From: Fasciolopsis buskii
Taxonomy: Eukaryota; Platyhelminthes; Trematoda; Plagiorchiida; Fasciolidae
Length of the DNA stretch: 64,000 nt
NCBI GenBank assembly: GCA_008360955.1
Contig: LUCM01007958.1
Span: 26,118-90,117, forward strand
Direction: 5' to 3'
The position numbers and the translations under genes are program-made. The notes below the pieces were generated by a model. That model ran no database searches. It saw nothing but the letters and a program-made list of their open reading frames with translations, and was not told the origin of the DNA. Positions 1 through 64,000 of this stretch are shown one piece after another (the first letter of the stretch is position 1; each line of letters opens with the position of its first letter).

Positions 1-2449
1 TGTGGTCTGTCTGAAAATGTAGCCTGCATCTCCGGCAAATTTTTTCAAGTTGCGTCTGGACTAATTCCTAAATTTAAGTCTAGGCCTGCTTCCTTCGATT
101 GCCCTTGCCTAAAAACCGCCCTCTTGGTGCTTCTGTTATATCGTTCTTGGGACCACCATTAGAAAAAGCAAAATATGTCAAAGACGGATACTCAATGTTT
201 TTTTCATCTTCTGCCACTTCCACCATGCCACTTTTGTGCAACCAATAAAACTTGCTTTCACCCATCGTTCATTCTATAATCGTTCTTCTTCGTGTTCGCC
301 CCGAGTTTTATGTTAGTTTATTTAATACAACTGCCAGAATTTATTGACTTATTTATTGTTGTACCGCATGACTTTTGTCCTGCTTCACAGTTCCTGGTGG
401 CTGCCAGTAAAGCCATATCAGTGACATCCAGTTTTCGTGTCCGGTGAGCAGTTTATAGTATTTCACTGGAACCTTTTAAATAGTCCCCAGGTCAGCATTG
501 CAGTGCAGACCTCTCGGCTAAAAGAACATAAATGTGTTCGGAAAACCTTCTCCGGTCATCACCTTGTCAGGATATGTGTAATGAGTTACGGAACTTACCT
601 GTTCGAGCACGACAACACTCCAAAGTCTCTTCCGTTCAGAAAAATTCGAACAATCCCCATTGTTCACGGCTCAGGAGACTCGATGGAAATACCCTGATCT
701 GGAGGCCTGTTTGGCAACTGGGGTCGCTTCCGCCGTACAAATTATGAATTGAACTGAACTGCGCACAGGATCAAGGCCTATGCGGCCGAGAGCTTTGTAT
801 TAGTGGCCGTCCCTCGTTGTCCATTCATCGTTGTTTCAGCAAGACGACTTCTACGGAAAAGAAAATAGTGCCGATGGGGGAACTATTTGGCGAAATATTC
901 TCGATCCTGAAAAATGACTCGAGATTTCACTTTAACGCAAAAGAGGCTGTAGTATGTTCTTGTAAATAAATAGACTAAAGCTGAAATAGGTGGTCGGTAA
1001 TTTGTTTTGAATTGAGACGAAGGTCCAGTGGTTAGTACCAGATTATCATTATAGTTTCTCGAAGACACTGTGTGCCGGAATGACTGCTGGGATCACCGAC
1101 GCCCTGTCCGAAACAAAATAGAAATACACTCTAGTTGACCACAGCACGTGAGAACGCCGGTTCTCGTTCGTTTGCTAAAGCTAAGTGGCATCGGAACTGA
1201 TCAGCATTTCCATGGGTCAGTGTTTGAGAACACCGGGTGTTGCGGGCGTTCCATCTGAATTGAACGTGACAGGTGGGGACAGATCAAAGCTAGAGAAAGA
1301 TTTTATTAGGGTAATATCCAGGCTACAAAATGCAATTTCCCACTGAACGATAGTTATCACGTTTCATCTGCTCACCAGCTGTCTTGCAGAATTATCACTG
1401 GCCGCTGACCATGGGACATCGTCTCTCTAAGCAATCAAAATCAAAAATACCTGTAACGAGTTATGGCAAAAGACTAAGAATGCTAAGAATTGTGGAGTAA
1501 TTGTGGACAAAGCCAGGGAGGGACCTATTTTAGCTTTGGTCTGCTAACACAAGAAGGCGCCAGAGTTATCCAAACCATCATGCCGGGCAGTAGTTTGGAC
1601 TGTCGTGGTAGTACCTTGTCCAGTCCACAGCGCCGTTTCCTGAGAAGGGAGTAACCTGGTTAGGATGACATCAGCGACTAGCTATGTAAATAATGGAGAG
1701 AAATTCGGATAAGACAGCATCAAAGATTCAAGGATATGGAGCTGTCCTCGTACGAGAAACGCACCGACACGGAAACGCTCTAGTTTCTAAAAGGGTTAAC
1801 CAGTTTGGAGGCAAGAGATATGTTTGTTTACTCTACCGGGTGGCTAGCTGTGGAAATACAATGAACTTCCGTCGAGAGTAAGGCTGTAGCAGAACATGGA
1901 GTTGTTCCTCCAGATAAATTGTTTAATCGAACGTTGGCCACAGACCGCGGTCGTTATTTATGCGTTGCTCACTCACGCCCAGCTAGCACGCTCCTGTCCA
2001 AATATACTCAAACTGCCATCGTTTCCGTCTGCTTTTTCCTTGTACCGTTCACGCATCAGGGTTTCCAGTTTTGCAAACGTGTGGATCCGAGTAAGGGTGG
2101 CGCACAAGTGGTCAAAACGGATAAGGGCAGACAAAAATAATGCGAGATTCGTGTTAAGATAGCCAGTTCTGGAAGACGGGCTGGAGGTGAGGGTCAAGAT
2201 TTGGACATCACAGTATCAACCCAATGCAGCAGACTAGACCAAGAGTTATTCAGTGTGAACCTCGCAGAGAGCTGCAAAATCTGTTTAACCGGAAAGGATG
2301 CGGTCCATTCACGGAGGTGCAGTACCATTTTTAGTAGTCGGCAGGCTGCAAGGTAAATAGGCAAAGAGAGGTGTGTGGTTTGTCGAAGGAAATACGTAGG
2401 AAGTAAGTGCACGAAGGAACGCCCGCCTGACAGACATTTCTAGCGGATG
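1..2449. other. No recognised gene; intronic or upstream sequence
   Basis: Frames up to 88 codons occur on both strands, but none shows a domain, splice-site pair or similarity to another part of the window. It should hold, or be part of the intron leading to, the missing 5' exons of PALS1. Confidence 0.5.
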
Positions 2450-2766
2450 AGTTGCTTCCGCTTTTCCTTTCGGTGGAAATCGGGTCGCCGGGATTCCCAA
2501 AGGATGTACAATTTGTGGTTGCGCCTCAACTCTCTGGCCTACCCTCCGTCCCAATGCAAACCCTGGACAACAAAACAATTAACACAACACATTCTTGTGT
2601 ATTGAGGTCGTGCATGTAACACCACAAATCCCTTCCCCATCCATTTTTGTATTTGTCTAATCCAATCCTTTCTATGGTGAAGAATTTTGTCAAGATATAT
2701 AGTGATGTAATGACATGAGTGTGAATCACTGAAAACGAGCTTGTTCGCCAACTTGTGTTTTCTCAA
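2450..2766 (-). repeat. Dispersed repeat, copy 1 (inverted relative to 42.8 kb)
   Basis: The reverse complement aligns over about 230 nt with 42,795-43,025 at roughly 85-90 percent identity by eye. Shared blocks include AACACAAGTTGGCGAACAAG, GGGGAAGGGATTTGTGGTGTT and GCGCAACCACAAATTG. This copy has 37 nt (2581-2617) absent from the other, bounded by direct repeats of GTGTT. No protein family was recognised in its frames. Confidence 0.8.
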
Positions 2767-3091
2767 TGTGCTCAGCGGTAATTCTCATCTAATATATGGG
2801 ATAGTTGACACCTGCACAAGTGGATGCCAAATTTCTGTGTAAACTATCGGAAGAATTTTGGATGCTTCTTGGCCCTTCGGGATATTTTTATTCTACGCTA
2901 AGTGAACGGGATTAAGTGAATTTCGTTTTAATCTACTAATATTCATATCTTGTAAACATGGTATTTTCAAATGCCTATTTCCGCTGGCCCTAACTATGGG
3001 TGATTTAAAATTAGATGTTGCTTATCGCGGGCAATAATGAAGCGAATAAATACGTACAGTAAGTCCATTTTCACCAAAGTAAACTTTTTAG

Positions 3092-3198
3092 CTGCTTTGA
3101 AAAAGGCGAAAAAAAATGTCCGGAAAGTTTCTAACTTGCCAGAAGCAAAATTGCTGCATTCTTTATTTTCATCGACTGTTTTAAAGGAAACAATTCAG
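3092..3198 (+). CDS. PALS1: PALS1 exon encoding L27N
   Basis: The acceptor is TTTTTAG|CT and the donor CAG|GTAATG. Entry is phase 1 (the first codon is split) and exit is phase 0. The 36 residues include ALKKAKKNV and LLHSLFSSTVLKETIQ, with the hydrophobic spacing of an L27 helix pair. Joined to the next exon it reads LKETIQ-IFDIL, which aligns without a gap to the end of the vertebrate PALS1 L27N domain. The acceptor could lie a few codons further upstream. The call rests on domain similarity plus phase, over a 19.9 kb intron. Confidence 0.68.
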
Positions 3199-6100
3199 GT
3201 AATGACATATGCCGATTACTGATTTTAAGCGATGTTCTCTGTAATAACTGACGTTTGACTGTGTGACATTCAACGCAAAGTTCTAAAACTTAGTCTTTTT
3301 AAATGTCTGAATTGGTCCGGCTGCCCAAAGAGAAAATACCATATTATTATTCTACACTTAGTACTTTGGATAGCACCTTTTATGGTTTTCAATGAGACAT
3401 AGAAACACAAGAAAAGTTTTAATAATTTCAATTGTGCCTTTAGGCACACATTTATTTAGGCATCATTTACGATGCTGCGGTATCCTGGAAATTGAATTGC
3501 TGTTTTTTCTTCAAATTTATGGCAATCCGCAGCACAGTATTCTCGAATTTCCAAGCAGTAGAGCAGTTCAAAAACGGCACCAACGTATACTGTTTCGAGT
3601 AAACACGAGTGTTTATTCTAAATCTTCCACATTGTTAGGAAAATTACTCCCTAATAACCTCTGAATGAAACATTAGGGAACCGGTTTTCGTCTCTGAGAA
3701 GAAGAACTTGGGGACTGCTTTTCGCTTCACATTGGATACTATTTTAAGTGTTGTTTCCTTTCTGATGTCGGCGATTGTTAGCCATTATTTTTGGATACTA
3801 GGAATAAAGTCTGTATCATGGTAGGTTCTGGTGCGATCTCACTGAAGGAAGTGCTCTGTCATTACCCTGTCCTCGATCTCTGAGAATGTGAATGAAAACG
3901 CCGCAGTAACTAGGTAGTCCATGTCTAAGCCGAGGGTTGTATTATATACTACAAGCTATGTGCAAAAATGTTACCGTTACACGGATTTGGCACTGCGGCA
4001 TGCACAGATCGTGCTTGCAGGACCGTTGGCGCTTTTCACTCGAGCAAACTCAGGTATCATTTGGCATATAAGCATTTTTACTTGTCTTAACGTAGAACGG
4101 TTCAAAGACCGTCAAGCGTTAGCAAACACGGAAAATATGGAATCAAACGTAAGCATTTTCAGCAATAATCAGCCCACATTATATAGACAAATAAGTTCAC
4201 AAATGAGTTAAATATGATGTACTTGCACTTTGTGTCTGAATGCTATTATCCTTTTGTGCCATAAAGTAAGAAACCTGCATTTGTATCTCTGTTTTCTGGT
4301 GGTTGTAACAAATAAAGTAATCAACAAAAACTTTTAAACTTGGCAAATATAAGAAAACTGATCAGAAGTTCTAAAGGAATTGGGAAAAGTGGATGAAGAA
4401 AAGAAATATCAAAAGCGTGTCTCATCCTCGAAAGAAATTCATTTATCTTGGGCAGATGCGGACACTATAACACTTGTCACTTGATCATTTCTTTTCAGGA
4501 AAAGTTTACGTTTTTCTCGTATTGTTTGAGTGGTTTCGGAAAATTTTCCGTGTAGCTGCTTTTGAGGAATGACATCGTGTTTTAACACACACGTATCAAT
4601 TATGGGGGAACAAAATAGGCTGCTTCACAGGTTTATTTTGCATGAGTGCCTTTCCAGTTAAGCTGACTTGTGGAATCCTCCATTTTTGGCAGAGGTTTAT
4701 ATATATTTATATATTTTGCACCAGCCTAAAGTATGGTGCCAGCGCCAACAGAGCATTACGAACCTTTATTAAAAGAAGTGCAGCCTATCTCTAGCGCAAC
4801 TGCCGCACCATTTCTATTTATCAAATCTGCAAAAGATAAATTAGCGCAGACGTAATATGTGTACCACACTGTCGTATACAACGCCACTTTCCATCCGTTT
4901 TATAATCTTTTTGTAATCTCCTTAAATTTATTAAGAAAACTTTCAATTGTAGCAGGTTGTTTGCATGAATGCCGTTTAGATGCAACGCATTGTCATGTAC
5001 CTCAGGAAACAAGTTTTTGGTAATATTTATGAGCGCCTTAAAACGTTGTAACCTATGTATATCCGCCTTTTTCGCAAACGTTTTCACGGTAGAATTTAGT
5101 GTAGCAAGCAAGATAGCCTATTGTTACACCCGTGGTTTTAAACTGCCTGATGACGGTGATTTAATTGAACGGTACACGTGGGCTTGTTTACCAGCGTTGT
5201 TTAATTGCCATATAAAAGTAATTGGATACCGTAAAAATGTTTATCGTCTTTGCAGACAAGTTCTTAAACGTGTTGCCTTGGAATAAACTATGAGAGTTCA
5301 TAACATGAAACTTGGCTTACCTGTCATCCACAGCCGAGAGTGTGGATACCGCGACTTTGTTTGATCGAGAAGTGAGTACCGCTGCTTGCTTTCAAGATGA
5401 TGGTGATAACTACCAGTAATTCGAGCGCTCGAGGTAAGAAGAAGGCGAAAAATGACCCCCTCATTGGGGAACGATAAAACCAACTTGCTGAAAAATCAAA
5501 TTTCTACCAAGTGTCAACTTTACCGTATTATACTCCCATCATCCCTCAGCTCTTGCTGACAACCGCTGAGAAAATCTCGGATCCTCCTCAAAATAATGCT
5601 GTAACCTTTAACCCTGTTTGTGTTTGTGAGTGCAAAGTAAAGCCGACTGTGAATCTATTCACTATTCTGTGCGGCTGCAACTTGTTGAAGGGGCAACTTG
5701 GAAGTGGAGTCATACTCGTTTCATTAACTTTTTTGTCCTTAAACCTATCCTGGGCCAGTAGACCTAGTTGCCGAACAACAGCCAGAAGTTGTGCTCCCCA
5801 GCTACTGCACTGTCCGTCAAAAATCAACAATTGCAAACAGCTGTAGCTCAGGGGAAATCTTGATTAACTAAGTTAGTTGAGCTACCTTTATTTTGCCCAG
5901 ATGTAAGGTATTGGATAAAAAACTGTGTAGGGTTTGTGCGGCATTACAAAGCCTTATTTTGGGTCCTAAAACTTTCATGTTAGTTGGTCATATAAGTAGA
6001 CCCACAAATATTTGGACAGGGTCGGGTCAAGAACAAGTGTTATGTAGATTTTTATGCGAAATGTAAAACTTCCAGCGGCACTTATTGCAGTTATTTCATA

Positions 6101-9100
6101 AAAAATTTCATTAATTATATCCTCAATGTTCGGCTGCTTGGTTGTATACACGGTACGGTAGAAATTCAACAATTTTCCACTCAATCTTAGTGACTGGAGT
6201 GCATATAAATTGGCGTCTACCGAAATTTTACATTAGAATGCATGCTAATGTCTGCTAATCTTTTGATCACACGTCAAAATATATGCTGTCACTATGAACC
6301 TTATGACGACGATCGGCGCATGACATGTGCATAATAATCAGAGGGAAAAAATTCTCCAGAGCTCCAAGCTCAAGAAAATTATTGATCATAAGTGTTCATA
6401 TGTAAACAATAAATCGAGAGCCGCTAGACCGTAGACGTAAAGAAGAAGATGGACCACCATTTTATAGTGGCAGTTTACGTAATTCAAGTAATGAGAACAC
6501 TAGTGCAGACTAAAACTCATGTATGCGCACCCCAATGAAGCTAAACTTTGTTGTAGTAGCACTCCAAACAGTCAACATTTACCACCCCTGGTCCGGTATA
6601 CGGTGAAAACTGTCGGAATTTGGCATCTCTTCAGTATCCGATGTCCTGAATAATGCTGCGTTTTTGCAGAAATCCATGAGGTACAAACCTTTTTGTGGCA
6701 GACATATGATTACCGATAATACGCAGACTGCCGAAGCCGAGAGGCGATCTTTGTCAGCATTGCACCATAAGCCAATAAGTTAAAAACAATTTAGTTGCAC
6801 CTAAGCACACTTTATGCATGTAATTAAGTATAAAAGCCTTTAAAAATGACGATGGGCAACTCATCAAATACGGATATGCTGGCGTGATATGCCGGTTGTT
6901 GCTGGTTAGGGAATCTTCTGTCACTTCACATGTTCCCGGTGTAGCGCATGAAAGCAAGCCGAAACTGTTGGCTGGTATCATTCGCATTGTATTTTTGGCA
7001 GGAATAGGAACCGTTATGTTGCATCATTAGTTTAATGAGTGTCTCAGCTGGAGCCTCAGCTATTACAGTGCAAAATTGGATGTTGTTTCTGACTCATTGG
7101 CATTTTAGGAAAAAGCTTTGCATTGGCTAGTATTTTAATTCACTGAAGACGTCATCTAAAGAGTAATTTATATTTTCCGATGTTTACTTCCCACAGTAAA
7201 CTCCAACAAGGAATAGTAATCAACCAAGAATTAGCCAAAGTTGCTTCGGAGATTCTCTGTACAACATCAGTCTAACTACCTGAAGTTGCACAGTGGATGT
7301 GCGCTTTCCAGCTGACTGCAAGGACCTCAGTGTAAAGCAAATGTCTGCCTACAGATCATCGTGTATGTACAGTTCTCTGGTCATTACATTTTTAGATGCA
7401 TTACGTGGTAGTGCTAACAGCGTACGGGGTTCCGCTGGTAAGTCGGAGTGCGGCAATCGGAAGAACATTGATGGCTTCGGATTGTGTACTGCAGACAGAT
7501 GCAGCTGGATGGCAGCTTCCCAAACAACTATCATAGACAACAGGTTTGGGAACACATGCTTTAATAAAAGTTATCGCAACTTCTTAATTTTCACCTTACT
7601 GGCTGTCTTTTGTAGACGTTCTTTCAGGGCAAATCAATCACTCTTAACATGGTTAACACTTCATTGCGCATTATTGTACCGGACGGTGAACATTTGCTTC
7701 AAAATAAGAACATAAATATCGTTCAAAGACCTTTTTATTTTACTTTCATGACTACCAGCAATCCCGAATACATATATTTCAGACATTCGTAACTTTATAA
7801 ACGGCTTAGAACTGACGGACAGTGAATCCAACGCAGGCGTCTCCTGCCTATACTTTTGTTCTCCTTCAACAAGTTGAACGGTACAAGAAGTTATTTCTTC
7901 CTAGCTGGCCAAGAAGCCGAGGTTTAAATAGCAATCCATATAATCGACGACAGTATCCTTCCAATCTGCCGGTAACAGGATATATGAAAAGTAACAAACA
8001 GCATTACCATCATTCCATACCTCATCGATAGAAGTGCGTTCGGCACCTAACTACTTAATACCTAGGGAGAAAAATGTCAATGTCTCCGGAGAATATTTTG
8101 AGAATAAAAACAGACGGACTAAGAACACCTCCAGGCTAGGTGCAAAAACGTAGCCTTTAATCATAATCCAGAAACATATGTAGTAAAACAACAACAAAAT
8201 GCCAAAATCAGCAAGCGTTGGTCACTGCATGTGACAAACTTTAAAATGCGCAACATAATTTGGTTTCGCTTCAAAAATGTTTAAAAGAAGGAAGAATTGA
8301 AAGGTTAGTTTTTGGGGCAATCTGACATTTTGTGCACCCCAAAAACAAAATAATCGCAAATAGACTGTTATATTTCTCAAAGAGGCAACTGGAATAAAGT
8401 ATAATACAAACGTAAATAATAGGGAGGAAAATATGCGGCTAAAGAAAGTGCTAAGTTTAATCCATTTCATTTAGAATTTCTGTGGCACTTCTAAGCATGT
8501 TAAATTTGTTTGTTAAGTTCCCTGTAAAAAATATACCTAAAAAAGGCTTTTCTGGTTGCGATCTATTAAAAATTTGAGGGGTGGTATACTACTCGGCTGA
8601 TTGCGGGTTAGATGTCATTTTGTTTTTTGACTCACAAAATGGACCAGTTGACTAGAGCCATTGGTAGCAGGGGTACTTGCGGCTTTGCTCCTCTTGCAGA
8701 AACGTGGTTGACAAGTGATGCCCTGTTCTCATCGGTTGATACTGCAGAGGCATACCATTTTCAAAGCCGACCAAAACGCGGCAGGATTGAAGGACTGGTG
8801 ACCCCTATAATCAAGATGATGAGCCAAATTACCAAATGCACTATACTGCTCATCTAGAGAGGTTTTACGAGATCTTTTGTTTATACTTGTGCACCACGTT
8901 CTATGGATTCCTATTGAAGGAGCTGTCTTTTGGTCTCCTGGCACAGATTCTTCACAGGCATTTCAGAATCTCCTTTGGTATGGTTGAGAAAGCTACTTTC
9001 CCAGCTTAGTAGACCTTAATTCACCACTGGTTCGTAGGTAGTGGGATGGAGACTGTTGTAGTTATGTAAGGGATAAGTTCGTGCTTAAATTTTAACCAAT

Positions 9101-12100
9101 CCTCAGGGCTTCAAGTTCCATCTGGATGCAGGACAACCAAAAGGCTTAGGAATCGACCTTAAGATTAATGTATCCCCGTGGCGACCAAATGTGTAGGAAA
9201 ACTGATAGATTCCACCGGCCACTTTCAGTGATCATGGCTTTATCATCGGTTGTTGGAAATGTAATGTTTTATCCTTTATTGTATTATCTGTGGATCAGGA
9301 TGCGCTGTGCAAAACTTCACTCAGTTCGTCTTCCAAAAACCTGGCGGTCTGGCGACTCCGTGAATGGAAATTTGAGATGTAGTTGTTGAACTCTTTTGCG
9401 TGCTTATAACTGCCTCTTAGCTCTGAGAATATAAGAAGAGCTATCAGTGGCTCGGGCGTTACATGTGTCATACTCTTTGTACTAACCGCACATGGCTGTT
9501 TTTGAAATGCGCAATTTTAGTTTTTGGGTATAAAATTGTGACAGTTCGACGTAAGTCGATGAGGCTAAAAAGGAGAGAAACTACGAAGCGTACCTTTTCT
9601 ATATTGCATTTTCTGTGGAGCCGTCAGATTCCGGTTCAGCTCGTTGTTCCCTCACTAAAGAGGAACCAAACTCTGTTAAAGACAAATTTACAGAAGGCGG
9701 TTCTAGTTTCAGCCATCATACGTTGATTTAAGCGACAAAACGGTTCATACTGTCAATATTGTTCCGTCTGAACAACTCGTGATTCGACATTTTCGTTTAG
9801 CTGAGTTTTATCAAATACTGCAGATAGTGAAAGTCTACTAGTCTCGCAGTACAGATGTTTTTCTCACAGAAATTTAGTGGGATATTTTATAGACTGTTCT
9901 TGTTTATTTCCTGGTCAGTTTAGTTGTAATTTTGTAGAGTAAAAATTCATGTCACAAGCTTATGAAAAATTTGAAAACAAGAAGTCCCCGTTACTGATAT
10001 TATCAGTCTACGAAGCACAATGTGCCATTCATTGGGATACCGCTAAACTCCAGAGGAGATAATCGAACGAGTTTGTTGAACATGTAGTTGCATAAATAAT
10101 GCTTAGCTGCATCCCGGTAATAAGCATCGTATACGTCATGTTTGCTTGGCCGATGCTTTCGGCAGCTGGTAATGTTTTAGTTTGCATTTAAAGCTGTGAA
10201 GTAAGCCCCTTTGATGAATTTCTGCGATATCCTGTCCCCAAGTCATCTTTACACTTTAGTGTGCTTCATTAAAAACCCGCCAACTTTCTTGTGTTGTCTG
10301 AATAACTGGTCCGAGTCTGTTAATCGGCCTGCCTCAGCGAAAATATCTTGTTTTATTGCTACAACTTGCGTTGTTTTGGTAGGCATAAAAATATATAAAT
10401 GGAAGCGTCCTAAATTATACAGCATTTTTGTGATATCTTGGATAAACAATTGTTCCCTCAATTGTTTACCATAGTTCATGCTCAACATGTAATCTGCTTA
10501 CTTACTGTGTCCTAACTAAACGCATATAATGGCGGTAATATCAGTTCTGTTGTCTTGCAAAACATTGAGGAGAAAAGATACCAGAAAAGCAAAAACCGTC
10601 TATCGATTTCAAAATTCCTGCACAAATTTTTATTGAATGACGAGCTTTCATGTGCAAATCTATCACAACGAAACGATTTTGTCTTTTGGCAGATGAATGA
10701 TGTGTTATTTCTGTATATTATATTCTTGTGAGCTGCAAACTCCTGAGTCGAAAGCCAAATTTCTCCAATCTCTTTTGGCACGCAGTGCATATGTTTTTGA
10801 TGTTCCATTTGTTCTTCGAATAATTTTTGATAAAACTTTGGTTTATCGGGGAGGGAAATGCTCATCTAAATTTGATCATAGAGTATGTCAAAAGGATCAG
10901 CGGATCAATCGATCTTGATCTGTTATATTCCGTCCCGGTTCACCTTTGTCAGCTATGACTGAGACTAGGGAAATAAGAAACTAAAATTCCAGTAGTCGGT
11001 TGCATTGCTTAAACGCAGTCGCACTGTGCATGATATAAATCACTCGTAATAAACTCCTTGCCTCTTAGTCACTTCCCAAAAAGCGAATTTTGCGTAGTGT
11101 CTATTGCGGCAACCTTGAACCAATTAAATTTAAAATGTTTGGCCAAATATCAGACACAGCACTGATTTCCCGGGGTGCCGACGTGCAGGAGAAAAGGCAC
11201 AGAAATTATGTGCATTTTATTCCAAACCAACCACCAGTTCCTCTTTCAACTACAGCTGTATGCTTTTGAGATCCCGTACATATATCGGTGCTGAATTTTT
11301 ATTCTGCCTACTCACAAGCAGATCATTGCCGATAGTAGTTTATCTTGCCCAATAATCTACAAATGTCTCATATTGGCACACAGTAAGAAGCACACTATCA
11401 ATACTTATTCCCTTAAGGAGCCTCACTGGTGACCAAGCCTTAACGATTGCTTGATGGTGGTTGTCAGAGATATATCATCATTTCTTGCAATCAGTGTCAT
11501 ATCTGGTTTTTGATTCTAGGCACTGTCGTCTAGTAGTCACGTCGACCCCTATCACCGGCGTGCCTGCACTAAGTCACGTACATCAATTTGCTTTTTGTCA
11601 CACGAATAGATATATCTCAAACCCGAAGCGGTAAACTTTCCTTCATAGCCAACCAAGAACAAAGACGACAGAATCGTTTTATGTTAAAGATGCTAGCATA
11701 GTTCGCACAAATTTGGTCGTGTTTGCCCAGACTAACCTAGCTATCAAAACAAACTGTGAAATAAAAGAACAAAAAGAGAGGTTATTATCAAACGTTAGTA
11801 ATTCTATGGGCTTTTATGATGATTCGCCATATCCATCAGCTCTTACGCTTCCCAGCTGAACGTTGATCAAAATGAAGCCGTTAAATTAAGGTTTGGAAAA
11901 GGGGTAGTAGAGATCGAAGCTTTGTGAACGAACTCAACACTTCGACCCGTTATCATGGGTTGAACTTGAAGACATGCATTCGAAATAACTCATTTCGCTT
12001 TTTCTACTTTTATCAGTATAATTGAGGTTTATACGGCGCGCGCCCCTTCTGCCTTCTACTCCTGAAGATAATGAACCGATTTTTAAAAGCTATCATAAAT

Positions 12101-15100
12101 GAAAACAAACTAATTCATGGGCAGTATGCCCATTTTGGCTATTCCAGATGATTGAGATTCATAAAAATGTCTGGCTGGCATGCTAGAGTTATCAAGAATG
12201 CATACAATTGTGCATGTATTGCCATTGGTGACAAAGTACTGAATTGAATGCACAATCCAATTTGGGGCGCTATGATGACGGACAACCTGAAGCCAAATAA
12301 GCGTATTAGTTAGCTTCAGCCCTGATATAATCGGCTTGGTTTAGACGTACAAATCTTTCACAGGCTGTAAATATTCTTTGGGGGATGGTACTTGTGAGTT
12401 GTTTGAATTAGACCCTTAGCAAGCTAACTCCTTTCTGGTTTCCAGTTGACGACCTCTCGCCTTTCCTGTAAATCGGTACAACCACGTTTTGATGTCAGTC
12501 CTTGGAAATCTGTCCCCTCACCCAGAGTGATCCCAGGAGTTTTGTTAACTCCGAAGTTGCATTCCGTTACTGGCCCTAGAGACACACGGCGGCTGTTTTT
12601 CTGACCCACCAGCATTCTGCGCTTTCAGAAGGCCTATCACCATGATGCCCTCTATTTCGGAAAAAAGAACCGGTATATACATTCAATGCTCCGTTTCCAA
12701 GCATAGGCGAAATGTCGTCTGTGGCAGTGGGCTAACTAAACTGCCCCCTAAAGTGGTCTGTTCAACTTTACACCCGCTGCTCTTGAGAGCGAATCAGTGA
12801 ATCTTGATACTCTTTAATCACTGCGTTTACGCCTCACTTCCGCGGATAAGTATTCTTAATTTGTCGATAAAGGTAATGACTGCAGCTAATATCCGCCACC
12901 CTTTCTTTTTCCCTACATATCTCTATCGGCTGCATGAGGTGATTTCAGGGACTCTCGGTCAGCAGACGTTTTAGATTTTTGCCTCTCTCACTATGTAGAA
13001 TAATTGGCTGAATGGGTCTAAGCGGATTCAACAAGGTAACTAAAATCGAGAATATCCATGGATTTCTAGACACACCTGCGCGGAAGTCCTGCGCAGAAGA
13101 AACAGCCTGAAAAGTGTGCATACAGTCCCATCCAGGTGGACTTTTGATAGACATCCCCTCCTGCACTCTTATTCTTGGCCCAACGAATTCCTACTTCATG
13201 AAATAATTCACTGCGTAATATCATCGCTCTTCTTACCATCAAGAAACCATGGAAGCACTGTATAGCTGTTTCATCCATGTTAGGAATCATCAGCAATTCA
13301 TATCTACCACGCCCGAACTGAGATGAGAACCTGGGACGAACGATTTGGAGTCGAACGCATTTGACATTACGCTACTCGGCAGGTACTCAACGGTTTGCTG
13401 AATTTGACCACATGATGTTGCACCTATACCTCACTTATTCCCATTTTCCAAAATCCAAAAGTATCATCTTTCTCTATTTCCGCGGTGGAATTTATAGACG
13501 GATGATTGTTGTTAAATATGTCCAGCAGTTCTCGAATATTTGTTGTAGAATCACGCATTATAAATGTATCATGCACATAACTGGTATTCTGTATTGAACT
13601 ACGTTTACGTTTGGCCAGAAGTACACCAGCTGGAAGGAGTCCAATCGGTTGTCCCACCCATACTCCATCTTTTTCTTTGGTACTTCCTTTCGTAAATAAG
13701 CTACACACCCAATGTACATCGGTGAATCACATCTTTAATCTTTACCACTGGGATTTCATTTTTGATGTCGTTATTAATCAAATAGTTTGAAATAAAATCC
13801 ACGGTTTCCATAAAATAAACGCTTGCGAAAAGGGATTCCACATCTAGCGAAATCATTGCTCTCCCAGATAGATCATGAACTTTTATCGCCTCAACGAGGG
13901 AGGACGAATTTCTCACATCGCACTTGCTAGCAGCCTGTACAAAGGTTCAAGAATCTCGGTAATCCATTTAGCTTTAGTGTGATAAGCCGATCTGCCTTTT
14001 TCCGTTGTTGGCACATTAGACTTATGCACTTTGGACAGTCCGTGGCTTCTCAAGTGTTGAGTTCAGTAAAGGAGAAGTCCTTCATAGAGCGTCTTGGAGA
14101 TAAAGTCATCTGACCTAGAGTTTCAAAATTTCGGTTATCTTCTCAGCTTCTTGTTTGGTTTTCAAGTGAATTTACTATCGTTAGCCAGAATAGCCGTCAT
14201 TTTCTCACCGTAACCATTTCTATTAAGTAAAAGCCAAGCTGAACCTTTATCCAGTTTTGATAACATTAAATTTGGTTGATCCAATATTACGCGGGTCGTC
14301 TCACAAGGCAATCTAGTCAGAACCACATCCACTAGCAATCTAATTGCACGATAATTTGGACAAGGATAGACAGGCGAAACTTTTAGATTATCACATGACT
14401 CAAATGAAACCGATAAAAGGTCATTTAGATCAGTTAACTATTTAATAGTGTTCCCATCTCCGCCTGGTGATAGCATGTCTATGATACCTAAAACTTAAGA
14501 ACCAGGGGCAAAGCTTCCAATGCCAGAGTGTCGAGGAGGAATAGTTATGGGCGTTCTTCATTAGGTCCCCGGTAGTCTGAAGGGTAGTGGATTAGATTCG
14601 AAGCTTTTGAAACTCCACTTTCGTTTCCTCTCCCAAGCTCTTCTGCAGACGGAAACCAGATAACCCCCAGGAGCCTTCCTATGTTCCATTCGGAAATTGC
14701 CAATTTCCGCTTTACATGTTTCAACCATAAGACTCATCTACAAATTGAATGTGACAACATCTAGTAGCTTAAACACATGAAGCATGAGACCGAGTACTCA
14801 GGATTCTGATTACCATCTAGACTCAGCTGGTGCAGGACAAGTGGTTTTCGTTTAACCGGAGATTACCTGCAAACATGCGAGCACGGCTCAAGGCGCGACC
14901 TAAGTCCACAGATGCAGACCAAAACGGTTTACGATGTTAACTTTGTTCAAGCAACCGGTAGCTGATAGCGATGTGCTCATTTTGTGAGGGCAAAAATGGT
15001 GCCAGGTGTGCTAATGTCGTTTTTCTATGACAAAGTTGGTGTTCTTCAGGAAGTCTGTGGTCGGACAAACTTGAGTAAGCAGATCACCGTGGTTGGTAAG

Positions 15101-18100
15101 GTCGACGGGACCGAAAATGGGTTTGGAATATGTCGTCTCTACTAAGTAGCCAAGGTAGAACCTAAAGTCATGAAATAGGACCACTATGTCCGTGCAGCAC
15201 ATGATTCGGAATGATGGAGATAAGTTCCGTTTGAACCCGCCTTAGGCCTCAGGAAAGCTGCGGTCGGTGAGCCCATAAGCAGATATGTCGAACGAATTAT
15301 AACGCTTCAGTCGACTGATAGTGGAACGTACAGAATCATCCAACCAAACGGCACATCACTGATTGTTGACTGGAATCCAATCTAACATTGGACAATCGGC
15401 TGGCAAGCTAGGAATGGTTCTGATACCAATTTGATCGCAAGCAGTCAAAACAGGATCGTCTGACGCCGCAAATGAAGGATCCACGACTGACTGTTGTTAG
15501 CTTTCGGTGGTATTCAAAAGTCTTGGTTTTAATTCATAAGAAGAATAGAGCAAAGAGAAAATTTCCTCATTGCGAGATGTTTTATAGCAGTGTAAAATTA
15601 TCCACATAGCCTTTTTATGTCATCATTTCTTGTAATAGCCTATTTTAGTCTAAATTTTTAGTCTCATGAAGATAACACATAAACTCAAGTTCTTTAAATG
15701 AGATCAAATTTGGAACATTTTTGCGGCCACATTGCTGGCTGGGTTATTTTCTACGAAATATCCACCAAGTGATTTTTGTTTTCTAAACTTTTCAAGCAAA
15801 ACAAATCGATACTGGATATCATTACGCAGCATTTGCAAAACTTTATATAGAATGAACTGACCAGAGAGCTAAATACCATTTCCTTACCTCTCGGATATTT
15901 TGTGCTTTCATTTTTAATTATCCTGTTAATCCTAAGTAATTACTTTTCTGAGGTCACCTTCTCGGTGAATCGTTTTCAAAAATTCCCTTAATTTTTTGCA
16001 ATTGACAAATATTCGGTGAAAGCCTATCTTTGGAAAGACCTTTCTCACACGTCAGATATCAGTTGGTTCAAACGGTAACAATTTTGATGTATTGTAAGTG
16101 AACCCCACCTGGGTATTTCCTTGTTTGTTTAAAAATGACCGCCGCCGATGGAGTCCGTGAGTGAGCTCTTGCGCTTATTGGTCACTTTTATCCAAAATAA
16201 CAATTCTATTGATTAATTTTCTCCATAGTATGCTAGTTTTAGTTACCATATGCAGATGCGAATTCATCACTCTTGCTTCGAAAATCCAAGGGTGGACATC
16301 TGTAAATCAACAGATTCGTGAATCACTTTTGTTCAACAAAGCAGTGCTCACGTGTATTTTGTTGTTAGCTATCGTACTAGAAGATCGTTCATCTTATATA
16401 TATATATGTATGTATATATATATATATAATATATATATATATATATAGCCAGTTGCGGTGAAATCATGCGTATTTTAATCGCTTTCATGCAAAATGGGTT
16501 TAAGGTGCGTCCTGTTCGGACGATTTTCTTCAGCATCTGTAGAGGTTTGGTGCCATTCGATCGTAGTTTCCACGTGCTATGAATTCCCCTGATTCGATGC
16601 CCAATTCAGCGATGTGCTTCAAAAAAGATTACCGAGCAACTCAGTCAACAAATCAGAAAAATATGCTTGACGCTGAAACTTCCCGAACACCTGCTGTTTG
16701 GGGAATCGTTAGGATGTAAAAATGTTTTAGCACTAAATTACTGTTTATATGCTTAACTTGAAGGGTTGAACCACCGGTCGTTGTTGTAAGCGATGATTTG
16801 CTAAACACAAGGGTTAAAATAACCCATGTACTGCTGGTTTAATAAGTTTGATTGCGCCTAGCGATGATGTCCTTGTCATTACTCTTATCTGAATGTATTG
16901 CCGTTTGACTTGGATAGTATGGAGGTTCTCGTTTTTCAGCTGAACACGTTTCTCAGTCTCAGTGGGTTCTCCGGTCATAACATTTTCCAAGCAAAAATGA
17001 TGTTGCATGAAGTTTACTCTATAAGCTTTTGTAAAAGTTCGCACTTTTTGAATTCTTTGGTTACTGAGTTACTTAGTTGTGTATAGATAAGGAAGCCATA
17101 TTTTTCCGTTGTTTATAGGCAGTAAGATAAAAGGTGCAAACAGTTACAACACCGTTACTTAATAAAGGATGTAAAGAGATAGAAGCCAGATATTAAAGAG
17201 CTTCGTTATCAAACCGATCCGTCAACACAAAAATTATGGACTCTTTTCTTCATGCAGCTTGCACTTACCACAACTCGGTTTTCTTTATTTAATCCACTCA
17301 TTACTCGTAAAAGATCAGAGATAAATATAAGACAATTTTGTGCGGAATTCGGCTTTGTTAGCTATGTTTGACTAGTTTTTAGTGAAATGGGCATACATGA
17401 ACTTTCGCCAGCCTCCCAAAACTGTCGCTAAAACTTTTCCGGTAAACAAAATTTTTTCCCTTTGCAAGCTTATCACGTTGTTTCCTGCTTATTTTTGATT
17501 AGGTGCTTTTCTCCGATAATCCGTTCTTCGCCTAATGCCTTTTCTTGTAATGACGGAGACTTCCGAGGAATTCTCAACTTCCGTAGCTAGTATGTACACG
17601 TATCTTCAATATAGGCATAGAAACGTGGTCAGCTAGATGTTTCAGCAGTTCCTAAGATCTGGATAAATTCGGACACTGTCCAGCATTGAACCGTCTCCGT
17701 TAATCTTGATAAGTATATATCTGTAATGATGCATCAATCTCCTAGTTTAACTAGGAGTATTCTGTTCCCGGTTTTTCAATAAGAACGTAACATTCCGGTC
17801 TGAATTTCCTGTTCACTGAAGAGAAAAATCCTATGAGGCAGTTAAATTAGTTTGGAATATTCTGAGTGCAATCAGTTTCCTAATCTAGAGTTTTACCTCT
17901 ATACTCCTGAGTAACTCGGAAATTTAAGGCAGTTCAGAAAGCAGAAACCGGTCTCATTCATCAAATTTCAACGAAACAAATATACCAAATACTCTTTCGC
18001 GACTAGGTTACTTTCCGGGGTACATGGTCGGCGTCAAAGAGGTAGTAAATGTCGGGTACATCATCCGAGGCTTTATGGACCCCAGTTTGTAGGATAGGTT

Positions 18101-21100
18101 CCTCTGAGAGTTCGTACAGCAAGCGGTTATGCGTTCGCATTTTTGAAGTGCCTTCCCAGTGATTTAATCTTTATTAAGCAGACTATTTATTGTACTTGGA
18201 AGCAGTTTTCTGAATGCCTCGCCGGGAAAAGTAAAGCAAAACCAGTAAAAATCTGAGTGGGAAAAATACCTCATCCCACAAAAAAGCGACAAGGAGCTGT
18301 ACTGTTGCGGCCTGTACCCAGGTCGATTGGGAAAAGGTTTCACCATTGAATCATGATTTTCAACTGAGTCATAATTTCATCAGTGCAATGTCTCCAATTA
18401 AATTTTTAGGTTGTACTTTTTCTTCTAAATGTGGTAAACAGTAGAATCAGCATTGGAAATAAGTCCTTACCTAAGTGCAACAAGCTAGGAATTGCTCGGC
18501 TAAATTTTTATCGTCATGTCCAAAGAAATTGTAATAGGCCAACACAATGTGGAGATCAGTAGTGTTAACGGGTATTTCAAAAATGCATTTGGTCAAAATT
18601 ACATTGGACAAACCGAGCGTGAGAAACTCGATGCTGAATTGCAGTTGGCTGCGGGAAAGGGTTTGGTCGCGCATGTACTCGGAATGCTAGACAGCGTGGT
18701 TCATTAATTTGCAAAGCGCAAGGACACTTGAAAGAGATGACCTAGAGATAAATCTGCCTTTCCCAAACGAACAATAAAACAAAACAAAACAGGCAAAAAC
18801 AGGTGAGTGGACTTCGGAATGGAGGATGAAGAACTCCTTCATTCTGAAAGTTTGCCATGAGCCAAAATAAAATATGATAGGCTTGGCAATTATTTGGTAC
18901 CGCTAGTTTGTGGTACCATCTTGTCAATGTTCCTAAGTAGACGTCAGTAAATGTAACAACTGTAATTCTCAGCCCACGATTATTCGCAAGGGATGCGTAC
19001 TGAATACATACCATTCAGATATAAAGGACATGTGATTAGTTTGATTTAACTTGGCATCTACTCGGGAGCTTAATTTAAAACTGCCAGTGATGAAATGCAC
19101 GAAGTACTATACTGAAAATATACTTGTTCTTGATACAGTCATAGAAAGCAAGTTTCGCATGAGCAACTCAGTAGGTCTTAATTCTTTTCCTACTTCAGAT
19201 TGATGAATTTCCGCATAATTCCGCAGGAAATTGTTCGCGTGTTTGCTTTATGAAAGAAAGCACTATATAAAATATTCTTGGACAGATCTTGTCAATAAGA
19301 AGTGAATTTTGACAGGCACGAAAACTTCAGGAATCCAACTGTCTAATTTACAAACTGTGTAACCTAATAGTCTGTTCGTAAGTGAAGCCCTTCGAGAATT
19401 CGTATTAGTCCTTTTCAAAAGCCTCACTATCTCCCGCACCTGCGTGGTAATAAATATGCCCAAGATTCAGTAAGAATTGGTTTACTCACTTCATATTTGA
19501 TCTGTCATTACTCTAAAATTTCATCTGATGTCTGGCGAAAACTAACAACTAATGTAGATATGGATGGTGACGTCTGTCAACATAATGTCTGACAAACGCC
19601 ATACAGTAGTGCATTGGGCCGAAAACCGTGTCAACACGAAGACAAAATGCCAAAATGTTTTCTACCTGTTCGCATATGGCACTTCAATTCACCTGACTGC
19701 TCTCATCAAACAAAATGCAGGCGGTCAAAGAAAACCAGTGAAAATGTGTTTGATTATATTATTGGTTTGGGTTTCATGGATGGACGATCGTGTATCCTGG
19801 TGCTTGTTGCGGTCGAAGAGAGGTTCGATTTTGTGTTCCTTTTCACCGATCACAACCTAAGGCGGTCGATACCCGACTTAGGTGTGCAACATGAACGAAC
19901 TTTATACGTTTGATTCGTCGTAACTGATGCTCGTCCTATGAAAAACGCACTTGGCTATGCTGAGTAAATTGACAATCCAAGCAGTAGTATCAGATGGGCA
20001 TTGTTTGAAAAATGTTATGCAAGCTTTCAAGGGCCAACTGATGAAAATGGGTTTATTTTGGGTTTTTTCTTACAAATCGGTGGTTACTCGGGCACATCAT
20101 GAAGAAAGAAATGTTTGCCGGAAATCAATTGGTCTTGATTTCCACCATCATGTCTGTGATTTAATTCTTCCAGATTGAAGCCGCGCAGTCTTGCAGGTAT
20201 GGTTTTAAGTACAGCCGGCTGTGAAGGTTATATCGAGGTGCATTGGATGTGTATAGCCATCGGAAATAATGCTGACACTAAGAGGGTTTCGAAAGTGGTA
20301 GTTATTGAAATATTCGGATAGCCTCACGCATTTTTTCCGGTTAAGCATGGATGAGAAATAATGGAACAATATTTCACTGCTCACTGTTTCGGTGAAGTTT
20401 TAAACATGCAAAATTCTAAAGTCAATATTGTTACTTAACAATAATTTCTTCCATAGTTTCTTATTTATCTGTCATAATTATAAACTTACTTCAACCTGAA
20501 ATTGATTTCATTTACCCCGACATATGTAGTTTCAACAAAAAGCTCAGCAAAAGACTTTCAAATAGTTCGCAATTATACCCAAAATGCACAGTTGGGTAGT
20601 CAACGCGGCGAATAGAATGGTTTGTGAACAGAAGGAAGTTAGATGTGTCAAACATATCATGTCAGAGTTACTCGTCAAAGTTTATAACAACACGAACTTT
20701 TGATTGTTGCACCCTCTGAAAATGCTAACTGCTTGTCGAATAAGCTCCGGGGAGTGTATATGACTTTGAAATACGTTTAAGTTCATCCTCGTCCGAGCGA
20801 CAGAAGGTAGGGTGGCTACTATCTAGTAAGTGTGATTTTCAAATCAGGCTTCGTCATTTTTATTGTTTCGAATAAAGATAAATGTGAATGTCAATTGCTT
20901 ACTTTTGTTTGATGGCGTGACCGTCGGTGGTCAAATGGATAAGGTCGGGGCGTTCGGACGTGAAGGTCACTGATCCGGACCGTCCCACCGTTGGTAAACT
21001 TCCCCAATTGGCAGCCCTCTATTGGCCGTGGCCCCCTTCCTGGAGCATGATGTATATGGTTATTTCACTAATAAAGGAAGTAAAATATAAAAAAAAGATA

Positions 21101-24100
21101 AAGACATTCAAATTTGGTTTGAAGGTGCATCTAATCTCAGTTTTCTCCTCATAATTCGATGAAATGGTCGTTTATAAAAAAACAGTTAACTCAGATGATG
21201 ATTCAAGTTACCCGAAGCACGGCATTGCACCACTTCACTTGATTTCGACTATAGCAATGATGCAATATTCGTAACCAGCTGGAGTTTATATAAGTTGTCT
21301 TATAATTTGTTAATTCGTGGTCTACAGTGTCGCTGTTTTAGGCTAGATAAGCTGATAAAATGGTAACTTAGGTGGGATAAAAATTTCGAAAATGTAGGCT
21401 GGTAACTTCCGAACAATTGAGGTAGTCTTTGAAGTAATGGAACTGTTGGAAATCGGATTCCAATCTAAACGTGTAAGAAAATAGATTGCGTGAAACCGTC
21501 GAATGCTTTTCCACTTGCAGGTATTAAGCAAATAAATTTTGCACGCCCGCAGTCTGATGTAATAGATACATTGTAGTGTTTGCCTTTCATTCCCACAAGG
21601 GATCAGTTAATGTAATTTCAAACCACTCTCATTGGTATGGTGCTAAACGTAAGCTAGCCTAGGTTATTTTCCTAATCCATTAGATTTCTTCCAATTATGA
21701 TTAATTTCAAAATTCATTACTCACGCAAGCTGTCAGTGTTTGTCCATCAACAACACGTTGTTGAGTTATATGAAAATTTTTTAGGATGCATATGGCAAAT
21801 GGAAGTATACGGCTGTCGTCATCAGTTTGAACAATTGTTGAGAAATTGTTGAGAAATGTGATTTGGAAGAAAGGCAAATTTTGTTTCGGAAATTTACTTG
21901 GCCTGCAATTGCAGAAGTCGAGGATCGAGTTAGTCGTTTGCCTTTTTAGTCAATTGTCAGACTGCCTAGCTGTCTGTAACGTCTCTTTTTCAACGGCCAT
22001 ATAGAATCCGAATGTGATTCACTAATCCAAATATAGGTGTCACGTTTCCAATTTTCCATTAGCAGTTCGTACAAGTCACACTGATTCAATAGCTATGAAT
22101 GCCTTGTAAATTCGAAATCGCACCTTTACTACTCTTACGAGCATTTGAAATTGAAGTTGAATTTGACTCTGTGAGCACCGCTTTTACTGGTCTCTCCCCG
22201 TCTTCTCTCGCAATCGGTCTTCAGCCTCCAGACTATCTATATCAAGCTTCTTTCTTCTCCTTGTGCAGCGTTTATACTGAGGTTGCCGAACCTATGGGCT
22301 TCTCCAAAAATCCCATCCTATTTGGTTGAAACTTTGGTTTCCCTCGTTCATCTATTTTTTCGTCTCTCTACTTCTTCGCCAACAACAGCGATTTCTTTAA
22401 TTGTAATTAATGCACCGGCAATTCGGACATTGCCTAACCACGAAAATGGGTAACTTTTGTAGCCATCATGCACTATAAGTATAGGGTTTAATAATTTCAT
22501 CCTGCTTTCCGTTTACTACACAATTCAAGTTAAAAAAAACATCATAACGTCGATTCTACTTTCCGATGATTTTGTTTCTTTTAAAACACTTTGCTCTCGG
22601 TGCCCTTAGAGTGAATAGCGTTTGTTTGTACACTGAGGCAACTGCGTCAATATCTTCATATATAAGGAAATTGTCAGTTACAATCGCTTCAGATGGAACC
22701 AATAAAAACCGGGTTCACCATCTACTCAGTGGCTAGTTTGGTCCACGGTGTATTAAGGATCTATCGACGAATCTACGTGCTACATTTTATGGTCACTGTA
22801 AAAACTATTAAATAAAAACAAAACATTACAGGGAATGAAAGTGACTTTCTGATGTTTTTGGTTACTTTCAGCTGCCGTAGGTAATATTAACTAATTTTAT
22901 AGAACTAACCAAAATGGCTTCCCAAACAAAAATGACGCGGTACGTTTTCGGGGAAATGACCCAGGATTAGATTGGCAACATCATTTTTGCGAGAGACACA
23001 CATTCCTACGTGGTAGCTAATATATTACTATGCTGTCTGCATTTACTTTAGATATTTGACATCCTGTCGTTGTCTTACGAACCTCCTGTGAAAGAAGATG
23101 AGGATCTCGTTGGCATTTTGAAAGAGACTGTCGAGGCACTGTACGCGGGTCCTCTGTCCGTTGATCAAAATGACATTGAAGCCAATGAACTTATTCAATT
23201 GCTTCGAAGTACTCATTTGGGTTCTTTTGCTGAAGCCTACACGGAAATTGCCACTAAAAACTTCCACATGCCAGATCTACCCAGTGTGGGGCTTTATGCA
23301 GCATCCGGTCTGGGTACTTACGGTACGTTAGGAAGTCTGGCTGCAAGCCGGGGACGGATTACACCGTCCGTTGGATTGAGCAACGGGGATCTACTAAACA
23401 GTGCGCCGGAACCAAGTTTACTGAATGCCTACAGCGCATCTCGGCCAAAGTTGCCTTTACTTGGTAGTACGCCGGGATACATAGACCTGCGAAAAACAGA
23501 AGCAACGTTAACTGGTGGCGGGGTAGGACCGGCTCTTCCACCTGTTGAAGGAACCATGAAAATAATCAGTTTTGAAAAGAATCTTGGCGAAGATTTGGTG
23601 AGTAACGGATTTAGATGTTTGCTTACAAGGAACAAACAAATGATTGTTTTTACAATTTAATTGTTTTCTCCTTGTTTCTCCAACTTCTCATAAGGCGACT
23701 ACTGAACACAACTAACTATAGCTATTTGTCCTTCTACTAAAAATTAAAAAGACAATCTCTCCAAATTCATTAGCTGTCAGTGAAGACAATAGAGCGCTAT
23801 AGCTGATCTAAACGTTCAGAAAATAAAACCACTAGGCGTATATGTATTTTTTGTGCCTTTAAAATGGTATCTGAATTGAAAAATGTTTTGATGGATTAAA
23901 GCGTGCGATGTTTTCGAGCGACGTTGCCTATTTGTGAATATTTTTTCATCAACCTCGTTATAATGCATAAAAAGCGCTCTAGAACAATTGATTTTGATGC
24001 GCGGTTGGCGGCGAGAAGTGCGTCACGTTTCGTTCTGCCAAACATTTGGTGGAGGAATGTTCGTTATCGGACGTGTGTGGCAAGATCATCAGATTAACAG

Positions 24101-27100
24101 AAGAAAAGTGCATCACGCGACAGGAAATCAATAGATTGTACAGTCTTCACATATTCGCATTTCGTTCCGAGTTAATCAATAAGAAGGCAAAGTCACGCAG
24201 TCTATCGTTAGTTGCAGAAGGGATACATGGAAAAAGTTGAAGGGAAGGCGAGAATCAGCCCTAAGGGTGGTTACTCGCATTAATCGTGCCACCAACTAAT
24301 TACCAACTTCACCGACGGTGTTGTCTGAATGACTGTGTTCAATTTACATTGCATCATTGACTTTATTTGACCATGGCGTGATAACACTGCTATTACACGG
24401 CGCCCGAGGTCTCATCCAACGAATAAAAAGCGCGCTGCCAATAACTTTTAGAGTAAACCGCCTGCCGTGTTACAAAATGTTTATATGGCTTTGAATAAAC
24501 TTCGTCGGACGAGGCTCAGGTAACTGTAATATGAATTCATTTTAACCCCATTAAAGCTACTGTTCCAGCTTCGTATTTGAAAAATTTCTGTCAAGTATCT
24601 CGAGGCATAAAGAACCAATATTCAGAAATCTTCGCGGTGTTTGATTAGTTATGTTTTGCTACAATGATGATGAGGCGGAAATGAAAGGAAGTAGACAAGT
24701 ATGAGCGACGAATACTGCTTTTTAAAAAACAAAACAAACAGGAAAGTGGTACAAGATCTTAAAATTTATTGGAGTAAAAACAAGAAGCAAATTTGAAAAG
24801 TTAAGTCCATACACACTAGAAAAAACTGCGGCGGTGGTCTGGTTGATTGCGCTTTAGATATGTACTGGATGGTAACCAGGATAGATGAACAATGAACCAC
24901 GGTGGCTTCAATAGCTGGATGAAGTGTTTTCGTGAACATAACGAAAGATCGTATAATCAAATGCTCATCGCTTGTCCAACTGAGGGGGCCCGACATTTGA
25001 GTGATACTGAGTGTTCACTTGAAACTTTGTGAATGGGGCGGAACTTTTTAATCGCAAACTGTAGGCCTTTTCGGATGTATAACGAATCTGGAGCTTTACA
25101 GCACAAAGATTTTAACAATTACACCTGGGTGGCGAATGTGTATATTGTCTGCTACGCCATCTCCTTTAGACGGCAGGTTGACGTAGACGGATTTCTTACG
25201 GACACCTGTCTTCTGAGCCCTTTATTCACCGTGTCGCATTACCTAATCGATAAATCTTTTTTAGGGTAGCCGTTTTATGAGAAAATATTTCGCAAAATTT
25301 CTAGTTCAATAATTATGTTATCCATGCATTTATTTCGAGGTTTGCTACCCAGTAACCGAACTAGGTACCGTTTCCTGTTGACTGGAATAGAACTGTTGAA
25401 GCGTACTTAGTGAACACATGCTAAAGAGAGAGAACGTTTGCCGTTCGCGTGTGAAGTTGCTCTGAGATTTCGAGGTCAGGGATCTAGGCAGGAACATTCA
25501 TTCAGGATTTACTGTGGATAAATCATAAATATTGTGAATCCTGCAGACAATTTGCATGGACTTAGCGTGCACGATTGTGACCAGAGTTTAGGTAATGGAG
25601 CACAAAACTTTTGCATCAAAATATGCCAAGTTTGTGAGTATCAGTCATACCAAAGAATCTCCCATATGAGATTTTCTAAGGAGAATTAATTAGTGCACAA
25701 AAGAAATTCAGTTGAGGAGGTCGCTGTTCCCGAAGACATGGAAGATGAAGAAACCTAATTACAAACAATCCTGAAATGGTTTCGCTGAAAGAGCATCAAA
25801 ATTTCGTATTCCGATATAAACTACATACCATAAGAACTATCGTTCTTATGGTGCGATACTGACATGAGGAACAGATATCAATGCGACATTGGTCATTTTG
25901 ACATCGGAAGTGCAATTTTATTTTTTCCACATCACATTTCTTTACGCGTTCCGTCTTTCGGATCTTGACAACGCAGAAGAAATAAAGAAGCACGACTTCG
26001 TATTGTTCATTAGAGATGTCTTGCTGTCCCAATCTTAAATGACGTGCAAATTAGTAGTTGCTGTCTTTAGCTTGCTTTTGACAACTGTGATCCTCAGCTT
26101 TTTTGTTATCCATTTCAATAGGGTAGATTTGTTTTTGTATGTTTTTCAACGAAAAAATTTTCGGAACTGCCAGAAGACGGGCATCGGCAACGAAGCAGAA
26201 CAAACACATGGGCAGGAGACTGATTCCATGTGAACCGCAACTTGCGGATCCAATTGTCTAGCGACACTGAAACTCCCGCGTACAGAAGTCCAGCGATTTG
26301 ATCGGTGAAAACAACACTGAGTAAAGTTAGTAGCATGTGACACAGCATTACTTATTTGAAGTGAAGTAAATGTTTGTGAAGTACACTTTGGTTCAACCTG
26401 CACGATCAATCATAAGCTTTTTTTCAAGAACGAAAAAAAACCAGCAGGTGTTTGTACAAAATCAGATGGTGCCATACTGAGGGTGAAAGTTGAAACGACA
26501 ATAACGACACTTTAATTCAAAGTGATGACAGTCAAGTGCAAAACTGTACAAAGAGAAGTATGATTTATTTCAAGATCTCGTCAGTATTCCACATGTATAT
26601 TGTCTCTTTTTTCCCCCTGCAGGGAATCACAATAGTGCAACAGCCATACGTATCGGCTCATTATGGATTGGTTAAGGAGCTTGTGGTGAAAAGAATACTC
26701 ACAGCTTCACGAATAGAACAGCAAGGTTTACTTCACGAAGGCGACGTTATCCGTGAAGCGAACGGAGTGCCTGTAGACAATCCTCAAGTCCTACAAAGGC
26801 TTCTGCACAACGCAACTGGAACGGTAACTTTGAAAATCATTCCCGGATACCAGTCTACACCGCTGACATCCCAGGTGTGTGTTGATTTCGTTCACTGAAT
26901 GACAAGTGGACTTAACAGGCACAGTAAACTAGGCTAATAAACAAGCCTCGTTTTCTTGTTGTTGTTCGTCATTTTCCATGAGGGAAATAAGTAAATTTCA
27001 TACTAAAACCATTTGAATCATTATCGAGCAAATAATTGGAAGCCTATCGTCATATATTGTCAGTTTATTAACATGAAAACCTGATATTTCATTTATTTAC

Positions 27101-30100
27101 GAAGAAGTACTACAACCTAAATAAAACGTGCTTAGAAGCACGCTCCCATTTAATGTTTGGACTTGTGTATACCTGATAACAATTTAGATATTATTGATTT
27201 TTCGGCGTTTCCTTGCAAGCATATCGTTTTCTGTCATGGGATAGCTTAAAACGTCGAATCAGATGATCGGATGAGGTTAATGCAAAATCGATTTTTACGA
27301 TTAATATCACCGGGATGACCATTGCGTATGACTGAATTCAATTGAATGAGTTTCTACGCTAAACCAAAATCATGAAAATACGTTTGAAAGGCAAGAAGTA
27401 AAAAGACACATTCCAATTATACAAAATCCCAATACACCCCTTTTTCTTACATAAATGTATTGAAGGTTTAAGCGAAACCTTCAAGACATGCGACATGGAA
27501 CAAACAGAAAATATAGTCGAGTCTTATAAACGGGTTCATATCAGCTGATGTACTTTTAAATAAATGCTAGAAGGTAGTGAGTGGATCGTGAAGCGAGTGA
27601 CACGTCGATCAGCAAGCAACAGTGAAATTTCTGGGATGAGCACTGTCAAGCGTAATTGATTTAGTTTTCCTGGTGGCCTGATTCTTGATACACGGACCGT
27701 GGCCCGTTGCCTCAGAACCACTGATGTAGGTGGAAATCAGCAAAGATGTGTGTGTTTCAGAAGGTCACGAATGGACGGATCTCGAAAACTTCCCATACCA
27801 GTTGCAGGTGAATGTGCATAGTTTGTAGGGTGTGAAATTTTAAATCGTACCCTTATTTACTGGAGGATTTAACTGACTTCTTTGTAGTCAGAAAGAGTTT
27901 CTGGTAGAAATTCGTTGGCCACACGACTGAATGTCTGAATTCGAGTGGACTGAGTGTACTGTGAGCTTTCGTGACCATCCGATTTTTCCGTACGAGCGAA
28001 AAGGAGTAGTGAGCTTGACTCCCGGCGAATTAGACAATTCGATTTTTATTGATGACTGATGGCCTTATAAATAATACAACTTCCGAAGGTGTTTGATCGT
28101 CGCGGTGTTAGATGTCTATATTCGGTTTGAGCTCATCTGTAACTAGGTACTTCAAATAGCTTATAACAGTGTGCTGATTAGGAAAGAAACGTATTACTAA
28201 GCCTTGTGTTGTGTTAAGGCACATGACCGAAACTTAACACAACCTGTTATCCTAGGTCGATTACGAATACGCTTTTGTGTTAAACCTTTTAGTTAAACTT
28301 TGGTGTTAAGATTAAACTTAAGCACGTAGTTTTTGACGCGTAATTTAGCAGCATTTAGGTAGTCGAAATTTGAGTTTTCCACAAATTGGTGTCGTCCTTC
28401 GCCTTGATTCCGAAGGCAAATTGTCTCTGCATATATTTGTACAAAATATAGATATGAATATCTATCCATATCAAACAATTTTTCCCCAACTCTTAAGCGA
28501 GAGCTTACGCCCGAACGTGTGCTTTGCAGTAATTAGCCCCTAGTGATAGAGTCTCGCTTTACCCGCGTCTACATGGTGAAAGCTTCGAAAATGGTTGATT
28601 TTCACTTGGGGTCCTGCAGATGAGACTCATTCCAGGTTGGAGAGTGAGCGATAGGAATCAAGATTGAATTCAGTGCTAGCATGCTGTGGGAATTCGCGAA
28701 AACCATCACATCACACGGGAAGAATTGGTTAAGGTGAAAAAGACAGAACACAAATCGGGCCAATATTTATTCAAGTTCTTATAACTTCTCCTTCGTTTTA
28801 TTGTCTTAGTAGAGGAATCCAGGTCAGTGCTTTTTAATTGACCTAAGCCGTTAACGAAGTCCTACATGTAGAGTAGTTTTAACTGGCATACACTGTTTTT
28901 GAATATTGAAAATTCACCCTGGTTCGATCAGGTACACTCTTTGCTCGAAACTTTTAACGGGAAGACTTGGTTTTGAAATAATCCATTTCTACGTTACAGC
29001 TCTTCTTGCGAGCTTACTTCACCTACAATCCGAAAAACGACAATCTCATCCCATGCAAAGAAGCAGGATTGCCATTTGAAGCCGGATCAGTCTTACAGGT
29101 CTTGAAACAAGAAGATCCACACTGGTGGCAGGTCAGTTCAGTTGCGAGTCAGAAGTGTTGTCTACATGTTCTGAATTAATTGACCAATTCTGAACACATT
29201 CAATGCTGATACAATCAGTAATTTTCTAACCAAACAACCCCCTGCTGCATCCCTAACAGAAATATCCGATTGGAAAATTATTTACGTCTGATTTAGGCCT
29301 GTTGTGAGGAAAATCCCTCTCAAGTTTCATTGTCGTCTACCTATATTATTCCTTTCAGACTTTATTTCCTTTGTTTAAGTATCTCAAGAAACTGTTAACG
29401 GTGGAAACCAATGTTTAAAATTATGTCCTGACAGCAAATGGAAAAACTGGTAGAATAAGTGTTCCGCAGTAGATCTGAAGATAAGTAAGTTTTATCTGCT
29501 CCGAGTTTCCTGTTCCAACAACCATAGTATTGACAGTCGTCAAGTCAGAACAGCATTATTTTAGTTTACGGTATGAAGATGTTATGCTGTGTTGTTGGGA
29601 CTAACTGCAATAAAACCATGCTCAGGTTACCCTGGCTAAGGTGTGCATTGCTTCCATGTGGTTCCGTGAGACGCATTGGATACAGCCTTGAGATCAAGTA
29701 GGCCCTTGAATTGCGTCCCTTTTTCGAATGGCGTTCCGCATCATTAAAGATGTCATCCGTTTGCACCATTTTGTTACATGTGCGCAACAGGCCCGACACT
29801 ATGGGCATCAACAACGAGCGGGGCTCATTCCGTCTGTAGTTTTACAGGAACGACGCAGGGCTTTCATTCAAAGTGCTCCACACCCAGAAGAATTCGCTTA
29901 CAAATTGGTTGCATGCGGACTCGCCAGGCGAAGACGAAAGAAGGTAAGCTTTGAACTCAAACGAATTCCGTACTGAAAAGCGTTCATCAGTTAAATATGT
30001 GCACTTGAGAAGGAATTCTGCAAATAGATGACGCCTAATTTCGATTTCCACCATAGTTAGTATTGAACTTCTGAATATTAGTGAATTACCCGATTAAGCA

Positions 30101-33100
30101 AGCCGATATTCCATGAAGTACAATTTATAAACTGGAACTCCCAGCACAGGTTAACCAAACTTGCAACAAAGAATGAAATACACAAGCACAAACTTATTTA
30201 ACTAACCGAACAAGATCAAACAGTGAATCATCTAGCGCTGAAGCGGCTGTTTGTATGGACGGTTGAAAACTAAACTGCTTAGGGAATGAAGGCTTGTGTG
30301 GTTGGACCTTTAAGGACTAACTTATACTCTTAATATGCATGTTTGGTTCGGACCTAGATGTCAGTATCTTTGGTCTAGTCAATAAAACTTGGTTCAAATA
30401 GTAACGCATTCGGTTTGTCAAGCACTAGATTTGGTTTTTGAAACTACTCTGTTAGTTACTCTGGACGGTTAGCTTATCTCCAGAAATCACAGACTGACAA
30501 GTAAAATTTATTGTACGAAGCTTTTAGATACTAATTCTTTGGGTAACAGTTAGTTTTAAATTTTAGGACTTTGGCCGTTCAGTAATTGACAAGCTTTCCT
30601 GTCGCTATCAACAGCACGAAAACTAGACTACACATTCAGAATATTGACACTGTAATCAATAAAATTTCAGATTGTTGTGCCTTTCAGAGCACGTGATGCT
30701 GAGGAGTACGAGAACAAAGACCTGGTTTTGTACGAAGAGGTGGCTTTGATTTCCGGATTTCAACGTCCAGTGATCTGTCTTATCGGTGCCGATGGGGTTG
30801 GTCGTCGTTCTTTGCGTCGAATGCTAGTCCGTTCCAATCCAGAACGGTACGCCCTGCCGGTTCTACGTGAGTCAGTGTTACATTGTAGATATGATCGAGC
30901 AGTCTCTACTGATTCAAATAAATTAGGCATGACTTTATCATAGCCATGGAGTATAATCTTTTTACATCTGATCCAGAAATGGATTCATTGTTTTGCCAAC
31001 TCCCTACGAACTTTTGCAAGAGTTAGTTGCTGATTCCATGAGCGTCACACGGACCTTTCGGACTAAGTTAGGGTTGTCTCTTCAGCTGTTCTGATTGAAA
31101 AGCAATGGGTTTGTGAGTTCGGTTCTAATGGCCTCATTCCAAACTAAGACATCTAAACTCGGAATATTGTCTCCTTCTCTCTTCCCGTTTGCCAAAGTGG
31201 CTTATCGGCTATTCAACCGACTAGTCATCAAGTCCATGTCAGTTTTGTCCTCAACATTTCAATGGCATGCTAGTCTTTGCAAATGAAATTTCACGCACAA
31301 AATCATGCCTGCACATGTGCCAGTGTGCATGCACAGAGATGTATGAATGTGCAAGTACTCGAAGCTGTAATAATCTTAACCGATCACATTCTAGCACAAC
31401 ATTTTCAAGGAAATTCACTAAGCGAGCAAGTACAACTGCAACATTCACTTCTTGACCCCTTGGAAAAACTCCACGCCTTTTTGATTTCATCTTCATCGAA
31501 ATCCGACAAAGAGATAAGATATTAATTGCCTGGTATAACTTATTCTAAACCAATTTTCACGAATTCTGCTGAATTCAGCCGTGCCAAATTTACCGTGACC
31601 ACCGAATGAGGTATTTGTTTTGGAAATTTCGGAGTTCGGGAAACTCACGCGATTAAATTTACGGTGTATTTTCTTTTCTCACATGTGCATTTGTCTCATG
31701 ATCATGTCTGTTGTTCGTTTAAATTAACGTGAAACGATACGAATCATTGCCCGCATCTTTTATTTTAAACACATTACTTGTACAACCTGGTCGGATTACT
31801 TCGTGTTTTTAATTGAACTGGTTACGCTAGTTGTTTATCACAACCCAGCAACTATCTACTGGGCACTCAACTGATGGGCATCCGTTTGCGGGAACATTTT
31901 TCCAGAAAGACGAATTTATGGTCCTTGGATCACTTAGAATTTTCTTGACTTAGCTGTTTAAGATTGAAGTCATCAAGCTAATTACAAATCAGATGACATC
32001 TGGGTAGAGTTTGAGCCTAAGCTTTAGTTTTATTGAGCCGAGCGGTAATGATTACTACGACTACTTAATGGTCATGCAATAGTTCTAAGATCCTTGGAGA
32101 AAGGTGCTTTTGTAATCCAAAAATTTGATACCTACATTACTGTACTGTAAACGGATATGAAATTAAAGGCTAGCTAGTACTTTTGAGGATGAAAACGTGT
32201 AATTTATTCCGTATAGTGAACGGTGCATGATGATGCCAGGGCGACTGATTCGTGACAGGTAGACAATCACTTTACACTTTTATTCTAGTCATCTTGCTTA
32301 GAGATGAATTTGGGTTACACGTTCTGTAAATGTGCGAATATTGTGCCTTAGCTTCGAGTAACCTAGTGAATTTGTAGGACTTGACAGTGTTCTAATCTAT
32401 ATGAGCACCTGAATGCAACGACGTCAATTATAAAAACAGAACAGCAGATAGTGCCCCCGAATTTTTTAAATTACTACTGAACTCGAAAATGAATTACGAA
32501 GATATGCCATTAATTCTATTTTGATCACCCATGGTGTAGTGAACCGCGATTTTTTCCTGTTTCTGCTTCTATAGGACCGAATACGTAATCGACCAGTAAG
32601 AAAATAAATGGGTGGCCATGACACGTGACTACTCGTCGCTTCGGGCCTGAGTGTCTAGCTAACGCATCTCGTTTATGTAATCCAATGTTTTCTCGTGTTG
32701 TTATCTCTTGCCTTCGTGAATGCAAGATTTATGCTTGATGTGAACGCTATTAATCGTAATTTGGTTAACCGTTTGTTCTTATAATCATTTTTTAGTAAAA
32801 TATCGACAAATGGAAACACAATGATCGACAATTTTTGTTTCAGACACAACCAAAGAACCCGATCCCGACGAAGAGGACGAGACGGAATTTTTAGTCGATA
32901 CACATGCGAATATGGAGAACGATGACTTGCACAATAAATACCTTGAGGTACGATGAATACAGCTGTAGTCCGATCAATGAAAAAATTATTTACTCTGCCG
33001 AGGGTATTTAATCACTTCCTTCCTCAACTGGCTTCTTCTCTCTGTTTTGATATGGTCTTGTGTTCACGCATATGGCTTGCAAGTGAGAGTTAATTCATAA

Positions 33101-36100
33101 ACGAACGAAAAATTGTCCTGGTCGATATGACTGTGAGCCATCATTGCAGTCATTGTTTGCAAACCGCTAACTTTAATGGTACGATACAACTCAAATGCTC
33201 ATTGAGCTGTCTTTTTACTCCGAAAATATGGTAAGCAACGATTGACTTGTTAGGTCAACGATTTCGTGACCCGTTTGATCGATTCAGCAAATGAATAAGA
33301 CCACTGTATGCAAACCTGTAATTGCTCCGTCCTGTGAATCAACTGGTTACGACGACTGTATTTCTGCGATGTTTTATTCTATTCTAGGATGCTCAGTGAT
33401 TCACCAGCTATCTATCAGTGACATTGATTTGAATTGGGCCGTGTTTCCGGTGGCATGGTAATAGATAATAATGCCTTAACCATTGTGGCTAAAACTTAAA
33501 ATTGCCAAACTTTTGCACTAATTTAAATTTTAGTTCAAAATGTGAGCACTATTCATCCCGTAAGGTGAAATAACAACACGGATGCTCATTGGCACGCTAT
33601 AAATTGAAACACTGGTGTCAGCCCGGACTTGAGTGATGCTGTGGAAGTCTCTTATTGATCACACAGAATGATCCGTTTCTTCGAATACGATAACAGTTGT
33701 TGAATTACTAAAAACAAAAAAGAAATGACCGTTGGTAAGATCAGGTTTACTGGTTATTTGCTGCTGCCTTAGAGAGAAACAAGATGATAGAATTTCAGCC
33801 ATTAGAAATACGACTACGCCAAATAATACCAGGTGCCTTAGAGGTATACACTGTTTATGCGTTTGAAATACGATAAGTAAAACTGTCGAGATTCATAGAA
33901 AGCCTACACTTAAATTACCCAGAAATTCCACAGAGAAGACTATACGTTTTAACAAGTCATAAGGCGCCGAAACTGTTAGCATGATGAGATCCAATACACT
34001 ATTAGCAAAATCTAAATTCATCGCTTCAGGATGTTAAAACGTCGTATCCTCTTTATCCAGTTCATCAAGAAAAAAGAAAGATCGACGCTGCAAGACATTA
34101 ACAATTCGCATTATCTTGTTGACCACATACGTAAAACAACTTAACATTTTCATGCCATTCGTAGGAAAAAAGTAACCCGATATGCGGATATTTTTAGGGA
34201 ACAGGAAAGTCCGGAAAATTCCAGTCACGTAATCGATGTCAACTCCACCGAAGATGATTTGATTTCGTCGACATCTCGTGCAACCTCATAAGTAGAATAA
34301 ATGATCTCATCGGGAAAATGTTAGCGTCTCGCACCATCTGTCCGGACTATGTTTATCGGCCAAAATATCGTTTGTAGACGAAAGATAGAATGAACTTGGA
34401 AACAACGTCGATAGTTTCTGAAAGCGAGAAGTTAATGGAAGTGCGCATACTTGTACCCCGTTGAAAATGTGACATATCTTCTGGATATACTTTGGATCTT
34501 ATTCTACACCTGACTGCTTTCAAACGTTTGCCGTTTAAGCCGGGTAAACGTTTCTATACCTAATGCATTAGGGGATATTGTTCGATTGATCAAGAGATTT
34601 CTGTCCTGTCATGAACTTTACTCGTTAGTCCGACATTTATGATGCACAAACTGAACTCTTGGTCATCAGAAATTCCTAATGGGATGATGAGACAAGAAAG
34701 AATAACTTTGACGCAGATTTGCAGATCGGATTGGGTGCATATAATTATCCAAACTCTTTGGAAATGTTATGCTGTGAAAGCACGGTTGGTCGCAATGCCC
34801 CGTGGGTACAGTTCGCTGAGATGCTGATCGCCAGGACGACGTACTCTCTGTAATTAGTGAGTTGACAATGTTCCAAAGCAACAAAGTCCAGTTGGTTTTT
34901 TCACATGAGGCCCACTGTAGTGTGAGCAAAAACAGTGGAACTGTTTATGAGGGTTTGTCCAGTTGAGAAGTACATGTGATAAGTAATGCTGTGCAAAGTT
35001 TACAACACAGGTCCTTATCTAAAGAATTGTTTTTTTGGTCGGTAAAGCGATTGGCGGTGCCAGCAATCGCTCGTTTTACCTAGAAGTTCGGGTACAAAAC
35101 AACCTGCCGCCGTTAAACACGACTACTTCGTCGATTACCCGGCATCGCAATACCCCCTTACTATCTTTCCCTTTTCAAATACCAAATCTGAATTTTGGCA
35201 TATGCCACTTATTACTCTGATCCACTGATGTGATTTGCATTTCCTTGTGCTTTGTTTTTGTCAGTTTGGAGAGTATGAAGGGCACTACTATGGTACGAAA
35301 TTGGACAGCATTCGACAGGTAGTTGCTTCCGGCCGCACATGCCTGCTCACATGTAACGTTCAGGCTGTCCCAAAAATCCGAAATTCTGAATTCATGCCAT
35401 TTGTGGTATTTCTGGCTGCGCCATCTGTAAGTTGTATGAAAGCTATGTACGAATACGGGATGAGCATGCGATTCACCGACAAATGGAAAAGGGTAAGCTG
35501 CGTCATGTAGAAGTAATTTTATTTTATTTTCCTTACAATGTTCGGTTGCTGACTTTCCCCTATACGACCTTAGACAAATTCTTTGTCAGTATCGACCTTT
35601 ATAGACATTGCCACTGAACAATATTCGTATTCTATCCGATAAGGAAGAGGACCAATGACTAGTTAGCAAACAAGCAAAAATCAATGACCGACGGTGGTCA
35701 AGCGGATAAGACATCTGTTAACCCAAAAGACCAGCAGTTTGAATCGTAGGTCCACTGATCATCTTGGTAGCAGATAACAATTCGTTGCCGTCTGGATCGC
35801 TTCCACGTCTGACTTATTGGGATATCATGGGGTCCTACGCCACTCCAAATTTCACGGTCGTTGATTGCAACATTAAGAAATCTAACCAAACGTCTACAAC
35901 GGTCCAGTAGAGTTATCACTTTGATTCAAACCTAAGAGTTTAATCCGCCTTACTTGAGACAGCCCTCTGGTTAAGGTTTTGACAGACCGCAGACGGGGCA
36001 CTTCGACCAACCTTTCAGCGATTACCTGCCTTCAAGAATTGTGTAAGTGGATGAAATTTATCTGCGGGGCTGCGTATCACAAGCACAAGCATAATACTCA

Positions 36101-39100
36101 GCGCTTAGATAATTGTAATTATTACCGTGAAAATAGATAGTGTCACGCACTAGTTCTCATAAACCAGTCAAAGTAGACGGTCAGTGAGGAATCGGTAACC
36201 ATGTGGAGGAAAATTGGCGGCAAGTAAATGGTGCCACATTGAGAAGCTCAAACATCATACCAAGACCTTTGGTGGACGGCAGACCGCTCAAATAGTGAGT
36301 TCCGGTTAAAACAGCCAAGCAGAGGCATGTAAATGAAACGACGTGAATGATAACAAAATGAACGAAATCAGCAGCCCGTCTACACGATCGAAACAGAGAC
36401 AGATAGCAAAGTCAAAGATAAGATCCATCTTGCTTTTTTAACGTGGAGAACAGCTTATTGAAATGACCGCTTAGTTTGATCACTGTAGTTGTTGGGTTGT
36501 TAATAAATGTTTGTCTGGTCTCGAATTCTTGCTCTGCTTCTTCATATGGTTTACTCGCATTACTCGAGCACTGCCCTGTATATAGCAAAGTCTGAACATT
36601 ACAGGTCACATTTTTGATCCATAGAGGAGAACCGACAAAATTCATATGATGCACATCAACACTAAACTGGATAATCGAATATGACGATGCAACAGGTATT
36701 TAAGGTGAGGTTTTCCAACTTCAGCCGATTTCTGGAGTTTAGGGGCTCTGCACCCGTCGTTTGTGGATATCACTAGTGATCAGCTATTACCAGGACCTCT
36801 TGCTGGAAAGCCTCAATTATTGCAATTCTTGCTAGAGTCAACACAAAGTTAGTGAGGTGTCCATAAGCTTTGAGTGATGCCACACTCGCTAGCCGGAAGG
36901 AAGTCGTTGGCACAGAATCAATGGGGATGTAAATCGTGCTGCTTCGTTGAAAAGCTGATAGATAGGCTAAGGCTACTGCAGCCGGACAGCCACCGATTGT
37001 TCCATCTGTCATATCAAGCTGACTGGGTGAAGACAAAAGGAGATACACTGAACAAGTGCAGGTCCATACCCAAGCAACAAGAGTTCTAATCCCGGCCCGG
37101 CAGTGTCGCTGCCTTCCAATTCTGTTTGAGTACCCGCTTGGTATCCAGCCCACTGGTAGACCGCAGGAGCTGAGAGGTGCCGATGGAGTTGAATAAGCTA
37201 GATTACAAATGTGTGGTACGCTCCACAATGTTTCTTTCCTTTTCTGCTTTCTCTCCATTGTTTTCTTTCTTCATTATGCCTCTAGTGGCACATAATATGC
37301 ACACGAATTTGAGAAACATATATATATATATATGTATATGGGACTGAATTCCACTCGGTTGTGGGCTTCATCGTTATAGACTACAGGATGGAAACTGCAG
37401 TAGTAGTGGGGTCGAAAATTTGATTTATCTCTTTCAGAACGATTAGGTCTATCTTGTAAGACTCCGGTGACCGGGACGACACGATGTCCAAAGCAATGGC
37501 ATCGATGAGAACATCCATCGGTAAATCGGGCAGGACGTTTGCAAAGCTAAGCAAGCATCTTTAGCAACCTGTCTTGGGACTACAACACCAGGATCTTCGC
37601 TTTAGATTTCGCCATGTGATAAACGTATGCGAACAGTCACTTCGGCACTGGTACTGACTCAAGTGCCAGGGAGTCATCGTATCTTCGTAATTGTTAACGA
37701 GAAAGAATAAGGAAATTTGAAAATCCGATTGGCCAGTAAGTTATCATGACTGGCAAACTAAGAGTCATCATACAGCAGATCAAGTGAGATCACATGAAAA
37801 CAATGAGGGGATTTTTGGAGTTCACTATTGAGTAGGGGTGCCTTCTCTTTGAGTAAAGGAAATTTCAGCCTGCCAGCAACCGTTTATATATGCGAAAACC
37901 ATCGGTTTATCTATTTAAATCGACTGATTCTCTCTGTCGGTTTTCCATTATTCTTATCCTGAAACGGAAAAATAAAAAGGCTGAAATCAGAAACAGTCGA
38001 GATATTTACCAGGGTTGATATGAAGACAGGATGATATGGAATATGTGATATGACAACATCGGCATTGTACGACTGCGTTTTCAGCAGACTTGAAACGGAG
38101 AGAAAACAATAGCAACGGCGTAATTGAAAATTCGGGCTGCATGTGCAAGATTTAAGTCACTGATGTATGCAGTGAAGAAAGCATATATCAAGAGAACACT
38201 TCTCAGCAAACCGACAACACCAAATGACGGCGTTTATTGTCTTTTTCCTGACACACCATGCCGACATAGTTGAAAGCGATGATTTTAAGTTATTTGACAA
38301 GAGATATAACCAAACGGTCGATGCCTCCCGAGTAGAAGGCAACTCGTCACAGCCAAAGGAAATGAGGAATTAGGAGAAGCAAAAGGTCGTCCAGCTGCTC
38401 AGCAGCAAAAAAGAACCAGTATACAGTATGTTCCGGAAAAACTGGTTCGGTTCTGGATTTCAGTTACCATATTTTTAGCACTTCATTCTTATGCGTGTCA
38501 AATGTGAGAGGATTTGGCTAACTACCATAAATAAATGGGCGATTTAGGATATCACTGTCGCCTAATGGCACTTCAAACTGGAACTTGAGTCTCAGATGCA
38601 TCAGGAATTTCTGACCGATTGCTAGATATTCAGATTATTATTTAGGCTGCCACCGATGGATGATGTGAATGTGCAGGTAAATGTAACCTTCTTCCAGCAT
38701 TATAAGTAGCAGAGAATGTTACTATGGCTGCCACCGGAGTAAGTTAGAAACAACGGTTCGCGCTCATTCATCAAACGTGAGCAACGTCGTGCTTGATTAC
38801 CGATTGCTTGTGGAACCGAATGGGAATACAAGGTATTATGGCCATTCCTGAAAGGCGATGGTCGAACAAGTAAGTAGTAGCCCTTCGTTGTAAGGGGGGA
38901 GGGCATTTCCAACTAACTCACTGGCCGTCACTTTCCCAGGCGGCATACCTTCACTGACCACTGCCTGTTGTGGGAACACTGTATAATTCTCAAGCAATAA
39001 AAGGCAAAACGGTTATCATTGTTGCTACTAATTGTCATTCTCAACAAAAAACGGGAATAACTGCATTTTCCTGAACTCTATGCACTTCGATTTTTCTTGT

Positions 39101-42100
39101 TAGCTCGCTTCACTTCAGTCAGCACAACCGCTAACTGCGCAATAAACAGCCGCCTTTTCAGTAGTTAGTTCACAGCATCATCTGCTCAAAAAGAACAAAA
39201 ATCAAAGAATAGGATGAGAATGAATGGAACACAATACGTTGAGCAACTATCCAAAAGAGTAATAATTTCAGATCCAAGAAGAAAAATGACTGAGGAAATG
39301 AGACAAAAGCTACTGTCTTCAATCACAGCTTCGGCGATCTGGACCCACACCCGGTATTCTAACTGCACTCACACGAACCAGTACACTAGCTAAAGTTGTC
39401 ATATTGTCCCCATATCATCGACTGATCGCCTGGATCCTTCTTGCAACCCTTGCCTGCCTCGCAGAACAGCACAATGAGGCAGTCGTTATGCACAAAAAGG
39501 TCCCAGCTACATTACCCTAGTCGAATTCAGATCCTCTTCTAACGACTGGACCCTAGGACCCATTAGCTTATGTCTAACCTCCCAGTTATTGGCTAGCGGT
39601 GGCCAAGCAGATAAGGTCGTGGCATTCAGACATGAGAGTTGTGGGTTCGAATCCCCTCGCCGCCAGTCAACTTCCCCATTTGGCAGCCCTCTGTTGGTCG
39701 CGGCACCCTTCCTGAAAAATAATGTACCTTGCTATTTCACTAATAAAAAAGTAAAAGATAAAAAAGAAAAAATCCTCCCACGGTATTCTACCAATTCCAC
39801 GAAGACAGCGGAGTTTAAACGCCAAGATTTTTCCCACATCTTCTCTCAACGGTCGTGTTTCGAAGTGTAGAGTAGAGTAGTATACGCACTGCCATTGCGT
39901 ATACCCGACCTTTTATCGATAATACCATGTCACACCAAAACCACAGAGCTCTCAAACTGGTGGACGTTAATCGAACCTTTTTTATGCGTGAACACACTTC
40001 ATCCGACACAACTAACCAAACAACCAAACCTATCTACCTCACCCAGTTGTTCCCGTGCAAGAACAAGGTTCAGATTCGAGTCAATCCAATCCCACAATAG
40101 CACTTTACACTTTGAAGGTGCAAAACGCATCCCAAACAACTGCACTGTCGTTCAGATGATCGGGAGAAACTTGTAACTTACTTTAGTCTTCACTCAGTAG
40201 CACAATGTTGTTCGCAAATTCGAAACCAGAAAATTTTCTATCTGAGCAAATATCGACGTCACTATTCTCACATGAGGAGAGGGCTGTCTCCACTATCATC
40301 CTAATGACAAAATTGAAAAGAAAAGTTGGAAGCGGGAAATCCTGACGAACACCACATCTCTTGGTGAACTCGGGTCAAATATCGATGTAAGCACGAACTC
40401 GGTTTCGGCTGTTCACATGCAGGAATTGAATAAGTGAAATAAATTCCTTGATAAGATGTAGAGCCACAAAAATGTAAGATCGACTGAGTCGAACGGTGAT
40501 TTCGGATGAAGGAAGAAAGAAATAATGGATCAACAGAACATGTGCTTACTTTCTATGATTTATCGCAAATTGAGTATTTAGTCAGTACAACGAAGACCGA
40601 CTCAGAAATCGGCTTGGTTCTCACACACGCATCTTTCGCAAGTACTAGATAATAATTTGGGGATAGTGCTCGTCCGCTTAATCCACGTTTTCTTAGTAAA
40701 TTCTTTCAGATATTTTCTATACACTCGAGTTTATAGATAGAGTGTCAACAGCCACCCTCCGGTTGATAACACAAATGAAAACCACGGTTTGAACGGTGCA
40801 CACAGAACACTTCAATGACATTTAAAAGATCTTTGATGCGAACATGTTCAGTACTACTTGAACCACGCGGAAAAACATGTAGCAGCATCTCTAACGCCAT
40901 AATGCTTTTCTCAGATTATGGAAGATACGAATGTATCGAAATTTATTCCGTGATAGTCCGATGGATTCAGTCTCACTCGAGCGAAAACTGGCTGCGTAAT
41001 CAAGCGAGGCCAGATAACTAAATGTCTCGAAAAACGAGCTTGTGGTCCAAACTATTTTACCCATGCGGAAAGCAGAGTAATCTGCAACAAAATAAATTCA
41101 ATAACCCTGTTTTCGTTTCATTTGCCAACTGTCCATCATAGCGATCAGATAATCGAATACGCGGATGTTTTACTCTGGTTATTATTGAAGCGAAAAGGTA
41201 TAGCATTTCCGGGAAGGGATTGCACTCAACATAAGACTTACCGGTGTAAAATTTGGCCACGTCTTACTACAGAACGATCATCAGGAACCATCGATCAACG
41301 TCACCACGACGCTTTGAATGTGATCCAGATCGTTCACCAGTTCCACACCTATTATGAGTGTGCCCCTTTGATCACGATTTCAGTCATCAGCCAGCCTAAC
41401 CAAACCACTGAGAAAACTATACAGATGGTTCTCACGCACGCGTCTTTCGCGTGCAATAGATAATGGGTGGAGAAAAATGCCTGCCAGCAGGTTGGTAGCA
41501 ATGCCTACCTAACTAATTCCTCTTTGACGTTCTCATGAAGGCCTATCACATTTCTTCGGAAGTAATTTGTAATCTGTTCTCTTGGCTCCTTAGATCCCAA
41601 CAGCTTTCTAACTCTTGTGAACAAAGTCATAGACGTCTTGTGATGATGAGGTAAAGTTGTAGAAGAGAACTAATGACATGGTAAAATTGGACAGTTCGTG
41701 GTCATTTTTGTCGGTTTATGTGACACCAACATCAACGCGAGATTATCGATTTGGCTTAAAATAGAACGGGCTCATAAAAATATTGAGTGGTCATCGTTGA
41801 CCGATGTAATTCAGATAATATTCTTATAATGAACAATTCCAAAAGTTTCTGTAGAGTGTGTTAGAAACAGGCATGCACGTGGATTAGCAGATCTTCGATT
41901 GGTTTGATCAACGATGTTTTGTTTATTTTTAGGCTGTTTGGTTGGACGAGTGTCGTTTTTCTTATCCGTATTTGGAATTAGTTGAGCGAACGTGCTACTT
42001 CATATAAATCAATGACTGAAGAGGTGTTCTACGTAATTTTCATTTCGGAAATTACAATAAGTATTGAGTTACGGCGAATTAACGTATTCATTAAAAATAG

Positions 42101-42459
42101 GGCTGGTGGTGTAAATCGTTTGATTTTCCCAGGTTTCAACCGAGCTACAAAATAATGAAACAAGCGAACCACTTGAGCCGCTCATTTGTGGATGTTCATT
42201 GAATTGGATAGTAATTTTCTGTTAAATCTCAGGTCAGTTAAACACGTCTGGTTACACGACTCTTGCTTGGTTTCATTTGCAGGATGAAAATTTTCGACGC
42301 ACGCTAGAAGCGAGCAAATATATCGAGCAAAACTACCGCCACTTTTTGGATATGATTTTACTGTGTGATAACATTGAAGCAAATTTCGAACGATTGTGCC
42401 AAGCTCTTAACGACTTGCTCGTACAACCGCAATGGGTCCCAGCAAGATGGCTGTACTGA
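3092..42459 (+). CDS. PALS1: PALS1/MPP5 (Stardust-type) MAGUK scaffold, gene model, 5' incomplete
   Basis: Spliced model: 3092-3198, 23052-23597, 26623-26874, 29000-29131, 29791-29943, 30671-30866, 32844-32947, 35265-35492, 42283-42459. Every intron is GT-AG, the phases agree across all eight junctions, and about 631 residues are encoded before the TGA. Domain order is L27N, L27C, PDZ, SH3, basic hook, GK, which is the p55/MPP layout. PALS1 rather than another MPP is favoured by two tandem L27 domains, the SH3 ending QEDPHWWQ, the hook CGLARRRRKK and the C terminus PQWVPARWLY. In the family, L27N binds PATJ, L27C binds Lin-7, and PDZ-SH3-GK grips the Crumbs tail at apical junctions. Exons upstream of L27N (N-terminal conserved regions, start codon, promoter) were not found and may lie left of the window. 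MAGUK identity is near certain; PALS1 orthology is likely. Confidence 0.9.
12945..14460 (-). mobile_element. Penelope-like element remnant (reverse transcriptase)
   Basis: Minus-strand frames with several shifts carry, in order, KLDKGSAWLLLNRNGYGEKM, LRSHGLSKVHKSNVP (family: YGLPKVHKPNVP), AKWITEILEPLYR, MISLDVESLFASV (motif A), KDGVWVGQPIGLLPAGVLLA (family: G-x-x-M-GSPLGP), SYVHDTFI (motif C, family YVDDTF), HPSINSTAEIE and YQKSTWMGLYAHF. This is a Penelope-like reverse transcriptase. The middle Asp of YVDD is His, and frames are broken. The C-terminal GIY-YIG endonuclease could not be found below 12.9 kb. Confidence 0.85.
16396..16447. repeat. TA dinucleotide microsatellite
   Basis: An imperfect (TA)n run of about 50 nt with two GTATG interruptions. 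It directly borders the Penelope-type terminal sequence. Confidence 0.9.
16450..16560 (-). mobile_element. Penelope-like terminal sequence with degenerate hammerhead-like fold
   Basis: On the minus strand, CTGAAGA (16,527-16,533) is followed by a hairpin CGTCC-GAACA-GGACG. CTGANGA is the conserved 5' core of hammerhead ribozymes, which Penelope-like elements carry in their termini. The GAAA expected after the stem reads CACC here. The block abuts a TA repeat and lies 2 kb upstream of the Penelope remnant in the same orientation. They may belong to one old insertion, but the gap between them is not explained. Confidence 0.45.
20921..21112 (+). mobile_element. tRNA-derived SINE, copy A
   Basis: The head CGTCGGTGGTCAAATGGATA resembles a tRNA A-box region and is shared with three other copies in this window. 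The B box is damaged. The tRNA-unrelated body (AACTTCCCCAATTGGCAGCC) and tail (TATTTCACTAATAAA plus an A-rich end) match copy C closely. It lies in PALS1 intron 1 in the sense orientation. Confidence 0.85.
23052..23597 (+). CDS. PALS1: PALS1 exon: end of L27N, L27C, linker, first PDZ strand
   Basis: This 546 nt, phase 0-0 exon has acceptor ACTTTAG|ATA and donor TTG|GTGAGT. Residues 1-5 (IFDIL) close L27N. L27C follows, with LVGILKETVEAL and LIQLLRSTHLGSFAEAY. About 100 residues of Gly/Ser/Leu/Pro-rich linker come next, for example GLGTYGTLGSLAASRG, far longer than the linker in vertebrate PALS1. The exon ends with the first PDZ strand MKIISFEKNLGEDL. An in-frame stop lies directly before the acceptor, so the exon cannot extend upstream. 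Confidence 0.93.
23598..26622 (+). other. PALS1 intron 2
   Basis: GTGAGT to CCCCTGCAG, 3,025 nt. No repeat or gene was recognised; the frames inside are short and lack splice support. Confidence 0.85.
26623..26874 (+). CDS. PALS1: PALS1 exon encoding the PDZ domain
   Basis: This 252 nt, phase 0-0 exon has acceptor CCCCTGCAG|GGA and donor CCCAG|GTGTGT. Read across the junction, the carboxylate-binding loop is L-G-I-T, a normal PDZ LG-phi motif. It is followed by KRILTASRIEQQGLLHEGDV and the strand and helix pattern NGVPVDNPQVLQRLLHNATG. GLLHEGD is the strongest MPP-family signature. In PALS1 this domain binds the ERLI C terminus of Crumbs. The exon ends in a Ser/Thr-rich linker before SH3. 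Confidence 0.96.
26875..28999 (+). other. PALS1 intron 3
   Basis: GTGTGT to GTTACAG, 2,125 nt. Nothing recognised. Confidence 0.85.
29000..29131 (+). CDS. PALS1: PALS1 exon encoding the first part of SH3
   Basis: This 132 nt, phase 0-0 exon has acceptor CGTTACAG|CTC and donor TGGCAG|GTCAGT. It encodes LFLRAYFTYNPKND (SH3 strand a and RT loop), then LIPCKEAGLPFEAGSVLQVL and KQEDPHWWQ. The last motif, with its paired Trp, is the conserved MPP SH3 core. There is no Met in frame near the start, so the exon is only visible from domain similarity and splice sites. Confidence 0.95.
29132..29790 (+). other. PALS1 intron 4
   Basis: GTCAGT to GCAACAG, 659 nt, the shortest intron of the gene; it splits SH3 after the WWQ motif. 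Confidence 0.88.
29791..29943 (+). CDS. PALS1: PALS1 exon: SH3 end and basic hook
   Basis: This 153 nt, phase 0-0 exon has acceptor GCGCAACAG|GCC and donor AAG|GTAAGC. It continues SH3 with RAGLIPS (the family's AGLVPG strand), runs through a helical QERRRAFIQ segment and ends CGLARRRRKK. That ending matches the polybasic hook between SH3 and GK in PALS1, a segment bound by FERM/4.1-type partners in several MAGUKs. Confidence 0.94.
29944..30670 (+). other. PALS1 intron 5
   Basis: GTAAGC to AATTTCAG, 727 nt, between the basic hook and the strand leading into GK. Nothing recognised. Confidence 0.88.
30671..30866 (+). CDS. PALS1: PALS1 exon: SH3-GK junction and GK N terminus
   Basis: This 196 nt exon runs from phase 0 to phase 1, with acceptor AATTTCAG|ATT and donor CTAC|GTGAGT. 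It encodes YENKDLVLYEEVALI, the strand and YEEV motif linking SH3 to GK, then RPVICLIGADGVGRRSLRR. That last segment is the degenerate P-loop region of MAGUK GK domains. It lacks the GxxGxGK[ST] lysine, as expected for a non-catalytic binding domain. The split codon completes as His in the next exon, giving the conserved H-T-T. Confidence 0.95.
30867..32843 (+). other. PALS1 intron 6
   Basis: GTGAGT to GTTTCAG, 1,977 nt, a phase 1 intron splitting the conserved His codon of H-T-T. Nothing else recognised. Confidence 0.88.
32844..32947 (+). CDS. PALS1: PALS1 exon: GK ligand-binding loop, strongly acidic
   Basis: This 104 nt exon enters in phase 1 and exits in phase 0, with acceptor GTTTCAG|AC and donor GAG|GTACGA. 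After the conserved HTT the family usually has a basic segment (R-x-x-R) that contacts phosphorylated ligands. Here the residues are KEPDPDEEDETEF. The exon ends HNKYLE, which joins FGEYEGHYYGT of the next exon in register with the family. Flanking phases and the GK alignment make the exon secure despite its divergence. Confidence 0.9.
32948..35264 (+). other. PALS1 intron 7
   Basis: GTACGA to TTTTTGTCAG, 2,317 nt. Nothing recognised. Confidence 0.88.
35265..35492 (+). CDS. PALS1: PALS1 exon: GK core
   Basis: This 228 nt, phase 0-0 exon has acceptor TTTTTGTCAG|TTT and donor AGG|GTAAGC. It encodes FGEYEGHYYGTKLDSIRQV, a textbook GK signature, then SGRTCLLTCNVQAVPKIRNS and MPFVVFLAAPS. The following segment (VSCMKAMYEYGMSMRF) is diverged where other PALS1 proteins have the lid and helix region. 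Confidence 0.96.
35688..35760 (+). mobile_element. tRNA-derived SINE head, truncated, copy B
   Basis: CGACGGTGGTCAAGCGGATA matches the SINE head and is followed by CAGTTTGAATCGTAGGTCC, a mutated B box. The body and tail are absent. It could be a truncated copy or a sister family that shares only the tRNA part. It lies 200 nt into PALS1 intron 8. Confidence 0.55.
37318..37338. repeat. Short TA dinucleotide microsatellite
   Basis: About 20 nt of perfect alternating TA, in PALS1 intron 8. Confidence 0.85.
39190..40760 (-). mobile_element. RTE (SR2-like) LINE remnant in PALS1 intron 8
   Basis: Read on the minus strand with frame changes, it carries CENQADF, ILNLR-IIESKHMF, PFDSVDLTFLW, LPTFLFNFVIRMIVETALSS, FEFANNIVLLSED, FGMRFAPSKCKVLLWDWIDS, LSIKGRVYAMAVR, FKLRCLRGIGRIPW and RIPGVGP. 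These match RTE reverse-transcriptase motifs from the fingers to the C terminus. The active-site box expected as Y-A-D-D reads F-A-N-N. It is old, with many stops, and is interrupted by a plus-strand SINE at 39,591-39,771. Confidence 0.88.
39591..39771 (+). mobile_element. tRNA-derived SINE, copy C, with intact B box, nested in RTE remnant
   Basis: The best copy here. It has an A-box-like GTGGCCAAGCAGATAAGG, a perfect B box GGTTCGAATCC at 39,644-39,654, a pairing tRNA-like end CGCCGCCA, the body TTGGCAGCCCTCTGTTGGTC, the tail TATTTCACTAATAAA and an A-rich 3' end. It interrupts an RTE remnant; the uninterrupted target is present at about 55,245-55,285. Because the target is diverged, no clear target-site duplication was seen. 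Confidence 0.9.
42283..42459 (+). CDS. PALS1: PALS1 terminal exon
   Basis: This last coding exon (177 nt including TGA) has acceptor ATTTGCAG|GAT. It encodes the final GK helices, with YIEQNYRHFLDMIL corresponding to the family's Y-x-H-x-F-D-x-I-L/V segment. It ends LVQPQWVPARWLY, closely matching the EPQWVPSTWLR-type C terminus of PALS1. A possible polyadenylation signal, ATTAAA, lies at 42779-42784; no AATAAA was seen nearer. Confidence 0.96.
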   Translation, partial: DENFRRTLEASKYIEQNYRHFLDMILLCDNIEANFERLCQALNDLLVQPQWVPARWLY

Positions 42460-42778
42460 TCAATTTGAAAAGGAAAAGCCGATTTCAAATTCATTGCTTG
42501 CTTATTTTTTCTGTACATATTTAATTAGGTGTATCGAATTTCGAATCGTTACCTGTTAGTCTTGCCTCAAAACCTTCAAGCGCGAATCACACACACCCTC
42601 CTGCCTCGCACAGCGAAGTCAGCCAAATCTTTCTTTTTTACAGAGAATGAAACATATTTTGTATGCAATGAACGCTCGTGTCTGCAATACAATTTTAAAT
42701 GAAACTTCGCAAGATTTCTCGTTGAAGTCTTTGAGTAGCGAGCTGATCACTTTGGCAGGTATTTGATTTCAAAATATA

Positions 42779-42784
42779 ATTAAA
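42779..42784 (+). terminator. Candidate polyadenylation signal ATTAAA for PALS1
   Basis: The common variant hexamer ATTAAA lies about 320 nt after the PALS1 stop. It falls at the edge of a dispersed repeat that begins near 42,795. Confidence 0.25.
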
Positions 42785-42794
42785 TGTTTTCGCA

Positions 42795-43025
42795 TTTAGA
42801 AAACACAAGTTGGCGAACAAGCTCGTTTTCAGTGATTCGTACTCATGCCATTACACCACTATATATATCTTGACAAAATATTTTCACTATAGGAAGGATT
42901 GGATTAGTCATTTACAAATATGGGTGGGGAAGGGATTTGTGGTGTTAATTGTTTTGGTTGTCTAGGGTTTGTATTGGGACGGGGGGTGGGCCAAGGGAGT
43001 TGAAGCGCAACCACAAATTGTTTTT
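42795..43025 (+). repeat. Dispersed repeat, copy 2
   Basis: Partner of the copy at 2.5 kb, lying about 340 nt after the PALS1 stop codon. It lacks the 37 nt segment, with the gap at about 42,946. Whether it is transposon-derived is unknown. Confidence 0.8.
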
Positions 43026-46000
43026 GAGAACAAAGTGGAGGACTGTGAAGACGGATTGCGACAGCTTCCGCAGTGCTCAAGAGGCGACACTTTGCCAACC
43101 TGGATTGTTGACCTCTGACCTTATACAGGGTCCGGAAAGCTTGCGTTTTCGCATTTGAATGCTCTACAACTCCCGACAGCTTAATGAATATCGGATTTTG
43201 ATCTGTGGACAGAACAGCAAATCGATCATTTCAGTCATAAGCCCACCCGACCCATCAAACGATTTTCGCGTGCACAAATGCGTGGACCTGTGAGCAAATG
43301 TTCGCGTAATTCAGGCGCTTACTGGAAAGATCATGAGTGCTGAAGCAGACTTTTGCATTAAACGGATCCAACAGACAAAGTTGAAAGACCTGTCATAAGT
43401 AAGTTTGACGTTACACTGGGTCTCCTACTCAAGCGTGAATTGCCCAGCATTATCAAGAGGATGGTTGATTTAAAATAGGCTGAGGAAATACAGCTGCTGG
43501 TATGCCTGCAGCGTTCAGTTAGCAGTAACATGTGAAGCATCCTGGACGGACCATTGTCAAGTCCACTATATGTTAGAGAGAATATACCTGCAGATTTTAC
43601 AGTAAGACCAAGGCAACGGTTGACATAAATCACTTTTGCATATCCTGCTTAGAGTTCCAGGAAAGACAACAAGCAACCTACATAACCAGTCGCAGCTGCG
43701 TAGGTTCACTTTCGAATGTTCGAAGTTCATAAAGATAGGTCGCACAATAACCGTGAGCAGTGTTAAATTGGATGAAATACACCCATGGTACGTAGTTTTG
43801 AGTGTGTATCAAAACGTGGGCGATTTTCAAGCCGTTCACCTCTGTACAGGGTTGTTTCAGCAGTCCTCAGTAGCTTTTTCCACAGAGCAGTTATGCCATT
43901 CTTATGATACAGCAGCGGATGCCCCAGTCTCGTGTAAAAACAATTCGTATTTAATCAACACGTATTTTGGACGTTAACGAGAACATAGAACGCTTGTTAT
44001 AGTGTATCCATCCGCTGCTGCTACGGGCATTCAGGAGTCTCGTATAAGGACTGCGATAAGCATTTAGTGACCGAGATTTGCCAAAAAATAGTGAACTGTT
44101 TATGACTGGATTGTTAGTCATGGATAGTAAAAGCGCTCGGTGGCTCGATGTTAAAATCAACCACTGGAACCGAATGTTTTAGATTTCTCCATGCTGATTA
44201 GGTGAAATACTGATTCGTTAGTGAATAACGCTTGTCACTTCCGGTATACTAGGCTACTTTGGCTCATTCAAGTAGAGCTTCAGCAAACAATTCTCGTAGA
44301 AAGCGGAATAAGGAGTGACAAGTTAAACGGACTATAGTTGATCAACCACCCTGAGTTAAATCGCCGCGGAGTAAAAACCAGAGCCCATATTTATTCCCCG
44401 ATTATGACGTAATAAACAGGACGCACCAAAAAGTGCACCTGATGCTTACTGCCCGTGGTTTCACTTGTAAATCACCAAAGTTTTCAGACCCACATGACTG
44501 ATATCGGTCACTCACAATGACAATATGGAAAACAAGTCTAACAGAGTAAAACAAATTAGAAAATCTTGCTTAGCATCCTGCGCTAGGACTTTTCAGATTC
44601 TGTAGAAAGAAACGGCCTGAAAAACCTCTAAATGATGTTCGTGTTGTTTTTGCCCGGCATTTCCCAGGTCTACCAAACATAATTTCGTAAAAACATTTTG
44701 GAATTTGCTTTACTCTGATAATTGTGGAATTCCAAGATGACACGAGGAGCCAGTGCAGCGCGATTCTTGCATGGCGATTACCGGACAAAGGTGTAGTGAA
44801 GTTAAATGAGTGGGAGGAAAAAGAAGAGTGGAAAATTTCGTCAACGAACTCCAGATGCGGCGAGCAGAAAGGCAGCCGAGCTGGAAAATCACCATGAATA
44901 GGCTGAAGTGTTCATGTAACCATATTGGTGGCGTACCCTCTATCATGACGGCAAATGGGTCGATAAAGCTAAGCAGAAAAAGACGCTTCTTATCTAATAT
45001 TCAACGACCCGAACAGATGAATCCACCTTCGAAAAAGGACAAGTGAATTCCTCAAGGCATAGCATTATCGTAACACTTATCAACACACTGTACGATTTAC
45101 TACATAACACATTGCTAATCCACGTCACTACATCAACGAACCCACAACAAATGATTCTCAAATATGAAGTAAAATGGCCGTAAGAATTGAAGCGCACTGT
45201 GACTGCTAGCTTATCGCAACAAAAACTCGAAAACAATAACAGCCAAGGCCGCAAGAAACTTTAGTTTGGCTGAAATGTTGGATTTTATGTGGTCGAATCA
45301 AGTTAATGCAAACAGACTACGGTATCGCCTACTGAGTAGTCACCAAGAGTACGCTTGCGAACGCTATCCTCGGAGTAATCAAAATTGCGGGCAGCACTTC
45401 GAAGCGCAGACTTACAGCGTGTGCGCAACATATCACATTATCGTGCATGAGCTCAGGTTGTGAATAATGAACCAGTGCACTGACTAACCACATTATATTG
45501 AATAAGTTTACTTAGACATCCCCGACCCTTTTTCGTGTGACTCGACTAATATCCAGTCACGAAAGGTATGGCCACTCGTCTCGACAACTCAGAATGCCAT
45601 ATTTTCTTTCAAAACGGGTTCAGTTACAAGGTCAAACGACAGGCTTATAACGGGTTTTAACAGCATTAGAAAAATACCAGCGCATCCACGGATGGCATTT
45701 AGTTATTCGCAACAAGGCCGGACGAACCATTTTTGAATGAACCTCCAGGTAAGATCAACATTCGGTTCATCACGAATAATCAATACAGAGTTAGTTTGCC
45801 AAAAGAAAAGCACGCATTTAAACACCGCCAGTTTTATCCCGCTGAATTTTCTCGTTTTCGCGGTTAGCAAAATATGCACCTCTCGAAGCCACTCGTACAT
45901 ATCTGCGGAGAAACAAGAACACTGCTTACAGGAAAAATCAACTTTCGGAATGCAATCTATCACCTTGGGACATAACGGAGGAAAACCATTATGCAAGCCT

Positions 46001-47685
46001 TTTTATTTGAGCAAATAAAGACTGTTTTGGTGACCATTATTGGATGGAAATGATTTAACAAATGAACGATTTTGAAAGTACAGCGACTATTGTGATTTTA
46101 TTAAAGTTGCCAAGCACATCAAACCTGAAAACGACATTTCAAAACCGATGTAGTGAAAACCTTGATTCACAAAATTATGGAACCCCGATTGAATGATTCA
46201 CGATCCACTGAACTGTGCCGTTTGTATAAACCGGGGTACAAGAGAATAATCAGTTATACTAGCTATCACTTCCTTGGTATATTGTTCACCTTTGTCAAGA
46301 CGTAGGCGTTACCGTAAAATTCTGATTGTGACATCGAGCGCGCATTTTTTCGGACTGGTATATTGATAGCTGTATTGTTGAGATCGGTGCGTTTTAAAAA
46401 TGGAACCGTTAGATGAAAACGTTCAGTAACGGATGTAAAAGTCATAACTAGAAAAAGCATATAGCAAGATATTGTCCGCCGTTGGTTTTGCATAACTTGT
46501 CTCATTGCTAGGGGATGAAGATGACAAATAAGGAAAGGAAGTTCAGTAAATCTAACCAGCGATAGTTGTACCCATACTGTGGGTTATCCTGAGCGCCATT
46601 AATATCTTTGAGACTAATGACTATATTAAACTGCCCACATTCAGATTCTGGATAGAAGATTCTGCCATCACAACGTCTTATTGCCTAGCACACAAACGCA
46701 TGCTGATTTTTATGCAACACCATGAGCAACATTTCGCACCGTGAACCAGAAGAACGATATACATGAAAAAACGAGATGATAGCTACAGGTTGACGATGAG
46801 CAAGCGGACCGACTCAAAAAAAAAACAAAGAAATTAACGGACTAAAAGCTTACTACCTAATGGTGTCAATTTTAATTCCAGATGGAAATAAAATGTACTA
46901 TTAAATCTCCCAATAAAACGGATGCAATAGCATCAAACTCGAGAGGCACCAAAATTTTCAGGCCAAAGGACTTCCAACCTATAGCGTCACACAATGACCA
47001 TAAATTCAAAACCACTAGAGGGCAAAGTCAAAACAAAATATAAGGACATTATAAACGTAGAAAACTACAGTCAACTAATCCCAAGCACTGATGATGCCAT
47101 CTCGAACGGTAAAGACATCTTTGCGGTCAGAATCTTCGGAAAACGAAAAACGCATGAGAACCTGAAAGGTCGCCAAAGCAACAGAAAGGTTGGCTCAATA
47201 AACTGTTCACGCCATGTTGGCTTCAAGTATCAAGCACATTTCGTGACTGCTGAAATTACATGCCAGGATCTGAACCGCATCGTAGTCTGCAATCGATGCG
47301 TTGAATCTTCGAGTACTTGGTGAAATGATTTGCTCACCACAAAGTAATAACTGTGTTTATCTGATCCCATTTAGCCATGAAGATCGTTCAATGGCGTCAT
47401 TTTCGGCGTATTTTGTTTAAGATAAAATTAATTTGAATAAGAAATGACCGGTTACACACTTGCTTCATTGAGGCCGCAGAACAACGACCTCCAAATGAAT
47501 GAACAATCTCGAGGTTCAATTAACGTATTGTGAACAGATGATGGATACCATCGAGCAAGTAAGAAATTACGGGGCAAAATCCATTCAGAGATTTGCAAGG
47601 ACAAATAACATTACCGAGAGCCAAGCATACGATATGTTCAACACTGCATACAGACGCACAAGATGCCATTGATGCAATGACACTG
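43026..47685. other. Intergenic, no recognised feature
   Basis: It lies between the PALS1 3' end and the left LINE arm. The longest frames (113 codons at 43,636 plus; 109 at 46,994 plus; 97 at 45,703 minus) carry no domain or convincing splice sites. The DNA is probably decayed repeat. Confidence 0.5.
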
Positions 47686-50446
47686 CACCTTCACGTGGTA
47701 TGACGGTATAGGATGGCTTATCTCAAGCCGAAGATGCAATCATGCCGAAAGATCAATGGGTAGAGGCCTGACAAAGTAGTCTCCTGGTCCTCACAGTCGG
47801 GGGTTGGTCTGCGTTGGCAGCACAATCGGAAAAATGTGGGAGAATAATCGATACAAGCAGATGGGTTTCCGCTTAGCTATACTCCGCTGCCTTGCGGTCA
47901 GGTTCTTGTCAGAACTAAAGGCTTTGGTTGAGAACCCTAATCGTTCTTCCGCTTAGCGGCTGGACCCCTTAGCAGCACCCGTCCATCAATCCCTTATGAA
48001 TTACAGGACTACAAATAATCACATGCTGCATCGGTCGTCGCGCAGGATAATCAGGACTACGCTGCCCACTGCATCGAGTAGGGTGGGCAGTGAAAATTAT
48101 GTTACTGCTTAGAGTTCTCTCTTTTACTCAGCCTGTCTCTTCTGTCTCTAATCCAATCTCTTTGACCCCTCTGCCTACCCGTAGTGTCTCCACTGATAAC
48201 ATGCTCGATATTCGCAACGGTTCATTGACAAATAGTGTAGTAGGTGGTTTTCAGTCTGCTAGCTCACATTTTCTCAAGCCTCATCAGCCTCTGAATCTCG
48301 AGTACTTTAATGCATGCTGGCCAACAGGCGTGTTTGACTCTGACAGTGGGCTGACTCACTTCCGATTGATGTCCGCTGCGTGAGTGAAACAAGAATTCAA
48401 GATTCGAGTGGAGTAATTCAACTAGCTGCGCCTAATGTCTTGTCATGATATTTCCTGCACACTGCAGAAGACGAAGCAGCTCAAGCGGTGGGTCAATGCG
48501 GTGTCGGAATAGCCTTGAGTGAGAAGGCTGAAGCAGCCCTTCTAGACTGGATCCCAGTTAACAGTCGCTTGTTCACCGTGAGACTGCAGGGATCAGCCGG
48601 AGTCTGGAAGGATAGCTGTGTTAAGCGCAGTTTATCTGTCCTCTCGGCATACAGCCCAACAGACTACAAAACTGACATGCAAAAAAAATCAGTTTTACAA
48701 TGACCTCGTCACCGTTGTTCGGGAGAGCAAAGCACCTGACGCTGTAGCAGTGGCGAGTGATTTTAATGCACAAGCCGGAAAACTGAGCGTATCGGAAGCC
48801 TGTTTAGGTGGGTGCTGTGCCTTGCATGCTCAGCAAACAGATAACGGGGGAAGGCTTCTCCAAATTTGTGCGGAAAATCATCTATTTCTATCTAACGCTA
48901 ATTTCCGACACAGTTCGAATCGCACAGCGATATGGCACTTTAACCTGACAGGCAGTCTGAGTCAGATCGACTGCATTGCAATAAGCTACGACTGGCACTG
49001 TTCTGTTCAGAACTGTAGGTCGTACTGGACCACGTACGTCGAATCGAACCATGCACTAAGTTTAATGTGATTTTTGCTGCAGCTCTACGGCAGCCGACGC
49101 ACACCACAAACCCGACTGGTCGTCAAACATCTGTCTGATTCGGCTGTTCGCAATTATCCGGGGAACTAAGAACTTCGACGGGCAGTGGGGTCAAATTAAA
49201 CAGGCGATGCATTTGGCAGCAGATTTCGCCTGTGGTCCTAGATCTAGAGTTCTTCGAAAACACCGGATCGCGCAAGGATCACTGGGTCTGATGAAGCAAA
49301 AGCGCCAATTGCCTAATTGCAAGATGGTGAATAAGATGCGTCGACAGTTGCACCGTCAGTTGACGATAGGTCTTAAGAATAATCGTGAAAACTGGTGGGT
49401 TACGGTAGCCAGAGCTGGAAGTAACGGACACTTCAGGTGACAGTCAAAGATTGTTTAAGCTTATACGTGACACCGGTGGGCGGCGAACTTCGGTTAGTGA
49501 AGTCGTGTGCGATGGAAATGGAGAGCTCATCCATGGTAGACAACAAAGGCTGGACCGTTGGGCAGAGCATTTCAAGGGTCAGTTTAGCTGGCCACATGCC
49601 AACGTATTTAGGTGGACTTCTGCAGTTGCGAATCCTTGGGAAGTGTCACTTGATCCCTCAACGGAAGCGGAAATGGAGTTGAATATTCTACTTCTGAAGA
49701 AGGGGAAAGCAGCTAGTCCCGACGAACGCCCCCGTCCCTCGCAGTTTCTTTTAGAACTAGGTGGAGGAGCTCTGATGAAATTCCTTACCTCCTTTCTTCG
49801 TGATATTTGGAACTAGGAGCGTATTCCGTTATCGTGGGGTGAGTCACTGATACGGTGAACTATCAAGTTCATTCGAAACGACTAGCGATGTTCGACGGGG
49901 GTGTTTCAGCCCTCCATTCCTGTTCAACTTCGTCCTGGACGATGCCTTAGGAGGTCTTCTGAATGTAGGAGTCGAACTGGGAAACGGTGAGAAGTTGTGT
50001 GATCTAGATTACGCAGATGATGTCGTGCCTTTTCAAATCCGTGGATCATGCACAACGTGCACTAGATAGACCTCCGAAATCTGTTGCCCGGTTCGGTGTG
50101 TGCTTTGCACCTCCAAAGTGTCAAGTGTTGTTACAGGACTGGACGACAGTAGTACCGAACTTTATGCTAAGTAGAGAGGAACTAACGAATATGGACCGTT
50201 TAACTTACCTTGGTAGTTCAATTCTGTTGTATGGTTGCGAGACATTGAATATGTGTCGAAGATGTTCGTCGCTTGGAGGTTTTCAATCACCGATGTGCAT
50301 ATATCACTGATTGGATGGAATGACCCGGTGAGTTATGCTGAGATTAGGAATCTAGCATTAGGTGCCGATTCTGAGAATGCCTTATCTCGGCGTATGAGGC
50401 ATAGTAGACTACGCTGGTTGGGTAACGTCTTGCGTAAGGCAAACAC
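47686..50446 (+). mobile_element. RTE (SR2-like) LINE, defective copy, left inverted-repeat arm
   Basis: A roughly 400 nt leader is followed by broken frames of an RTE polyprotein. Endonuclease part: GVGIALSEKAEAALLDWIPV, ASDFNAQAG, RTDNG-like QTDNGGRLLQIC, IDCIAISYDWHCSVQNCRSY and ESNHAL, where the catalytic SDH reads SNH. A frame slip lies at an A8 run near 48,681. Then come LFKLIRDTGGRRTSVSE and RLDRWAEHFKGQFSWP. Reverse transcriptase: motifs before FLFNFV are deleted, LDYADDVV is kept, and YLGSS joins directly to ILLYGCET through a second deletion. RLRWLGNVLRKANT is the last recognisable part; the 3' end is missing. It cannot encode a working enzyme. Confidence 0.93.
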
Positions 50447-52130
50447 ATTTACCATAATATGACAAGGAACGCTTCGTTGAAAAGGAATGGGAACCCGGCT
50501 GAGTTTTCAAGCGGATGGACCTTAGCATCGTTAATTAGTTACTGAGTATTCTGTGCAACAGAAGCGGTTTCTGTGGAACGTGATGTACGCCTTCGACAGT
50601 AAGCAGTGATAGAATGTAAGCTCCTCAGTTCCCGATCACTACTGGACTCTCGTTTGTCTTGGCGGGTGCTCTATGTTTCATGACTTTTCCCGCACAGCTG
50701 AAAGGAACGAAAAACTCGGAACCGTCCATTTTTACATCTGCCGAACTGGCAAAAGATCAGTCTAGACAAAAGATGAATTAGTTCGTATGTTAAAGCTAAT
50801 GGTAACTGGAATGAAACGGCAAATACTATACAAACTTTACTAAATACAAACGGATAGATAAAGATTTTAGTAAATAAAAAAAACATCTTTGATTGGACGT
50901 TTGGAGAGGTTGTTAGGTATAACTAGTGAAGCTTTGGGATCGACAACAAATAATGGAAACGAAACTCTTTCGCAAACGCTGAGAAAACGAATAACCTGAG
51001 CTGGAGGAATTGAGAATTGTGTAAAAATAGGACGAAGGTCAAAACGGGCAGTTGTAAAGCAACCGGTTCAGTTGAAAAATAAAGAACATTGTTACATTGG
51101 GGGGAAGCGACTGTCCAGACGGGGATGATGATAAACGAAGTCTCTAAGGAGTGCAGACGTGATTCCAGATGATACGCATACATTTGAGTTGGCATATCCC
51201 TGAAAAGTGAGTACAACAGAGCGTTATACAGAAATAAATGTGACAGCCGAGAAAGAATGCGTGGTACATCCATCGATCAACTGCATGTAACGCATTAACA
51301 TTTGAGATTTTGCACTCTAGAAACTAGAAACAAAGCGGGATTCTGTGGACGCAGAAACGACGGACGTTTATGTGAATGGGCTAGGAACCAGTCACATCGC
51401 GTGACGATCACCAGTTCAACACAGAGCATATGGTTCGAACTAGATTGTCGGAAGGTTAAAGGTTATTGAACTGCTCAGAAGACACGTAAATAATGATGGG
51501 ATGAAATATCAAAAAATGCAACAGTTCTCGGCTAGGAAATAATGAAGAGAGATAGAACCGTAAGAAAACGAAATTTTTAGAAAAAACTGGTCATTCCAGA
51601 TAAGCGTTCTTCGGTTTACAAAAATTGATTCAACACTTCGTAGATTCGATGTTGGGACTGACGCATTACATTGAGAAGCATGCCCAACAGGATCGGCTAA
51701 GAAATCATAAATTGGTAGGGATCTTCGTAAATGGTGCACGAGGTCAGCCGTAGATGTAAAAAAAATCCTCGATTGACGCCGATAGGGAAACGATTAGTTT
51801 AATTCAATCAATCTCGGTTCGCAGTCGGTCAAAAGATGCAGAATTTATTAATAAGTTGTTGGCTGTTTGGGCAGATGAGGATGTGTCTATGCTGCCTATT
51901 TAGCGCAGCGGCAAATCCGCATTGTCACGGCCCAAGTCAGCAGATGAAATCGGTAAATCTTGTGGATTGCGCCCATCGAACGACTTTCAAAACTACATCC
52001 AGCCATCGGACGCAAATGTGTCCAGCATAAACTTCTTCGGTGAATATAAAAATCACGGGGAACACGGTAAAAAAATGTCAAAGATACGCCAGAATTTATT
52101 GCTATGGACCACTTACAACGTTGGGCTTGA
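50447..52130. other. Spacer left part: 3' flank of the minus-strand gene
   Basis: It lies between the broken 3' edge of the left LINE arm and the stop codon of the minus-strand gene. It holds the candidate polyadenylation signals at 52,095 and 51,844. No gene was seen. Confidence 0.5.
51844..51849 (-). terminator. Candidate polyadenylation signal AATAAA
   Basis: Minus-strand AATAAA about 280 nt past the stop codon of the minus-strand gene. A second AATAAA at 52095-52100 is only about 30 nt past the stop. Either could serve; neither is proven. Confidence 0.35.
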
Positions 52131-52912
52131 TTATCGAGGTGGGCGCAGATGGCCCATAACATTCATGTACGCATCCTCGTAGAAGTCGCGATAGAAGTGA
52201 TGTTGCAACGGATCCAAAAGAGTGGGTTCCGATGGACAGAAATCAGACACAGAAAATGACTGGTGTTGAGGCGGTATCCAAGACTGTTCTTGCGTTTGAA
52301 TAAAATAAGGCGGAAGAGCCATTTCGTTTGACCAGTTTTGTGTGTTTATTAGTGGCATAAAATTCACGTTATTAGGTGCATAATATGGAGCTGGATTCTG
52401 GTAAACGGATATCATGGAAGGTGTCTGTAGTGTTTGAGAATCTACCCCGTCCGCTGGAAAATTGTGCATCGGTGTAGGATTCATGGAAAACCATTCATTC
52501 ATTAATAGCTGTTGGTTGTTGAGATTCGACAGCGAATTCGGATGTCCGGAAGGCCATCTCGGCGTCCGGATCGCATAGAAGTCATTGCGAAATCCAGAAA
52601 CGTTGCGTCCTCCTGAGATGAACTGTGGATTAGTTCGACTTTGCCTCATATTGGTAACATTAGGAAGTACTTCGTCGTTGTTCCCCTGCTGTTGTGACCA
52701 TGATGCGGGTGGCATAGGCGGCTGTAGAGGACTAGGCACAGCGTTTCGTGGGGTACCACCTGATCTAACGTCTTGACCGAAAGAATCCCGAGGATTAAGA
52801 TTGTTTACGAATGAATTCTTGATACTTTTCACAGACGGTTCGGAGTTTTCGAAAACAGGGCCCATGTTTGCAGTAGTGCTTATTTTAGCACGAGACAGGA
52901 GAGAGTTCAATT
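52131..52912 (-). CDS. Terminal exon of unrecognised gene, Pro/Asn/Gln-rich tail
   Basis: The acceptor is CCTATTTTTTCAATATAACGGCAG|AA. The exon is 782 nt long, enters in phase 1 and ends at a TGA at 52131-52133. It encodes ELNSLLSRAK, then about 250 residues rich in Pro, Asn, Gln, Ser and aromatic residues (for example PSPLQPPMPPASW and NPAPYYAPNNVNFMPL). It ends with an acidic-aromatic motif, HHFYRDFYEDAYMN. This is the longest open coding stretch in the window. Minus-strand AATAAA signals lie at 52095-52100 and 51844-51849. Confidence 0.82.
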
Positions 52913-55900
52913 CTGCCGTTATATTGAAAAAATAGGATCCAGGAAAAACGGAATGAAAATAATGGTGTAGACTCGTACAGATCATACAGATCAGATTCCA
53001 TGAATACAAGACCTCAAAAGGGTGACGATTTTATCGTCAGTTGTTCCATCTATTCACTTATTTTGCTTTTCTGAGTACCAATTCTACAGAAATTACCAGT
53101 TTATCTGCATAGTGCAATGAATCTGTACAAAAACATCATATCTGGTTCTCTCCTGATCACTAGTGAATGGGTGAGTAAGAGAATGAATCAACCTACGAGG
53201 ATTCGCAATTATCTATCCTGTCACGATGCTGAACGAAACAATTAGCACTTCAGATTAAGTAGTATTCGGACGTCTTTCGCTACAGTATCCCAGCTACTAT
53301 TAAGACAACTACCAGCGAGAGCAGAAATAGTACACAAAAGCTCAACAAGATGCGACTGATGTAACTGACCAAAAAGTCATTGTCGTCGTTCAGCGTTAAT
53401 CAGCAGAGAGAGCCCCACTGACTGCTGCATTTCTAACTGGGTTATATGTTCAAATAAACCATGACATTTATCGAAAAAATCTAGGATAACGAAATGCGTC
53501 CCAAGTGATTGAGTGAAGCGAACCTTTCATAAATATAGCCATAACATTCAGCAACAAGAATTTCAAACTCAGAAACAAGTTTGATGAAAAAAATGCGATG
53601 AAAACAGCCTTGTTGAAAATTATAAGCGAAATATATGCAACCCCATAACTATTGCTTACACGAGTTCGCTTGTGGCTAGGGTGCTTACCTTCAATCTCCA
53701 TCGCTGATTCGTCACTTACGTCGCACTAGCAGGAAGAAATCAAAAAAAAGACTTCTCAATATCGCTTACAGATGTCTACTGCAGAAGACAGAATGATGTA
53801 TTTTTTGGGTATCATGTTTTTGATAAGACAAATTAACGAGATGATACTATGCGTGACTGTAGTTGTAGGTGTTTGGTTCGATTTAGTTATCCGCAGATAA
53901 AATAAAGAAATCATAGAATTTTCTTGCTAGGCGAATTCTGTTTCACAAGAATAATATTAAATTCACTTTACTTTGTCAAATCCCTTAAACAAAGAGTTTA
54001 GCGATCCGAAGACATTTGAAATCAGGATAGCGAATCACCATTTTGTACCTATGACCACGAAATCACTAGTTTTTCGATCTTCTGGGTGTAGATTTGACGG
54101 CCTTGCCATCCTAAAACACTCCAATCTTTCGTCATCGGAAAACAAGAGCGAAGCAGTTAGGATCTGCTTTCTTGACCACTACGACGGTTTTAACTGTTGA
54201 CAGGAGTAATGTGCTCCCATTCATCTCCCATTCAGGTGCTGAAGTTTCTCTCGTTAGTCTCCGCAACCGATAAAAATTCACCCGTTACCTCAATGAAGTT
54301 TCGGAATGGTCCACGGACTATAAATTACCTATTGGTCTCCATATATGCAAGGACTATATTTCCTCAGAAGAAAGACAAAATTAAACGGTTTTTAGTGATG
54401 ATTGGCAATTCCAAATCAGTTAACGGGGAACAACTAAGTTGCCATGATTCAGGAAAGAGCCTGGGTGTGACAATTGGACGGAATAATTAAATGGTGACGG
54501 TATGTGAACCTCTGGTTTGCAAAAAACGGATGCCGATATTTCTATGTACCGCCCAAGAAAATCCACTCCGTCGCTGCATACCTTGCCAAACGTTTTGCAT
54601 TTTGGTTTATCCGACCTCACTGGCTTGGTACCCCTCCGGTCATTTTCCGTGTCCCCTGCAAAAAACCCCACAAAAATCTTTAGATCCCTTAACTTTCTAT
54701 GCTCTTGTAGCGGAATAACCAAAGAGCTATTCATTGACTTTGCCAACTCTCAAAGAATCAATGCCGGTCAGAAACTTTCCGACAGAAATCATTGATTCTT
54801 CTCACCACAAACAAGAACATAATCTCAAGGTCGCGGGCTAAAGTATTGGGTGAAACAAATTAGAAAGCAGTCTGGTCAGCCCTCGATCATAGTGAACATC
54901 CCATCTATGAGCCAGTGTAGTTGGATACCAGTCCGTTCTCCGAAATGGAGGTCACCAAGAAGACAGGTGTTCTTAACAGGCATAAACCAGTTGGACAAAA
55001 TGGACTGGCACCATCGTTCTTCAGGGAAGGCGGCGATGTGTGCTGGAGCATAAAGAAGGTTCGATTAACGTCCACCAGTTTGAGAACTCTGTGGTTTTGG
55101 TGTGACATGGTATTATCGATAAAAGGTCGGGTATACGCAATGGCAGTGCGTATACTACTCTACTCTACACTTCGAAACACGACCGTTGAGAGAAGATGTG
55201 GGAAAACTCTTGGCGTTTAAACTCCGCTGTCTTCGTGGAATTGGTAAAATACAGTGGAGTAATTTTGCGAATGGCTGAGAGGTTAGACATAAGCTACAGG
55301 GTCTTAGGGTCCAGTCGTTAGAAGAGGATCTGAATTTGACTAAGTTAATATGACTGGGACATGTTTTACGCTAACGGCATCTCATCAATACTTCTCTTTC
55401 TCAAAACGTTTACTATGCTTTTGAAATTGTACCCGAATGTGTAGTTCTCTGTCTGTTACAAAATGTCTTATATTCCTGACTTTGCATTCACGTTACCACG
55501 TTCATACTACAGAGAATACTCCCGAACAGCGACTGCCTTCTTTCAATAAACAATACCGATCTCAAATCGAACCTAGCTACTAACTCTCCCCTCACCGAAA
55601 GCATAGGATACCGCGGAACAAACATTTTTTTTCAAGCCACAAAGGTGTTTGCCATAAGAGTCGCAGCAGGAACTCCTTCCTCCGAACTAGAAAATGAAGA
55701 AGGATGCGAAAGTCCAATGAAAGTAAAACTTCTATCTTTTGAATTCTGGCATTGGCATCCAAAATTTCTCGATCTGAGAAGGTTACAAACATTCCCTATC
55801 TAATGTGAACAGTTGGATTCGATCAAATTAGCTCGCCCTTGAAACCGTAAGTTTCATCAGTAAAATCGAAATCGGAGCTGTGAAGTGGCCGCTGTATATG

Positions 55901-58900
55901 ATCTCGTTCGAAGGAGGGTGGCGCTGTACCAACCAAAACTGTAACGCTTATTCGGATCTGATCTCATGACCATTACCGTTCCATTCAAATTCCGAAATTT
56001 CATTTGTTAACTGCTAAAACCATTCACGTGTGGGCCACATAAAGGAAAGTATGGTGGATAAACAAACAGCTCTTGAGCAAAAATAGTCGCCCAGTTGTGG
56101 AGAGATCTCGGATACTATTGCATCACTAGCCGCGGCACATGGCTATATCACTCACTGTATCCAACCTTCGCTAATACGGGTTATTTTGAAAACCCATTCC
56201 ACTCGGACCAATAGCCTAGCATAAGTTTTATATATTTCATGTCACAAGCGCACGGTGAAAGTGAATTAAAAAGCTTTAACAAAGAGAGTTTTGCTACCAC
56301 TCAATTAAAAAATGAGGTAAACCTAAACCTTCAGGAAATTTTCAAAAAATAATTTGTACCTTATAATATGGAAGAGCTAGACGGCCTTATTGGTGATCAA
56401 CCATCGGGATCGTAGAATGAATAGATACGTACCTTTAGGGTTGTCTGGACTGAGTTCCTCGCCAAGATTGGTCGATTTGAAGCATTAGGCATTGCAGGCC
56501 AAGGTATGGACTGCTTTGGAGGATTATCCAGAATGCACTTAGGTTTAATTTCTTTTCTGGATCCTTGGGATAAACTATTGTTTTGCGGAACATCCGGTGG
56601 ATGTGAGTATGCAGTTTTAACCAATCCTATTGAACCTGCCTTCTGAACTGAAGAAACAGGAACCGACTGGAGTGGCAGTCTAATCAGCAAAGACGAGTGA
56701 ACTAGAGCACAACAGGGACCAGAGCCGCTGTAACAGTGCAACAAACAAAACGAAGACATTGGAGCCAATGAATACAGAAGCATTGATGAAAAATGACGCA
56801 GAGTCACTCCTCTATTGTGATTAGAAGGAAACAAGTGACTAAAAAACGGCGTTTATAGAAATTGTCAGATTGTTCTATTTCGGCGATGAGAACAAGTTGA
56901 AGGGAAACGTCTTTCGACGAGCTCACGTTCATTTTTATGAAGACTGAATAATAACGACTACAGAAGAAAACCAGGCTAAATCAAGCCGTCTGATCACATT
57001 TCTATGGGATGATAAATAACAATGTGTTGTTCACGGGGATTTAGACTGTTTGGATTAATTATTGGTACGGGAAAAGAGGAACAGTGGCAAATCGTAACTG
57101 ACTCGACCGTTGTTAGTGTCCAGACAATAGTTGTCCCTGACACATTCCACCTGGAACTAACCACTCCAGTAATGATACGCTTACAGTAGAATGATATAGT
57201 ATGTGGTGGCTGCCACACTCGACAGAGGCATCATTCCTAATTTCAGTAAGAAGAATGGTTTTCGCCGAACAATTGGTGCCATAAGACAAAAACTCAACTA
57301 AGATGAAGGCATTATCTAACATTGGGTTAATTTCTGGGAAAAACCACATTCCAACAAATCAGGGCTGAATACAATCCTGCTGCTACTTTGGCCAACCTTC
57401 GCAGGTATCCGGAATTTGCGCGCGGACGTCCGCACGAAGTTTATCATGTACTCCTGTGAAAATCGCGTTATTTTGTTTTAGGAGGGATACTGACTTGTAT
57501 CAAAGATGACCTTGAGTCAACGTATTTTACATACGCTGTGGTAATCGCTTGCGATGTTATCGCGACAGTGAAGCAGTCAGCAGAAAAGAGAAAAATTGTT
57601 TGGCACCACAATGTAGAAGATAATGAACTGGTTAATAATTCTGAGTCCAATAAAAATGTGTATAAACTTTTCCAGCATCTTAAACTAAACAAAGCCACAA
57701 TTCATGTCATATTAAAAGAAAAAAACTATAGAGAAAAAATGTCGGCCATAAAGGAAATCAGAACCATCCGAAAATAAACATACAGTTGAGTACATTCATG
57801 TCAAAGACAGAGCTACATTCCTCTCATCCTGATACGGATTACTACCGCTAGTTCATTGACCACTACCAAATAATTAATTAATGTTTGATTGGTCAAAGTG
57901 TTGAGCATCATCATCATCATCGTTGAGCATTATATAGCAAAGCACACCTCAGTGACCACTGCCTTATCCCCAGGGCTTCACCAAAAAAGAGTGAACATCC
58001 GAGTGGAACGAGGAACGGACCTAAACAGGCGGACAAACATAGGCATCCCGCAACAGCCAAAACACGGAACACAGTCAAACTCTACTAACGCACTCTCTCA
58101 ATCATTCTGCTTCGGTAGAAAATGACAATGTTCACTGTTCATGGTTCACTGCCATATCCTTCAGTATCACCAGCCGGCTAGTTGACGGGACTTGCGGACC
58201 CCAAATACGAAGACGCGAGACAACAACTTCACCTAAATTCGCTGTACAGTTTCTTATTCCATTTTACCACGTTACCACGTCATTTGATGACCTCCACAAT
58301 ACGTCCTCCACTCCACGGGAGGAACGCGGGACGGTAAACGAGTGTTCGCCTTACGCAAGACGTTACCCAACCAGCGTAGTCTACTATGCCTCATACGCCG
58401 AGATAAGGCATTCTCAGAATCGGCACCTAATGCTAGATTCCTAATCTCAGCATAACTCACCGGGTCATTCCATCCAATCAGTGATATATGCACATCGGTG
58501 ATTGAAAACCTCCAAGCGACGAACATCTTCGACACATATTCAATGTCTCGCAACCATACAACAGAATTGAACTACCAAGGTAAGTTAAACGGTCCATATT
58601 CGTTAGTTCCTCTCTACTTAGCATAAAGTTCGGTACTACTGTCGTCCAGTCCTGTAACAACACTTGACACTTTGGAGGTGCAAAGCACACACCGAACCGG
58701 GCAACAGATTTCGGAGGTCTATCTAGTGCACGTTGTGCATGATCCACGGATTTGAAAAGGCACGACATCATCTGCGTAATCTAGATCACACAACTTCTCA
58801 CCGTTTCCCAGTTCGACTCCTACATTCAGAAGACCTCCTAAGGCATCGTCCAGGACGAAGTTGAACAGGAATGGAGGGCTGAAACACCCCCGTCGAACAT

Positions 58901-61900
58901 CGCTAGTCGTTTCGAATGAACTTGATAGTTCACCGTATCAGTGACTCACCCCACGATAACGGAATACGCTCCTAGTTCCAAATATCACGAAGAAAGGAGG
59001 TAAGGAATTTCATCAGAGCTCCTCCACCTAGTTCTAAAAGAAACTGCGAGGGACGGGGGCGTTCGTCGGGACTAGCTGCTTTCCCCTTCTTCAGAAGTAG
59101 AATATTCAACTCCATTTCCGCTTCCGTTGAGGGATCAAGTGACACTTCCCAAGGATTCGCAACTGCAGACGTCCACCTAAATACGTTAGCGTGTGGCCAG
59201 CTAAACTGACCCTTGAAATGCTCTGCCCAACGGTCCAGCCTTTGTTGTCTACCATGGATGAGCTCTCCATTTCCATCGCACACGACTTCACTAACCGAAG
59301 TTCGCCGCCCACCGGTGTCACGTATAAGCTTAAACAATCTTTGACTGTCACCTGAAGTGTCCGTTACTTCCAGCTCTGGCTACCGTAACCCACCAGTTTT
59401 CACGATTATTCTTAAGACCTATCGTCAACTGACGGTGCAACTGTCGACGCATCTTATTCACCATCTTGCAATTAGGCAATTGGCGCTTTTGCTTCATCAG
59501 ACCCAGTGATCCTTGCGCGATCCGGTGTTTTCGAAGAACTCTAGATCTAGGACCACAGGCGAAATCTGCTGCCAAATGCATCGCCTGTTTAATTTGACCC
59601 CACTGCCCGTCGAAGTTCTTAGTTCCCCGGATAATTGCGAACAGCCGAATCAGACAGATGTTTGACGACCAGTCGGGTTTGTGGTGTGCGTCGGCTGCCG
59701 TAGAGCTGCAGCAAAAATCACATTAAACTTAGTGCATGGTTCGATTCGACGTACGTGGTCCAGTACGACCTACAGTTCTGAACAGAACAGTGCCAGTCGT
59801 AGCTTATTGCAATGCAGTCGATCTGACTCAGACTGCCTGTCAGGTTAAAGTGCCATATCGCTGTGCGATTCGAACTGTGTCGGAAATTAGCGTTAGATAG
59901 AAATAGATGATTTTCCGCACAAATTTGGAGAAGCCTTCCCCCGTTATCTGTTTGCTGAGCATGCAAGGCACAGCACCCACCTAAACAGGCTTCCGATACG
60001 CTCAGTTTTCCGGCTTGTGCATTAAAATCACTCGCCACTGCTACAGCGTCAGGTGCTTTGCTCTCCCGAACAACGGTGACGAGGTCATTGTAAAACTGAT
60101 TTTTTTTGCATGTCAGTTTTGTAGTCTGTTGGGCTGTATGCCGAGAGGACAGATAAACTGCGCTTAACACAGCTATCCTTCCAGACTCCGGCTGATCCCT
60201 GCAGTCTCACGGTGAACAAGCGACTGTTAACTGGGATCCAGTCTAGAAGGGCTGCTTCAGCCTTCTCACTCAAGGCTATTCCGACACCGCATTGACCCAC
60301 CGCTTGAGCTGCTTCGTCTTCTGCAGTGTGCAGGAAATATCATGACAAGACATTAGGCGCAGCTAGTTGAATTACTCCACTCGAATCTTGAATTCTTGTT
60401 TCACTCACGCAGCGGACATCAATCGGAAGTGAGTCAGCCCACTGTCAGAGTCAAACACGCCTGTTGGCCAGCATGCATTAAAGTACTCGAGATTCAGAGG
60501 CTGATGAGGCTTGAGAAAATGTGAGCTAGCAGACTGAAAACCACCTACTACACTATTTGTCAATGAACCGTTGCGAATATCGAGCATGTTATCAGTGGAG
60601 ACACTACGGGTAGGCAGAGGGGTCAAAGAGATTGGATTAGAGACAGAAGAGACAGGCTGAGTAAAAGAGAGAACTCTAAGCAGTAACATAATTTTCACTG
60701 CCCACCCTACTCGATGCAGTGGGCAGCGTAGTCCTGATTATCCTGCGCGACGACCGATGCAGCATGTGATTATTTGTAGTCCTGTAATTCATAAGGGATT
60801 GATGGACGGGTGCTGCTAAGGGGTCCAGCCGCTAAGCGGAAGAACGATTAGGGTTCTCAACCAAAGCCTTTAGTTCTGACAAGAACCTGACCGCAAGGCA
60901 GCGGAGTATAGCTAAGCGGAAACCCATCTGCTTGTATCGATTATTCTCCCACACATTTTTCCGATTGTGCTGCCAACGCAGACCAACCCCCGACTGTGAG
61001 GACCAGGAGACTACTTTGTCAGGCCTCTACCCATTGATCTTTCGGCATGATTGCATCTTCGGCTTGAGATAAGCCATCCTATACCGTCATACCACGTGAA
61101 GGTGAAGTCTCGTTGTGACAGTTATGGTGAGCGATTAAGCTGGCGAGTGAGTTTCGTTGATTGATGCATAACATATGATGACCTGGAAAACACTCAAAAA
61201 CTTTCCTTATTTTCGCATAAGTTTTTTATGCATGCAAGAATGAAATGAAAACTGTCCTGCCAATTGATCAAAAGAGACTGTACTACGGATGGGAGGAATT
61301 TCGTCGTGACGGAGATATTCCTGCCTGCACAAGAAGGATTTTGTCGAATATTCTTATGTTACCTTCAATCCCCTTCATGTTTTTGCCTGATAAAATATTT
61401 AATGGTGTGTAATAAAATATAAGGGTGACTAGTTCAATAAAGCAGGAAGTACGACCATCCCGGGCAGCAATGGAAAATGATGGGCGCGCTAATTTGGTTA
61501 CCGAATAATTTTGTTCACGGACGCATCGAATGTGGTCACTCGTAAAACTAGCAAATTGAACATCTCCAGCGGGAAACTTTCCAAAAAATGTTGCCCCACT
61601 TTCTAATATCTGTCTAGTTTATCGACCCTGATAAGAAATGGGATGCACTACGGATTGCGGAAATCTGTCGCTGTGGTAAAGAACTTTATCTAAGGAAACC
61701 ATAACTTTTCCAAAAGGAGCTCTTTGTTGCACTCCACCAGAAATTAGCAAACAAGTTATCTTGCGCAGAGAGGTTTTTCGACCTGCCGTACGTTCAGTAA
61801 AAGAAAGACTAACTTTAGAATATGATCCATATAAAACACAATAGCTTGGATCTTTAAGTTATCTAAGATAGGTTTGATATCCTAGAGTAATAATCTTGTG

Positions 61901-62710
61901 GGCTACCTACCTACACAAGGGATACTAAAGTGGAACTTGCAAAACATCTTAATTTAGCAGATAAACATAATTTCACACCGAAAATTCATTGGAAGTCAGT
62001 GACAGGCTTATCGATTACCAGTATTTACGGATGTTGTACTTCGAGCAATACACGCGCCAAACCTCACTTTGTCCACCCTAACGAAGTTGCAATGTTATAG
62101 TTGAGATATACTACTGGGAGAGTAACACTAAAGTTTGTGCTTCCCCAACTCCGCTGAACAACAGAAATGCAAATACAAATAATTTATTCCTTTCGCTGAT
62201 GCGTACTGGAGTTGGAAATCTTCATATGACCCCTGTTGCATGAACTTCGACAACAACGGTATAAATAGCGCTACGTGCGAAACCACCGGGCTGTTGAGTG
62301 ACAATCACCCCAGTGCTCAATCATGCGAAATGGCTCTCATGGGTGAGTCCAGATAAGCACCTAGTCGTGGGACCAGTACGTGGGTGACGGGTAATTTTAG
62401 AATAATACAGTGACACTAGAAAACTAGCCGTGATTGAGAGTATGAAAAAGTCTGTCCACTAGTGAATTACCAACTTCAGTCTGCACTAAATTCTCCGGAT
62501 GACCAATAAGGAAACACGTCAGAAATGATAAACGAGCTGAAAACATAACTAAAATGCGAAGTGGATCTTATCTTTAATAGGCCTAATACGCAGGAAATCG
62601 ATACATACAAACGAGCAGTTAAGAACATCAGTTGCAGCAGTGAACTTACCGGAGGCTCAGCGCACCGTCGAACTCCCTATCAAACATGACTTCCAAGCGA
62701 CCTGTTCCAT
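52131..62710 (-). CDS. Unrecognised gene, 3' part, four-exon model
   Basis: Minus-strand model in transcript order: 62710-62650, 56679-56433, 53725-53689, 52912-52131. Entry is phase 1. The junction phases are 2, 0 and 1, and each matches its partner, which is strong support since the exons were found independently. The predicted product is at least 375 residues: a compact segment GTGRLEVMFDREFDGALSLR, a Ser/Pro/Lys-rich stretch, an acidic patch and a Pro/Asn/Gln/Ser-rich tail. I do not recognise the family. The composition suggests a regulatory or RNA-associated protein, but that is inference only. The 5' exons lie right of 62,710, probably beyond the window. The LINE arm at 57.9-61.1 kb sits in the first intron of this model. 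Confidence 0.7.
52913..53688 (-). other. Intron between micro-exon and terminal exon of the minus-strand gene
   Basis: GTAAGC to CGGCAG, 776 nt, phase 1. No repeat recognised. Confidence 0.7.
53689..53725 (-). CDS. 37-nt micro-exon of unrecognised gene
   Basis: The acceptor has a long pyrimidine tract (TTTTTTTGATTTCTTCCTGCTAG) and the donor is GAAG|GTAAGC. The 37 nt start in phase 0 and end in phase 1, which is what is needed to join the neighbouring exons (exit phase 0, entry phase 1). It encodes CDVSDESAMEIE plus a split Glu codon. Without it the flanking exons are out of frame. Confidence 0.7.
53726..56432 (-). other. Intron of the minus-strand gene, with RTE fragment
   Basis: GTACGT to CTGCTAG, 2,707 nt, phase 0. 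It holds the plus-strand RTE fragment at 55.05-55.40 kb; the rest is unassigned. Confidence 0.68.
55047..55400 (+). mobile_element. RTE LINE fragment, C-terminal part
   Basis: Near 85-90 percent similar by eye to the reverse complement of 39,500-39,990, including IKKVRLTSTSLRTLWFW, MVLSIKGRVYAMAVRILLY and the LGHVLR motif. It preserves the uninterrupted target sequence where the 39.6 kb copy carries a SINE. It is truncated at both ends and lies in the intron between the first two mapped 3' exons of the minus-strand gene. Confidence 0.85.
56433..56679 (-). CDS. Exon of unrecognised gene, Ser/Pro/Lys-rich
   Basis: This 247 nt exon has acceptor TTTGCTGATTAG|A and donor CTAAAG|GTACGT, entering in phase 2 and leaving in phase 0. 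The open frame reads LPLQSVPVSSVQKAGSIG at its start, then Pro/Asn/Ser/Lys-rich sequence including PKCILDNPPKQSIPWP, and ends SVQTTLK. It is low in predicted order. The in-frame Met codons upstream of the acceptor are intronic. Confidence 0.68.
57905..61104 (-). mobile_element. RTE (SR2-like) LINE, defective copy with 3' end, right inverted-repeat arm
   Basis: This is the reverse-oriented near-twin of the copy at 47.7 kb. Paired coordinates sum to 108,788 from 48,090 to 50,446 without any indel, and one 2-bp CA indel lies in the leader near 60,953. It carries the same frameshifts, the same reverse-transcriptase core deletion and the same SNH change. Unlike the left copy it continues past RKANT through a degraded C terminus (GPQVPSTSRLVILKDMAVNH region) and a 3' untranslated part. 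It ends in a GAT/ATG triplet run at about 57,907-57,921, typical of RTE tails. It lies in an intron of the minus-strand gene. Confidence 0.93.
57907..57921 (+). repeat. CAT triplet microsatellite
   Basis: Five CAT units on the plus strand; read on the minus strand they are the ATG/GAT tail of the LINE. RTE-clade elements commonly end in short tandem repeats rather than poly(A). Confidence 0.8.
62650..62710 (-). CDS. Exon of unrecognised gene, conserved-looking core
   Basis: This 61 nt exon lies between acceptor TTGTTTTCAG|AT and donor CTCCG|GTAAGT, both close to consensus. Only the frame giving GTGRLEVMFDREFDGALSL is open; the other two contain stops. Entry phase 1 and exit phase 2 fit the next exon, whose first base A completes an Arg codon. 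The charged, hydrophobic-patterned residues look like part of a folded domain. Confidence 0.68.
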
Positions 62711-63481
62711 CTGAAAACAATACGGTAGGAATATGAACAAGGAAAAATATTGGTAAAAAATAATGGATTACTTAGAAATAACGAAAAAATCGCGAATCGT
62801 ACAGCATTCAAGAAATCACGGACAAAAAGGCAGTCCGGAAGATTCTTCAAGCTTATAAAGAGAATCTAAAATAAATCAATGGAACATTATGGTCTGTTAG
62901 ACTACGAGTACTCATGATATAGGCGACTCTTAAATATCTTTTGAAACTGGGTCTCATCAAATAAGCATTGGCATGGATTATGAACCGTTAAGGTGAATGT
63001 TGAAATGGAGCTGACTCAACGCCCATATCATGATTCTGGTTATGTAAGTGTTGCATGGTTACTAGACGTCAGTTTTACTTCCATTATCGCGCATTTCAGA
63101 ATACGACGTCCGCAATTGCCAATGGAGAGAACAGTGGCTTTGTGTGGGTTGCAACGTTTAGCTTTCATTAAGTTACTAAATTTATAACACTGGTAACTTT
63201 TTTATTTTTGCCCATTTTACTCTTTTCATTGGTAAAACGGCGAATTACACAGTTCTTCAGGAAGGCGGTAGAGCCTAACTGAAGGCTCCCAAGTAGGGGG
63301 TCAAACCGACCGTTAGAGAATATGAATGCATGACTTTCAGATTGAGACCCCAACACGGCGACCGTTTGACTAGCACTAGTAACGGAATCGCTTAGACCCG
63401 TTAGCCATCAAATTTCGAAATCCAATATTAAAACTCTACCGACTATTTTTAGCACAGAAAAAAGCAAACCTCACCTAATAG
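62711..63481. other. No recognised feature
   Basis: It lies upstream of the first mapped exon of the minus-strand gene and is presumably its intron. No exon ending with one leftover base could be identified with confidence. Confidence 0.45.
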
Positions 63482-63705
63482 CCATCACCATCATCCTTCA
63501 ACGACAAACAGCAGGGCAAACTTCACTGACCACTGCCTTTTCTCCAAGCTTACAAGTTCTTATAAAAAGAGTGAATATTCAAGGGGAACAGGGAGTGGGT
63601 CTAAAAAGGCGAGAAAAGATAAGATGCTGCTGCAGCCAACACATGGAACACAGTTTAACTGTACAAACGCGCTCTTTCAATCATTCTGATTCGATGGAAA
63701 ATGAA
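63482..63705 (-). mobile_element. 5'-truncated RTE LINE 3' end
   Basis: About 220 nt are clearly similar to 57,905-58,120 (shared blocks include CACTGACCACTGCCTT, GAACACAGT and TCTTTCAATCATTCTG). It is the 3' untranslated end of the same or a sister LINE, ending in a CCATCACCATCATC repeat. Only the tail inserted, the usual result of incomplete reverse transcription. Confidence 0.75.
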
Positions 63706-63817
63706 AACACCATCGCCAACGTCTCTCGCCGTATACACTCACGCGACCATAGGTATGCGAGTATAATGTCAGAAAAAGGGAAACAAACTTCGTTGGCATA
63801 CCATTCCGGTGAAGAGC

Positions 63818-63991
63818 ACTTTTATATTTTATCATGTACATCCATTATTATTGAAATAACAATGCACATCATTTCTCAAGACCTGCGGCCAACAGATGGC
63901 TGCCAGATGGAGAAGTTGGCCGGCGGTAAGAGGATTCGAACTCGCGATCTTCACGTTTAAACGTCATGACCTTATCCACACGGCCATCGCC
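63818..63991 (-). mobile_element. tRNA-derived SINE, copy D
   Basis: On the minus strand, GGCGATGGCCGTGTGGATAA is followed by the B box GAGTTCGAATCCT and CCGCC. The shared body comes next (AACTTCTCCATCTGGCAGCC, TCTGTTGGCCGC), then TTATTTCAATAATAATGG and an AT-rich tail. It is more diverged from copy C than copy A in the tail. It stands 110 nt from a LINE 3' end in the same orientation. Confidence 0.85.
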
Positions 63992-64000
63992 AGCATTGAG

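Follow-up and report, generated by a model that had tools for sequence, protein, structure and literature searches.

The contig LUCM01007958.1 of the fluke Fasciolopsis buskii carries two almost identical sequences of 2.76 kb in opposite orientations, which raises the question of how such a pair came to stand on either side of what are probably the 3' exons of a gene. We analyzed a stretch of 64,000 nucleotides of this contig (positions 26,118 to 90,117), hereafter called the window; all coordinates refer to it.

The inverted repeat and the LINE family of its arms

An initial annotation of the window had described a near-perfect 2.76 kb inverted repeat with a constant coordinate sum and one 2-bp indel. 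BLASTN self-alignment confirmed this description, pairing 47,675-50,446 (+) with 61,115-58,342 (-) over 2,774 columns at 99.68% identity, with 7 mismatches and one 2-bp gap. Three of these mismatches are found in the outermost 11 bp of the alignment. Within the arms proper (Table 1), the full self-alignment that the annotation had proposed for counting differences gave 4 substitutions (at 49,597, 49,600, 49,618 and 50,441 of the left arm) and the 2-bp indel near 47,838, the only place where the coordinate sum changes. The differences are thus few, as claimed, but not dispersed, as three of the four substitutions fall inside 22 bp. When 76 kb of the contig were compared, the arms were by far the strongest self-match, the runner-up being 233 bp long at 94.4% identity, and a likeness by chance is excluded. 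No tandem repeats were found in 46,000-63,000.

Table 1. Features of the window (positions in the window, strand as read in the assembly).
Feature	Positions	Strand	Remarks
Second inverted pair, different repeat	39768..40000	+	191-bp core (39,789-39,979) with 2 differences; flanks ~80-85%
Diverged 5' edge, left copy	47675..47685	+	8/11 matches to 5' end of right copy
Left arm	47686..50446	+	LINE copy, 3'-truncated relative to family; near-identical to right arm
Spacer between arms	50447..58341		7,895 bp; includes, at its right end, the right LINE copy's 3' part
Possible terminal exon in spacer, open frame	52131..53009	-	No Pfam match; protein search finds only itself
Partner of the 39,768-40,000 repeat	55035..55266	-	15 kb away
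Possible spacer exon, open frame then GT donor	56434..56834	-	No Pfam match
3' part of right LINE copy	57906..58341	-	Absent in left copy; terminates in ATC/GAT repeat
Right arm	58342..61104	-	Same LINE; at the 4 substitutions, has the state commonest in the family
Probable exon beyond right arm, upstream	62649..62711	-	AG and GTAAGT splice signals; weak Xrn1 SH3-like domain fragment
Third LINE copy, 3' end	63484..64000	-	Cut by contig end

Both arms are old, defective copies of one LINE family. An intact relative (L003) encodes in a single 863-aa frame the endonuclease and reverse transcriptase domains of a LINE with an AP-type endonuclease (PF03372, PF14529, PF00078), and the closest named protein is from Fasciola hepatica (76%). 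The 5' end of the family was reached by 15 of the 16 copies displayed, most of them with a TGTCACAACGAGACT-like start behind differing flanks, and thus recurs at unrelated insertion sites. Among the 40 copies scored out of 16,015 candidates, those other than the fragments on contig C44 were 77-82% identical to the arms over the main match. The two arms share internal losses and about 20% divergence; a few additional fragments of their subtype lie on C44, and the same 40 scored candidates included no other full copy of it. Beyond the right arm the right copy continues into the 3' part of the element, the stretch ~57,906-58,572 being covered by the alignments of copies from C1599, C6098 and C395.

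The left copy begins within ~12 bp of the 5' end of the element. Its diverged 5' edge matches the right copy at 8 of 11 positions, an agreement equally good at 62 of the 63,989 window positions, and a putative diverged 3' edge of this copy is no better than chance, 869 of 4,000 random stretches scoring equally. The left flank (46,200-47,685) has one match in the assembly, and alignment of the flanks and of the family 5' ends found no non-element DNA common to both arms. A single recent duplication is disfavoured, the flanks being different and the 5' edge diverged. A terminal-inverted-repeat or foldback element was rejected as well: the arms are LINE copies, and the spacers of the window and of the pairs on C1599 and C6098 are mutually unrelated, with only short repeats in common besides the LINE.

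Two origins by copying or insertion alone were also considered. In an inverted segmental duplication by template switching, the left site would have received its arm from the right copy. The missing 3' end of the left arm, and its rarer family state at each of the four substitutions, would be consistent with such an event; it is very unlikely, given the absence of common flanking DNA, the left boundary within ~12 bp of the element's 5' end, and the mosaic pairs with diverged edges elsewhere (see below), which it leaves unexplained. We regard two recent retrotranspositions from one defective source mobilised in trans as still less credible, to the point of being highly improbable. The left boundary near the element's 5' end and the C44 fragments of the same subtype are in its favour; however, reverse transcription of LINEs begins at the 3' end of the element, which is just what the left copy lacks, and neither the losses and divergence common to both arms nor the missing full copy of the subtype among the scored candidates fits this origin.

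The spacer and the bracketed gene

The spacer had been proposed to hold the last three exons of a minus-strand gene. This was borne out in part: exon-like features are found, and the arms probably bracket 3' exons, while the large spacer frame (52,131-52,985) has no homologue besides its own protein. A possible resemblance of the gene to XRN1 was put to one Pfam test, in which the probable upstream exon weakly matched PF18129 (Xrn1 SH3-like domain) with E=0.031 and 14.7 bits, below the family cut-off of 26.2. A PDB search with the same 21 residues returned nothing, and a motif scan covering the remainder of the domain gave 8 lines, none of them convincing. The bracketed gene may possibly be XRN1.

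Identical tracts between copies on the same contig

Long identical tracts between LINE copies of the same contig, in direct and inverted orientation, were found on 8 further contigs, so that nothing peculiar to the bracketed gene is required to account for the window. Neither this nor the dispersed LINE family had been recognized in the initial annotation, whose repeat, few differences and probable bracketing of 3' exons otherwise stood. All 11 same-contig pairs less than 60 kb apart with at least 1.5 kb compared had identical runs of 341-1,759 bp, including pairs separated by 29, 39 and 59 kb, and local homogenisation therefore seems to be general. Among 30 loci (435 pairs), the five longest identical runs were exactly those of the five same-contig pairs, at 341-1,758 bp; the longest run between different contigs was 146 bp (n=430), with a median of 55 over all 435 pairs, and was at most 113 in a second set (n=72). 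A prediction stated beforehand held for 3 of 3 new pairs less than 60 kb apart (runs of 848, 546 and 1,182). The identical fraction decreased with distance (Spearman rho -0.81, p 0.0014; 12 pairs, 1 kb of each copy), down to 0.05 in a same-contig pair separated by 149 kb.

The tracts lie within otherwise diverged, non-allelic copies and carry the copy-specific variants of one partner rather than the family consensus. Shared private variants occupied 0.9-4.2% of tract sites, versus 73 of 168,991 sites in 60 sampled different-contig pairs, and differences inside the tracts were very few. In the C1599 pair, the element's initial 42 bp hold 6 differences and the 3.2 kb that follow hold 7, with 3 more in the last few bp. 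The C3227 and C4757 pairs have mosaic identity profiles. C644 and C3227 are at intermediate divergence levels; for C644, one of the new pairs, nearly equal scores had hinted at the outcome beforehand.

At the level of contigs, tracts were commoner between close copies, with the exception of L007, which shared none with the other copies on C44 (longest identical run, 61). Two further same-contig pairs were less marked, a 494-bp pair on C395 reaching 77 (p 0.005) and a pair on C2559 reaching 44. For repeats of any family, runs of at least 100 were found in 7 of 21 same-contig pairs versus 0 of 138 different-contig pairs (Fisher 2.6e-7), and on the three blindly fetched contigs alone in 3 of 9 versus 0 of 21 (p 0.02). 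The window itself contains such a pair of another repeat (Table 1), whose 191-bp core was equalled by none of 20,000 shuffles; among the matches listed on other contigs, those to its 55,035-55,266 copy were 69-73% identical.

Gene conversion or local assembly

The explanation that we consider probable is that two members of one LINE family arrived in the trematode genome by independent insertions, in opposite orientations and about 8 kb apart, and that a later intrachromosomal non-allelic gene conversion overwrote one with the other. The conversion would have covered nearly the whole shared length, only the outer 5' edge of the left copy staying diverged. The right copy would be the likelier donor, since it has the commonest family state at 4/4 substituted sites and is more complete. 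Copying by break repair in the germ line, like its direction, is what we infer.

The main competitor, which we hold to be rather unlikely although it deserves attention, is an assembly artefact dependent on locality: reads from the neighbouring copy would have filled the interior of the other or been collapsed with it, during gap closing with mate pairs or local assembly of linked reads, the edges anchored in unique flanks being correct. The sparse differences had been taken to argue against an artefact; this argument is weak, since heterozygosity within a single copy could produce the same pattern. An artefact would also account for the many pairs with diverged edges and identical interiors, for the near-zero differences within tracts, and for near-universal homogenisation of close pairs; the identical runs of ~55 bp (median) shared by copies on different contigs would suffice for an assembler to switch. 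The assembly contains N runs and single-N joins, which speak against conversion. Of the 11 close pairs, 4 (C6098, C395, C5865, C3227) have an N within or bordering a copy; on C6098 a single-N join is found inside one copy, beside a cluster of differences, and the other copy terminates in an N run. On C44 a single-N join lies between 681-bp unmerged duplicate ends. When 50,447-57,900 was compared with the assembly (40 of 949 candidates scored), its first 653 bp were found repeated on C44, in a mosaic between LINE pieces, the other listed matches being short dispersed repeats. Further points against conversion are the L007 exception, the weak C395 and C2559 pairs, a 3' edge of the left copy no more diverged than chance allows, and the left arm itself, which has the rarer state at all four sites with three of them clustered, an even spread being expected after conversion.

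Better arguments against an artefact are the diverged edges, the copy-specific mutations in the tracts, the distance decay and the affected pairs 29, 39 and 59 kb apart. Such separations exceed the usual mate-pair range, although linked reads could span them. In addition, the fetched copies were free of N in 7 of the 11 close pairs, C644 and C3227 are intermediate in divergence, and the 191-bp tract lies inside 80-85% flanks where shared words are rare.

If conversion is real, repeat ages based on divergence are wrong for clustered copies, neighbouring LINEs make up extended inverted repeats of near-perfect identity with the potential to rearrange genes, and a fluke genome would be a strong natural system in which to measure how far conversion reaches, how long its tracts are and how orientation affects it. 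If the artefact is real, clustered repeats in the assembly are falsely identical and conclusions based on repeats need checking. Chances seem evenly balanced for a broader proposal, in which LINE copies of this fluke genome within tens of kb evolve in concert by conversion (tracts of 0.3-1.8 kb, both orientations, reach of ~60 kb). Under it, crossing over within some inverted pairs, for instance the one that flanks the probable XRN1 3' exons, may also give rise to segregating inversions.

In human, neighbouring Alus undergo non-allelic gene conversion over a range of ~10 kb (Aleshin and Zhi 2010, as related in PMC8230782 and PMC6598467). In agreement with what these accounts relate of Alus, neighbouring fluke copies are more alike than distant ones, the likeness declining with distance. 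Unlike the Alus described there, fluke LINE copies share tracts of 0.3-1.8 kb when up to 59 kb apart, and the closest pairs are identical over most of the compared length. The homogenisation thus goes beyond the Alu precedent, and its reach of ~60 kb, if real, is several times that reported in these sources. Human LTR elements, in the part of PMC4921805 that concerns them, also convert non-allelically, with linked donors preferred and tracts between paralogous variants, whose maximum lengths are 14-450 bp (mean 99 bp), unlike those of the fluke tracts. In yeast, widely spaced or diverged inverted repeats are described as able to interact when the DNA is single-stranded or while a break is repaired (PMC10164571, PMC6103520); the instability there consists of experimental rearrangements, whereas the fluke case is homogenisation in a natural genome.

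Two inverted copies of a dispersed retrotransposon

Self-alignment of the window, which contains no N and spans bases 26,118-90,117 of the 90,117-bp contig C4685 in a 703 Mb assembly of 6,974 contigs, recovered the inverted repeat described in the initial annotation (47,675-50,446 against 61,115-58,342; 2,774 columns, 99.68% identity). The low number of substitutions reported there was also confirmed, the arms differing within their tabulated limits by 4 substitutions and one 2-bp indel.

The arms belong to a dispersed retrotransposon family, of which each is a copy. In one relative (L003), a long open frame of 863 aa contains the endonuclease domains PF03372 and PF14529 and the reverse transcriptase domain PF00078, and its best PDB matches are LINE-1 ORF2 proteins; among named proteins the nearest comes from Fasciola hepatica (76% identity), other named trematode proteins being mostly at 45-53%. 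These matches suggest a trematode host. Segments are missing at the same places in both arms relative to the family, with alignment breaks at arm positions ~2,166 and ~2,531, and each arm is short of some 30 bp close to its 5' end. Scoring covered 40 of 16,015 candidates, which makes copy numbers lower bounds; among those scored, other family copies were 77-82% identical to the arms over the main match, with mostly lower 3' matches, except for fragments on contig C44 (93-100%). The right-arm state is shared at 49,597, 49,600 and 49,618 by all family copies that align a base there, and at 50,441 by most copies, the left-arm A occurring in L012 and C44b and a T in L016 and L019. Three of the four differences lie within 22 bp (49,597-49,618), where the left-arm state was seen in none of the aligned family copies or C44 pieces.

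The arms probably arose by two insertions rather than by a single duplication. At its 5' end the right copy resembles the family, and on the 3' side it runs beyond its arm to ~57,906, where it terminates in an ATC/GAT repeat; the left copy ends at ~50,446. The flanks of the two arms are unrelated, and the left flank has one match in the assembly. Immediately beyond the left arm lie 11 bp of which 8 agree with the 5' end of the right copy, a level reached at 62 of 63,989 window positions; they resemble an edge that the left copy has kept unconverted. At the 3' side of the left copy a comparable test gave no significant result, 869 of 4,000 random stretches being as good.

Features of the window and same-contig pairs of the LINE family
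Feature	Position or distance	Strand or orientation	Longest identical run (bp)	Remarks
Left arm	47,686-50,446	+		
Right arm	61,104-58,342	-		
Second repeat pair	39,768-40,000 / 55,266-55,035	inverted		
Spacer open frame	52,131-53,009			no family match; no homologue except itself
Spacer open frame	56,434-56,834			no family match
Exon-like stretch	62,649-62,711	-		good splice signals; weak Xrn1 SH3-like domain match (PF18129, E 0.031, below cut-off)
C4685 pair (window arms)			1,758	
C1599 pair			1,656	
C4757 pair	59 kb	direct	661	
C6098 pair			554	
C3227 pair	39 kb	inverted	341	89% identity overall

Identical runs between neighbouring copies

The first 30 loci were compared with one another in all 435 combinations, using the longest alignment per pair. 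The five same-contig pairs gave the five longest runs; the best of the other 430 was 146 and the median over all 435 was 55. Differences in the C1599 pair were distributed as 6 in the element's first 42 bp, 7 in the next 3.2 kb and 3 in the last few bp. The C3227 and C4757 pairs are mosaics, with blocks of near-zero difference within sequence diverged by 10-30%, and on C4757 a third copy has identical runs of 633 and 588 bp in common with the two copies beside it. These three direct copies stand at a near-equal spacing of ~31 kb (28,865; 59,753; 90,217), and have homogenised tracts in common but not the compared flanks. On C6098 the second copy is cut off by an N run, and its end is therefore an assembly gap.

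Flanks of three further contigs were taken without prior knowledge of their content. C395 contained a direct pair of the same family (99.4%, run 859), an inverted pair, 736 bp long, from a different repeat (79%, run 206) and a 494-bp pair of family 3' ends (run 77, permutation p 0.005); C1127 gave a run of 111, C2559 none beyond 44, and several short pairs in these comparisons no long run. Within this set of three contigs, runs of at least 100 occurred in 3 of 9 same-contig pairs versus 0 of 21 between contigs (p 0.02), and in 7/21 versus 0/138 over all six stretches, three of which had been picked because of their pairs.

A second search, with another family copy as query, returned four new same-contig sets, and runs above 150 were predicted, before the sequences were seen, for those less than 60 kb apart. 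The three such sets gave runs of 848 (C5865), 546 (C644, foreshadowed by near-equal search scores) and 1,182 (C3349), whereas the maximum among 72 different-contig pairs was 113; the fourth (C2400, 149 kb), compared over 1 kb per copy, was 90.9% identical with a run of 74. Across 12 pairs, of which the three from C4757 are not mutually independent, identical 50-bp windows made up a smaller fraction the longer the spacer (rho -0.81, p 0.0014; rho -0.75, p 0.007 without C2400); in different-contig pairs the fraction was 2.1%.

Origin of the homogenised tracts

Variants found in no other compared copy occupied 67 of 1,608 tract sites in the window pair, 32/1,658 in C1599 and 4/341 in C3227, as compared with 73/168,991 in 60 sampled different-contig pairs, a control that omits the window arms and is somewhat lowered by requiring absence from all other copies, neighbours included. 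The tracts thus carry neighbour-specific variants, and therefore reflect the copying of one specific neighbour and not the family consensus. Gene conversion is the probable explanation. A local assembly artefact, in which a neighbour's reads were misused, would also copy one specific neighbour; it would fit the N runs and single-N joins, one of them between duplicated 681-bp ends on C44, the N that 4 of the 11 close pairs have within or next to a copy, and the C44 mosaic. The artefact is the less likely explanation; arguing against it are the effect in pairs separated by 29-59 kb, the mosaic profiles and a second repeat of the window, whose inverted pair has a near-identical 191-bp tract between flanks of 80-85% identity (0/20,000 shuffles). 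Some results depart from the pattern. Nearly all close pairs are homogenised and their tracts contain few differences, a uniformity greater than we would expect of an ageing biological process; one locus, L007, showed no tract with the other C44 copies (longest run 61), and the 494-bp C395 pair and the several short pairs without a long run likewise do not fit.

The C44 mosaic (L035, C44:23,819-26,471) combines arm pieces with 653 bp of spacer (50,447-51,099) at 93-100% identity, its 681-bp duplicated ends flanking a single N at 25,629. Two readings fit it: misassembly, or rearrangement of a sequence related to the left arm.

Conversion of this kind is known: human Alus convert within ~10 kb, with a drop over distance (PMC8230782, PMC6598467), and human LTRs prefer linked donors, with short tracts (PMC4921805). 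Compared with these, the tract length, range and near-completeness described here would be unusual. Our literature search showed no trematode case among the 15 titles listed of 588, and printed ones may exist. At the rate set for another fluke (1.73e-9 per year, PMC8519440), 4 substitutions in 2,761 bp would place the last homogenisation of the arms roughly 0.4 million years ago, as an order of magnitude only.

The putative gene at the arms

Because of the weak PF18129 match in the exon-like stretch and the open frames of the spacer, the arms may, tentatively, bracket the 3' exons of XRN1. Further upstream exons of this predicted gene may lie past the contig end.
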